Assembly (NCBI GenBank): GCA_016169945.1
Contig: JADLSH010000114.1
Coordinates: 1 to 64,000 of the forward strand
Origin: Trachythela sp. YZ-2020
Taxonomy: Eukaryota; Cnidaria; Anthozoa; Malacalcyonacea; Clavulariidae
Length of the DNA: 64,000 nucleotides
Direction: 5' to 3'
Shown here: positions 1-64,000 of the stretch, one piece after another
Position numbering within the stretch: position 1 is the first letter of the stretch
How the letters are laid out: each line of letters begins with the position of its first letter
Made by a program: the position numbers and the translations under genes
Notes under the pieces: generated by a model
Database searches by the model: none
What the model saw: the letters and a program-made list of their open reading frames with translations, nothing else
Told to the model about the DNA's origin: nothing

Positions 1-256
1 CTCTTGACAAATTGATTACAGCAATCGTTTCTTCCTTGAGTACTTATTCCTGTAATTACAGTAGGTCGTTGAAAATCGACTTTGAGCCATTGATTGAGAT
101 CAACACCTCGCGACGACCATGACCCTGATTTCCCACTATGTGCTTGAAAGTTTAATCTCGCATTAGGTGCCGGAGTAGTATTATCCCATTTGCTTGATGC
201 CGTGATTTGGTCGTCACCAATTCGACCATTCTCCATCCCAAGAGTCTTATTGCATT
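1..256 (-). CDS. F5/8 type C (discoidin) domain exon, partial at window edge
   Basis: Read on the minus strand from 256 down, this is an open exon after a good acceptor (ttacacag just right of 256). It begins with Cys and the typical discoidin opening CNKTLGMENGRIGDDQITA, then SSKW, ARLN, WLKVDF and VITGISTQGR. Those are the conserved first-half blocks of F5/8C domains, which bind phospholipids or carbohydrates outside the cell. The second half lies beyond position 1. Neighbours: a signal-peptide exon (9354-9483) and a PAN-like exon (8955-9187) lie upstream on the same strand, and PAN plus F5/8C is a usual cnidarian secreted architecture, so I infer one gene interrupted by transposon-filled introns. 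No stop or frameshift is visible. The joining of exons is inference; the domain call is close to certain. Confidence 0.9.
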
Positions 257-843
257 CTGTGTAATATAAGAGATATTTTATGCCAATCCATTTTTACAAA
301 TCACTGAAGAACAAGAGCCATTCAAAGGTAAGACAACATTTCAACAGGTACCTTCTAGCATATTGTCCTCCAAAAGGTTTGGAAAGCAGCTTGCATTGTA
401 TTCCTACGGGGAAAAAAGCACAGCATAACTCTCTGAACGCTGATTGCATCAGAGAACAAGTTTGGTTTTTGGAAATAAGAGAATGTACATATAAGGATTC
501 GGTTTTTTCGATCCTATTGTAAACTATGTCCCGTCTCCTGAAACAGTATGGACATGTGGATTGCATTCCTGCATCTAGTATGTTTTTGGTTTGTGCATTG
601 AGACAATTTGTATATAATTAAACATTATTCTCTGTTTTGTGACGTACATGGACATATGGTATATTTTTAATTTAACGTGTTTTGGTCGGAGAGATGTTTT
701 AGTGTAAAAGCTATTGCAAATTGTCTTTGTGCTATTTGTTTTATATTGGTTCCATTTATAAAGTTGTGATTGACTTAGGACATCGTGTAAGGTCACAGCT
801 GGTAACCTCTTGGGTCTTAGGTTACTAAATGTAAACAGGAACT
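257..843. other. Intron-like AT-rich stretch, no gene seen
   Basis: Between the discoidin exon and the hairpin at 844. Short open frames on both strands show no family motif and no codon-like bias. Taken as intron of the minus-strand discoidin gene. Confidence 0.5.
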
Positions 844-1018
844 GATGTAGAAGCTTTAGGTGGATGGATATTTCGAGTGAAATATTATATACAATATTTT
901 AGACCTGAACGGGAACGGTTGCGAAAAATGCATTTTTTGCCGCCGTTCCCGTTCAGGTCTAAAATATTGTATATAATATTTCACTCGAAATATCCATCCA
1001 CCTAAACCTTCTACATCA
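844..1018. repeat. Near-perfect hairpin (foldback MITE)
   Basis: Left arm 844-918 and right arm 943-1018 are reverse complements over about 75 bases with only a few mismatches, around a 24 base loop rich in A and T. The arms run from gatgtagaagctttagg to acgggaacgg and back. Such a structure is typical of a young foldback MITE. No clear target duplication was found. Confidence 0.85.
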
Positions 1019-1269
1019 ATTTCAATCGAGTGAGATGCAGAAAAAAACATCTTGTAAATAGGAACTGTTAAACATTTCTTAAATCTATGATAGCGTATTC
1101 ATAAAATATGTACCTATATGTCTCCCGTTTAGGATATGTTTGGCTATGTGAATTCGACGCAGAATTAGCCTTATTATATTTTCTAAACATTCATATCCTA
1201 TATAGGAGGGCTCCATGTCGGATTTTATTTTAGTGTTTCCACTTTCAAATATTAATTTATCGGTTAGAA

Positions 1270-1835
1270 TTGGTTTTGATTTTGATAAGAAAGTTTTGTG
1301 TATTTGTTTCATGCATAAATATTGATAAAAAAATCCTTCCGTTTCCTCAACCTCAGGGTCAAAGACAGACAAGATCATTTAACCCCAACTCGCACAAATA
1401 TAAAATTCCGACATACAAAACGTCAACCTATGAAAAATCTTACAAAATCCGAGCAACAAGAATATGGAACACACTTCCTAATCATATTACATCTAAAGAC
1501 CGAACATTTTCAGAATTCAAGAATCTTCTTTTTAAGTACTATATTTTAGCATTAGAAAATACATACGATGTTGAGGATCCCCGCACATGGAAAAGTGCGT
1601 GTATAAAATGTAATTCCGCCCGGAGTTTAACGAACTCTCCATTGACATGTTGTTTTTAGAGTTAATGCAATGACTGTTGTTCAAGTATTGTTTATTGTGT
1701 GTGCTTAGTATACCTTGTAAATTGTTTTCGTATAACTATTGGGGCCGCTGTAATTGGTAATAGCTGTTGTGGTTTCCCAGCCAATGAATGTATAAGTATG
1801 ATGGCAAAGTAAATAAATAAATGCAATGCAATCAT
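1270..1835 (+). mobile_element. LINE (CR1/L2-like) 3' end, 5'-truncated
   Basis: The frame ending at 1659 has the C-terminal block of CR1-like ORF2 reverse transcriptases: NPNSHKYKIPTYKT, then TRIWNTLPNHIT and FSEFKNLLFKYYIL, the usual R-x-W-N-x-L-P plus F-K-x-x-L pattern after the RT palm. A short 3' UTR follows and ends in an A-rich tail (gtaaataaataaatgcaatg) near 1830. The RT palm and endonuclease are absent, as in most LINE copies cut at the 5' end. It lies in the intron of the discoidin gene. Confidence 0.7.
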
Positions 1836-2510
1836 CTGATATAATGGATGCACTTCGTATCCTTTCTGTTAATTGGTAATTCAAAATGTATTTCATTGAT
1901 TGAAGAGAAGTTGGAAAGTTGTATATCTGCATGTGTTGGTGCTTCATGCTAGTGTGACATTTTCAAATTGCAAGAATGTTGTTGTGTACATTTGCTTCAT
2001 TGATTACATGCAATCGCACTGATAAAAATGGCACTTATGTTTCTTGTTATGGTTATCATATATGGTTTTTATGTATATGTATATGTATAGTCATTGTGCA
2101 TTTGATGCAAATGCTCATATGTTACTATTATGTTAAGAGTGGGACAATAGCCTTTTGTTCATAACTTCATAGCCTTGTATATATATAGTCTTTCACAATT
2201 TTTGCCGTTAAGTTGTTGCTGTGTCGTGATATAGAATAAATCAGAGAGATGTCCCAGCCACAGAATGCAGGTCACTGCAAGGTGTTGTAGTAAGCTAGGA
2301 TGTATATGGGAGGAGGGGGTCTTGGTAGGGTTTTCAAAAATAAATATGGAAGTTTATGATTTTTTTAGTAGCTCCTGATTTTGAAGGTTAATAAATGAGA
2401 TTTTGAGCGGTAATATTTTTTTCTTTAATCTATAAAAATAGGTGTTATATTATGAGCAAACAAGTTCAGATTCTCAGATGACCGATTTATATATATATAT
2501 ATATATATAT
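1836..2510. other. Intergenic or intronic AT-rich DNA
   Basis: No exon, repeat family or RNA gene recognised. A run of (AT)n lies at 2490-2510, directly before the Penelope terminal hairpin. Confidence 0.4.
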
Positions 2511-2649
2511 AGATTTTCGCTTACCTCAAAACTTGTCTGCAACAGGCTGTTTCATCTGTAAAAGAATCATCAGCCTGATCATCTGCCTGATGATTCTTTT
2601 ACAGATGAAACAGCCTGTTGCAGACAAGTTTTGAGGTAAGCGAAAATCT
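2511..2649. repeat. Perfect 63 bp inverted repeat of Penelope terminal sequence
   Basis: 2511-2573 and 2587-2649 are exact reverse complements with a 13 base spacer (cctgatcatctgc). Each arm is the ribozyme-bearing terminal piece of the Penelope family seen again at 5819-5880. After the right arm the shared sequence runs on (taatttgctctaactatatg) to about 2720, matching 5881-5947. This looks like two element ends joined tail to tail. Confidence 0.9.
2582..2624 (+). ncRNA. Hammerhead ribozyme (Penelope-associated)
   Basis: Core CUGAUGA at 2587-2593 and GAAAC at 2607-2611. Stem II is UCU/AGA around loop UUUAC, stem III is ACA/UGU with loop GCC, and stem I is UCUGC (2582-2586) with GCAGA (2620-2624). 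Cleavage is expected after U2619. The minimal stem III is the form known for hammerheads in Penelope-like elements, where the ribozyme sits in the terminal repeats and cuts transcripts. The base-changed but still paired stems at 8717-8757 support the fold. Confidence 0.85.
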
Positions 2650-2836
2650 ATAATTTGCTCTAACTATATGTTGTCGAGCACTCTTTGCGTTTCGTAGACC
2701 TAAACCTTCACGTATATATATATATATATGTGACGAAGCAAATGTTTGGCGGTATTCACTTTAGTCCAAGAGTGCTAAACACGAACATTGGAGCGAACTA
2801 TATACAGTTGAAATGGAATATTTACAAGTAAAAATA

Positions 2837-2878
2837 CTGTTACTCGAGTTTCACGCTGTGTTGGGGCGATCATCAGAC
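2837..2878 (-). ncRNA. Hammerhead-like motif, weak stem I
   Basis: On the minus strand CUGAUGA lies at 2870-2876, followed by stem II CGC/GCG (loop CCCAACACA), GAAAC, and a stem III AC/GU closed by UCGA. Only two or three base pairs can be drawn for stem I, so activity is doubtful unless a dimer forms. It lies just beyond the 3' end of the minus-strand Penelope copy at 2880-4230, as expected for an element terminus. Confidence 0.5.
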
Positions 2879-2879
2879 T

Positions 2880-4230
2880 AAAAGTCAGCAAAAGATATAG
2901 AGTTTATATACCTAGCAAATAAACACTATCATTGTAATTAGTCTAAAACTAAAGGTTATTAGCATAACATTTGTTTTCATGTCGGCATTTGGAGACAAGC
3001 TCCGACCTCTTATTCAATAAAAATCTTTTGTCTGCGTTCAAAATACAAATCTTTTCTGTGGTACATAAATTACAGAACTTGCCACAACCGTTCGAAGCTT
3101 TTGCATATTTAATATTGACCAGTTTATGGAATGCTTGATGTTCTTCTTTTTCAATTCCCAGATGTACTTGGACAATGCGGTCTTAGTCGAATGCCTCTCT
3201 TCATTGAACGACAAACAATGGTTGTTAAAGCGCGTTTTAAATTCATTCCCAGTCATGCCAATGTAGATTTTCTTCGCGTTGTTCTCTGCCGTTGTTACGG
3301 TGGCTATGTATACTAAATTGCTTTTTCTGCATTTGCCCGTTCAGCGGGCAGTTGGATTCCTTTCTGCAATTGCAGCTCTGCGTGGTTGTTGGTCCTTGTC
3401 GTTCTTGAGGATTTTTCTATTGTGTCGCTTAATCACGTTGGCCATGTGTTCCATACAGCTGTAGCTCACCTTTATGGAGTTCCGGTTAAAAATGTTGTGC
3501 AACGTGTGTCCGGTCGGGAAATGTTTGTAAATTAAGCTCAGAAAAACTTTGCCAACATTCGTTCTTACATTTTTAGAAAATGGTGGGTTGAACCAGATTA
3601 CTTTGCGTGATCTACTTGTTTTTTTTGCCGCACTGATCGTTTTGGTTGTTGTAGCTGATTGGTTCATTAAATCCACCTTTTGCGAGGGAGTCATTGTACA
3701 TTGGTGCTGCCTTGTTGAATTCGTCGACGTTGCAAGAAAGGTTGGAGATTCGTTTGCTGATAGCGGCAGAAACTTGTTTGAGAATGGGTGGTTTGACTCG
3801 AAACTTGTTTGACTCGGAAGTAGATAGACGGGTAAATTGGCAGGTTTTCAATAAGAGAGGAACGTGCCGTTGTTCAGGTTGAGCGTGACGTCTAGGAAGT
3901 CAGCGATTTTTATATTTGTCTTGATAGTGATTTTTAAACCAAATGACTCGAAACATTTTGATATTCGTTGGCGCAGTTTGTCAGCCGTTCTAGGTCCCAT
4001 GTTGCGGAATGCGGCGAGTCCGTCGTCTCGGTAAAGGCCGATGTTCTTGTTGTTAAATTCACGTTTCACCTTGTGTAGGATTGCGCGTCCTACAAGCTCG
4101 CATATCTCCGCGCCGTCGAAACTCCCCATGGTGCCGTCGAACATGTCGGTGCTGTTCTTCTTACACCATTGCTTGTTGTCACTAAAGAGTAATGACATTC
4201 TTGCATGCTTAATGATGTTTCTGTCATCTT
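2880..4230 (-). mobile_element. Penelope-like element family A, 5'-truncated copy 1 (RT palm to GIY-YIG)
   Basis: Minus strand from 4198: the RT palm with MSLLFSDNKQWCKK, DMFDGTMGSFDGAE and the catalytic motif YRDDGLAAF, then the thumb (ADKLRQRISKCFESFGL, IADFLDVTLNL). A linker follows ([32 protein letters not shown]) and then the GIY-YIG endonuclease near 3290-3040 (IYIGMTGNEFKTRFNNH, SKYIWELKK). This order RT-linker-GIY-YIG is diagnostic of endonuclease-positive Penelope-like elements. At least two frameshifts (near 3850 and 3340) make it a pseudogene. The N-terminal half of the RT is missing. It abuts an inverted second copy at 4284. Confidence 0.9.
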
Positions 4231-4660
4231 AATGATGTTTCATAATTCATGCATTAAGTTTCACCATCACGGAACAAGACAGGAACATCATTAAGCATGC
4301 AAGAATGTCATTACTCTTTAGTGACAACAAGCAATGGTGTAAGAAGAACAGCACCGACATGTTCGACGTCACCATGGGGAGTTTCGACGGCGCGGAGGTA
4401 TGCGAGCTTGTAGGACTCGCAATTCTAGACAAGTTGAAACGTGAATTTAACAACAAGAACATCGGCCTTTACCGAGACGACGGACTCGCCGCATTCCGCA
4501 ACATGAGACCTAGAACGGCTGACAAACTGCGCCAACGAATATCAAAATGTTTCGAGTCATTTGGTTTAAAAATCACTATCAAGACAAATATAAAAATCGC
4601 TGACTTCCTAGACGTCACGTTCAACCTGAACAACGGCACGTTCCTCTTTTATAGAAAACC
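3848..4660. repeat. Inverted duplication around 4230-4284
   Basis: The two family A copies form arms of about 380 bp (near 3856-4226 and 4289-4660) of high identity around a short unique centre. Both are truncated at the same RT residue, so either one copy was truncated and then duplicated in inverted form, or a twin insertion occurred. Confidence 0.8.
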
Positions 4661-4760
4661 TGACAATTTACCCGTCTATGTACATTCCGAGTCAAACAAG
4701 TTTCGAGTCAAACCACCCATTCTCAAACAAGTTCCTGCCGCTATCAGCAAACGAATCTCC
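4284..4760 (+). mobile_element. Penelope-like element family A, copy 2, head-to-head with copy 1
   Basis: Begins with the same MSLLFSDNKQWCKK at 4305 and repeats the palm motif YRDDGLAAF and the thumb, almost identical to copy 1 on the other strand. It stays open to about 4756 and then stops abruptly at ISKRISN. The sequence continues in a different Penelope family, so the copy is cut at both ends and joined to another element. Confidence 0.88.
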
Positions 4761-5947
4761 AACCATCGGCCTATATAGAGATGACGGTTTGGCTATTATA
4801 AAAAGTAAATCAGCACGTTTAGCAGACAAAATAAAATTTTCGAGCAGTTTGACCTAAAAATTAACACCTTAACAATGGAAAACATAGGCCCTATAGGAAG
4901 CCAAATGACGATCCACTATACATAAATATGCACTCTAATCACCCAACGAGCATCACAAGACAACTACCTGCATCAATTAACAAGCGCATCGCACTTCTTT
5001 CATCAGATGAGCAAACGTTTCAGGAATCTGCACCCATATATCAGAACGCACTTAGGCATAGCAGCTTTAATCATGAACTTAGCTACACTCAGCAAACACC
5101 GCAACAACAACGCAGGAATAGGCAACGCAATATCATTTGGTTCAACCCACCATTTAGCAAGAGTGTTAGCACAAACATAGGACGTAATTTCCTTAGTCTA
5201 ATTGACAAACATTTTCCACCGCACCACAAGCTCCATAAAATTTTTTATCAGAAATACAGTTAAAGTAAGTTACAGCTGCATGAACAATGTCAAGTCAGTA
5301 ATCACTAAACACAATGCTCCCATATCTAGGAATAACAAGCCACAGGATAGGGACACTACCAATTGCAGTTGTAGAGAAAACAACATTTTCCCGCTTCAAA
5401 AACAATGCATGACTAGGGACATAGTATACAAAGCAACAGTCACAGTAAGCAACACAAACACGATCAAAAATTACATTGGCATGACTGCAACCACATTCAA
5501 AGAGCGATTGGCCAACCACACTAAGCAATAAGGATTTCAGTAGTAATTGGCAAATTTTAAAACATTCTATTTCGTACACGGGAGGATCAAAACGATACAA
5601 TTTATGTTTAGAAGAAAAATTTTGTATTTTGAAAGAAAAAAACAAGAATTGTTTACTCAACAAAAGAGCTGAAATAATTTCACGGTGTCGTCATCGTAAT
5701 AAATTTCGCGTAAACAACGCAAACAATGCCATGCATGCACACATTGTCTCCCACATACACCCCCACGCTCCGGCAGGAACCATATAAGCGGTCATTTATT
5801 TCGATACTTGTAAACTGCCTGATGATTCTTTTACAGATGAAACAGCCTGTTGCAGAAGTTTTGAGGTAAGCGAAAATCTATAATTTGCTCTAACTATATG
5901 TTGTCGAGCACTCTTTGCGTTTCGTAGACCTAAACCTACACGTATAT
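4760..5947 (+). mobile_element. Penelope-like element family B, 5'-truncated, with ribozyme terminus
   Basis: Opens at a second catalytic motif IGLYRDDGLAIIKS near 4765, directly after the family A fragment. Then come a linker ([18 protein letters not shown]), [15 protein letters not shown], a Cys cluster (NCSCRENN, QCMTRDIVYKATV) and GIY-YIG (NYIGMTATTFKERLANH). The C-terminal tail near 5580-5690 has YTGGSKRYNLCLEEK and SRCRHRNKFR. Several frameshifts (near 4840, 5255, 5535) break it. The 3' end contains the hammerhead at 5815-5855 and the terminal sequence shared with 2587-2720. Confidence 0.9.
5815..5855 (+). ncRNA. Hammerhead ribozyme at Penelope B 3' terminus
   Basis: CUGAUGA at 5819-5825, stem II UCU/AGA, GAAAC at 5839-5843, stem III ACA/UGU with loop GCC, and stem I CUGC (5815-5818) with GCAG (5852-5855). 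Nearly identical to 2582-2624 but in the normal place, about 75 bases after the end of the Penelope coding tail. Shorter stem I than the copy at 2582. Confidence 0.82.
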
Positions 5948-6159
5948 AGGCGTATGGGGCGCAACTTCGTTTGGGGGGCCAACAAAATTTTGCCCGAATT
6001 TTAAAGCTTACGCAAAATGCCCCAATTTGGATAATAACATATTGAAAACAATAATAACCACTTTTAATTGTATTTTACAAATAAAAATGCTGAATTTTCA
6101 CTTGTGCATTGCTTCTGTCAACTCAGATTGAACGTTTACAAATTGAGCTGTCTATGAGT

Positions 6160-6305
6160 AGGAGTTTAGGAGTTTTACATAACTTAGTAGGAGTTTTACA
6201 TAACTTAGAAAGTTTTACATAACTTAGGAGTTTTATATAACTTTCACATAACTTAGAGTTTAGGAGTTTTACATAACTTAGTAGGAGTTTTACATAACTT
6301 AGAAA
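6160..6305. repeat. Minisatellite, unit about 21-22 bp
   Basis: About six imperfect units of taggagttttacataactt, some shortened, with internal loss between 6210 and 6250. Non-coding. Confidence 0.85.
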
Positions 6306-6493
6306 ACAAACCTATATAGTCCATGTCGTTGAACAAAAGTGTCAATTATTTTCAGGTTAATCATGTCGTTCTTAAAAGTTTTGTTGGCATGTGCTTGTCA
6401 AGGTCGTAGCCACGATATTAACATTGGCGCAACTAATTTTTTCGAGGTCAAAAGTCCGAGAATCTGTAGGGGGGTTCCGGAAATTTTGAAAAT

Positions 6494-6948
6494 ATGAGGG
6501 TTCTAAAAGGGTATTTCGTGCATTCAGGAAGAACTTTCTCTATAACCGCTATTGGTCTCTGGAACAAATTACCATTAAGTTTTCGTTCAGCTAGCTCCGT
6601 TACCTGTTTTAAATACTTATTATATAGTTGCTTCCGTACGCACCAGAGAGAATTTAAACAATTTACATCTTTTCCTGATTTCAAATTTAATTAATATATT
6701 GTAATATAATGATAAGATATAAAAGATTTATAATGTAATGTAACGTAACGTAATGTCCTATATATACCTCATGTATATAATATAGCCTTTTCAAGTATAC
6801 TGAAAGTTTAAATTTTGATATACCCATAGATATATAAATGTTGTAAATAGACCTAATTCTTGTAAGTTTTATGAGGGCCACAAGTTCATTAGTACTTCAT
6901 ACTATTAAGTGTCACCCTCTTTAAATAAAGTTTCTATCTATCTATCTA
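6494..6948 (+). mobile_element. LINE (CR1/L2-like) 3' end with TCTA tail
   Basis: The open frame 6494-6694 is the C-terminal block of a CR1-like RT: FVHSGRTFSITAIGLWNKLP, then SFRSASSVTCFKYLLY. The 3' UTR is AT-rich and ends aaataaagtttctatctatctatcta near 6948, a microsatellite tail typical of such LINEs. 5'-truncated. A different copy from 1270-1835. Confidence 0.72.
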
Positions 6949-7520
6949 TATTCTGAGACCACTCTTATACCCAGATAATATACATTCAAAATCGGGTACA
7001 CTCATTGCTATGGTTCAATAAGAATACTAATGTTTCAGAATATAAGTTACTAAATAATCATTCAGTCTAATTCTTAAAAAAACAATTTTCTGTGAAATAA
7101 TTGGTGCGACATGCAAATGTCACTCGCATTTTCTCCGTTCACTCTTGGCTACGGCCCTTCTTGTCAATGTTAATGAGAGCGATAGAATTGAAGCGTTCTT
7201 GGTCTATTGATGTACGAAGATAGGTTTTCATGCGCCGTTCTCGAAATAGCCGTTACAACTAGAGCCAATTCTTCTTCGGTCAGGCAAACGCATGCAACTG
7301 AATTACCGAAATGTTCAAATTATACTATTGTTTTCCAACAACACACAAGCCAGATAAATATACAGTACGTACTTTAAATTATAAAATTCTGTTTTCGTTT
7401 AAGTTGTGACTACATAATTCTATTTTGCCCGAATATTTGTGAACCATTTGCCCGAATGACTTAAATCTTCAAATTTTTTGGTTCACGAAATGCCAAAGAG
7501 TGCTCGATATCATGCAGATA
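6949..7520. other. No gene seen
   Basis: AT-rich, between a LINE tail and an inverted Penelope fragment. No exon or RNA feature recognised on either strand. Probably intron of the PAN/discoidin gene. Confidence 0.4.
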
Positions 7521-7524
7521 GAGC

Positions 7525-8405
7525 AAATATATAGTTTTCGCTTACCTCAAGGTATCGACTACAGCCTTTTTCACGCAATAAGCGATCAAGTGGCGAGTAA
7601 TTTCGAAAAGATTTTCCATTTTAAATAGCATTGGTCGAAACGTAGGCGTGTGGGCGTTCAAACATTCAATGAATTCCTTTACTTCTGTAGGTTTTTTATT
7701 TTAAATCTGCTTTTGTATCTGCATGTTGAAACTATTTCCGATCTTTTGTTCAGTAAAAATTGTTTGTCTTCTTTCATGATACATAGTTTTTCCTCCAAAC
7801 ATAAATTGCATATTTTTTATCCTCCCGTATACGAAGCTGCGTGCTTTGTGATTGACCACGTTATGGTGAAATCTTGTTTGTTTTCGTTCAATTTCCAAAT
7901 ATATTTCGAAAGTTCGGTGTCATTTGAGTATTTTTTGTGTTGAAAAGATTTAATGTGGTTACGGTGTCGCTCTTTAGATGTGCTTGTAGTCATGCCAATG
8001 TAGTATTTAGTGTTGTTCGTGTTGCTTGTGGTGACAGTTGCCTTTTATGCTATGTACTTGGTCGTGCATTGTTTCTGTGTTCATGAGAACAGAGATGACT
8101 CTGCAATTACAACTGATTGCGTCATTGCTAAGTGTCTGTGGCTGGTTTTTCCTAATTATGCGTGCATTGTGCCTAGTGATTATGGACTTGACATTGTTCA
8201 TGCAACTATAGCTGACCTTAACTGTGTTCATGTTAAACATTTTATGTAGTTTGTGGTGCCTATTTCTGCGTTTTTGTTGTGGTAGTTGATGTTTGTAGTC
8301 AAGTGTCTGGTTGAAATTACTGTGCCTTAGTGCATTTTAATAAATTGGTGCAGATTGTCGAAATGTGTCCTCGTCAGAAGAGAGGAGTAAAATGCGCTTG
8401 TTGAG
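7525..8405 (-). mobile_element. Penelope family B fragment, minus strand
   Basis: The minus strand from 8240 gives [20 protein letters not shown], the Cys cluster remnant (ISCNCR), and, after frameshifts, a GIY-YIG remnant (YIGMT-like), SKYIWKLNEN and the tail NLCLEEK near 7800. It ends at 7530-7600 with the terminal region that should hold a hammerhead. The core there has lost about three bases (UUGAUCGC for UUGAUGAUCGC), so this ribozyme is dead. Same family as 4760-5947. Confidence 0.82.
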
Positions 8406-8424
8406 TTATAGAAAAAAAATTAAA

Positions 8425-8785
8425 AATTGACTTTGGAAATTGAAAGAAAACAAACAAGATTTCACCATCACGTGGTCAATCATAAAGCACGCAGTTTCGT
8501 ATACGGGAGGATAAATATGCAATTTATGTTTGGAGGAAGAACTATGTATCATGAAAGAAGACAAACAATTTTCACTGAACAAAAGATCGGAAATAGTTTC
8601 AACAAGCAGACACAAAAGCAGATTTAAAATAAAAAACCTACAGAAGTAAAGGAATGCATGGAATGTTTGAACGCCCACACGTCCATGTTTCGACGAATAC
8701 TTTTCGAAATCCCTCGCCACTTGATGATCGCTTATTGCGTGAAACAGGCTGTAGTGGATACCTTGAGGTAAGCGAAAACTATATA
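8425..8785 (+). mobile_element. Penelope family B 3' end, inverted against the previous copy
   Basis: Reads out of frame-broken DNA as WKLKENKQDFTITWSI, the Gly-Gly before NLCLEEE, DKQFSLNKRSEIV, then the terminal sequence ending ggtaagcgaaaactatatata. It is the reverse of 7525-7960, so 7525-8785 forms another palindrome centred near 8415. Contains the ribozyme at 8717-8757. Confidence 0.8.
8717..8757 (+). ncRNA. Hammerhead ribozyme with C3 to U change
   Basis: Core UUGAUGA (8721-8727; the first base is normally C), stem II CGC/GCG with loop UUAUU, GAAAC (8741-8745), stem III ACA/UGU with loop GGC, stem I CCAC (8717-8720) with GUGG (8754-8757). Compared with 2582-2624, stems I and II have changed on both strands yet still pair, which is strong support for a selected RNA fold. 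The C3 change would be expected to stop cleavage. Confidence 0.78.
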
Positions 8786-8794
8786 TATATAGTA

Positions 8795-8847
8795 CAATCT
8801 GCCGACATGCATGTTTCGGCGGCCAACGCCTCGTCAGTGCAGCTTGG
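8795..8847 (-). ncRNA. Hammerhead ribozyme of a different sequence type
   Basis: Minus strand: CUGACGA (8831-8837), stem II GGCG/CGCC closed by UUGGC, GAAAC, stem III ACA/UGU closed by UGCA, C at the cleavage position, and stem I CUGC/GCAG with three further pairs after a G-A mismatch. One A-G mismatch sits next to the core. It lies head to head with the ribozyme at 8717, only 38 bases away, and separates the repeat cluster from the PAN exon. Confidence 0.75.
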
Positions 8848-8954
8848 TATACGTCTATATACGAGATGTCAACCGTATTTATACACATGAGCTTACTCTC
8901 ACCAAATATATATATTCGAGAGTAAAAAATTCCTACTCGATGGCCAATTCTTAC

Positions 8955-9187
8955 CTTTCGTGGGTTTACCAGATAAACATAATCATAAGAACAGTTTTTC
9001 TCCAATAATTTCTCAGATGTATTGTATACAACATTGTGTAACATTTCACAATTTGATTCATTCTGTAAGATCAATGTCTTTTTGTAGTTGACTGATCTAC
9101 AACATGGCTCAGTGGCACATTCTACTACGCAGTTGATGAATAGGGAAACGCTTTTGGTCGTCAGAACTGTTGTATTAAGTCTGAAAC
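8955..9187 (-). CDS. PAN/apple-like domain exon of secreted protein
   Basis: A 233 nt exon with acceptor ccag at 9188-9190 and donor GTAAGA after 8955. It enters in phase 1 and leaves in phase 0, fully open. The translation has the PAN pattern: hydrophobic start, then CVVECATEPCCRSVNY, CEML, and YDYVYLVNPRK at the end. PAN domains bind proteins or sugars and are common in cnidarian secreted and matrix proteins. Its phase fits exactly the exon at 9354-9483 (which ends GAA G), so the two splice in frame. The next exon should lie left of 8955; only the discoidin exon at 1-256 is visible, so an EGF-like exon often found between these domains may be missing, inside the repeats, or unrecognised. 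Confidence 0.85.
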
Positions 9188-9353
9188 CTGGAATATATAT
9201 GTGTTGAAAATCGTAAGTAAATCGCCGACGTTGAGGACTACTCTACTTGGTACATATATTCTATGAGAAACAGTTGTTCTTTTTAGCATGACTATAGAAT
9301 ACTTTGATGTTTCCAAAGAAGGCATTCGTAACGTACCTTCGCACGTAACGTAC

Positions 9354-9483
9354 CTTCAAGATTTGCATTGTAACAAAAATTCACAATTTCACTAGGTTTG
9401 CCTTGTGCCATTGCCAGCAATACGCTTGTAATCAATAAGAACGAGAAATGATAGTTCAAAAACATTGTTGATTTTCTAAACAT
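9354..9483 (-). CDS. First coding exon with signal peptide, same gene as the PAN exon
   Basis: Starts at ATG 9483 (a second in-frame ATG at 9465 may be the true start). About 30 residues carry a basic start, a hydrophobic run (FSFLLITSVLLAMA) and a small-residue cleavage region before GKPSEIVNFCYN, a clear secretory signal. The exon ends in phase 1 at a strong donor, GTACGT. The donor area is tandemly duplicated (gcgaaggtacgttacg and caaggtacgttacg within 9331-9358), so two nearby donors exist; the first gives the phase that fits the PAN exon. Likely a secreted or matrix adhesion protein. Confidence 0.75.
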
Positions 9484-9489
9484 TAACCC

Positions 9490-10560
9490 TTTGGTAATGA
9501 TGCTGATTGTTCATTTTTCCTGAAACGAAAGAACACGTCACACATTTCATTATGTTGCAATGCCATGGCTCAAAAATCTCATCTGTGGAACTGATTCAGT
9601 TGTACAAATATACAGTAACATATAATTATGTTTTTCAAGACCCGTCTTAATTTAAAGGTATTCGTCCGATTATATATCGGATTATATAAAGACCGCTCGA
9701 ATAACTTAATATGCATTTTATATATTGTTGATAAATATAATGCTACTAATTTAAAACTGGATTCTTGTTTTTAATTTCTGGCACAAAATAGAAGAACCTG
9801 AAAGCCTATTATTATTTTATTTTTTACTTGCATTCGTTATAAATATAGTTGCCATTATTTTTAGGCAGGGACGAAACTTAAGGGGGGTATTGGGGTGTGT
9901 GACATCCCCCAAAATGAAGAAAAACGGATTGGCAGGGTAATCAAAGGTCTTGCATGCGCAGGGCAACGAAGTCATGGTGTAGTTGCGCAAATACCAAAAT
10001 AACATGATTGGTTGAACTAAAAAATTCATTTCCTACGTGATTTTTTTAGTTTTACGTAAGAACATTTTTATTCTGCATTGATTTGTACAGATCAATACAA
10101 AATACGATGAATACTGTTCCTAAACATATCAATTAAAATAATTAGTACGAATTGTCAGTATGTGACCTTAGCACCTGCTCACAGCGGTATATACATTACA
10201 TGCTGAATTTTTACCTATAACTGTCATACTTATTGGGATTTCCAGTAGAATAGACATAGTTAAAGATATTGTAATTTTTCACAACCATAAATAACTTAAT
10301 TGGAGAAAACGTTAATTCAAGATCTCTGCTATGTCTAAGGCTAATTGTTAACATTTGGAAGACTCTTGCATTAGAGAAATTTGTACCAAGATAACTTGTA
10401 GGAAGCTACATTTTCCTTACAGATATTGTAACCATAAATTTGTTATATCTAACTGGCATTTAAGCCAACATATTCAGCAAGCATGCAGTACTGTACTGGC
10501 GCTTTATCAATATATAGGGACAACTGGAGCGAGAACAAGATTTTGTACAGTATTCTGAAG
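9490..10560. other. Upstream region of the PAN/discoidin gene, no other gene
   Basis: Should hold the promoter and 5' UTR of the minus-strand gene. No TATA or CpG-rich block stands out. A segment at 9865-9980 (ggacgaaacttaagggggg) looks like a piece of a dispersed repeat but was not assigned. Confidence 0.35.
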
Positions 10561-10565
10561 ACTTA

Positions 10566-10799
10566 CGCCTGTATTCTAAAAGCTCACTCACACTCACACT
10601 CACACTCAAAGAGTCGAGGTTCAATCTGAGCTTGCCTTGAGTGTCAGTGCTATTTTTGAATAACTAGAGGGTGATTACTCACATAGTTTGGTACACTAAC
10701 CCTTCAGCTATTTAAAAACAGCACTGACACTCAAGGGAAGCTCAGATTGAACCTCCACTCTTTGAGTGTGAGTGTGAGTGAGCTTTTAGAATACAGGCG
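10566..10799. mobile_element. Harbinger-type MITE with TTA target duplication
   Basis: Terminal inverted repeats of about 90 bases start CGCCTGTATTCTAAAAGC and end in the exact reverse. TTA flanks both ends, the target site of PIF/Harbinger transposons. An internal CACACTCACAC run forms part of the arms. 234 bp, no coding capacity. Confidence 0.85.
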
Positions 10800-12559
10800 T
10801 TAATCATAGGCATCTTAAAGTATCATATGGTATAGCTGCACACTCCCGTGCTTGATGACAGTCTTAAACTAAAATATGCATGTATTTAAGTAAAAGTGTT
10901 GAAATTGGACACATGAAATAGATTATGTAAAATAGTTCATCGTGTAGTACAAAATCAATATATATATTCAGTAGAAACAATAACTAAGAAAATTTTACCT
11001 GGACTTCTTTATTTTTATCACTCCATCAACAAATGTTCGATAGCGACCTCTCAACAAGCGCAAGAACAGTGAAATTTGTATCAAATGGAAACCACTATTA
11101 ATGGTGCACCTGCTTATTTCTAGTTAATTATTAACGCACATATTATACCTGTAGAAATTGTTGCGTTGCTTATTGTAGCTGTCACTACAGATGACTGGCC
11201 ACATATAGAGTAATTCCAAACTTAAAAGGCAAATAAATTAGGTAGTACGTTTTGAAAATATGGTCAGTGTGCACCGCCTAGCAATTCTTGTTTTAGCAAG
11301 GGCATGTGGTGTCAAAGACTTAGCTTTTGGACACCTTATATATTATATTGTACACTTATTAAATTTTTTGAGCTCAATATTATGGTAATGAGATTCTTCA
11401 TCTTAATTAAAATATTATATTTATTAGTTTTTTGCGCCCAACATTGTCACAATATAAATCAACAAAAGTTACTATTATTGCGTTCGACGAAGAAATCGTT
11501 ACGTTATGGCTTTCGGACGTTATGTCAAATTGAAAATGTCGCTATATGTGGCATTTGTGTCCATCACGTTATGCCCAAAAAATTATTGTAATTAAATTAG
11601 GGAGCGCGGCGAATTTCATTTCTTAGTATTTCAGTTAATAAGGCTATAACAAACAATTAAAGTAGACTTCAATTTGGGATTTTTTTATGCACAGCACTTA
11701 TGTTTCCCACGCAGACTCCCACTTGATTACTTCTGGCCTCAAACTAAGATATGCCAATGCAATATTGTTGAACAGCTGGAAACTATTTACTGCGTGCTAC
11801 CGTAATTTAGGTTGAACTAGAAATACATGCATGCAGCAGTTACCCAAATATACGAACAACAAATCTGAACATTGTCTCAACATGAAGTATATTTCTTAAT
11901 TAGCCAACCGCTGATCAAACTGTTTGTTCGCTTCAAGTGGTATGGCCATTGTATAATAATTTGGCAAAGGCGATGAAAATTTGGCAAAGGCGATGAGAAA
12001 ATGAATACTTTTTAATGTATAATTATCAATTGCCAAAATATGTATTGTAGTTTCGTTTTTAGGAATTTAATAACATAACGTAAAACGTTTCGAAATGTTC
12101 ACAAAACTTAACTGCTATTCTCTTCACCCTTAGCCTTTGAAAATGAATAACCCCCTCCCCTCTAGGAAACGTTCGGTCTAATATAAACCCGTATGTTGGC
12201 CACCCTAGCACTTTTTTGGGCCCCTCTGTTCGTGGATCTACCTAATATCAAAGAACATAGCCGTAGTAGTCTGGTTAATGGCGTTCACGCTGGAGACGCT
12301 TACTGGTATTGTTCACGATTTGGTGTGGTGTACAAGAGGATGATGAAGTTTCCGAGCTATGATATCTTGGTGGAGTGTTGTTGTTTACAGGGAGTGCTAA
12401 AGCGGATAGGACATCGCGTGTCTGCTATGGAGACTCTTCAAATCCATCTTTATCTGAACTATCTTTGTCTCGATAGTGGTGGAGTGTACCCGAATTCGAC
12501 TGGTTTGGAACTATTTTGACAATCAGTTTCATTTCTGACTGTAAGGGTGGTTTTACTTT
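10800..12559. other. No gene recognised
   Basis: AT-rich to about 12,100, then GC-balanced open frames on the plus strand (12193-12519) without a recognisable family. The change in composition at 12,190 probably marks the start of the decayed LTR retroelement that continues to 14,539. A 17 base tandem duplication (aatttggcaaaggcgatga) lies at 11957-11997. Confidence 0.35.
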
Positions 12560-13900
12560 CGTTGTTTGTGTTGTTCTTGGATTACGTTGCGATCAGATAT
12601 GCCATATTGTCCTGACCAAATTATGGAAGAAGGTGATGGGGCGGAAAGGACTACGGTATGTGTGGGCCGGAAGGAGCTTATATTTCTTCTGACTTCGTTG
12701 AGCCATAGTAGGCAGTTTCGCGCTCTTGGATTGAGACTTGCTGTTCAGAAGATCGGAAAGAGATGTCATGGGCGATCGTGAAGAGAGTCTCGGCTAGTAC
12801 ATCGACATCTAGGTTATCAACGACGAGATGGTTACATGGCAAAATCAAATGGACTTCTCCAACAACGTCTGGCTGGATTATGCCACCTGCTTGAAGAACT
12901 TCGAATTCTATGAGGTCTTCTGTGTATTGGCTCCAATCTCTTTTGCAATACTGGTCTTTATCATGCTTATTTCAGCTCCTGTGTCTAACTTCAACAGTAG
13001 CGAGTGATGGTCAAAAAACGGTTTGAAGGGCGGTGACTGCTTGACGCAAAGTCGAAGGGCCTTTATTCTGTCATTATGGGAATCTTGCTGGTCTCCTACT
13101 TCGAATTTGAGTGGAAGATCATTAGGTTTGGTGTTGAGCACTTGTTTTGAGCGTAATAGGTATGTTCATCTGGAAAAAAGGGCACTTACTGAAATAGTGT
13201 TGGTGCTGTCTATCTGCTTGCTTATACAAGGGGCATTGAAGCGTTGTACAAGGTTGGCGACAACTGTGCGGTTGAGAGTTCCGTAAGGATAGTTGGAGGC
13301 GGTGATCGAAGTTCAGCGCCATAGCACTGTTTGACAAGGGAAAGTAAGGAAGGATGGTTGAGACGTAGCGATGTTAACACAATCATGTTCTCCATTGTAG
13401 GGATATTTCTTAATCGGCGGTAATGTTTTCACCATTGTGTCGAATTCCACCGTTACCTTTCAGCAAATTGTCATCGATGCAGCTAACTAGCGTCTGCTAT
13501 AAATCTTCTCGACGCTCATCAGATCCTAAGTGAATGTTATTATAGTCTAGAAAGTGTGCGCCTGTAAACTGGAACCCGAAGTGAGCCCGGATTGCTTGCC
13601 ATATTGAGCTTAGAGATGTTGAATTTTTAACAATCGTATTCCGAGCCCAAAAAAATTCTAACTGGATTGCTTTTTGCTTGGCGTTCTTCTGGGTGATATG
13701 GTCGTCATTTTCAAACCTGCGAAGTGGGGCGGAAGTGGATTACTTTAACCAAGTTAGACCGTCAATCAGAAACTGGGCGAGATAAGTCCAGAGATAACTT
13801 ATGTTGTAAATTCTGACGCCAGGCTTCAAGATATTATTGTTTCTTTTTCCTTTAGGGATCACTGCTCTGGTGCATGGTTACCAACCATAATGACGAGCAA
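12560..13900 (-). pseudogene. Ty3/Gypsy-like Gag and aspartic protease, decayed
   Basis: Minus strand in order: a Gag segment (HPSLLSLVKQCYGAELR near 13360-13300), a zinc-knuckle-like segment (CPLYKQADRQHQHYFSKCPF near 13230-13170; one expected Cys is Tyr), and a protease with the active site LLKLDTGAEISMI near 12980. After a frameshift near 12900 the protease continues with VVGEVHLIL, NLDVDVLAETLF and ISFRSSEQQVSI. This is the layout of cnidarian Ty3/Gypsy elements. The reverse transcriptase, RNase H and integrase are not visible, so the element ends or is lost left of 12,560. Multiple stops and frameshifts. Confidence 0.82.
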
Positions 13901-14042
13901 AACAACTAAATAAACAAACGATGGACCGTATGCCTTCGCAATGCGAGTTCTGAATCGAAGAAGAGCTGAAGTAAAAGCTGGCTCGTTTTTACTTTGCTTT
14001 GGTGCGAGAAACTTTCTTAGCTGCTTATTTGAAACTCTGATA

Positions 14043-14539
14043 TGTTAGGGATCAAAGGATAATAAAAAAGATCACTGACTCATAAACAATGAGTCGATAA
14101 CAGAACTTTATTTACTGAAAGAATTTCACAAAACGAGAGGGCGGCCTGCCTTCCATGTGCCCGGAAGTCAATCTCCTTAATAATATTAACTAACTGTGTC
14201 TAGTAATAATTCGTATTCTAAACTCAACAATATTCTAGATATGGGGAAGTTCAAATGAAATTTTTTCTATTTCATACTTTTTATTTACTAATTCACCCAA
14301 ATTACAACGGATAATACGTACAATAATAGGGCTAGAAATCTTCTATAGAAACAATATGAAATTATGCATTAGCTAAAATATCCACTTATTATTTCGTCAA
14401 TTGTGATCACTGATCTGAATATAGGCTGGATAACGTGTCTCTTAATAATTTGATGGTAAAAAGTGAAGCCGGAAGTCAAGCGGCCGATCAGTGCCGCCAC
14501 CCGATTCTGAGGCCCCACTATATTATAGATAGTATTACA
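14043..14539 (-). repeat. Probable 5' LTR of the Gypsy-like element
   Basis: Bounded by TGT and ACA on both ends (TGTTAGGGATC at 14043, GTATTACA ending 14539). In minus orientation it has AATAAAG followed by a GT-rich R/U5-like segment ending CCCTAACA. The next bases inside the element, TATCAGAG, resemble a primer-binding site for initiator Met tRNA. Only one LTR is present, so the pair cannot be compared. Confidence 0.5.
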
Positions 14540-15268
14540 GAATCCTAGTTTTTTCGCTTTTTTGCTTTTCAAACGTTTCTGGCCGGGCCCGTTTTACTAT
14601 CACAAAGATAGAAGCACACGAGAAGAATTTTGATACAATTTTGAGTATTATGGCTTTATAACGCTGTGAAACTGGATTTACAAGTTCGAAGGAGTGAACA
14701 GCCACATGTTAGCGATGTTTTGTTTATGATATTTCAATTCAAAATCCACTCAAAATATAGAATTACTGCTACTGGACGAAGGCACTCAAGGAATTTGATG
14801 AAATGAACCAGCTCAGCTGCAGTATGAACAAAAGCGTGAATGTGGTAAGTTTTTAAAACAGGAATTAGGAACAGTGCTACACTGGTTCAATATTCATGTA
14901 CTGAAATGAACAAATATTAAGTTAATATTATTCAACAATCAAATATACTTGAATACTTGATATATAGTAATTGTAACTAATATAGTAGTAATTATATGAT
15001 TGGTGGTCAAAGAAAGATAAGTTTTTCTTCAAGTGTTGTGTGGCTTCTTCATTTCTTGTCCTGGGAGTGCAATTTTGTTAACAGTGCATTTGAAGAAGTT
15101 GTGGATATAATTGTCTTAAACTGTTGTGGCATGCATATGATTGTCTGTTTAGTTCCAACCATAACCATGATTAAGTTATGACAGGAACCGCAAAAGGAGC
15201 ATGATTGGAAATGTTTTTTACAGAATTTTGGTGTGTCTGACAGTCCAACTCAAGCATGCTATGTCTCA
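14540..15268. other. No gene recognised
   Basis: AT-rich. Short open frames only; nothing matches a known family. Confidence 0.35.
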
Positions 15269-15600
15269 GGGCCTGTTTATATGATCCCGGCTAGGCGGTA
15301 CGGGACAGTTGCCGAGATCCCGCTTGCAATATAAACTCTACTGAGTGTTTATATGATCCTGCTTCCATCCCGCCTAGCTGGGATCCCGGCAATCTGTTGT
15401 AGGTGGGATGAATAATCTAGCTGGGATCCCATATAAGGCTAGGCGGGATGACCTTTCATTGACCTTGCCTTCTGAGCATGCATAGTATGACCTGAAGTAC
15501 TTAACTGGCTTCATCCCAGCAATGACTTTGTCCATACACACACGCCATCCCATCTAGGCAAGTTTCCCGGCTAGGCGGGACGAAAAAGTCCTGTCTTGCT
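15269..15600. repeat. GC-rich repeat with recurring cggctaggcgggat motif
   Basis: At least five forward or reversed copies of a core like ggctaggcgggat and tagctgggatccc, and two of gtttatatgatcc. Ends gggcctgtttatatgatccc and aggcgggacgaaaaagtcc. Probably one or two overlapping non-autonomous DNA elements; no coding content. Confidence 0.6.
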
Positions 15601-17240
15601 TCACCTTTGAAACATATTGATTTACCTTTTAGGATCTTTTGGGAAGCGGAAAAATGAACTATCCCTGTTTTTTGTTTGGTTGTTGTTGTTGCACTTAAAT
15701 GCACTACAACACCGAGTTGTCCCACTTTTGCATATTTTCGTCGTCGAAATAATTTCAACTTCCATGACTTGCAAATTACATTAATGCAATTATGCTTATA
15801 AAGACTTGCACTTTTTCGGTTTTAAACCTTCGCCGTTTGTATTCTTCCGAGTTTTTTTCAGCAAACTATAAAATGATTTTGTTTACATACAAAAACCTCG
15901 AAAATCACTCGACAAGTCAAAGTTTTCTACACGCCATCATATGCATATAAGAGATTGTTATATTAACACAAGTACAAGATTTAATTTTCCATTTTAATAA
16001 AATGGTATACCTAGTATTTAACACCTTTTTTGTACAGTACTACAGTGATATATTACTGTCCCTTTATGTACATGTACACTAATTATAAAACTTGCAAAAA
16101 CAGTGAATGATTTCTTCAATACAGTACAGGTTTATAATATTGTTACTTTTTAGTAATAAGCACTGTGTCTATCTGCCTTTGATAGGGGTGCGCTGGACAG
16201 TCGACGGGTTGGATAGTGGATGTGCCGCTGGGTAGTTGATTTGATTCATACAAGATGCATGCCTTCTTTTCAGTTTAGCCAATCACTTCAAGTTATTATA
16301 TAATACAGGTGTTCGTCATATAACCAATAAACCATAAAAATATATAATACATATACACATTAACGTAGGAAGCAACTTCAAGTTGAGGGGGCACTTTTGT
16401 CTTAAGCGGACCTTTCCAATTAGAAAAGGGCGATTTCTCAATCCATTGGTGTAACTAGAGAAAAGGGCAATTTGAAGAAAACTAGGTGTGTGCCCCCGTT
16501 CCTATGCCACTGTATATATAATTTGCCTTCTTTAAAATATCTAAAGGCAATTTCCTTAAAGAACCCATATTTTTAACATGAACACAAGCCGCAAACTTTG
16601 TGGCAGCATGGGAAATTGGTTTGGGTGGGTAGTGGTAGACAAACTCCGGGTAAAATTTTAGAATCTGGAGTCTCTGAAATGTCATTTTCTATGTTTTGGA
16701 AAAGATTTGACATGCAGAAACCTGGAGGCTATTTTGTTCATTAAGCATTTTAGGCAGCAAAGAATGACACCTTTGTATTCTTGGTGGGTGATTTTAAGGG
16801 AGGTTTCCATCACCCATGTTCATACTGTTACAAGATTTGTCTCCAGGCTGTGTACCCCTAGCCTTTACTCCTTAAGAGCGAAGTTATAATCCAATGAATC
16901 CATGAGACTTTGTTGGATAATGTGTGAATACGAATGTTGTTAAACTTTCTTCATTGTGGTAAACTATACCAATAATAATGTTTACCAGCTGAGCAATTCA
17001 AACTAAAAGAGAACATACTTTAAATTAATAAATATTTATCTCTCTATATATTGATATGTAGAGATTTTCACATTCTTTGGATTTTCTCAGTGGTAAAATT
17101 CTAGATGTTTCCTAAAATGTCGACCCATAAATTAGGTTGACAATGTCCAATTGGAGCAAGAATTGCAAGAACATTAAAAACCATAGTCTTTACGACCTCA
17201 TTGAATGAATACTTACCCAAGGAATTTGTAACTATACAGT
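15601..17240. other. No gene recognised
   Basis: AT-rich intergenic DNA. A segment around 16370-16690 (gggggcacttttgtct, cccccgttcctatgcc) resembles a dispersed repeat that also has a counterpart in style near 56400-56600, but identity was not measured. Confidence 0.35.
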
Positions 17241-17386
17241 ATATATTACAACTTCGTTCCCAGGCTCTTTACCTACGCTCACGTAGCACTCCAGAATCTG
17301 GTGTGTTTTTAATTAGCGCTTTGAATACACTGAGGGAAGGGTGGTTGAGTAAACATGTCAATTTTGCATTCATGCGTGAGTGAATA

Positions 17387-17859
17387 ATGGGCGTAATAAA
17401 TACAAAAACATGGGTTCACCTGTCCAGATTAGCAATGGCTCAACTTAAGGGAACACCGAAAAAGATATACGGAAAATCAATTTCAAACTCCGAGTCTATG
17501 TGTCGACTTTGTTGCGGCATATATGAGCCAAAATATACCAAAAACTTGTACAATAAAGCAAATCTCAAACTACTGGCTTTTGCTGAAGCGGTCTATGGTG
17601 AGAAACTTCCGAACGAGAACTCCCTTCCTCGTCTTATGTGCCGACCTTTTGAAAGACGACTGGATATTTCTGGAAAATTCCAAAGCATGATATGTGGGAA
17701 CCGAAAAACTATGATGCAAACAAAGAGATGTATTGATATTTCGCCTTCAACGCGAATCACGGAGGAGAAAAAGGACATGCAAGAACTAGTCTGGAAAGCG
17801 AAGTGCGATCAACCCGAAGCCTGTCATTTTCATCGAACAAGGAAACTATACAATCCGAG
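17387..17859 (+). CDS. ZAD-like zinc-finger exon
   Basis: Open from ATG 17387 (a better start may be ATG 17434, MAQLKGTPKK) to a donor GTATGT after 17859. Core: MCRLCCGIYEPKYTKNLYNK, then KLLAFAEAVYGE, LPRLMCRPFERRL and KFQSMI. This is the ZAD-like layout of C-x2-C, a hydrophobic middle, and a second C-x2-C, but in the second pair one Cys is Phe (MCRPF), which would weaken zinc binding. An acceptor at about 18015 opens a Ser/Thr-rich frame whose phase does not fit, so the gene may be broken. Such ORFs are common in cnidarian repeats. Function unknown, possibly DNA or protein binding. Confidence 0.6.
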
Positions 17860-18281
17860 GTATGTTATATTTTTTATATGATTCATCATTTATGTAACGA
17901 GATATTGTATACTATAATTTATGTGTAGATTTCCAATTTCATTTGCGGTATACACTGAACTCTAAAGAGTAAAGTTTAAAAGCCAATAAAAGGTTTTAAA
18001 TATCTCCTACACTACAGTTTGTCAACGATCCTGTTTCCAAACCTCGTCGCATGATTCCGTCCCATTTACGGATGTCCTAAGTACCGTCAATGACGAACTG
18101 AGAAATGTGGCGTTAGAGACACGAAGTTCGTTCTTCGTAAAATAAATTTTGAAGGAATGAGTTCGTTCTCTTTGGAGACTATCGTGGACGAGCTAAGAAT
18201 AGCGTGTCCTGTAGTATTCAGAATTCTATCTGAATTGTTGGAGTTCAACTAAGATAGATTTTTTATTTGATTGAACTAGTT

Positions 18282-18481
18282 AGCTGGTTACAGACGAGCA
18301 GGTTTTATGACAAGTTTTCATATGACAAGTTTTACTTGCTGGTTTGTATGGGTATTAAATTTTGCCAATTTATTCTCAATGATAAGTGGCGAAGTGCAAT
18401 GTTGTCCATGCAAACAGACGAATAAATAAAACTTGTCGTATGAAAACTTGTCATAGAAAACTTGCTCGTCTGTAACCAGCT
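18282..18481. mobile_element. Foldback MITE inside the 17.2 kb element
   Basis: Arms start agctggttacagacgagcar and share ttctatgacaagttttcat; the right end is the reverse of the left over about 55 bases. 200 bp, no ORF. Confidence 0.8.
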
Positions 18482-18985
18482 TTAGGTCAGTCAGTGTTAC
18501 TTCATTTGTAGAAGCGTCTTCGGCGCTTCGCTCGTTTCAAAAGACAAAACAAATTTTAAAATATTCAATATTAAACTTGTAATTCTACATTCTACAATAT
18601 ATAAGTATCTTTTCGACCAATTTTGATTGACCACTCTAGTTTTGATTGTTATACTGTTCACATAAGGTTGCTCAATAGTTTATACTGTAGTTGCTTTGTA
18701 TATTAATTTCTTGTGGCAAAAAAATTGTTATGGACTATTGTTACTGTTACTGTTACTTTAGGCTTCTGTGCTATTTTATATACTCAATTTAGAACTCAAT
18801 TTAGAGCCCTTTGAACACGCTTATTTCTACCGGAAATGACTATATGACTTGCGCTTTATGCGTCTTAGCCTACCCTCCCACCGGACAAAGCTGTGGAAGG
18901 TGTCACGTGACCAGCCTGAACCAGGGTCTTTTCCGCAGCGAGGGTGAGCGTAGGTAAAGAGCCTGGGAACGAGGTTGTATATATT

Positions 18986-19539
18986 AAAGTTAAATTCGGT
19001 CACCGTGGTAGGTTGGTCAAGCCAGCCAGTTGCAAACAGCTTTGCATCAGCATATTAACTAGGTATTCCCCATACCTTTCAAAAGAGATTCGAAGGTCGA
19101 AGAGTAATCGTCTTAAATAGACTGAAAATGCAATATTGCAATGTAAATCTTGTGTCGTTGTCATAAATTCTTTCATGATTAAATGAGTTTATAAACACAT
19201 GCACATTACGTATCAAAACTAGACCACTGTTTAATCCACAGTCTTTTGAAACAACTTAACATTTCACAAAATACCTTGATCTATTTCCAGCATGAAAAAA
19301 AGTGCATACTTTTAAAATGGGAAGTTCGAACCTATGGATTAAAATATTATCCGCAACATGAATATCCATCGGAGCTGTTCTTTAAATCGCTGTTTTATTG
19401 TCAAAATTTGGGGTTTTCCTATCTATTTACTGATTAAAAATTTTCATGACACTTGCCAGAGGCTCGCGCATGCGCATTGAAAAAGTGGGGAGAGGATCCC
19501 GCACATTTTTTCAAACATAGTTTTCAGAAAAGTCGAGCT
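18986..19539. other. No gene recognised
   Basis: Intergenic. No repeat ends or exon signals stood out. Confidence 0.35.
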
Positions 19540-19728
19540 TTTAGTCGTCTTACACAGGGTTTCATGAAGCGCACGTGGAGGTAGCGTACTGTACACATGG
19601 AAAAAATAGGGGATTTGCAAAGCGAGCGCACGGGGAAAGATCTAAAAACGTTGTGTAAGACTACTAAAAATGCTCGAGAACGCACGCTCCTCCCCACGCT
19701 TCACGAAACTCTGTGTAAGACGACTAAA
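19540..19728. mobile_element. MITE with about 32 bp TIRs
   Basis: TTTAGTCGTCTTACACAGRG and its reverse at the right end; the arms share TTTCRTGAAGCG. Internal part has a further reversed copy (gtgtaagactactaaaa). No coding capacity. Confidence 0.8.
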
Positions 19729-19789
19729 TATTTTTAAAAGCTTGCAAGCCTCTGCGAAGGAGAGTCGGAGCAATGTTTAAAACAATATT

Positions 19790-20240
19790 TAAGATAACTT
19801 GATACTCCTATTTAAGATAATTTTTAAAGTTATGAAGATTGACGTTTGCAGCTCTTTCATATCCCACTTCGTTTTTGAGATATTAAGATGTGTTTGATAT
19901 TTAAATAACATCACTGTGACATCACACTGCATAATGAATTGTTGGAAATCACGAATATCTCTGAGATTACTTAACCAAATCGTCTTTAAACTGTACATTT
20001 GCTTCTGCCCATTGCAGGACACCACACATGCAAAGTTTCAAGTGACTTAATTCAATTATTTCAAAGATATCCATGATTTTTCAACAATTCATTATGCAGT
20101 GTGATGTCACAGTGATGTTATTTAAATATCAAACACATCTTAATATCTCAAAAACGAAGTGGGATATGGAAGAGCTGCAAACGTCAATCTTCATAACTTT
20201 AAAAGTTATCTTAAATAGGAGAGTTTCATTCAAACCGAAT
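19790..20240. mobile_element. Large foldback element
   Basis: Arms of about 160 bases (near 19790-19960 and 20070-20240) are reverse complements with a few changes. The shared part includes attatgcagtgtgatgtca and caaacacatcttaatatct. The open frames seen in each arm on opposite strands mirror each other and are not genes. Confidence 0.82.
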
Positions 20241-20895
20241 TTTCGTTGCATAAGCCCTTTAAGATTGTATATAACAGCACTATTTACACACCACATATAA
20301 ATATTACATACCATCAACTCATTTAGTCCCCCTAGTCACAGTTTGGGATTGGAAAGAAATGCCAAACTGTGCTTATATCTTTATACCAATCAAATATCAA
20401 AAGTATAAGGTGATGTTGAATATCGAAATGACAATGACGATTTTGAACCAAATAGTGTTGAGAATAAATATTGCATTATTTTAACACTTTTATGAGTGAA
20501 CTTTGTCGAAATAGAAGCTCGAATAATGCAGGATATTCGTACAATATTTAAAAAGGCTTACCTTGTTTCCTGATTCAAATGACATTGATATATAGCAGGT
20601 CAAGTCAAGTAAATACTTGTGTAAATTGGCGAATCATTTCCACAGCGTAAAATGCTACCAAACAACTTCCAATACTCCCTCGACTCTTGCCATGTTCAAA
20701 ACAGTACAGAAAATTAAAACTATCGTTGGTTTGATGAATAATTTTCTTCGTAAAATGAAAATACTTACTCATGTTTACAATTGTCACCCTTCTGTAGACT
20801 GTAGTCCGCCATCTTGAAATAATCAACATCAATCCAGTTATACATAGAGATCAAAGAGCAACATTATAATTACGTCATTTTAAGCTAGCTGTCAC
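20241..20895. other. No gene recognised
   Basis: AT-rich, no repeat or exon assigned. Confidence 0.35.
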
Positions 20896-21242
20896 CAGTG
20901 AGCTCTATATATATATATCTGGAGTGAGAACTTATGTCCAAAAAGTGAAGCCAAAGATGGCGGAAATTGACGTCCAGTGCCAATCCCTTTCTATTGTTTT
21001 CGACCGCGCGGTTTGCACAAGCCGGCAAGGAGTGTGCCGAAATTTCGTGTTTTTACTCCTAACATCATGATTTTATGAGCTAATGACTTGATTAGCGATG
21101 CGATCTGTTAGCTGGATAAAATGATATGAAAACTGTTTATGACCTTCATGAGTTTGGACGTCAATTGCCGCCATCTTGGCTTCGCTTGGCCTATTGGCCG
21201 AACATTAGAAGTTCTTACTCCAGATATATATGGAGCTCACTG
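20896..21242. mobile_element. hAT-type MITE with 8 bp target duplication
   Basis: Termini CAGTGAGCTC and GAGCTCACTG with arms of about 35 bases (atatatatatctggagt), flanked by a perfect 8 bp repeat GCTGTCAC (20888-20895 and 21243-21250). CAGTG ends and 8 bp duplications are hAT features. 347 bp; inner arms contain aagatggcgg and its reverse. Confidence 0.9.
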
Positions 21243-21325
21243 GCTGTCACTGATTTGTCAAACAAAGTGTAAGCTAATCGCTGATTGGCTGATATAAGCT
21301 CGCCGCTGAATGGCTACAAGCTAAC

Positions 21326-21649
21326 CACGGGTTTTAGGACAAATTCAATGTGACTACAAGTAGTATTATACATATAAATTTATATCCTTATATGCAAAAT
21401 AGAGTGTACCGTGCGGTACCTAATAAAGTACTCAAAATCGTCCGTGAATTCATTGTATATAAATAATATATTTACCTGTATTTGCATATTAACATTTTTG
21501 AAAATCCGCCATCTTTAATTTGGACTAGAACTCAAGCTTTCAAACTATAACGCGGAATACATGGATTAAAGTATGTCACGCGCGTGATTTCACGCGCGTG
21601 AAAATAGAAAAAATAAAGAAAACATAGGAAAAATAGAAGGGTAGGATCA
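21326..21649 (+). repeat. Left terminal inverted repeat of the giant element
   Basis: About 250 bases align closely with the reverse of the right end, e.g. ATGTGACTACAAGTAGTATT and TTAATTTGGACTAGAAC. Identity falls after position 21580, but a last shared block GGGTAGGATCA ends at 21649. Includes the palindrome gtaccgtgcggtac and a CACGCGCGTGA repeat. A left-only CACGCGCGTG duplication marks divergence. Confidence 0.9.
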
Positions 21650-21950
21650 AAGTGGGCGTTGTCACTCACTAACCCAATCAGCTACCTGGGTTCGGTACCA
21701 TGTGATTTGTTCAAATCGTTTCGAGCGGGAGGAAATTTATGACATCATAAAAGCTTCGTTTTGGAAAATATCGCTCTGCTGAAGCCTGGACTTGGTGAAT
21801 TTTAGCGGAAAAAATTAAAAATGAGAATTATTACAACCGTAATTGATACACGGGCTTTATTTACATAATTATACGAAATGTGCGAAAACATAGTGATTAT
21901 AGACCCGGGACAAGAGTACACAAACGAACAGTATAGAGCACTCGAGTTAT

Positions 21951-22791
21951 TTGCAAAAGGATTCAGCTTTTTCCTTACAGTCAGAGTCAGACTTTCTTCT
22001 ACTTCTAAATGAAATCCGACTGGGTGGAAGTTTGTCAGAATTTGCAATCCGTATGTTAAACTCTTTGACACGTCCAATAGAATGGACGGAAGGAGAGATA
22101 GTTGTAAAACTGTTTCCCAATCAAGAAGCAGTGCAAGAGGAAAACAACAAGTTGTTGAATATGCTACCAGGTGACACTCATGCTTTTAATGCAATCGATG
22201 GGGGGGGAAAGAAAAAATATGATTGATAGGAGATGTCCAGCGCCAAAAAGTCTATTGTTGAAAGTTGGTGTACCTGTTATGCTTATCAAAAACTCTCCTC
22301 ATTTGGGTCTTGTAAACGGGTCTCTTGGAACAGTTGTTGGATTTGTACACAACTATCCACAAGTACGGTTTGAAAATGGCAAAACAATCATAGTGCGGGA
22401 GTTCACTTGGTCAGTGAATGATGGTTAAGGTTGCTATTCCACTAGGCGACAGTTACCTCTTTTTCTAGCTTGGGCAATGACCATTCATAAGTGTCAAGGA
22501 CAAACACTCTCTAAAGCTGAAATTAGCATATCTAACTTATTTGTACCCGGTCAAGCTTATGTTGCATTGTCTCGTGTTAAGACACTTGGAGATGTCCGTG
22601 TCGTACCAGGATTTGACATAAATATACCATCAGTAAGCAAGTGCGTCCAGCAGTTTTACAAGGAAAATGTGTCACCAGTTAGTGATGTCCAATGTCTAAA
22701 TACACTCATTCCCATTCGTATGGTTGCAGCTCATCCGCTTGATGATATGTGGAAATTAAGGGACAATGAACAATCAGTGGTAAACGATTAG
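21951..22791 (+). pseudogene. PIF1-family helicase, C-terminal part
   Basis: Segments in order: DFLLLLNEIRLGGSLSEF, WTEGEIVVKLFPNQEAV, the PIF1 block LLLKVGVPVMLIKN, LVNGSLGTVVGF, then [20 protein letters not shown] (helicase motif V region) and [13 protein letters not shown] (motif VI). PIF1 enzymes unwind DNA 5' to 3'. The N-terminal half with the Walker A and B motifs is not found between the TIR and 21951. An acceptor (ttccttacag) at 21979 suggests an upstream intron. Breaks: a frameshift in the G-run 22200-22209 and an in-frame TAA at 22426-22428. It stands alone, without Rep/HUH motifs, so a Helitron origin is not supported here. Confidence 0.9.
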
Positions 22792-22831
22792 AGACACATC
22801 CTTCCACTTCCAGTAGCAGTTAATGTTGACA

Positions 22832-25800
22832 ATAAATTAAAGATATGGTTAATGATGAAATGAATTCCAAAGAGACTAAAAGGTTAATGTCAGATATTGG
22901 TTTTGATAAAAAACAGCTCCTCAAATGCTTCTTAAATTTACCTGCCACAGTTGGATGGAGCTCGAAAAATTGATAGCAAGACCAGAATCTAATGAAGTGG
23001 TAGTTGTGTCAAAATAAAATTGGGTAGGTTATGCTGGTGGCCTTCATAAATTGAAGATATCCAAATATTTATCAAATAGGTGGATTGAAGTTCTAAGCTA
23101 TTCTCAAGTCTGTGAAGGACAGGGACAAATTCTGAATTATGCACAGAGATCTGTAATGGCTCAACTCGTTGACAAACTTCATGTTGCACTGATAGGTAAG
23201 TTACATCATCAATAAAACCAGTGGGCATTTTATTCCAAAAACCTGGAACCCATCAAAGCTAGCAACAAACAAAATTTCTACCCATAATAGGGTCAATAAT
23301 GATTACATTACAATCCGATTCTAGAGGTTGAAATATTTTGCACACTGGTCATTTCTGTTTTGTGACTGTGTTGCCTTTACAGATCGAGAAATCTAGAAAA
23401 ACTGTACCTGACCTTAGGGCTGTGCTCCGGCAGAGCTCCGGCCCTCCGGCGCACAGCTCTAGCTGACCTTGTTACCTCTTTTCATTTTGCAGATTCTATT
23501 TATCAAGATTTGAATACAGATCTACATGAAGTTACTAACCACACAGAAGCAGAACAGTCCAATGTTCATATTTACAGTAAGGAGTGTCAAAGCAAAATCA
23601 GGTAGTAATATACAGTCTACATGATTGTGTAAGTTATAAAACCTTGTCAAGTGAATGGTTGAAAAAGCCTTAATCATCACATTTCAGAGTAGTTAAACCC
23701 AAAATCACAGCTAAGTCACTCAATAATCGCAGCTAAATCAATAATTACAAAAATATATAAGTAATATATATTTGTAAACTTGTATCATTATTAGATACAT
23801 AGCAGGATGGACAGTCAGAAAGGAGATATCTGCATGCAACAGTTATATTAACAAAAACCAAAATTCCAAGACAAAAAAGGTTATTAACAGATTACACAAA
23901 GAATAACAGATAAAATCTTTTCTGAAGGTAAATTGTTCAAAGTACTCATTATTCACCACCACAATTAACTCCCCCAATTAACAGAGGACATTTCTGCCAT
24001 CCTGAGTTTGAAATTCACCTTCTGGTAATGGCAAAACATACTAAGACATCTGAAGAGAGGAGGGCTTACTTGCAATTTATTTTGTGGGGGAGGTGTGCAT
24101 GTTTCAAATTAAATGAACAATAATGTATGCCACAATACTATTACATCTCACCCTATAATTCACATTGAATTTGGGGATATTTCCACTGGGGGTAGATTTT
24201 AGCCCGCTCTCCCCCTGGGTGGGTGCTGATTTCATATGTTATTATTATTGTTATTATTGAAAATTAATTGTACACGGTAGCCTTTCACTTGCGTGATTTT
24301 CAAAGGGCCGTGTGTTTTAAAAGAAGAATTACAACATTTAACTAACAAGACAAAGTTTCATAACTATTACAAGGTTTCATAATAATTATTAAGTAGACTA
24401 CGAAAAGAGGAAATAGCTGACTGGGATTCGTCTACCACTCGTAGAAGTTCAAAGGGTAGACTATTCCACAAGACAGCCCCATGGTAGGAGAAGCTTCTTT
24501 TCAAAAAATCCGTTTTTGCTTAGGAAGGCTCAGTTTTAAATTGTTACTCCGTAATGGATAATTAGAATTGCAAAATTTATGAAACAACATTGCTAGGTAA
24601 TTAGGTGCCATGTTTTTTAGAATTTTGAACATCTTTGTTAGTTCCTGTTTGTCCAGGATATTTTTCCATGTGGATGGACTGACATAATTTTTAATAGATC
24701 AAATTGGCTAAGTGTAGATATATGTCAAATTCTTAAACACCATGAAAAGCTGTTCACAATAACCATAGAAGCTCACCTCCTTTGGAAGAAAGGCAAATGC
24801 AGATAAAGTGCTAGTTTCTTGATATTATAAGCAGGATATCTACAACTGAACTCAGAGAAATGTAATGGAAACCTCAGACCTGTCACGTAGATGACAGAAC
24901 ACTGTAACTAACTAATTTGAACATGACAATTGCATGAAAGGGACCATGGAAAAAGTGGTAGTCATTATATGGACAGGGATCTGAAATATTAAACAGAAAT
25001 GTCCCTTTAATATGTCTGTTTAAATGCTTATCGTGTACAACTGCTGAGGACAGATTGGGGTGTCAACTTAATTATCATGGTACCAATAATTTTACAATTA
25101 TGATAATAAGATACCAAATGTCTTATTAATTCTATAAACTATAATTATAAAAAATATTCTAACACTGTTATATACATGTAATTATTAGAACTTTACTACG
25201 TCTGAGTCCACTCTGGAAACAGAGTCTAAGTACCAGTCCAGCCTGCAGTTTACTCAATCACACAACAGAGGAGGTTTAACAAATGTTTCGGATGACTTTT
25301 ACGAATATATGTTATCTGTGGAGTCCTCCTGTAAACAGCATTTTACTGTCAATTTGTTCTACAGACATAAATGGAACTCATGTAAAGTAGGACGTGAAGC
25401 AGTGAGAAAGGATGCTGCTGTTATAGCAGCTTTCAACAAGTTAATGTCTGATATGAGTTGCAACAGTGACATTGGGTCGGATGTGAAAGAGATGGTTCAA
25501 CTAAGAATAATGAAGAGATACCTTAACAGGAGGTGCAAAGAATTTATAAAGGTGCTCAAACGGGAGATGAAATATGAAAAGGTAAAAGAACACAGAAAGA
25601 AAGTGCAAGAAAAGAAACAAAAAGCTACTAATGGAAGTAAGGCTATCGTACGTCAACTTATTGAAGATACATCAACCAACAAAGCTGTGTCTTTCCACAC
25701 TCTCAAGGCCATTGCGGCCAAAGGTAAAGGCAGCTTTGCACAAATATCGAGGAAGGATGCTCATTTCATCTACCATCTATTTGGAATTAAATTCAAGAAA

Positions 25801-26244
25801 TCCAATACTAAGGATAAACTGGACTTACTATTGATTAATATAATCAATTATGCCCACGAGATGACCTACCCCAAAAGGTGCACACGACAGGAACGAAATG
25901 TGTTAGGAAAGAACAAGAAATGCACAATATGTGATGCAATTAGAGACGTTTTGGGAACATTAACTAACTTTACAAATGTTACAAACCCTGCACAAACGTC
26001 TGAAAGTTCATCTGTTGCAGAAACTCCATTACCAATTCAGAGTGACATTCCTGAACCACCACCGAAAGTTCGTAGAAAACAATTCAGGTCAGAAGATGTT
26101 CAGAACACAATTCTTCAAGGAGACAATGTGAATGGGATAACAACAGAACTTATCAAACAAAGAGCATCAGAATTTGGAGTTGATGTATCACAAATTTGTT
26201 CATGGCATAGGCGATTTAAACATAGGCAACAGTCAAAGACATGA
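22832..26244 (+). pseudogene. Four-exon gene of unknown transposon-associated family
   Basis: Exons 22832-23195, 23493-23601, 23795-23927 and 25189-26244, all with GT-AG ends and matching phases (1, 2, 0). Protein landmarks: FLNLPATVGW, LNYAQRSVMAQLVDKLH, RYIAGWTVRKEIS, RGGLTNVSDDFYEYML, a Lys-rich coiled stretch near 25560-25630, and at the end a helix-rich block ITTELIKQRASEFGVDVSQI followed by WHRRFK that looks like a homeodomain-type DNA-binding helix set. I have seen the RYIAG and RGGLT-VSD blocks only in cnidarian multicopy proteins and cannot name the family. Broken by a frameshift near 22965-23025 and an in-frame TAA at 23904-23906. It follows the helicase by about 40 bases on the same strand. 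Confidence 0.7.
24240..24690 (-). mobile_element. LINE (CR1/L2-like) 3' end inserted in an intron
   Basis: Minus strand reads KMFKILKNMAPNYLAMLFHK, then NNLKLSLPKQKRIF, and after a frameshift the W-N-x-L-P-F-E-L-L region and SAISSFRSLLNNYYETL. The 3' end is an (AAT)n tail at 24240-24260. It lies inside intron 3 of the 22.8-26.2 kb gene, opposite in direction. Confidence 0.8.
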
Positions 26245-26266
26245 ATGTTACTAACAATTCTTTAAT

Positions 26267-26378
26267 CAGGGTTCTCGTTAGAATATGAAGTAGCAGGTGA
26301 AATAGAAAAAGTAGATGGCAAACATTTGGAAAGTAGATGGCTAAATTAGCCAATCACTGGCTTCTATTGAGAACCCTG
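26267..26378. mobile_element. Short hAT-like MITE
   Basis: Ends CAGGGTTCTC and GAGAACCCTG; a reversed pair of actatagwagatggc-like blocks inside. Flanks ctttaat and cttaatg are a possible imperfect target duplication. Lies 22 bases after the stop of the 22.8-26.2 kb gene. Confidence 0.6.
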
Positions 26379-26658
26379 CTTAATGTTATACTGGTAACGA
26401 TATAAATATAGACGATTTAAACAGGACTGGTATATATATATATTATTTAAATATGCAGTATTTACACAATAAATATACCATCTGTAGCTAGTATATGTTC
26501 AGTTGTTTGACGTTTTGTGAAGCTATGACAAAAAAGGTAATATTGTTTATTTGTTCGAATAATGATTGGACATCTTTCATAGTTACAATGTATTATTGAA
26601 GTATTATTTTTATATGTGCATCTAAAGTACCAATTGATCATTCATATTTTTTTGCCAG

Positions 26659-26717
26659 AAATCCCATGTGAAATTGTAAGGTGGCTTAGTCGAACAATCC
26701 CATTGATGCCTGCACCT
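26659..26717 (+). CDS. Candidate exon, gene unknown
   Basis: A 59 nt open stretch between a strong acceptor (tttttttgccag) and a strong donor (GTAAGTATG). Translation in the open frame is IPCEIVRWLSRTIPLMPAP. It could be an alternative 3' exon of the preceding gene or a remnant of another one cut by the nested insertion at 27254. The reading frame alone is too short to judge. Confidence 0.35.
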
Positions 26718-27253
26718 GTAAGTATGCATATCAACAGATTAATATATACTGATGGAAACCACATGATCAAATTTTATAATAACACTGAATTATGATTAGT
26801 GTCACTCATCTGTACATCAGAGGAGGTTGGACAGCAGGCCGCAAAGCATCATGGGTAATGAGCGTATGTTTCCACGTGCGGCCTCATTTATGCGTTGACT
26901 GCCGTGAAGTCAACATCTCAGGCCATAGCAAATTCTGCGAAAATGGACGCTATTGACAGAGACTCAATGCCATCATTATGGATGTGTTTAGTGTTTGTGT
27001 ATCGATGTATAACAAGGCTCTTTGAGTCCGTTTAATGGATTTATTTGTGCAGAAATCTCAAAGGCTGCATGTGATCAACTGGTCTTGTAGTCAATATAAA
27101 TGTTGCGTTGAAAATTCTATATGTATTTGTGGACACTTTGTTCAGTGTTGCACGTATTGCATTTTATATACTTAAGTAAATGATTTCATAAGCTGACCCA
27201 TTGGCACTGCCTGGATCGTCTGTATTTGTAATGTACATAGTGCAACTAGTGAG
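26718..27253. other. No gene recognised
   Basis: Inside the giant element, between the candidate exon and the nested element. Open frames are short; nothing recognised. Confidence 0.35.
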
Positions 27254-27817
27254 GAGTGTTAATTTTAGGGTGTCAATTTAACACCAAAAAGTGGTGTAAA
27301 AAATTAGGTAAAAAATGACACCTTTTTTGGGTGCTATTTTAACACCGCGTTTGATGGTGTTGATTTAACACTAGTTACGGTGCTAAAACAACACCTTTCC
27401 TAGTGTGATATTAGCACTGGTTTTTAGAGTTAATTTAACACTTGTTGTGTAGTGCTAAAATAACACTTTGTTTTGGTGTTAAAATAACACGCCTTTTCAG
27501 TGCTAAGGTCACACCAGTTTTTAAGTTTAACTGTTAACCCTGGTGAAAACTTAATTTTGTTATTAGTTTACACTGCACTAAAGTGATTTAGTGCACCCAA
27601 ATGGCCTCATAATATTACACACAAACAAGAAAATAGTTTCATGATTATTATTAAATTAATTAAGTTAAAAGTTTTTGGGTTCATTTTCCTTAGCTGTTCA
27701 TGATTAAGTTTAACAATTGTTAATATTCTTCCTCTTGAAATATCCTTTCACAAAACTTTTAACTAACCATTATGCATGCATTAAATGAAGTAGTTTAATG
27801 TAAATGTTGTATATATA

Positions 27818-30178
27818 CTATTTCCATTGGAGTCCCAGTTCATTGACAAATTTCTGGACAGAAATTCTTTCCTTAGCATCTGCGCGCTTGTCCATCAAAA
27901 CCGCTTCCAGGAAGGCGTAGATATTCGAAACTCCTGGAGTGGCGATAAGCATGGTCACCACCATAGCCACTGGAATGTTTTTGCCTGAGAAGTTTAAACA
28001 GATTTGTCCATCAGCAGCGATGTAAAAAGGATCCAAGATTGCCAGGTCTCCAGAAGCTATAATCCGTGGATAGGTGGATTTCTCTACTTCTTCGGCAATG
28101 GAATCATCATCCTGAAAATATTCATTTTGATTTTAACTTATAAGTTCACTATCGACTAACCTTAGGCCCTTAACCTCACCCCTTAACACTGAGCCTAAGT
28201 CACATTGTTGCATCTTTAAATAATTATGTCATAAATATTTTTACCAGGAAGCTTTGCTCTCATTAATAAAGACATAAGGCAATCGGATCTAGAATCAGGC
28301 CTCCAGGCCAAAAAAGTGTTTACTGTATGACGTAATTATCGAAAGGGTCAAGTAATGATTTAACAAGAGGCATAGAAATATAGAGTATATAGTTAACTCA
28401 TCTATGCCCAACACTTCCCCTCTGCATGAAGTGCATATGTCAAATTTTCTATTAAAATATACTTACTGTGCAAATCATGAAAAATATATTTTTGGAAATG
28501 GCCTTCTCTTTCAAACAGGATTGGAGAACCAATGCCGTAACAGTGCTCTCAATTTCTGGGAAAAAATAAAGGATAACTATAATTAGTAAAACATAAGTCG
28601 AGAAACAAAAGTCGAGAGTCACTTTTTATATCATTAAAATAAAAATACATAAACTTGATCACTAGACAATACGTCAGTCCAATCAAGTTAGAGCAAAGCC
28701 AATCAGCCTGAGATAGTGTAACTGAAACGACAATGTCAAGCAAGGGCCAGAGTTGTTTGAATCACTAACCTTTTATTCAATTCACAGCGATATCTGTATA
28801 TTAAATTTCTTTTGTTCGACTGCCATTTGAAAATAAATTGGTATACACCGTGTATCGCAGGAGCTTGTGACTTGTGATGATGACATAAGAATTCATTTTA
28901 AATCTTAATTAATTCTTATGTCATCGTCATGAGTACAAAATTTTGTATTTGCTATAACCTGTACCAAGGTGGGGTTCTTTTGGGTGAAATGCCGCTTAGA
29001 GTGTTAAACCCATTTTAATATTATTATTATACGACTAGACAGTACAGATGAAAGATTCTCACAATAGGATTTGTATATATATGACCCAGAAGTTTCCAAT
29101 CGTTTCTGCAGAAACTAAGGGCATTTCAGCCCCTGGGCTGAATTTGGCCCCGGGGTTGAAAAATCTCCATGTAATCAGCCCCTTACAGTAGTAGACAGCT
29201 ATCTTTGTTCTAGCAGGATACCAGACATGGCAAAATTGCTTGCTTGCCATGTATAAAACCCAACGTGAAAAAATAATGTTATTTACATTTAGAAGCTGAG
29301 CCAGTCTGGCTTTCCGAGTTTCCCCTATTCACCGGGTCAACTCACCTGAGTCACCTCATGCAATCAGCCCCTCAATACAATCCCATGGCCAAGCCAACTT
29401 AGTACATCACTACATGTATACCCAGGCTTATTGAGGTCAAGTCTGTTGGAGTGTTGGCTCTCTCTATAAGCCTGATATTTACAGTACTAAAACAGAACTA
29501 TTCAAGAGGACTATACTCTGCTAAATTATATAATAACATTTCATAATACTTTACCATGAAAACATTTTCAAAATATTTATATTTTTCTGACAGAGACACA
29601 TGGGTGTGGGGCCTGGCATCCATATTTTAAAATAATATTTTGTCTAAGTCTTTATACTCAATCCTATTATAAATTGAAATCTCAAATTATTATTTAATTT
29701 TAATTACCTACTTTTTGAGGTTATTTTTGGAGAAATCTAAATCCATGTCGTTATGTCGTTTGTATTTTAATATATCAGTGATTCAAACATAAATATTACC
29801 ATGAATTACCAGCATGCTTTGTGGCCTTTGCTAGGACGCAAATATGGAAGAATTTTTTGACACTAAATTTATAGTTTTTATACGATCTACGACATTGTTT
29901 TGATCTCGCACTTTATTGAGTTAAAATAAAATGAGTTCGTGAATCATGTTGTGTTATTGTATAAAATATGGCCTTCGACTAGCAAATATTCAATGTTTTT
30001 CCGACTGATGAACGCAAATATTATGATTCAAGCGCTGGCACGGGGACGATCACGATATCCTAAATATATTTCAACAATATAAATGGCATAAATACAGTAC
30101 CTCTTCATCCTCAAGAATAGAGATGGTAATCTCCTTCAAACCCGCATTTATTAGAATTTCGCGTAAAGAAGAATCCAT
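27818..30178 (-). CDS. Two-exon small protein inside the nested element
   Basis: Exon 1 is 30101-30178 (ATG to donor GTACTG, 26 codons), exon 2 is 27818-28111 (acceptor ttttcag to TAG, 97 codons). Phases agree (0/0), giving 123 aa. Exon 1 reads MDSSLREILINAGLKEITIS, like the first helices of a SAM domain cut short. Exon 2 has STYPRIIASGDL, FYIAADGQICLNF, IPVAMVVTMLIATP and ends ELGLQWK; this pattern reminds me of the C-terminal part of multicopy SAMD3-like proteins in fish and cnidarians. The 1,989 bp intron carries no other convincing exon. No breaks. Role unknown; a captured or regulatory protein of the element is possible. Confidence 0.6.
28871..28935. repeat. Small palindrome
   Basis: tgatgatgacataagaatt and its reverse aattcttatgtcatcgtca flank 14 bases. 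A minimal foldback element within the intron of the two-exon gene. Confidence 0.75.
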
Positions 30179-31548
30179 CTTCTGAAACGAAAGGAAATCA
30201 CAATTAAATATTAGATGATGTTTGATATAAAAATACTTTGAGAATATCATACATAAATCGCGTTTTATCAACTCGTGTGGAACATACCAATTTAACAACA
30301 AAGTCGATTCCTTTTTGCTCTTCGTCAGAATGCCAATGTGCAGTTTAACATACGAACTAACAGCCGCGACAACACCAGAAAGTATAAAAAAACAAACAAC
30401 TCGAAGCGGAATATAACCAAACGATTAAGTCGCCAGCGATGAAATGAATAATTTCAATCTTGCCGCACGAAATTTGATGTCCTTTCGAATGACATTTTGA
30501 AAAAATCAAGGATCGAAATCATCGAATTAAGTTTTGGAAGAAAGTCTGAACAATGAACAATGGATTACAACCGCGAATAATTACGTCATTCAATTAATTT
30601 ATATTTAAGCTCCATTAAGCTCTATAACTATAAATATTTTGCATTTAAATTCGAGTATCAAAATGACTGGGAACTGCGGGAACTGAATGTAAACGTTTTC
30701 GAAAGGAATAGAAATATATATGGAAAACAAGGAAATGAAAATGGCTCTGTGGCTATTATAGACTTGCTACAAGTCGACTCGCATTATTAAATGTGCGGTA
30801 AAGCTCAATCTTCTTAAAAGTGCTGGACGGAAATTTTTAATACTCGCTCTCATGTTATGCCTAATATGGTATTCCATGCCATATAGAGAGTTACCGGAGT
30901 TGTTGGAGCGCGTGGGGCCTCGGAACCCGGTATTGTGCGTCACGTCTCGTATAGCACATCCACTGAGAATATTTTTGTGTTTCTGACAAAAATATGGCCT
31001 AATGGCTTGCTTTTCGTTGCAGCATTTGCCTCGAATTTGTGTCAGAATCTATTCAAACATTAGTAAAGTATATTGGCAGGATTCGTCGAAATGAATCGAA
31101 TTTCCATGTCGTTTGTGGTATCAAGAGGGCTGCGCGAAAATATTCAAACATTCATATTTTCACCCCAAGAAACGGAGTTAATTTAGCAATACCAATATAG
31201 GTGTTACTTTAACACCCATGTTCTACCTCCAGAAACGGTGCTAATTTAGCACTACGAATAACAAATGTTTAACACCCGTAGAGGTGTTATTTTAAGACCC
31301 AAAAATTAGCACCAGAAACCGGTGTTATTGTAACACTTGCACTCCTCTTGTAGGTGCTAATTTAACACTTCTAAAGTGGTGTTAAACAAATCGAGTGTTA
31401 AATTGACCCTTTGGAAATATTTGTATTTATTTGGTGTTAAATTAGCACTGAATTAGGTGCTAAAATGACACTTTCTATTTAGCACCACCCTTAGGTGTCA
31501 ATCTAACACCAGTCGAGGTGCTATTTTAACACTCTAAAATTAACAGTG

Positions 31549-32927
31549 TATAGTACAGACAGTTAACTAAATATTTATTGGCCAGATTGATCTTTGCAAC
31601 AGAAATTACTGGTGAAATGTAGACAAAACAAACTTTACAGTAATACACAGTTCCATTTTTATTGAAAATACATAGCACATGCATAAAATATAATATCTCT
31701 GCTCATTCTCTACATATATAAAGAAATATTAAAGAAAGCAAATATCCACCAAGAAGGCAAATTAACAATACAATGATAGAATTCAAAACAAAATACAAAT
31801 CTGTTAAGAAACAACAAATTTTCTTCTAAAACTCAGCACTTATTTTAAACAGTAAAGTCCACTTCTTCAGAAAAATACGAGCAATCACTGCGTCAATTGT
31901 GGAAATTCGAGATGTTCAACTTCAAAGATTGTTGACAGAAATGGCATCGGATTAATACAATATGACGACGTACAGCCTACATAAAAGATCAAAATAACGT
32001 TTACCATAGAAAATACTGCTCACATAGGTAGATCAATAGTTATTGAAATAGCGTGGATGCATTCCAGGAAAAAAATTGAATAACAATGACAAAATATTCG
32101 ATATTTGCGAGTCGAGTGGGCCGTCAGACAACAAAATTGCAGACAGAGCCAGACACTAGCCCAGATATAAAATCTCTAAACAACACGCAAATAACTCCTA
32201 AATCTCCTAAAATTCATTCAAAAGTACTTTAACGCTTACTCTAAAGAATAACGCTCTTCATATTAAAGAAGTTTCAAGATTCATTGGGAAAAACAAGCTT
32301 TGGTGGCGCAATGTCGTCAGGCGCAATAAGGTGCCATTTTGGCAAAAGTTGAAATGAGTATAGTCACTTCAATACCGAATATCTCGAAAACTGCCGGGGG
32401 ACCTCTGGGACCCCTCCAGCAGATTTTTAGTTTATACATTTATCTTGACTTTTTTGCAAAAAATAGAAAAATCGAACCATGGGAATTCTAGATATTTTAT
32501 TTTGAAAGTTGTAAACAGACGCGGCCTTGAGTCATCACGTAACGAAGACGCGACAAACTTTGATGCTCAAAATAAGTTTAAAAATGACACTTACCTCAAA
32601 GGTTTTCGCAGATATCGCAAGTCCTTATATAATATGAAAGCCACGCTTCCTTTTTTATAGATTTTTAAAAATATTAATATGTATTTTTCAAGTGTTTCTG
32701 CGTGCAATGCAAATTACACGACCAAGAATTTTGACAAACACGATGGAAAAATAGCGCGATTTCATTGGTCGAGAAATTCACGTGACAGCTGTCCACCCTC
32801 CTCTGTCTGTACACAGTAGTTTACTAATCTCTTACAAATCTCTTACATCTCAAAAAGTCAGTATTAATAACTAAATGGTGTACAATATACAAATTCTAGT
32901 AGTGAAAAGCATGCACATGTTGCTTAC
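31549..32927. other. Possible 3' end region of the transposase gene, no clear exon
   Basis: Between the nested element and the last recognised transposase exon. The P-type transposase should have a further C-terminal exon left of 32928 (exon donor GTAAGC at 32922-32927), but I could not find it. A plus-strand open frame 32445-32660 shows no family. Confidence 0.35.
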
Positions 32928-35900
32928 CATACTGGAGTTCAGTTGGATTGTTGTTTTGACCATTTTGTGCCCTTTGTCTGCCAAAAAATTGCTCAAGGTT
33001 ATCCTGGTTAGATCTGTCACTTCTGATTTGACAACCACGGAAGAAGCCAAACAATGTTTCGCAGTATTTTTGAAAGCCCATCACCATGAAACGAAGATCA
33101 AATATAAGTTTCGTTGATATAAACATCTTCTCTTTTTCCTTTGCCTGAAGTTCTTTGCAATGTTCCTTAATCCATTTCTCCCTCTCGTTGAACCAAGATA
33201 CACATGCCTGATTTTCTACAAACCGTGAATCATCTAACGCTTTACAATGAATACAAAAACGAAGTACAGTCACTATAATTATGTAAAATACTGATTCGTA
33301 CAACATACTCATAAGTTACGACAAGCATGGAAACTTCAGTGATTGTTTACTTCAGTAGTCTGGTACAGTACATACCTGTATGGAGCTTTGCTCTTAAAAA
33401 TTTTCAGTAATGTCGCACGTCAGGTTGAAATTGATCCTGTTATTCAGGGTCACGTGCATGTTTAATACCTGAATAATATGCATCATTCATTTACCAAGAA
33501 CGTCATCTGCAAGGTAGTTTCTCATTCGACTGGCAGAATTCAGATAAAAAATGATCATCGGTGAGTCTTCGGAATGTGCTGATCGAGTTTATAGTTTTAT
33601 CGTGGTTATAAGCATCAACCCATTGCTGCCAGAGAATTTCCTTTCCATCGTATCTGAAATGACAAGGTGTCTTTCCACTTGCGTTACTCTTCTCTAAATT
33701 GTTTCTGATATTCTTGAAGTTGTGCTGGATAATAGGATAAAATAATAAGGTAAGATGTTCGCTGTTTTACAAGTAAATATTCCTTTTGTATTTGTGGTTC
33801 TCGTATACAGGTATTCCTTTGTTGGTACAGGTATAAACAATTCAAAACAAAGGAAATGTACATTCAAAACAAAGGAAATGTACATGAAAACCATCAATAC
33901 CACTTTTGCTATGGCACACAGGTACTCACAGAATAATCCATCATAAGTGAATGTTGTTCAACACAGTATGGATTTGTTGTAGTAAACATCGAAGCAACAG
34001 CATCCTCGTCACTTTCAAAATGTAAAGCTATAAATGCTCTATTTGCTTGTGCACCAACACAAATTGCCATGTTTACAAAGAATTTAATTTCCTGCAAAGC
34101 CTTAACTACATTCCAGTATATGTGAAATAGTGTAACTGGATCAACTTGTGCAGTTGGGTAGTACACAACAGGAAATTCAAAGCCTTCACAACCAACAAAC
34201 GTGAAATGTAAAATGTGAGGCGCCATATCAGCCTTGGATTCCTTACTTATCAATATAGAATTATAACATACATTTGAGTCACACACTAAATTATCTATTT
34301 AAGTAGAATATGCTTTAGTAATTTATTTTGCAGACACTTCCAAAATATAAAGATGACCAGCATTAAAGGATATTGCTCATATTTTCAAGGCTACGGGATA
34401 ATCCATACTACGTACAATAAATATTAGCATGGGAATATTAAATATATTTACATTGTTGAATAGGCAAGGTTTCATAATTGGTTAACTTGACAATTATGTT
34501 TCACTCACAACAAAGTGCCCACACTAAAACTAGAATTTATTATTACATCCACTTACACTTGTGTATCACTGATTGTATTTTTTCACTTAACCCTCCAATA
34601 TTGGCAAGACCACTCAATTCAAATGTGTCACCCACCTTGCGAAGCTGCTGGTCTCCCTATAAGTTACAACATAATGGTAGCATATGTAATTGAATGACTG
34701 ATTCCCATCCTAAAACATAATTATATATTGTAACTAATTATCTGCTTCATTATGAGTGCTATAAAGGAACCTTCGGCTTGCTAGGTTTGTCACCAGTGCC
34801 AATATTATATAACAAAAAGGGTACAATCATCAAACACTTCCAACAAGGCTATTTAGCAGAAAGAGCTTCCAGTAACATTGGATCATTGTACAACAGAAGA
34901 CAAAGTAACATAGCTTTTTGTAGCTTTTCAAATATTAAACCATTAATAAGGTATATTTAATATACCAGGTTTTTGGTTGACTTTGTTTTTTGTACTCCTT
35001 AAGTATCTGCCTATAAAAGTTCAATTCCTGTATATACAATAAGATATTAATGTTATATAAAATATATTACCTCAAGCCTAAATCATACTCACTGTTGTAT
35101 TTCTGTATACAGGTGTTAATGTCAAAATTATATATCCAGTATCTCTAAACTCCTCATATCCCTGCTTACTTCGTTGCCATAACCGAAGGCATAGTTCAAG
35201 GAACCTAAATGCAGGTAAATTACTTGTTTTACTATTGAATTATCATACAGTCTACTGTTTTCTCTTCAATTTGGTTAACCAACCTTGGGTGCCAAATTGC
35301 CAGACTGGAGCATATCTCTCTGCATTGACCAAAAACATGCATCATCATCCAAAGTATTATCTGAATCACAGGTATGAGGTAATTCTTGTATTTTTGTCAT
35401 TTCATCATCAAGTTGCCTGAACATAATATTCAAATCATCACTGTCACTTTTTGTTAACTTCAGCATCTTTTTTTCTTCTTCAGATTTCCTTTTGGCATAT
35501 CTTTCACGTCTCTCTGCATTAACTCTTCTTCTTTGTTGATCTAGGTACCTTTGTTTTTGATCAGCATCACTCAAGAACCTCCAATTCGATGTGCTTGAAC
35601 TTTTGGTGCATGCACTGTCTTTTCCAATTTCTACAATGCCATTGTTACATTTATACAATTAATTGCATAAAACTTTGTTCAATTTTGCGCATGATTCGCA
35701 TCTCACATGTTTGTAATCTTTGGTAATAAGATAATGACAACTAACAGATCGTCTTATTTCAAATGTTTGCAAATTACTGTTGGTAAGTGACTCTAAGTTT
35801 CCTGTTACGTTGCCTTTCTTGTCGACACATGGCTTTAAAATGAAAAGGAAGCCTTGGTTATCACAATCATCCAGAGCATAACTTAAGTTGCTGACCAATG

Positions 35901-36279
35901 GTGTTGAGTAGTGTCATTAGGTCATAGGTATTTTCGAGTTTGGCAGGAGGACCTCCACGAATGCGTGTGAAAATTTCAGACATCACGTTATTCCCATGAA
36001 CTTTTACTTTTCAAGTTAGGTCTTCATCAATAGTTACCCTTCTGGCCACTTGTATCCCATTAATAAGTTCCTTATAAAAATACATAAATCTTAGACTTTC
36101 AGCTGTAGTTTCAACCAAGAACCAATTGGCAAAAGCCATGACAGAATTGGATACATTATTGAAATAACTTTCAAGGATTCAAATATTTAGTATATTTGTT
36201 GTATTTTCTTGATAGAATTTGGGAACCAAGACCAAGTTCTCTTTGGCCACCTTGTTCAGTTCCAAATTTGAATAATACG
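32928..36279 (-). pseudogene. P-element/THAP9-type transposase, multi-exon, inactive
   Basis: Exons on the minus strand: 36279-35275 (N-terminal block, broken), 35204-35111, 34656-34557, 34285-33930, 33724-33495, 33239-32928. The last four have GT-AG ends and matching phases (1, 0, 1). Landmarks: RCESCAKLNK and WRFLSDADQKQRYLDQQRRR in the first block, FRFLELCLRLWQRSKQGYEE, TFELSGLANIGG, ILHFTFVGCEGFEFPVVYYP, then MDYSHNFKNIRNNLEKS, MRNYLADDVLG, and a C-terminal block with FDLRFMVMGF and NLEQFFGRQR. These are blocks of the RNase H-like core and GTP-binding insert of P/THAP9 transposases. Damage: TGA at 36179-36181 and 36011-36013, TAA at 35659-35661, frameshifts near 35895 and 33550, and Val in place of the conserved Asp of the I-C-D-G-A-x-x-N-R block (34056-34058). 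Confidence 0.85.
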
Positions 36280-37110
36280 CTACAAATATTATGTGGAGTA
36301 ATCATTCACTTATTATATATTGCAATATATAGTTTCGGACACGAATTCTAAGATCATGCACTCACATTTACTAAGAAGTAAAAACCGAATTTGATCTATG
36401 TGGTTCGAAATCAGGTTTACCTTTATACAGACTATCAGCTAGTTATCCTAGTTAACTGTAGATACGACGGACAATTTTGAACATGGCTCTTAAAACCAGC
36501 ACCTTGGTAAACCGAGCAAAACTCGCTCGTCTGTACGGCAGCAAAGCAGGGTACTGTATTCAAAGGTTTAACGTACTTGCTTTTGATCCAAGGTCAGTCT
36601 TTACTCGTTTACTTTGTAGTGCTGGAAAAAGATCATGCAGCAGCCTCGAGAAAAGAAGCTGTGATGTTGGTTTCCTTTTGTATGCAATGCACGTTTGGGT
36701 GCAGGCACCATAAGCATTCGGGAGCGACAAGCCTTCACTTTTTTCGTTTAAAATAACACATTTAGGCTACGAGTTATTTCAGCATCGCTGAAAATATGAA
36801 AAAATATCTTTAATCCTTTATGTTCACCCTCGACTTTATACAAATTATTACAAAGAAATTTATTAAAGTATATGGTAAACCGCTGTTAAACTTACATGTA
36901 AAGTTCTCCTTCCCATAAAAAACACTGTTGTCTTTTTGCCGATCCATGTTCGCGTGTCTTAAAATTTAAATATTCCCGTTTTTATTATGTAATAGAATGC
37001 TAGATGGACAGGTTTGTTCCATATAAGGAAGTCAGGGACAGGTTTATGCCATATATGGAAGTGTCGTTTCCTCTCGCTTCGAACGATGAAATATTTTAAC
37101 ATAGTGGGGA
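36280..37110. other. Upstream region of the transposase, no clear gene
   Basis: Should contain the transposase promoter and first exon, to the inner edge of the right TIR. A plus-strand open frame from 36483 ends at a donor-like site near 36590 but has no family match. Repeated words (ggacaggtttgttccatata and ggacaggtttatgccatata) lie at 37008-37060. Confidence 0.35.
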
Positions 37111-37414
37111 TGATCCTACCCTCTTATTTCAAGTGGAAATCACTCGCGTGACATAATTTGATCACTGAATAATTAATCCATGTATTCCGCGTGATAGTTT
37201 GAAAGCTTGGGTTCTAGTCCAAATTAAAGATGGCGAATTTTCAAAAATGTTAATATGCAAATGCAGGTAAATATATTATTTATATACAATGAATTCACGG
37301 AAGATTTTGAGTACTTTAGGTACCGTACGGTACACTTTATTTTGCATATCAGGATTATCAATTTATATGTATAATACTACTTGTAGTCACATTGAATTTG
37401 TCCTAAAGCCCGTG
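37111..37414 (-). repeat. Right terminal inverted repeat of the giant element
   Basis: Reverse complement of the left end, with palindrome gtaccgtacggtac matching gtaccgtgcggtac. Starts at CACGGGCTTTAGGAC (minus strand, 37414) and ends in the GGGTAGGATCA block at 37111-37120. The next bases outside are the target repeat AGCTAAC. Confidence 0.9.
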
Positions 37415-37459
37415 AGCTAACACACTCTTACTCGTACGATGGCAATATATCTGCATTCG

Positions 37460-40400
37460 CAGATACAAAAACCCTAAAAATATATATTTTATATAATATA
37501 TTAAATAGTATATTGCATTAATATTTATTTTGCATTAAAAAAAAGAGGATTATACATTTATATCAATTTCTGAACAAATTAATTAGGAGAGCTTGGGCTA
37601 TATAAATAGTGGGCACGTCGTAGGGCTCAGCCCTATAGTTGTTTAGCCGAACTTCAAGCTGGCTGGTTAGGTAGAACAGTTATGCAGTCAAGAAAAATTT
37701 ATCTCCTCTCTTTTATTGCAATCTTTCTATTGGCACTCGTAACATGTTTGCGACAGAAACCCCGATGGGGATTAGGCCATTCGACGGTATGTAACCATAT
37801 ATATATATTTTTTTAAGTTTTATGAATTTTCACAAAAAGAGCATCAGTGATTCATGTTGTCGACGAACCACTCTAACTCCCAGTTAAAAAATAAAAGCTT
37901 AATTGATGCCATTTCTTTCATTTTATAGCGCGACTTTTATTGATCGATAAACTTGTTTTGCATGCTCTTCATATTGAATCAGATTTTAATAAAATAAAAT
38001 ATTTCGATATTTTGATCTAATTGGGAGAATGGGAGGAGGAAATCTCCAGTCTAATATACATGTATAGCTACCGTACGATTTTCGACACTATATATAGACC
38101 TAAATATTTTCATTCTATTTCATTCAAGGAACAAGTTGGAAAGAGTACATGCAGATTCCAACAACATTGCAATGATGATTTTAATTGCATTTGTGATATG
38201 ATGCATTTGGTTTGCTCAAAATATCCTCCAAGAAAATGCGTGGGGAGCGTGGGTGATACAGCAGGGGCAAAAACACCACCCGCAACTCCGCAAATAATAA
38301 ACAACTCCAAGCCAACCAAGATGGAGCATTCATCTTCTAAATCAATTTTGAATATGTTGCGAAAATTATTTAACAATTTCAAACAGGCCATTAATGACTA
38401 ATATTATTTAATAACGGCGCGGGTTTCTCATGCTAGATATGGATTGTATCCAGTATATTCTATCCTTAAATATATATAGATGTAAACATTTCTTTTACAG
38501 CGACAGAAGTAAATAAAATATTCACATTTGACTACTTATGCAGTATTTTTAATTTCTTCCCTCATGTGGAAAATTATTTTTGAAATTACTATATCTTAGA
38601 TTGGTAAAAACAAATGTGCCAAATTTAAGCTCTATAAAGAATCGCTGCAATCAACGTTTCGCATGTGAGATGTGGACCAAGACGAGACTTTAAATTATTA
38701 TAGTCAGTTGTTTAGCTATAAATGCTAATTCCAGCACATATAAGTACTTATAAGATATAATTTGCCGAAAAAAATACATTCAAATGGTATGATCATTATT
38801 CACAATTTGTATAAAACAGTGTGATGCACGTCAATAATGAAGCGTTCAACATAATGCGGTCATTCCCTTGATTCAAATTGATTAATTTAGGAAGAACAGA
38901 AACTCATTTCAGTTAGGTTTCTCGAACAATTCCGTCTAACGTTGCTTCGATTAAGTGCCGCGTTGTTCTGAATAAGTGCGGCGCTTATTCCAGGACGGGG
39001 CCATTCAATATTTTTACTCTCATGTGCGGCGCTTTGGAGGCGGCGCTAAAACGATTAAATACGGTACTCTATGTAGGTTTAGTACACGCATATATATACC
39101 TTTTTGGCTCATTGCTCCCGTAAGAGGACAGAAAGTACTCTACAGTGGTAGAGCGAAACTGCAGCAATGGCTGGTAAACTATATCATGTACCCATACATG
39201 CATGTATAGATTATTGTGTAAAACATGCATGCAGTTATGACGTCAAACAAAATTGATCTTATCTGCGTTATGCAGTTATTGCAATCTGTAATGTCTGCAG
39301 ATGTTCCAGAAGCGAAACTTTGAATCTTTCAATTAATTGTTCCACTTGTTTTATCCTCATATAATATGATATAAAAAGCATCCAAAGCAGTTCTGATCCA
39401 GATCGTTCAAACTGAAAAAGGGGAAATTTTCACACCCATTTCAATTCGGATTATTCAACAAAAAATTAATAATCTATTTTTGGCTAATATAATTGTATAT
39501 ATTTATTTCTGTGTGCGCAACAGATACATAAGTATAGTTGATGAATGAATAAAAGCAATTATACCTACCATATTTAAATATACGAGCTCAAATCCGCTTA
39601 TGTGATATTTGCCAATTGAGATATTATTAAAATATAAAACAACTTAGAAAATTAAATCAAGAAAATTATACTGTATCAATTAAAAAGTGTACGCGAAAAC
39701 AATACTGACAGTTTTATCAATACTGTATCCAAATTTATTGTCCGAAAATTTTCCTATAGGAAAATGTGAGGGGAAATGATTAAGCATGCAATGATAAAGA
39801 TGCTTTCGTCCCTAATAATATACATCAAAATGTTTCTTCATCTGTATATAAATGGCTGTTTTCAATGCAGATAATCCCAAACAGCAGTGCAAAAATTTTT
39901 AATCACAGTGCAAAAATTTGTAACCAAGGTGCAAAAATTTGTAATCACAGTGCACAAATATGTAATCACGGTGCAAATTTCTGCAATCATTAATCAGACT
40001 TGAGCTAAACCTAAGTTCTGGGCAGATTGCTCAAAATAAAAAAACATGGCGCCCGCTCGGCCTAACTTGAAACTTGACTTTTGGACGAAAATGACGAGTT
40101 AATTATTATTTAAACTTTATGGGGGGGGGTTAGTTTTCAACCATGCAAATTGAAGGAATCCACATGGTTCATGCAGTTCCCTTTCATATCTTTGGCGATG
40201 CATACAAATTATATATAAAAGGAATGAAAACTTTATCATGCAGTGGACGGTCCACCGAAGCTGGTAAAATCTTGTCTCGAAAAATTTTATGTATATTATT
40301 TATAAGTAGTAACATGATTTCTGGTGAAATCTAGATAAAACATCCACTCGTGAGTTTTACAAAGACCTCAAATAACACTCGTCTTTTGGACTCGTGCTAT

Positions 40401-41180
40401 CCAAATTGCACTTGGAACCTATATAGATATACATATAATGAGGTCGGGGATTGTATTGTGAAAAACCTGAAGCTATTTCGTTTTTTTGGACTCGTGCATG
40501 CTATCCAAATTGCACTTGAAATCAATCATGCTATTACCTATATTGATATACATATAATGAGGTCGGGAATTGCGTTGTGAAAAACCTAAGCATATATATA
40601 TACAATAAATTTATGGCCAATATTGCATCATTTGTAACATAGCGGAAGCCGACAATTTCAAAAAAATTCAATGAAGAAGCCGAAAACAAATATTTTGAAA
40701 TTCAATGTGTCGGAATCTGTTTCCATGTATTCGCAGCAATTTTTCCTTGTAAACGGAGGATTTCCAAAAAAAATAAATCAGCGAATGGTTGAGCTATGTC
40801 TAGCATGGATACAAAGGGTGCACTTAGCCTCGGTATTTGTGGCGCTGAAAACCGATTATGAAGTGAAACAAAATTAACCTCATCTGTTTTATTGCAATCT
40901 ATCTATCACGACTGGTAATATGTTTGCCATAGCCTAAATGGAAATCACGCAATTCAAAGGTATGTAAGGTGCCTTATCTATAATAAAGAAATTAGGAACA
41001 TGCTGTTATATAGAAGTCGTGCGATTTCCATCTTAATGCATCCGCCCATTGGAGAAGCAGTGTCAACCCAACAATTTTCCTTTGCCTTAGTCCTAGAACA
41101 TAAAGCAATTTCATACTTTATCTATTTTAAGGGGGGCACCAAATATAGAATCGAGCAAGAATGCAGAATCGAGTAGGATT
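37460..41180 (+). repeat. Segmental duplication, unit 1
   Basis: Matches 44480-47712 in order and direction: the cysteine-rich gene, the stretch with tgcggcgctt, the block gcccgctcggcc, gtagcggaagccgacaat, and the end caccaaatatagaatcgagc. Unit 1 has an extra part at about 39430-40010, including four copies of a 23 base word (gtgcaaaaatttgtaatcac) at 39885-39990. Confidence 0.88.
37682..38401 (+). CDS. Secreted six-cysteine protein, copy 1
   Basis: Exon 1 37682-37786 (35 codons) and exon 2 38129-38401 (90 codons plus stop), phase 0 intron with GTATGT donor and ttcattcaag acceptor; 125 aa. Exon 1 is a signal peptide (MQSRK, then a hydrophobic run ending near residue 22). Exon 2 has six Cys spaced C-x5-C-x5-C-x-C-x6-C-x7-C (residues about 43 to 72), a Pro/Thr/Lys linker, and a basic amphipathic C-terminal helix (SILNMLRKLFNNFKQAIND). 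Not a spacing I can assign; ShK, EGF and WAP do not fit. A secreted venom, defence or signalling peptide is possible but not shown. A TATA-like tataaatag lies about 80 bases before the ATG. Intact. Confidence 0.85.
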
Positions 41181-41432
41181 GTCCTTGGTGTAATTCGATG
41201 ACCTTAACGTGCTCAAAAGTGCATCCAAGAACGATGCGTGAAGAAAAGTAGTGCCATAGCTGGAGGAAATAGCGCGAGTTTAAGATCTTGACGATCTGCA
41301 GAGCAGACTATAGAATAGTAAATGGATATAATATAATACGTTTGTTTATATGTATATGTAAACAATCACTAAACATGCGTCGTCGATAACTTATCCTTAA
41401 TGCTTTCCTTGATGTTGCTTTGTATTCCGCTA
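41181..41432. other. No gene seen
   Basis: Spacer between the duplication unit and a MITE; nothing recognised. Confidence 0.35.
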
Positions 41433-41693
41433 AGGCCTGCTCTGGGACCTCGACTCGCCTTAAATCGCCTTAAATCACATCGCTTATAAAAGTCCCAATT
41501 TTCCTTAAATCGGCTTAAATCGCCATAACTCGCCTTAACTCGTCTTAACTGGAATTATTTCGCCTTAAATCGCCTTAAATCGCCTTAAGTCGCCTTAGAT
41601 CGCATTGTTTAAAGTCCCAATTTTTCCTAAAATCGCCTTAACTCGCCTTAACTCGCATTATCTCCCGGCGAGTTACCGTCCCAGAGCAGGCCT
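41433..41693. mobile_element. MITE with internal TCGCCTTAAA tandem repeats
   Basis: Ends AGGCCTGCTCTGGGAC and its reverse; flanks ccgcta and ctgcta are a likely imperfect target repeat. Inside are about a dozen copies of tcgccttaa(a/c), and the phrase aaagtcccaattttyc occurs twice. Confidence 0.75.
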
Positions 41694-41699
41694 CTGCTA

Positions 41700-43013
41700 T
41701 AATAAATAATTTAACTTAGCTATAAGCTATCAAGCAGTTCATGTGTTTTTTCTTAAGATAAAAACATTAACAATATCTTCAAGTTACGAAGTCAATTTCA
41801 AGATCGTACAGTATACATAACGTTCTTGATTTAACACAATACATGGTTGTATTAAACAAAAGTATGATCTTCAGACGATGTGTAATGCATTAGAAATATT
41901 TTTTGGCAGAATCTTTACTATAAGTGTAGATCCTATTTGGAAATTGTATGAAAATGGCACAATGGTATGGAAATTATATCTAATTCCATAGTAATTGCCA
42001 TTTTCATACTACGGAAATACTATGAATACATTATGGAAAGAATATGGAAATATTATTATTTCCCACATAGTATGGATTTCAAAAATCTCTTCCAGTGATG
42101 GTCACAAACTCAATTAGAAGCAAACGTGCAGGTTCAGTTTCCATTCGCTACTTTGGTTTAATTCAATGCATCAAACAATTATACAAATTACATTTACGAT
42201 CCAACGTTTCGACAGTCAAGTCTAGTGCCTTAATTCTTCAGGCGTGGGATAAAATCGCGGTTTGCAAGACAAACTTTTTAAGAAACGCCTCCCCAAAATT
42301 GAAACACTGGCAACTGTGCACAAATGCTCACATTCCCATGCTCCCGTTTACACCCTAAATGCGATATCTCGCATCTTGAAACTCTGCAATACTGAAAATC
42401 ACGCCTAAATGATAGTGTTATGTGCTAAAATGACATTTGGATTCTTAAAATTTTCACGAATGTGCTTGTTAATACTTCTAAACTGCTAGCTTAAACCGAA
42501 ATATCTCAAGAGAAAAATAAGCAGGACAGTTTCAAAATATGTATAGCTGTAACAAGGAACCTAATGACTAATACATATTATACCATGGCCAAATGTGCAT
42601 GATATATAATAATTTCCAATTTTTCTTGTCTAACTCTCGGTATTTTGAGTTACGATGGCAAACGTTTACACACGGATTCTCGCAGTTACAGCGGCAAACT
42701 TTCGCGCGGATAATTTTTCGCTCAGTTTTACTTTTTCGCGCACCTATATAGGTCTGCACGAATTCTAATACAGCGCGAATTTAAATGCAAGTAAGGTATA
42801 TAGGCCTACTTTTATGATCGATGCATGGACATTGCGCATATATACCTAATACTTGGTTGCCAATTTTGGGGAAATACTATGGGAAAAACGCTTGTCATGT
42901 CTTCGCGTAAACCGGCCATTAGCCACAACGTTACTTGATATACTCCAGTGATGACTTTACCGCCCAACAAGGTAAAAATGTTACTCTTACGGAAGACAAC
43001 TATCTATTTTAAC
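41700..43013. other. No gene recognised
   Basis: AT-rich. A local foldback lies at 41950-42016 (gtatgaaaatggca and its reverse) followed by diverged tatggaaat words. Confidence 0.35.
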
Positions 43014-43170
43014 TATAGAAATACATGCATGCAGAATCCCTCGACCATTCGAACCAAGCAAATAATATTTATACTTCCCAGAAGTTATTGTAACATAAAG
43101 TATTCAGTCAATCACTGTAATGGTATATAACACGAACACTGCATATTTCTCTTATTTTTGGTACAAAATG
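43014..43170 (+). repeat. Dispersed repeat, second copy at 53172-53310
   Basis: Both copies share atacatgcatgcagaatccc (one base off at 53172), attcgaac, ttattgtaacat, aagtattcagtcaatca and gtacaaaatg. Non-coding, same orientation. Confidence 0.75.
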
Positions 43171-43251
43171 GTAATCCACGACTGGAAATGTAGGCAATTT
43201 AATAAGCTGTTGATAATGTCTTTTGGATTATATACCTTAACATTATGGAAA

Positions 43252-43597
43252 GGGGCTTCGGTGGCGCAGTCGTCAGAGCAAGCGCCTATCACCTCTGAGT
43301 TCGTGGGTTCGATTCTCGCTGGGGACTCATGACACTTATGTGAAAAGAGTCAGTCAACGCCCTACCGAAACTCGTGGGTTTTCTCCTCGTACTCTGGTTT
43401 TCTCCCACAGGGAATGTTGACATGGTGGGTTTGGATTAGCCCCAAACTAACCCTTCTATCGTAGCTGTGCTCCCTCATCAGACATGAGTCATACTGCATG
43501 GGGCTGCTAGTGGCGCCTTTAATAAGCCTTCGACTCGATTATGTCGAGCTGCGTCCTTCGCAATTCAGCTCATCTCTCAACTGCAAATAAGGATGAT
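43252..43597 (+). mobile_element. tRNA-derived SINE
   Basis: The head resembles a tRNA: GGGGCTTCGGTGGCGCAGT (A box GTGGCGCAGTCGTCAGAGC) and B box GGGTTCGATTC at 43305-43315, spaced as in tRNA genes. The body (ctcgtgggttttctcctcgt, catggtgggtttgg, cttcgactcgattatgtcga) is unlike a tRNA and ends near caactgcaaataagg. So a SINE, not a functional tRNA. Confidence 0.85.
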
Positions 43598-43599
43598 TA

Positions 43600-44479
43600 G
43601 TACACCCCCACTTACTTACTTCACAGTCCTAGATAGGTCAATATGGCTATTTGAAATATGAAAAGCACATGAAGCCCTAAGATTCTATTTCTCGAAGAAA
43701 AACGCATATAACCTTTACTTCGCAAAAATGTTGACCTTGAAGCATCTTGTGCAGAAACAAGTAACTTCTTTCGTTGAAGCTGAAAATAATATATTCTGGA
43801 AGCTGACAACAATTTTTCGTCTCGGTCTAAATATAATATTATAAATATTTTTAATTCAAGGACTGATATTTAAATCAGAGCCATTTACTCTCATCAACAA
43901 TGCCTTTTGGGGTGTTTTTAAATATTTCTGAAGTGAAATTTTAAATTTTTCATAATTTAAGCAATTGTTTCGGGGTATTATTTCATAGTATATAGAGCAT
44001 TGTTGAGAATTTTAGTTGTTTGCCCAGCCAATAAATGAAAATTGTTTTGTAATTGTTAATACGAAACTGTGGAAAAAAAGATTGAAATATAATTGGCTTT
44101 GTATATTATATTAAACCGCGCTTATTAATTCGAAATATCTAGCAATGAAATATCTATTTCTATTGTATGTGCTCAATGTGATATTCCCAATAATTAAGAT
44201 GAAAAGTGATAATTGAGAAATAGTGAAATTAGTATATTCAGTATTGATTCAAAATATATAGATGCTGAAACAATATATTATAGGATTATGTTAAACAGTT
44301 AAACTGACAATCATAAACCGTTTCCCAGGTATTTGGACTGCATGATTCATGGAAAAACAGGAAAAGGACAGTTTAGCAAAGATGAAACAGTGCGTGCATG
44401 GTAAACATGAATATAAACTTATCACCGGGAAACGACCATGCTCTTTCTTCCCATAGAATGACGCTCATTATTACTATAG
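43600..44479. other. No gene seen
   Basis: AT-rich spacer between the SINE and duplication unit 2. Confidence 0.35.
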
Positions 44480-44686
44480 TGAAAACCCTAAAATATATAT
44501 TCAAACGATTTAAATAGTATATTGCATTATTTCTTTTGCATTAAAGAAAAGAGGATTATACATTTATATCAATTTCTAAACAAATCAATTAAGGATAGCT
44601 TGGGCTATAAATGGTGGGCACGTCGTAGGGCTCAGCCCTATAGTTGTTTAGCCGAACTTCAAGCTAGCTGGTTAGGTAAAACAGTT

Positions 44687-45657
44687 ATGCAGTCAAGGAA
44701 AATTTATCTCATCTCTTTTATTGCAATCTTCCTATTGCCACTCGTAACATGTTTGCGACAGAAACCCCGATGGAGATTAGGCCATTCGACGGTATGTATA
44801 ACCATATATATATATATGAATTTTCACAAAAAGAGCATCATTCAGTGATTCATGTTGTCGACGAATACCACTCTAACTCCCAGTAGGGGTTGAATTTGGG
44901 AGAATATTTTAGTCGCCCATGGCTACCAGGGAATAGAATTTGGTCGCCAAATTTAATACCAGGTCGCCCTATATCAATGAAGGCTTATTGATCAATAAAT
45001 TCATATATCATTATTGAGATTGATGTAATAATTATATTATGCCGTGACACGAGACGAGACTTTACTTTACGTTTCTGACATCATAGACAGTATAAGGAAA
45101 GTCTTTGGGAAATTTAACTACACTTCTGTCACAGGTATTTTTTTACTTTTTTTTGCTCAGTCGTCACGAGGGCGATCTTTGCAAAAAATCTGCTCGCCAG
45201 AAGGAAAATCTGATCGCAATTGGCGACCTGGAGCCCGGCTATTTCAACCCCTGCTCCTAGTTAAAAAATAAAAGCTTAATTAATTGATCGATAAACTTGT
45301 TTTGATAAAATCCAGTCTTATACATACTGTACGATTTTCGACACTATATATAGACCTAAATATTTTCACTCTATTTCATTCAAGGGACAAGGTGGAAAGA
45401 GCCCATGCAGATTCCAACAACATTGCAATGATGCTTTTGATTGCATTTGTGATATGATGCCTTTGGTTTGCGCAAAATACCCTCCAAGGAAATGCGTGCG
45501 GAGCGTGGGTGATACAGCAGGAACAAAAATACCACCCACAACTACGAAAATAACAGACAACGCCAAGCCAATCAAGACTGAGCATTCATCTTGTAAATCA
45601 GTTTTGAAAATGTTGCGAAAATTATTGAAGAATTTCAAACGGGCCTTTAATGACTAA
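44687..45657 (+). CDS. Secreted six-cysteine protein, copy 2
   Basis: Exon 1 44687-44791 and exon 2 45385-45657, the same lengths as copy 1 (105 and 273 nt), giving 125 aa. The signal peptide differs at two or three residues. All six Cys and their spacing are kept; an extra Cys appears in the linker (HSSCKS). The C-terminal basic helix is more basic (KMLRKLLKNFKRAFND). Most differences from copy 1 are replacements in the linker and helix. The intron holds the hAT MITE. Both copies look intact and probably functional. Confidence 0.85.
44885..45253. mobile_element. hAT MITE in intron of copy 2, empty site kept in copy 1
   Basis: Ends AGGGGTTGAAT and (reverse) CAGGGGTTGAAAT; flanked by CTCCCAGT (44877-44884) and CTCCTAGT (45254-45261), an 8 bp target duplication with one difference. 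Copy 1 has only ctcccagttaaaaaataaa at this place (37877 onward), the unoccupied site. The insertion is therefore younger than the gene duplication. Confidence 0.9.
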
Positions 45658-47712
45658 TATTATTTGGTAACGGCCCGGGTTTATCATGCTAGATATGGAT
45701 TGTATCCAATATATTCTATCTTTAAGTATATATATGTAGATGTAAACATTTCTTTTACAGCGATCGAAGTAAATAAAATATTCACAGTTGACTACTTATG
45801 CAGTATTTTTACTTTCTTCGTTCATGTGGAAAATTGTTTTTGAAATTACTATATCTTAGAGTCTGTAAAAACAATAATCTGCCAAATTTAAGCGCTATAT
45901 AGCTATAAAGAATCGCTGCAATCATTGTTTTGCATGTGAGATGTGGACCAAGACAAGGCTTTAAATAATTATACTCATTTAGCTAAGCGCTAAATCCAGC
46001 ACATATAAGTATACTTATAAGATATAATTTTCCGAAAAAAATACATTCAAATGGTATGATGATTATTCAAAATTTGTCTAAAACTGTATGATGCACGTCA
46101 GTATAATGAATCGTTCAACATAATGCGTCATTCCCTTGATTCAAATTGATTAATTTAGATCGAAAGAACAGAAACTGATTACAGTTAGGTTTATCGAACA
46201 ATTCCATCTAACGGTGCTTCGATTAAGTGTCGCGTTGTTCTGAGTAAGTCGGGCGCTTATTCGAGGGCGGCGCTATTTAAATTTTTGCTCTCATGTGCGG
46301 CGCTTCGGGGCCGGCGCTAAAACGATTAAATACGGTACTCTATGGAAGTTTAGTAAACGCATTTCCCTGTTTTGGCTTAATGCTCCTGTAAGAGGACACA
46401 AAGTATTCGACGAAAAAGTGGTATAGCGAAACTACATGCAGTTTCTACAAACGTTTTGGCGAAATTTTAATAAATAATAAGTTTGTGAAAGAAATAACTA
46501 ATTTGTGAAGTCGTTGAAATCAATGGCTGGTAAACTATATCATGTAGCCATATATCTATGTATAGATTATTGTGTAAAACATGCACCTATGACGTCAAAC
46601 AAAATCATTGATCTTATTTGCGTTATTGCGATATTTAATGTCTGCAGATCTTCCTGAGCGAAACTTTGAATCTTTCAATTGATTGCATGCTCGACTTGTT
46701 TTAGCCTCATATAATATAATGTAAAAAGCATCCAAAGCAGTTCTGATGCAGGTTGTTCAAACTGAAAAAGGGGAAATTTTTCATTCGCATTTCAATTTTG
46801 AGGTAAGCCTAAATTCTGAGCACAATATGGCACCCGCTCGGCCAAACCTGAAACTTGACAAGTTTTGGACGAAACTATCTAATTATTATCTAAACTTAAG
46901 GGGAGGATTTAGTCTCGATAAAACATCCACTCGCGAGTTTTACAAATACCTCAAAAAGCACTCGTTTTTTGGACTCGTGCATGCTATCCATGCAAATTGC
47001 ATTTGAAATCAATCATGCTATTACCTATATAGATATACATATAATGAGGTCGGGTATTGCGTTGTGAAAAGCCTAAGGAGATATATAGACAATAAATTTA
47101 TGTCCAATATTGCTTCATTTATAACATCGCGGAAGCCGACAATTTCAAAAAAATGAATAAAGAAACCGAAAAACCATATTTTGTGTCGGAATAAGATTAC
47201 CTTTGTGTCGGAATCTATTTCCTTGTATTATTTGTTCTAATAACGAAAAAAGGATTATAAACGCAACAATTTCCAAAAAAATAAATTTGCGAATGCTTGA
47301 GCTATGTCTAGCATGGATATAAAGGGTGCACTGTGGTATCTAGCCATAAATGTTTAGTCAAATTAGCGTCGGTATTTGTTGCCCGGAAAACCGGTTATGA
47401 AGTGAAGCAAAATTTACCTCACCTTTTTTATTGCAATCTAACTATCACGACTGGTAATCTGTTTGCCATAGCCTAAATGGAAATCACGCAATTCAAGGGT
47501 ATGTAATGTGCCTTATCTAATAAAGAAATTAGGAACATGCTGTTATATAGAAGTCGTGCAATTTCCATCTTAATGCATTCGTCCATTGGAGAAGCAGTGT
47601 CAACCTAACAATTTTCCTTTGCCTTAGTCCTAGAACCTAAAGCAATTTCATACTTTATCTATTTTAAGGGAGGCACCAAATGTAGAATCGAGCAAGAATG
47701 CAGAATCGAGCA

Positions 47713-49019
47713 TGCTGTTATATAGAAGTCGTGCGTTAATACATCCGCCCATTGGAAAAGCAGTGTCAACCCAACAATTTTCCTTTGCCTTATTGCAGGG
47801 TTGGCAACAACTGCATGACTGCCATTTGCACTGGGACAATTAACAGTTAAGACAAAACTTATAGAGCTGAAAATTATAGCCAGTATCGGTTAATCCTTTT
47901 CCTAGGTTTACTATATTTTACTGTTCCAACTATATTTTACTGTTCATATATGAACGAATGAAATTATAGCTGATCAAAGATATTAATATACAATTATTGG
48001 ACAAGGTCGAGCAAAATACCGTGATTTGTCAGTGGTCTGCAGATCAGGGCGGTGCAACGGCTGTGATTATGTTGATCCACGTGTGATGCGGCAGTGGCCT
48101 GGAGCTAGCATGTTTTCGCGCGAAAATCCACTTCTCATTTCCTTGCTCATGAGAAGAAAATTATTCAAGTTTTTGTTGTCAAAAACATGTGTTTATTTTG
48201 AAAACTAACATGCATAACCATTGGCCTTTGTTTATAGCGTTCGATAGAAGAAACATTAGCTTCTACAGCGTATCCCAGATATATTGCAACCTCAAAATGT
48301 TATATTTAAGCAAAACTTAACAGAAGTACTTGTCACCTATCTCTGTGGGGGCAAAGTTTTAACCAACAATGCCTTCAGCATATTTGCAAAAATTGGATTT
48401 TTTTTAAATTGAGGTACAAAGTCAAAGCGGATCGGTTCGGTAAATACATTCATCCTGTTTCAACAGTCGTAAAACGTAGGCACGCATTAAGCGGTTTCAA
48501 AAGAATCACAAGGCTTGTAAAACTATAACATTTTTGCTATTATTTTAGCAATTTCTTAAAGATATAAACTTGAGATAAGAAACTTCAACATGCCTGAGCT
48601 TGTAAGAGGGGGGCAGCAAATTGAAAAAAGATAATCTCATGTGAAATATTGTCTCCATTCGAAGCGACCAAACACATGCGCATTATCGATGATAAATTCT
48701 CTCTGACAGCAGAATATTTTTTAAATTCAAACTGACTACGTACTCAGAGTGATATTACACGTAAATATTCCGTTAGTTTGTATTCACACTTAAAACGATG
48801 CGAAATATGAACGCAAGAACTAGACATATAAAAATCTGTTTTTTCTTAAATTTTTACGAAAATCGTACTCGCCCCAGCCTATTTTCACCCATCGATCAGC
48901 GCGCGCGCGCTCGTTGCGCCGCCCTATGTATATAAGCGCTCTGCAGCAGATCAATTATTTGCCAATGCCGAAGGCAGAGACTATGAAATAATTTATCTGC
49001 GAGCCACTGACAAATCAAG

Positions 49020-49053
<34 letters not shown>

Positions 49054-49808
49054 ATCATTCACTTTATGAAAGATATTAATTATACGGAAAAACTCAACAA
49101 GCAAAAGGTCATAATTTATAAAGCTTATCGTTGTTTTTCTTCACCTTTGTCCTCGTAAAATTTTCCGTGTTCAGCTATAAAACGTTTTCCATAGCAACCA
49201 TGTCATTTCCCTAGGAGCGAAATAAGTTTTCTGCAACTTCAGCTTCTTTTTATACGTATTTAAAATTTCAATTTGCAAAAGTTTAGCAAGATAAGAAAAC
49301 CGTCGTTACAATTATTACAAAAGCGATGAACATGCGCATGAGCAGATCGATATTCGAAGCTGAGCAACGGATTTGGACAACGCGCATGCTTAAATCATTA
49401 TTTGTACCAGTTATTTGCAGCTGACGTGTTATTCGCACCAGTTATTTGCAGAAAAATTAGCTAATCAAATTTGAGAAAAGAATTATGTGAATGATAATAT
49501 ATTATTCTGATAACTGATACGTGCCTTGCATGAGTCTATGTTTTAAGGTGGTTCGCACCTTGTCCTTTGCATCTTCCAAATATTTTTGTTCTAAATATTC
49601 TAGTGGATTTGCTATAGATTAATAAGATAGAATAGATAATATATTGTACAAATATATGCAATTGATCCAAATATATTCGTTAAAACAAATAACACATGAA
49701 TAATATTTTTTATTTATATTTCTGATATTTTATTTGTAAATTCCATAAGTTAAAACTCATGTTTTCTGATATTTTATTGTTAGTATTTAATCTGCTAAAC
49801 AGCGCTTG
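47713..49808. other. No coding gene; GC-rich promoter-like block at 48897-48945
   Basis: AT-rich except a cgcgcgcgcgc run followed by tatgtatataagcg (a TATA-like box) at 48925-48940. No start codon with a credible protein follows in the next 300 bases. It may be a promoter of an unseen RNA or of a gene whose exons I did not find. Confidence 0.3.
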
Positions 49809-49964
49809 TTATGACGTTTCATCTTCGTCAACTGGGTATGGTGCGACAACTTGTACTTCCATGCATTTGGGTGGAGATCCCAAGCACGCGAGTTCTTTCA
49901 TGGAACAGTAACATTCATCATTGGTAGTGCAACTCATACCAAAGTTTGGACATTCTTCAATTTC
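49809..49964 (-). CDS. Last exon of a third six-cysteine protein, inverted
   Basis: Minus strand, acceptor ctcttttag at 49965-49973, open for 51 codons to TAA (49809-49811), phase 0 start. Six Cys spaced C-x6-C-x5-C-x-C-x6-C-x6-C, the same plan as the two genes above (x5, x5, x1, x6, x7), and both have Pro-Pro just before the last Cys. The phase-0 intron sits just before the Cys domain in all three. The C-terminus is acidic (VDEDETS) instead of a basic helix. The signal-peptide exon to the right was not found within 1 kb. Confidence 0.6.
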   Translation of the reverse strand, partial: EIEECPNFGMSCTTNDECYCSMKELACLGSPPKCMEVQVVAPYPVDEDETS

Positions 49965-51519
49965 CTAAAAGAGAATATGTTTTCTAACACATGAAGGAGT
50001 GTTTTCTAAAAGTGTGTACCAAAGTGTGTAAAAATTACACACCTTGGTGTGTTATTTCACACACCTTGTAATTAAACACGTCTGTTTTCAGGGTGTTCAT
50101 AAACAATTCTGAATAATCCGCACCGGAGTATCTCAGATTACAAGAACCTTACCTCTAATAAAAAATCGAGAGAATTGCCGCAATATATATAATGTTGAGT
50201 GAAAGATACTACGACAAATTAGTATACTTGAGGAGTTGTATATAGCAAGAACTTCGACGTTCCTCTTGGCCCTTCTTCAGGAAGGCAGTAGCGTTGGTCG
50301 CCTTTGATGGTTCCTTGCTCAGTCGAAAGTTCGAATTACAAACTGAAACCTACTGAAACCACCCATTCAAAATTTCACAACAAATAAGCTCTTTTCAATT
50401 TTATTTCCAAAATATTGAAGTTATTCGCATGTTATATTAAATATTTAGCAGATAGCATATTTTATTGTTACTTTGTACAAATTATTCAACTATTGAATGT
50501 GGATGTTACTAAAAGTACATCGATCGTTTGTCAGCTTGAGTGAAATTTTAGATTTTTAACCCCTTAGATTGGCGTTGTTTCAGTGTAAGACTGGAAAGTC
50601 GTTTTTAATTTCCCGAGTTCCTTAATTTCGGCATTTCCCTTTATAAGAATGAGATTTTATTCTAGTTATTCTAGTTATTTTAACTCTTTTACCATAATAA
50701 ATAAATTTTAATATATAATTCAACATTTTATAAAACGTTCTCTTACCCATTGACTGGATGTCAATGACGGTATGAAAACCAAAACCAGACAGAACAAGTT
50801 TATATCGACATGCTTCATGTTCGGTGCTCATCTCTTTAATAACGATTAAACCTCTCCCCGATATAGCCTTTATTCCATCTACTTAAACACATGTCTATGT
50901 ATTCATTTGTATATTGTACCGAATATCGCGTACTTGCTTGGATGAAATATATTAGATTACGGGTTGTGTTCACAATCAATTATTATTCTTATAATTGAAG
51001 TTATTCATATTTCTCATAGCGGAAATAAATAAAAATTTACCTGTTTATCTTTACAAAATTATCAGTAATAAAAGCTAAGATGAGTATTCTATATACAGAT
51101 GCATTTAATATTAACGAAAATTACATAAAGAATAATAATAAAGACACATTGTATCTGTTCTCAAAGACTGAAAACATGTCATATTATTCAGAATTCCAAG
51201 TTTTAATTTCGTCTTTTTATACTATATTCTTTAAAAATCTACTGAACAACAATGTTAATGACCATATAATAACTGGAAACACGCACAAACAAACAACTAA
51301 AACACCCTCAATTTCAAAGTTACGCTTGCTACTGAGTAATTTTAGAAAATACAAAACCTGAATGGACACTCCGAAAACGTTTAACAGCCTTCTATTTATA
51401 TTTCCGCGTTATCAGCACATTTTTGCATTGGAAGACTGGGAGCCAGGCGTTTTGACTACCGATGGCTATATAATGCTAATGACAAGAATCATTGCGCCAG
51501 CCTACATCTTAGAATACTG
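49965..51519. other. No gene recognised; small repeats
   Basis: 50000-50090 has repeated tacacacctt and gtgtgtaa words like those in subterminal arrays of the nested element at 27254. 50225-50310 contains cttcttcaggaaggcagta, a phrase typical of repeat ends. The missing first exon of the 49809 gene should be in this region or beyond. Confidence 0.35.
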
Positions 51520-52454
51520 CCGACTGTAAACGCCTGGGTCTAGGCAACGTTTCGACTATCTTGCAGTCATCATCAGGAACGACGCTGCTAAAATACAAAC
51601 GGCTATATATACATGATCAAATGTAATATGATATCTGCCGTTAAAAATTACAAGTCAGTTCTTTAGAGGCTCTATATCCGTGATTTAGTTTAATGTAGAT
51701 AGATTTCTTATAAGGAAATAGAGACTAATGTCTGAATTTGTATAATATTGTACAGTTATTAAAAATAAGTGAGTTAGAAGTTAAATTCTCGAAATTAAAC
51801 AGTGTATAAGGTAGATTTAATAGCCTCGTCGCCTAATCAAAATATTTATAGAATCCTTCAAGCCAAACGGTGCAAAACGCTAATGACAACGTCACTGCCA
51901 CCAACGACGACAATACAGATCTAGAGCTATCCGTAATACAATCACCACCATTCATCGGTAAAAGAGGTACCTCCTTAATTCGCCTACGCACCACAAAAAT
52001 ATCTCGTTTGCTGAAAAAACGCGCCAAATTTACCACGATCTACGACACCACAAGCACAAAGACTTTCCTGAGTGTGAAAGATCGGACCCCAAAAGTAGCG
52101 TAGTCTACAAATTTTGCTGGCCTGGATGCCAAGCTTCCCATATTGGGAAAACGGATCGCTTCCTGAGGATAAGACTAAAAGAACGTGCCCGGAGCAAGGA
52201 ATCATGCAGAAATATACAAACACATAAACTCATGCGAACACTACTGAAAACGCTATATATCTACTTGCACATGCTGTTTGATCTCGACAACTTTACATCT
52301 GAATCACTTATTTTCAATAACTGCAAAATATTAGACAAATCCAGACATTGGTTTTTATTACCTTATAAGGAATCTCTGTATATTAGTTTAGTTTATTACT
52401 TAAGACGTAATTACTTTACTTTGGACGGAAAACCAATTGACAAAGGTTGCGAGG

Positions 52455-52460
<6 letters not shown>
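51520..52460 (+). mobile_element. Penelope-like element family C, GIY-YIG end
   Basis: Plus strand: FLSVKDRTPKV near 52060, then in the next frame VVYKFCWPGCQASHIGKTDR and LKERARSK, a GIY-YIG endonuclease with the Cys pair, then a tail ending DKGCEG at 52456. Unlike families A and B it has the C-x3-C pair right after VYKF. The N-terminal RT is lost; stop codons and frameshifts are present. At 51530-51600 the minus strand has CUGAUGA ... GAAAC with a 4 bp stem between (GACU/AGUC), hammerhead-like but without a good stem I. Confidence 0.75.

Positions 52461-52518
<58 letters not shown>
52455..52518 (+). repeat. (TTAG)n microsatellite
   Basis: About 16 uninterrupted copies of TTAG directly after the Penelope C-terminal codons; the stop codon is the first TAG of the tract. 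Possibly the element's 3' target or tail. Confidence 0.95.
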
Positions 52519-54355
52519 AGGGTAATCCTTAAAGGTTAGGTTTTAGTGAGGAAGGAAAACCAGACCTAGTACCCAAGATAAATTAAAACCATCGAAGCAA
52601 AGAAGAGAACCAACCAATCTCTACTTACATCAAGTTCACCTTTCCCAACCTAAGTAAATCCCTGCGCTCGATCTGCAGTTTAGCAGGCTTAACTTAGATC
52701 AAGGGGCAGCGCGCTAAACGCATCTGCCACTTGTGCTTTCACATCCGCCATCAGAAACCAGAACCTATAATCATGGACCGAGCTAAAGCCCAATTGACTA
52801 AAGCCTCTAAAAAACTTGTCATTTTTAAGCTAACTCCAATGATGAAGTCCTGTGATTGGATGAAGCCAATTTGAAGCTAAGAGCGGGAACCGCGCGGAGA
52901 AAATGTACTTTCAAAAGTACTAGGGAGAGTTTCGAGGAATGGAAAATCCAGTCAAAAGCTTGTTTTTGAGCGAAAATCAGCAAGAAAAATCCGGTTTTTC
53001 TCCAATAATTAGTTTCAGCAAAAATTCGAGGGATAACAGTTTTGTATTTGTAAAAATGGCAAATATTTCAACGTGCCGAAGCAAGCTTAGCTCTTTCATT
53101 TCAAAAACGTTTATTTAAAACATTTCGGCGGTCCCAAAACTTGTATTGTACTAAAGCCCAGGTATCGAAATCTACTAGAAATACACTCATGCAGAATCCC
53201 CTCGCCTATTCGAACTCAGGAATTATACTTCCCAAAATTTATTGTAACATGAAGTATTCAGTCAATCATTGTAACCATAGCAACACACAATTTTTTACTT
53301 TTCGTACAAAATGATAAAATAGTAATATAAATATTGTACTTTGTAGATATGTTATTACGAACTCTTTTAGCTTTGCTTGCTCAGTGTAAAATTTAACCTT
53401 AGACATTTCACAAAAACGTCAAACATTTTCAGAAAACTTCAACTGTTTTTTGACAGTATATTTTTTTATTAAAAATTTATCTTTAAAATGAAGTTTTTGA
53501 CATTACGTCGTTTCTTCAAAATTCAAATTTAAACTTCCTAAAATACCTTTTAGGTTTAATCGATATTATAATAACCTCACAGAGTCAAGAGTGACATACG
53601 CTTTTGCAAAACCACAAACTAAAATATGCAAAATAGACACTTACCCGTTCAAAACACTTCAAAAGTGTCCTTTTTTCAGCCATTCGACTCCTTCTCGTTT
53701 ATCTTGTTTTGAAGAGCTAGACTCTCAAAAAATCATTTTTGATGCATAACAAAATCTTTATCCGTAAATCTTTTTAAAAATGTTTATCCGTATGTTTCTC
53801 TCGACCTGCACTCGCGCATGCGTATAACGTAGAAAATCTGAACCGTCCATGGCATTGCGGCGGACGACTTTGGATTCCGCTATGTTTTCACATACCCGGG
53901 TGTAAATATCCGAGCGGAATTAGTACCCTCGCACGGCGCTTCGCGCCGGCTCGGGGATTATGAGCATTTAGTCATTGTTGTAACTGCTGTAAAACGTGAG
54001 TAAATCCATGTTTTCCTGCTCCTTACGTACTTAGCGGCCATCATGAGTGCCTTCAAAGATGGCGGCCAAGTTATCGCTACAGTCGGAGTTCACTGTTTTT
54101 AGCTAACACAATGTCATTTTATCTTGTATATATAGCCGTTTGTGTCAGCAATGTCATAATTCCTAATGATGAAACGTAGAATATAAATGTTGACCGTTTT
54201 CGGAATGTCCATTGTTTTGTATTTTCTAACAAACTCTCGGTCCAGTCGTTTTGTTCGGTCATGTCTAGATTGACAACACTTAGTGTGTACGGGGGAAAGG
54301 GATAAGTCAAACAGATTGTCACGTAATATCTGATGCTAGCAATATCATTCAGAAA
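52519..54355. other. Mostly non-coding; 3' LTR of a BEL element probably at its right end
   Basis: No exon recognised. A dispersed repeat shared with 43014-43170 lies at 53172-53310. The LTR that should follow the BEL fragment starts at 54357 (minus strand, TGTTTCTGAATGATATTG after the purine-rich GGGAGGGGAA). Its other end was not found. Confidence 0.4.
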
Positions 54356-54451
54356 CATTCCCCTCCCGAATGTGACTACATTTGCAAATAAAGGTTAAAG
54401 TAATTTAAATATAATATAAAGTGAAATGTAAACATTGTCCACGATAATACT

Positions 54452-54712
54452 CTAGTTCTCTGATTCATTTTTCGGCTTTGAGTGACACAAATGATGTACT
54501 GGTCGCAGGTAAGTAGTTTTGGCAATGTGTATTTTTACCACTCTTACCCGGCCTTCGATCAATGCCAGGGTGTGCTTCAACACTCGAGCAAGTAGCCATT
54601 CTCCTCGCTTGACCTTTGTTTCAATGACAAGTACCACATCACCCTCTTTGAAATTATGTCTTGCTCGAAACCACTTACCACGAACTTTAGGATTGGTTAA
54701 AATTTTCTTCAC
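54452..54712 (-). pseudogene. BEL/Pao retrotransposon integrase C-terminus (DUF5641)
   Basis: Minus strand frame: GKWFRARHNFKEGDVVLVIE, KRGEWLLARVLK, EGRVRVVKIHIAKTTYLRPV and HHLC. This K-x-G-D-V-V-L-V / R-G-x-W-x-L-x-R-V / GRVR-V-x-V pattern is the DUF5641 domain that closes BEL/Pao polyproteins. The stop is at 54452; about 80 bases on, a purine tract GGGAGGGGAA precedes TGTTTC at 54357, as expected for a 3' LTR. Upstream parts of Pol are cut off at the TIR element beginning at 54891. Confidence 0.85.
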
Positions 54713-55049
54713 CGATCTTCTCTAGAATTGACCACGCCTATGTCCTGGCATCACACTACTTATTGACTTTTCAGACTCACTCTCACTAACATTGGGCGAG
54801 AGACCTGCCATTGTGTTGTCTCGGAGATCTGAAGACAACACTGGAATGTTAACTGAGGCAGCATATCGTGATTTATGAATCTTAATATGAGTAGCAGGCG
54901 TTTAATGCGGTGGGGGAAGCGAGGGAGGGAGAAAATAAACGCCTGCCCAAATGGTTATGACCAATGCGTTTTCGCCCCCTTATTGTGATTGACGTTTTGC
55001 AATTAGCAACATTACACGTTATCCAATCACTTTTGAGATTTATATTTAG

Positions 55050-55322
55050 CATCGTGGGGGTTCTTTCGCGGCATTTATACATTTCCCGCAATATTGCCTG
55101 AAAGAAGAAGAGAAAGTAAAATCTAAATCTGGTAGAAAGGCATCTGGAAAAGTTGCAGATGATTTTTGTCGTATTTGTAAGAGTTCTACTATACAAGTAA
55201 TTACAAGGCAACTGGAACCCGATCGCTGCTCGAGTTGGGGCGTTGGGCATGACGAAAACTTTGATCTGCCAATTATAAATAACTTTTCCCGTATCCGAAG
55301 AAACGTCTTCACGACGCAGTAA
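55050..55322 (+). CDS. ZAD-like finger ORF, partial
   Basis: Open on the plus strand to TAA 55320-55322. It reads SFAAFIHFPQYCLKEEE, a Lys-rich part, then DDFCRICKSSTIQVI with the first C-x2-C of a ZAD-like finger, and ends NNFSRIRRNVFTTQ. Only the first Cys pair is present, and no start Met is seen, so it is a partial or spliced exon. The DDFCRIC opening is frequent in cnidarian multicopy genes of this group. Confidence 0.5.
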   Translation, partial: HRGGSFAAFIHFPQYCLKEEEKVKSKSGRKASGKVADDFCRICKSSTIQVITRQLEPDRCSSWGVGHDENFDLPIINNFSRIRRNVFTTQ

Positions 55323-55526
55323 ATGAATAATAGACTCTCTCCGTTCTGGTTTCAACTGAATTTTGAACCCTAAACGACTTGAGATATCAGAGTTTCCTCC
55401 AAAGCATTTCCAGCCATTTTAAAGAAAGTACATTCTCGACACGTGAACTTATAGACATTTGATCTTAATTACTTCCGACAGCAAAATTGACCAATTGGAA
55501 TTTAGCCGAATTGCGAACTATTTTTT

Positions 55527-55676
55527 TCCGTGAAGAGGTTGAACAAAACAGGCATTTTAGTGCTGCAGTATTTTAGTGAGTACATGGAGGTCGAGGGGGG
55601 TGGGGGCTGGGGGGAGGAGGTGGTGCGGCGATGTGGTACATTTTTGCCAATTTGGTATTTTTTTGTCACCTGATCA
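55527..55676 (+). repeat. Direct repeat, copy 1, with G-rich run
   Basis: Shares gtgaagaggttgaacaaaac, gtattttagtgagtacat, gtggtgcggcgat and ttttgtcacctgat with 57185-57350. The G-rich part at 55587-55620 (aggggggtgggggctggggg) has four or more G-runs and could form a quadruplex. Confidence 0.8.
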
Positions 55677-56065
55677 TATCTGGGAATTGCGTTTTGCGTA
55701 ATTGATACATATTGGATTACATAATTATATTAAATACTTCGACTTCGATTTGTTTGTTTCATATTTGCTTGAGATCCAGCAAAACCTAAAGAAGGATTTG
55801 CGAAAGAATAGGCTGTTGGAAAGCGCAGGATAACTTTGATATCAAAAGCAGACGTGTTGTGGTATGTGATGACCTTTCGCTATAACATTTTCAACAATTT
55901 AGTAATAATATGCATGAAATGCATCATATTGATCGCACTCTCTGTCACTCTAGCTGTGTATTCAATTTCGCAATTTCGGTCAAAAACGCATTTGTCATAG
56001 CCATTTGGTCAGGCGTTTATTTCTCCCCTCCCTCGTTTCTCCCGCCCGCACTAAACGGCTGCTAC

Positions 56066-57184
56066 GCAGGATAGAATCGTAGCAAAACCTGTACCTGGTG
56101 ATGATAATGGAGTTGATTTGGCGGCATGGCTTCGTCTGTCTGCAGTAAGGATCAGACGTTGATCTGTGCAAGGGAGTGACTGTAGAAATGTCAAATTTTG
56201 CGAATGCTTTGACGGCATGTTGCCATCGATCTTGAAGGGAAAGCTGCGTTTGGCGGTAACTGACTCCAGTAATAGGATAACACATACACAAATTGTGTGA
56301 AAATGGTTCAATAATAATAGGTCTCGGACGACCACAACAAATCGACCACTCGATATTAGAAATTCCAGAGCATACGCTGAATTTTTTTAAAGATCATTCA
56401 ACAGGGACAACGGAGCATATTTTAATTGCATCGGGGGTCTGAAAATCTCTAAGGGTACAGTGGCACTAGAACCGAAAGGCATGAGACCTTTAGGGGGGTA
56501 TGGGGCATGCTCCCCCAGAAAATGTAGAAATCTACAATCTCTAAAATGCCATCTTGTGCACTTTGTGGGAAGATTTAAGAACATTGTCACAAGACTTCTT
56601 TGCAAATATTTGGTCGAACAGAAAGCAGCTGACTACCGATCGTACCTTATCTAGCCGTCTGATCCAGATATCAAACAAGTAACATCTGATGGTCAACAAA
56701 TTACAAAAGCCCTTTCTAGTTAGCTAAGCTGGCATATATATAATAATATTTCCTTTAATTTCACTTCTTTGTGCATGGTTGTGAAAATTATAGTATGTTT
56801 CTACTAGAAATCACAATTGGAATAACAAATTATTGGGGGGGGAGGGGGGGGGGCTAAAGAAATCAGCTACCCCTGCTGCGCGGTCCCTGTTCAACCACGC
56901 GCGCCATTTGAAGCAGAGGTTTCATTCGGGCAAGGCAAGGTTACAGTAACTACAAGAAACAATTAGCATTCAATTAGTTGGGTTTTCGTACATGCGCGTG
57001 CGCACAGCATACATTGTTATCGTCCAAGTAAGAAATGTAAGAAGTGTATTGCACCTATCAATGTTAAGGCTCATGGGAAGAGGTCGGGAGTATGTGGGGA
57101 ATTTGAATTTTCCAGCAATTTTAACTTTTTTATCAAACACTACAACAACTAGAGCATCTAGATACGTATACGCTTTGCGTACCT
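56066..57184. other. No gene recognised
   Basis: Contains a repeat-like block at 56400-56620 (ggtatggggcatgctccccc) and G-runs at 56833-56855. No exon supported. Confidence 0.35.
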
Positions 57185-57350
57185 ATTTTTTTTCGTGAAG
57201 AGGTTGAACAAAACAGCTAGGTATTTTAGTGCTGCGATCACTGATATTTAGATCAGTGGCTGCAGTATTTTAGTGAGTACATCGGTGGGGGGAAGGTGGT
57301 GCGGCGATATGGTACATTTTTTCCATTTTGGTAATTTTTTGTCACCTGAT
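57185..57350 (+). repeat. Direct repeat, copy 2
   Basis: Second copy of 55527-55676, with a 25 base insertion (gatcactgatatttagatca palindrome) after tgctgc and a shorter G-rich run. Confidence 0.8.
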
Positions 57351-58102
57351 ATGGGTTTGGTGGAAAACTCGGACTGCGAACTGCGGACTCTTTATTTACA
57401 CAAAATATTTTGCGGTTGGGATGCGAGAGCAATATTGTCGCACTACTGCGCATGCCCATCTCGACGTTTATGAAAAATACGATATTATATTATATAATAC
57501 ACACAGTAAACAACGCTTATAAAAGCACAGCACTCTTATACAAGTTTATAAAAGGACAGAAAAAATAATTCACGAGTCATGACAAGAAACTGCTAGAATT
57601 ATTAAATGTTGATTAGTTAAAGTACTGAAGTCCAGCTCCAGACAAGTAATCTGGGATGCAAACGCATCCTATTTCAAACGATCTGAATGAAACAAGAAGT
57701 GGCTGCACCGCAGGCTTCGTGACAAAAGCTAGCATTTGCCATCGAGTAGGGGCGAAGTCCTGAAATTTCACGTCGCGCGCCGGAGTATGGGACTAGAGTC
57801 GACTTCCTCAGAACTGGACAAAGTGATTTTTTATATAAAATATACCCTGACCACCACTGTAATCCTAACGCCGAACCATTAAAAATAATTTGCGAGTTAA
57901 AGAAAGTTGGAAAGTTTTTTGGAGTTGGAGAGCACTAACCACAACACTATCGGGGCAATTGAAAATAATCTCCAAACAAATCATTTATATTACTAAGTAT
58001 GAAGTCCCCTAGGATTTAGTTGCTTCCTTGCTGTCTCCATCTACCCAACTGACATTACAGAAATTCATTCCTTTAAGTATTTAATAAAAACAACAAATCT
58101 TA

Positions 58103-58153
58103 CCCCAAACATTACCCCTACCCTAACCTAACCTAAACCCCAACCCTAACCTG
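58103..58153. repeat. Telomere-like CCCTAA-type repeats
   Basis: taccctaacctaacctaaac and ccaaccctaacctg: imperfect CCCTAA/CCTAA units in the centre of the inner palindrome 57980-58300. May be an interstitial telomere remnant or a chance A/C-rich tract. Confidence 0.6.
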
Positions 58154-58599
58154 AAAATTAAAACGCCTAAATCCTTACAAATAATTAAACTGAAAACAGT
58201 ACATTTTAAAAAAATGATCAGTAATGTCAGTTTGGTAGATGGAAACAGCAAGGAAACAACTAAATCCTAGGGGACTTCATACTTAGTAATATAAGTGATT
58301 TGTAATTTGGAGATTATTCTCAATTGCCCCATAGTGTTGTGGTTAGTGCTCTCGCCTGCTATGCTGAAGATACGGGTTGGAGTCAGGTTATTTGACTTAG
58401 AAATAAACTTTCTTTAACTCGCAAATTAATTTTAATGGTTCGGCGTTAGGAATTATACAATGGTGGTCAGGGTATATTTTATATAAAAAAAACACTTTGT
58501 TCCATTCTTCGGAAGTCGACTCTAGTCCCATACTCCGGCGCACGATGTGAAATTTCAGGACTACGCCCCTACTCGATGGCAAAGGCATGTAGTAAAATA

Positions 58600-58863
58600 C
58601 GGACCACCGGAACACCGGAACACCACCGGAACACCGGAACACCACCGGAACACCACCGGAACACCGGAACACCACCGGAACACCGGAACACCACCGGAAC
58701 ACCGGAACACCACCGGAACACCACCGGAACACCGGAACACCGGAACACCACTGTAGTAAAATACGGACCACCGGAACACCGGAATACCACCGGAACACCG
58801 GAATACCACCGGAACACCGGAATACCACCGGAACACCGGAATACCACCGGAACACCGGAATAA
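58600..58863. repeat. CCGGAACAC(CA) minisatellite
   Basis: Units of 9 (ccggaacac) and 12 bases (ccggaacaccac) in two blocks (58600-58750, 58766-58863) separated by tgtagtaaaatacggacca; the second block has ccggaatac variants in a regular 21 base period. A short inverted block lies at 59476-59545. Long open frames in it are artefacts of the repeat. Confidence 0.95.
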
Positions 58864-58919
58864 TAACACCGAAAGTCTGAACACAACATTTGCATGTGTT
58901 TTCTTTTTGTTTTTGCAAA

Positions 58920-59242
58920 ATGGCTGAGGGCACAAGGTACGTGTGAAATGTGAATCCTTTTGAAATCATGCATTATTTATGACATCCTTATTACAATAGC
59001 TTATATAGCTTTTGATTTTAACAGGAGAAACCCGTTTGTTGTTATTTCGTCAGATGAAAACGAAAGGTACGGTAATTATCGTTGCTCGCACAACATAATT
59101 ATACATGATACATGAAATAGTTTCATATTTGAATAATATTTCATATTGCATGTCATTTCATATTTGAATATTAGATACGAACTTTTTTACAGTTCTAATG
59201 GAGAAAGTGACGAAGATATTGATATTGAAAATATTACGATGT
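58920..59242 (+). CDS. 5' end of a gene with tiny exons
   Basis: Exons 58920-58936 (MAEGT plus), 59025-59066 (42 nt) and 59193-59242, each with GT-AG ends; phases 2, 2 agree throughout. Joined start: M-A-E-G-T-R, RNPFVVISSDENE, SSNGESDEDIDIENI. A short acidic, Ser-rich N-terminus, as in some nuclear proteins. Exon 2 also occurs inverted at about 59315-59357 in the other palindrome arm. The following exon was not found. Could be host or transposon derived. Confidence 0.5.
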
Positions 59243-60186
59243 GTATGTACATTAAAATATGAAACTATTTCATGTATCATGTATAATTATGTTGTGCGAG
59301 CAACGATAATTACCGTACCTTTCGTTTTCATCTGACGAAATAACAACAAACGGGTTTCTCCTGTTAAAATCAAAAGCTATATAAGCTATTGTAATAAGGA
59401 TGTCATAAATAATGCATGATTTCAAAATTAAAAAGGATTCACATTTCACACGTTGCAAATGTTGTGTTCAGACTTCCGGTGTTATTATTCCGGTGTTCCG
59501 GAGGTATTCTGGTGTTCCGGTGGTGTTCCGGTGTTCCGGTGGTCCGTACTTTACTACATGCCGATGGCAAATGCTAGCTTTTGTCAGGAAGCCTGCGGTG
59601 CAGCCGCTTCATGTTTCAGATCGTTTGAAATAGGAAGCGTTTACAAGCCAGATTACTTGTTGGAGATGGCAGGGCTGCGCTTCTGTACTTTAACTAATCA
59701 ACATTTAATAATTCTAGCAGTTTCTTGTCATGACTCGTGAACTATTTTTTCTGTGCTTTTATAAACTTGTATAGTTGTATAAGAGTGCTGTGCTTTTATA
59801 AGCGTTGTTTACTGTGTGTATTACATAATATAATATCGTATTTTTCATAAACGTCGAGATGGGCATGCGCAGTAGTGCGACAATATTGCTCCCGCATCCC
59901 AACCGTAAAATATTTTCTGTAAATATTTTCTGTCCGCCGTCCACGTTTTCCACAAAACCCCTGACTGGGAATGCGTGCAGCCTCGTACCCAGGCGCAAAA
60001 GAGAGAAAAAAAAGCAATACTCCAGTGTTTTATATAGATCAGTGGTTATGCTGAGCGAGCGCGCGGGGGTGTTTGGGGAGGACGCGACGGGAATTAGTAG
60101 CGCCTGGCAGAAAATGTCCGATATCTGATGAATGTATGTCGATAAGTGAAGAGTCGAATATATCCGCGTAAATCAACCCGTTTTTT

Positions 60187-61098
60187 ATGCGTTTAAGCAT
60201 TTTCCTCGTTTATTTACTCATTCTTTATCCATCCATGGATAATATGGACCAAGAACTATCATCTGAAGGTAATTTTTTTACTTTATATTTTAGGCGAGAC
60301 TCTAGAAATACAACATGTCAACAAGCTGTTGCTGCATGTCTTTGCTGCTTAATTTTCTCTGCCTACCGCCACGGCGCCACACAATTTATCTATTAAGTGG
60401 ATATCTATAACTGTCGATTAATAAATACTTATCCTTATTTATATTTTACTCTGTATTGACGTATTTTAATACTCATAAAATGTAGTCTGTCCATTTGCTA
60501 TATAGTATATAAACCTTGATTATTAAATGAATGGTGCTTAGGCCGTCGGAATTAAGGCATCAGTTTACCGTCACTTAAACTTTCAAAAGTTGATGCGGAA
60601 ATTTTTCATTATTCATTTTTCATTATTTCATGGATGGTAGAAAAAAGCTAGCATGCGTTTACAACTATACAGTGACCATGCAATTCCTGCAAATTATATG
60701 CACAATCCATCAAATATCGCAACAAGAAATAGCCAATCTGAGACGACAAACCATTTTATTATTGCTCATGCACTGTAGACTCATTTCGAACGAATTCTGA
60801 AAGTATCTTTCATTGTGTATTATGATGTATTACATAAAATAGTTTTATCAAACACTTTAGCTTGAAAAAATTAGAAATAATGAAAAAATATCAAATAATG
60901 AAAATTTTGCGCGGGTGCCCAAGACCCACGCGGGCGGGTGACGGTAAACTGATACCTTAATTCCGACGGCCTTATTAATTGTTCAATTGTTTGTTTGTCG
61001 TTTATGACTTACTTTGCTAAAAAAACTTTCTTTTAACAGAATCAGTGAATTCAGATGATGAATTTAATGCATCATTTCAAAACCTTATGTTCAAGATG
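60187..61098 (+). CDS. Second short-exon gene start
   Basis: Exon 60187-60268 (or from ATG 60235, MDNMDQELSSE) ends in phase 1 at donor GTAATT; exon 61040-61098 starts after ttttaacag and reads in frame ESVNSDDEFNASFQNLMFKM to a donor GTAAAT. From ATG 60187 the protein would start with a signal-like hydrophobic run (MRLSIFLVYLLILYPS); from 60235 it would be acidic like the 58920 gene. The two starts give opposite locations. Upstream, 60045-60125 is an inverted copy of the region upstream of the 63134 gene. Confidence 0.4.
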
Positions 61099-61261
61099 GT
61101 AAATTAATAAATTATTATCTATATTTCTACTTTCATATCATTATGCTTCATAATTTTTATTCTTCACTTGCAACCAATCCCCAAAGACAATTGAATTTGG
61201 GACCAACATTGCTGCCATTCTATAGAAGATTATGAGATTCTTTTGTTGAAACGGGGACCAA

Positions 61262-61500
61262 CATGGTAACATGGAAAACACGGAGTCGGAGTTCCGGAGC
61301 CGGAGTGGCGGAGTCGGAGTGCCGGAGTCCAAATTCCGGAGTCTGACGTCATAATATTGGAAAACACGGAGTCTGACGTCATAATATTGGAAAACACGGA
61401 GTCTGACAAAAATATGGAAAAGACGGAGTATAAAAATTTGGAAAACACGGAGTCTGCCAAAAAATAGTGGAAACACGGATTCTGAGGTAATGTCAACGTG
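61262..61500 (+). repeat. Coding-like repeat with ENTESDVII units, arm 1
   Basis: Three to four 30 base units translate as ENTESDVIIL, preceded by a CGGAGT hexamer run. An inverted copy lies at 62060-62305. In each arm the frame is open only for about 60 residues. Confidence 0.75.
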
Positions 61501-62059
61501 AATTATGGAAATTAATGAATTAACGAATGTGTTTTTCATGGCGGCCACTTCACGCAGCACGTTTATTATTAACCAGGTCCAAATTAACTAGTTTACAGGT
61601 CCGTGGCATATTATCGGCGCGGGGACATTGACCCCCTGCATTCAGAATTCACTGAATTCAGGAAGATTAAAAAAATTAATATAAAAATACCTTTTTGGCA
61701 GAAATGGCATGCCAATGAATGAATGCCACTTGGCCTCGGTTTTTGGTGCCTTGGGCTCTTTGGGACTCTTTGATGTTTGGTCCCCGCGCGGAAGTAGGGA
61801 ACAATATCTGTAATCTTTTTTAGCCAGTTACAAAGGAGAAACTACTTCGATTTGCAAAAAAACTGTTGTTTTTTTCAAAAAATAATACAAAAATAGAGTT
61901 TACGTACGGACCGCGCAGTAAATAAGTTGTGGGGGACTGAAACTGACGTACGGACCGGACCGCGCAGTGATAGCGTGAAAGGGGACTGAAACTGACGTAC
62001 GGACCGCGTGAAGGACTGGGATTTAGGCTTCACTTTTTTCCGCCTGAATGATTGAATGT

Positions 62060-62305
62060 TATCGTTCCAGATATTAGAAATTTATGGAGTTCACTGACAT
62101 TACCTCAGAATCCGTGTTTCCACTATTTTTTGGCAGACTCCGTGTTTTCCAAATTTTCATACTCCGTCTTTTCCATATTTTTGGCAGACTCCGTGTTTTC
62201 CAATATTATGACATCAGACTCCGTGTTTTCCAATATTATGACGTCAGACTCCGGAATTTGGACTCCGGCACTCCGACTCCGGCACTCCGACTCACCAATG
62301 CCCAC
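62060..62305 (-). repeat. Coding-like repeat with ENTESDVII units, arm 2
   Basis: Reverse complement of 61262-61500, differing in a few bases and by a shorter hexamer run. The roughly 560 bp spacer between the arms holds reds such as actgacgtacggaccg at 61940-62010. Confidence 0.75.
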
Positions 62306-62596
62306 TAGTACTCAGACAGTCAACACATTTTGTCACAAGATCTGTAATATTAACAATCAATTGCAACCTGTATTCAATACAACTAATTCGAATTAAATAT
62401 ATTCCAGAATATACTGTGCACAAAAGCCTGTAAATATGTTGTAAAATAGGAAAATTATTTTATTAAAGCCAGACATTTATTGTTTAATATTTTAAACTGT
62501 ATGAAGTGATTAACAAACCACACAGTTTCCCTCTTGCAGTCACTGGACATGTCACTAATAAACTGTTGCCTCTGGCTTATAAAATAAAATTATCAA

Positions 62597-62631
62597 AACA
62601 ATACAATACAATACAATACAATACAATACAA
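62597..62631. repeat. (ATACA)n microsatellite
   Basis: Seven perfect units, non-coding. Confidence 0.95.
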
Positions 62632-62867
62632 CATGAGCAAGTGTTTCGTCAAATACAGTATCCAGACACTGACAGTGTCTGTTCTGTCAGAAAACAGACT
62701 GTCTTGGAGTTTGGACTGGCCATTTGTGCCAGAACAAGGCCAGCCACTGTGCTGGCACAAAATGGCCATGAAAGTTGTCAAAATCAATAAATCATATACT
62801 AAATAACTTACCCGCTTGATAAAGTAACATTCTGTCCGAAAGGATACTTCAGTCCCATCATTTTTGT

Positions 62868-63134
62868 TTATATACCAGCTGTGAAATTTTGCTTGTGAAC
62901 CATCACATACAAGCTCAACATCGCAAGGTTTATTTCCTCGGCACGCTCAGAACTTGAAAATTCGCTATTGTGTCTAACACGATAATGACGATCAATGCCG
63001 CTTTCGTAAAATAAGTCTCTTGTAGCAATGCAACCTTCTCTAGGACACAAGGTCATTCCCAAAATAACTGCTTTGTGGACAGGTCTTTCAATTTCTTGCA
63101 ACATTTCACAGATTTTCTCATTTACATTCGCCAT
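62868..63134 (-). CDS. First exon, C2H2-like finger protein
   Basis: ATG at 63134 (MANVNEKICEMLQEIERPVH), followed by TLCPREGC and IDRHYRVRH: a C-x4-C-x14-H-x4-H spacing, near that of a C2H2 finger but with a long loop. The frame stays open to 62868; a donor GTATAT at 62875 suggests splicing after residue 86. The upstream region has a GC-rich block (gcacccccgcgcgctcgctc) as a likely promoter. Probable nucleic-acid-binding protein; family not recognised. Confidence 0.5.
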   Translation of the reverse strand: MANVNEKICEMLQEIERPVHKAVILGMTLCPREGCIATRDLFYESGIDRHYRVRHNSEFSSSERAEEINLAMLSLYVMVHKQNFTAGI

Positions 63135-63228
63135 GAAATATTCATGTCGGCCATGTTACTGTCAATTTCTGCCAGGCTCGATTTTCTTCGCGTCCTCCCC
63201 AAGCACCCCCGCGCGCTCGCTCAACAAC

Positions 63229-63470
63229 ATGGACCGGTTGTTCAAAAGCCGGTTAACGCTAACCCCGGGTTAAATTTTAATCTGCTGTTCTGGTTTGTAT
63301 ACTTCTACATGTTTGTTTATTTCAAAACTTTGTAAACAAAAACTTCTATCGCCCAGTACAAGGTTGATAGAAAAAGGTATTCATGTTAATATAACCGATG
63401 CCGGGAAACTTGTATGAAAGTTACCACTAACCCAGGGTTAAGTTAACCGGCTTTTGAACAACCGGCCCCT
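63229..63470. mobile_element. MITE with GGCCGGTTGTTCAAAAGCCG-like ends
   Basis: Left gaccggttgttcaaaagccg, right end its reverse (cggcttttgaacaaccggcc), with gttaacgctaacccsgggtt in both arms. A second, different end of the same style starts at 63471 (gggccggttgttcgtaagg). Confidence 0.8.
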
Positions 63471-64000
63471 GGGGCCGGTTGTTCGTAAGGCGTTTAAGTC
63501 CTTAACCACCGTTTAACTCGCTATCCACCGTATAAAATTTAAATGCTTGAAAAATAAGTCTCTATCCGGCGGTTAAATTCGAAGTTCAGACAAGAAGAAC
63601 AATGAATGTTTCGCATGAAAGAGGGGTCAGATTGTAATAAAAATGCAAAATCCCTGTTGGGGAGTCCCTTTTCTATATCGAATAAACATAAAAACTCACT
63701 TTTGACTTCTCTTGAGTCCTCATGGTCTTAAAATTCACGGATCGAAGGTAACTATAGCAATGCAATGTCTTTGTTGTAATGTATTTTATTTCCGTGCCGG
63801 TGTCAGTCGGTTACGAGTTTAGCCGTATTCTGGCTTTTTTCTCCTTTCCTTTTGAAAATAAGCAGTACGTAAAATTCCAACTTTTAGTTATTAAAACAAA
63901 CAACGAACTAGTGTATATAAAAGACACAACTTTGCCTTTGGAAAGCCAAACAAGTATACAAAAATAAACAGACAACGCGACGCCGAAAGACGAAAAATCT
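63471..64000. other. No gene recognised at right edge
   Basis: AT-rich; a short plus-strand open frame 63779-63967 has no family match. Confidence 0.35.

Follow-up and report, generated by a model that had tools for sequence, protein, structure and literature searches.

We analysed positions 1 to 64,000 of contig JADLSH010000114.1 from Trachythela sp. YZ-2020 (hereafter the window; C147:1-64000 in our list of loci) and searched the genome to which it belongs (578,087,698 bases, 396 contigs). The window contains an element of 16,089 bp (positions 21326-37414) in which a gene predicted to encode a P-type transposase, on the minus strand, faces a PIF1-type helicase gene and an ORF2 exon on the plus strand (Table 1). 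The initial annotation described terminal inverted repeats of ~300 bp; the inverted ends are present and 94.3% identical to each other over 245 columns, but their length is nearer 244 bp. The left border directly follows ACAAGCTAAC, and AGCTAACACA directly follows the right border; based on these flanks, the target site duplication is 7 bp long, and the perfect AGCTAAC that the annotation had placed on both sides of the element was borne out. By chance alone, a perfect 7-mer would be expected at a given position with a probability of ~1e-4 per copy.

Table 1. Features of the element in the window (coordinates are window positions)
Feature	Position	Strand	Evidence or remark
Left target site duplication AGCTAAC	21319..21325	.	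perfect 7-bp copy
Left terminal inverted repeat	21326..21569	+	starts CACGGGTTTTAGGACAAATTC; homologous ends on C101, C50, C314
PIF1-type helicase gene, broken	21878..23203	+	TBLASTN with P0010, P0011, P0013, P0023, P0028, P0123; frames; Pfam Pif1_2B_dom
Conserved stretch between helicase and ORF2	23793..23929	+	79% DNA identity to C203:78915-78779
ORF2 exon, 351 codons open	25189..26241	+	9 homologues, 50-78% identical
Transposase 3' part, last catalytic Glu (NQDNLEQFFGRQRAQNG)	32926..33549	-	Pfam TNP-like_RNaseH_C; TBLASTN with P0130
Transposase exon	33509..33724	-	TBLASTN with P0130, 50%; C203:76231-76454
Transposase exon, presumed second catalytic position	33930..34259	-	Val here (ICVGAQANR); Asp in C203 and P0130
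Transposase exon (LRLWQRSKQGYEEFRDTGYI)	35123..35206	-	TBLASTN with P0130, 64%; C203:74868-74945
Transposase N-terminal exon	35299..36289	-	TBLASTN with P0131-P0135; one frame break near 35868
Conserved stretch upstream of N exon	36570..36658	-	72% DNA identity to C203:73309-73221
Right terminal inverted repeat	37173..37414	-	pairs with left arm 21326-21569
Right target site duplication AGCTAAC	37415..37421	.	perfect 7-bp copy

The two genes are separated by 6.7 kb in the window copy versus 0.4 kb in a related copy on contig C203 (77206-77633), from which we infer that the window copy was swollen by nested repeats. Inside the element, positions 24370-24698 (minus strand) hold what we take to be the tail of a LINE-like reverse transcriptase. 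A possible nested element at 27257-31545 has 29-bp inverted ends that are 83% alike; a duplication was looked for there, and none was seen. Elsewhere in the window, a 321-bp MITE-like inverted-repeat sequence (20911-21231) adjoins the element on the left; pieces of what is presumably a Penelope-like reverse transcriptase occur on both strands at 3041-5528, with an ORF at 3041-3340 (minus strand) that we take to be GIY-YIG-like; and tandem arrays of short G+C-rich units occupy 58600-62400, some of which face each other, at 61.3 and 62.2 kb.

Helicase, ORF2, and transposase in the window copy

The helicase gene retains its N-terminus (21878-21979), with a start codon at 21878, 309 bp behind the left repeat; using TBLASTN, residues 7-34 of the homologue P0011 matched window positions 21896-21979 with 71% identity. 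An internal deletion after the N-terminus has removed the region of the ATP-binding motifs. The C-terminal half starts at 21978, carries a frameshift at ~22200-22215 and an in-frame TAA at 22426, and continues in shifted frames as a C-terminal extension to 23203; Pfam identified Pif1_2B_dom in 22159-22425 (plus strand). The initial annotation recorded a helicase C-terminus, which is present but does not stand alone, as the N-terminus with its start codon also remains. The helicase homologue P0010 aligned to chains named ATP-dependent DNA helicase PIF1 with an E value of 1.3e-82 and to the Helitron protein Helraiser with an E value of 7.3e-19.

Residues 293-351 of ORF2 are predicted to adopt a homeodomain-like three-helix fold. 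At three loci, matches to the helicase and to ORF2 fall within one open frame: C385:4365700-4368489 (965 codons), C82:6464075-6461286 (965 codons), and C117:701541-704330 (944 codons). The helicase protein of these loci therefore has ORF2 as its C-terminal portion, and each of the three has a convergent transposase-core exon beside it; the C385 and C82 loci look like copies of one element. P0003 (ORF2) and P0011 and P0123 (two helicase parts) each lie on a 5206-base contig, probably the same one and from another source. Judged from sequence, ORF2 in the window also appears to continue the helicase unit downstream, and the conserved stretch between them (Table 1) is possibly an exon of this helicase-ORF2 gene. 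What had been called a second split gene does not appear to be a separate one.

A P-type transposase on the strand opposite the helicase, as initially proposed, is supported by a Pfam match to TNP-like_RNaseH_C above the cut-off (32899-33315, minus strand; 30.5 bits, cut-off 24), and TNP-like_RNaseH_N scored just below its cut-off (33912-34298, minus strand; 22.3 bits, cut-off 24.6). Both domains score above the Pfam cut-off in the EukProt homologue P0130, which aligned to the Drosophila P transposase 6p5a with an E value of 0.0064. The catalytic residues D, D, and E are present in C203 (FDEM, CDSA, DNLEQFF) and in P0130. The first D and the last E align with 6p5a, with a score of -1.1 bits for the alignment stretch around the first D; the second is presumed from its position and from what is known of the family. 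In the window copy, the exon with the first catalytic Asp was not found by TBLASTN or by comparison with C203, and the Val at the second position breaks the D, D, E set. The window copy is a worn-out one, with both helicase and transposase broken.

PF21788, which we take to be the GTP-binding insertion domain of P-type transposases, is listed for the distant homologues P0137 and P0138 but not for P0130 or P0136. Pfam gave no THAP match in P0132, P0135, or the window pieces within 35278-36010, a scope that ends short of a possible upstream first exon; the conserved stretch at 36570-36658 is possibly a promoter or such a first exon. P0136, a transposase of the P type, has an RFX-type DNA-binding domain near its N-terminus (27.2 bits, cut-off 27). 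Taken as an observation on this locus, the initial annotation is confirmed as real in all but detail.

Related copies, linkage, and selection

At nine further loci in the genome, which belong to three end families, both genes (ORF2 and the transposase in the case of C101) lie between facing ends. In the end family of the window copy, C101:826080-856679 (30.6 kb) has a perfect ATTTATT duplication and the same gene order; ORF2 and the transposase N part lie between its ends, and no helicase was detectable there at E 1e-5. Single ends of this family occur on C50 (n=4) and C314 (n=2), five of the six seen with an identical outer flank. No facing end or enclosed helicase was found for them within 50 and 30 kb, and their end sequence was perhaps amplified inside another repeat.

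In the second family, C203:72476-92896 (20.4 kb) has ends of ~290 bp that are 96.6% identical over 292 columns; between them lie the transposase, an ORF2 of 344 open codons, and a helicase every piece of which contains a stop. The flanks of this copy (GTTTATA/GTTCATT) lack a perfect 7-bp duplication. C123:2860165-2872661 (12.5 kb) contains pieces of all three genes and has the duplication CATTACC. Both ends and helicase pieces are also found in two short copies, C110 (2,017 bp, duplication GTTTAAG) and C370 (1,690 bp, duplication TTCAGAT), and on C126 helicase and ORF2 occur with a single end, no second one being present in the stretch examined.

The third family comprises C24, C271, C225, C176, C391, and C297, in which helicase, transposase N part, and core lie between facing ends, the transposases being assigned by the place of their matches; sizes are 10.8, 11.1, 11.2, 11.4, and 14.4 kb, and the right end of C391 is cut off. 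ORF2 is among the listed matches at two of the six loci (C24, C391). The true end, CAAGGGAACACGG, was placed with a 441-base query, whose matches to the C24 right end in five other full copies reach only 79-90%. A 135-base piece of C24 matches seven helicase-side ends (that of C24 included) at 99-100%, and 37 bases match at the other end in five. Over 100-base stretches, C271, C391, C225, and C176 are alike at 98-100 of 100 bases at each end; C24 is 96-97% identical to those four (3-4% differing), compared at the transposase-side end only. These near-identical copies look to have spread recently. Helicase frames are free of stops over 474 codons in C24 and 634 codons in C176, as are N-exon frames of 331-335 codons in C24, C176, and C225; the N exons of C391 and C297 contain stops.

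Perfect duplications in this family were GTTTAAC (C24), GCTTATG (C271), CCTTGTC (C225), and CACCGTT (C297), and, among the three of ~9 short paired copies whose flanks were read, GTTGGCT (C82) and GCCGCAT (C385); none was present in C176 (six bases in common) or the short copy C376. With the three families taken together, a perfect 7-bp duplication is present in 11 of the 14 copies examined at both ends. Copies with other flanks that enclose both helicase and transposase, which the initial annotation proposed to look for, thus exist at C203, C123, C24, C271, C225, C176, C391, and C297. A helicase placed outside the repeats, which would have counted against its reading, was not seen in these copies; C101, without a detectable helicase, and the C50 and C314 ends, which enclose none in the 50 and 30 kb examined, depart from the pattern. 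The interpretation offered there is supported.

We then counted neighbouring genes from lists of helicase matches (105 matches at 84 loci; 93 of 684 candidates scored), transposase-core matches (141 matches at 139 loci; 150 of 306 candidates scored), and transposase N-part matches (30 matches at 28 loci). A convergent P-type transposase exon lies within 15 kb of 44 of the 84 listed helicase loci (three by the N part alone), most of which, like C385, C82, and C117, were counted by gene proximity. One other listed locus has a same-strand exon (C73, beside a convergent pair), none has a divergent one, and 39 have none within 15 kb. If the genes were unlinked, ~0.6 helicase-core pairs would be expected, a comparison to be read with a helicase query from the same lineage and copies that are not independent within one family. 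Conversely, 41 of the 139 listed core loci have a convergent helicase beside them; a helicase lies within 20 kb of the N part alone at 17 of 28 loci (17/17 convergent), and ORF2 follows the helicase on the same strand within 20 kb at 22 of 26 loci. For 98 of the 139 core loci the list gives no helicase inside the 15-kb limit, so some P-type elements apparently also spread in this genome with no helicase of their own. Many P-type transposases in this genome have long open frames, and helicase-less P-type elements seem abundant.

Selection was assessed in one pair of copies, window versus C203, both now broken. Differences at codon positions 1, 2, and 3 numbered 41, 35, and 86 in the helicase piece (dN 0.25, dS 1.57), 51, 43, and 87 in the transposase N exon (dN 0.29, dS 2.11), 22, 11, and 48 in the transposase core (dN 0.16, dS 1.61), and 102, 83, and 187 in ORF2, for which dS was not computable. 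The resulting dN/dS values (~0.16 for the helicase, 0.14 for the N exon, and 0.10 for the core) indicate that, since the split between the two end families, both helicase and transposase have been under purifying selection.

These data bear on whether the helicase is a mere passenger, captured by a single P element either as a host gene or as a piece of some other transposon. The truncated, out-of-frame helicase of the window copy, the other repeats nested in that element (such as the LINE-like tail), and the helicase-free C101 would all suit a passenger, but the convergent layout recurs at more than half of the listed helicase loci, the helicase lies between facing ends in two end families, remnants of it follow the left end in the window copy, and the constraint on it has been about as strict as that on the transposase N exon, which speaks against this origin; we regard it as highly improbable. 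That the unit is instead a Helitron or a Maverick/Polinton-like element, with the P transposase as intruder, is scarcely credible. Helitrons encode a Rep-helicase protein and, to our knowledge, lack inverted ends and target duplications; Mavericks/Polintons carry polymerase B and integrase and make 6-bp duplications. The elements described here have inverted ends with 7-bp duplications, and a Pfam scan of 10 of the window's ORFs and 10 homologues detected no domain of a polymerase, an integrase, or a Rep protein. Helicases are usual in Helitrons, which also have an HUH nuclease (available text of PMC12730594). The Helitron helicase is PIF1-like, as here; the helicase of our lineage is nearer to PIF1 chains than to Helraiser. 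We conclude with high confidence that a diverse P-superfamily lineage carries the helicase as a functional component, and that the window element is very probably a decayed copy of a large cut-and-paste transposon of that superfamily, in which a multi-exon P-type DDE transposase and a PIF1 helicase-ORF2 gene typically converge between long inverted ends. The sequences themselves show this layout, the 7-bp duplications, and the movement of the genes together as one unit.

Possible role of the helicase

Based on the ends, the duplications, and the transposase type, and on what is known of the family, the transposase would excise the element and insert it with a 7-bp stagger. P-type excision leaves a gap for which the sister chromatid can serve as the template of repair, and the long synthesis required is promoted by PIF1 helicases. 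The helicase may thus drive the repair synthesis by which the large element is restored at the site it has left; an element of at least 11 kb would gain by having its own PIF1 for this, and the homeodomain-like end of ORF2 could tether the helicase to element DNA. A role in gap repair, as far as sequence can suggest one, is quite possible. We also propose, tentatively, that the homeodomain-tethered PIF1-ORF2 drives BIR-like long synthesis that restores the element of at least 11 kb at the donor site after excision, so that an otherwise conservative move would yield a net gain in copies and the limit on the size of P-type elements would be lifted. Internally deleted copies are a product of incomplete copying, and the internally deleted C110 and C370 copies are consistent with gap repair that broke off early, as is the deletion found in the helicase of the window copy. 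In the repair assay described in the available part of PMC8951532, P-element excision leaves a 14-kb gap, and in the absence of POL32 this gap is repaired efficiently only with PIF1; the same text cites a study whose title concerns PIF1 and the processivity of synthesis during gap repair.

Other roles are conceivable. The helicase could help an excised or nicked form to replicate, as a step of replicative transposition and not of donor-gap repair; PIF1 helicases support recombination-coupled synthesis generally, according to reference titles in the part of PMC8951532 at hand, and several near-identical copies exist, but the inverted ends and 7-bp duplications are as expected for simple cut-and-paste, and we consider this role unlikely. 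It is somewhat doubtful, too, that the helicase-ORF2 protein is an accessory factor or regulator that opens the ends or the target, guided by its homeodomain-like end and taking no part in repair, as end opening seems helicase-independent at the many listed core loci that have no listed helicase. P elements are a textbook system for cut-and-paste transposition and excision-gap repair, and a PIF1-bearing lineage under lasting selection, with near-identical copies within a single genome, makes the donor-gap refilling of large elements directly testable.

Relationship to known transposon systems

A P-type split RNase H transposase and a target duplication of 7 or 8 bp are traits of the P superfamily, and the lineage shows both, its duplication being 7 bp. 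The distinct class suggested by the initial annotation holds as a lineage within that superfamily but not as a new superfamily. No title or abstract opening found in our search named a PIF1 helicase in a P element; Repbase, which may catalogue the lineage, lay outside the search. The P element and zebrafish Pdre2/THAP9, as described in the accessible sections of PMC10983969 and PMC7776569, likewise have a P-type transposase, inverted ends, and internally deleted copies, but their duplications are 8 bp and their ends 13 or 31 bp long, versus 7 bp and ~244-300 bp here (~244 and 290 bp in the window and C203 families), and those sections contain no helicase gene. Galileo, a P-superfamily element of Drosophila, is closer in that 7-bp duplications are typical and its inverted ends are long (excerpts of PMC4168063 and PMC3688188); the word helicase is absent from PMC4168063, and Galileo has a THAP transposase (excerpt of PMC3688188), whereas no THAP domain has so far been found here.

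Helicases of their own are known from DNA transposons of other superfamilies. AcademH, of the Academ superfamily, has one but makes duplications of 9-10 bp, versus 7 bp here (available text of PMC10045372). KolobokH combines a DDE transposon with a helicase, which in a rhodophyte Kolobok lies on the complementary strand, but its helicase is a RecQ and the one described here a PIF1 (available text of PMC9587614). With the present lineage, a helicase-bearing branch of the P superfamily joins AcademH and KolobokH.
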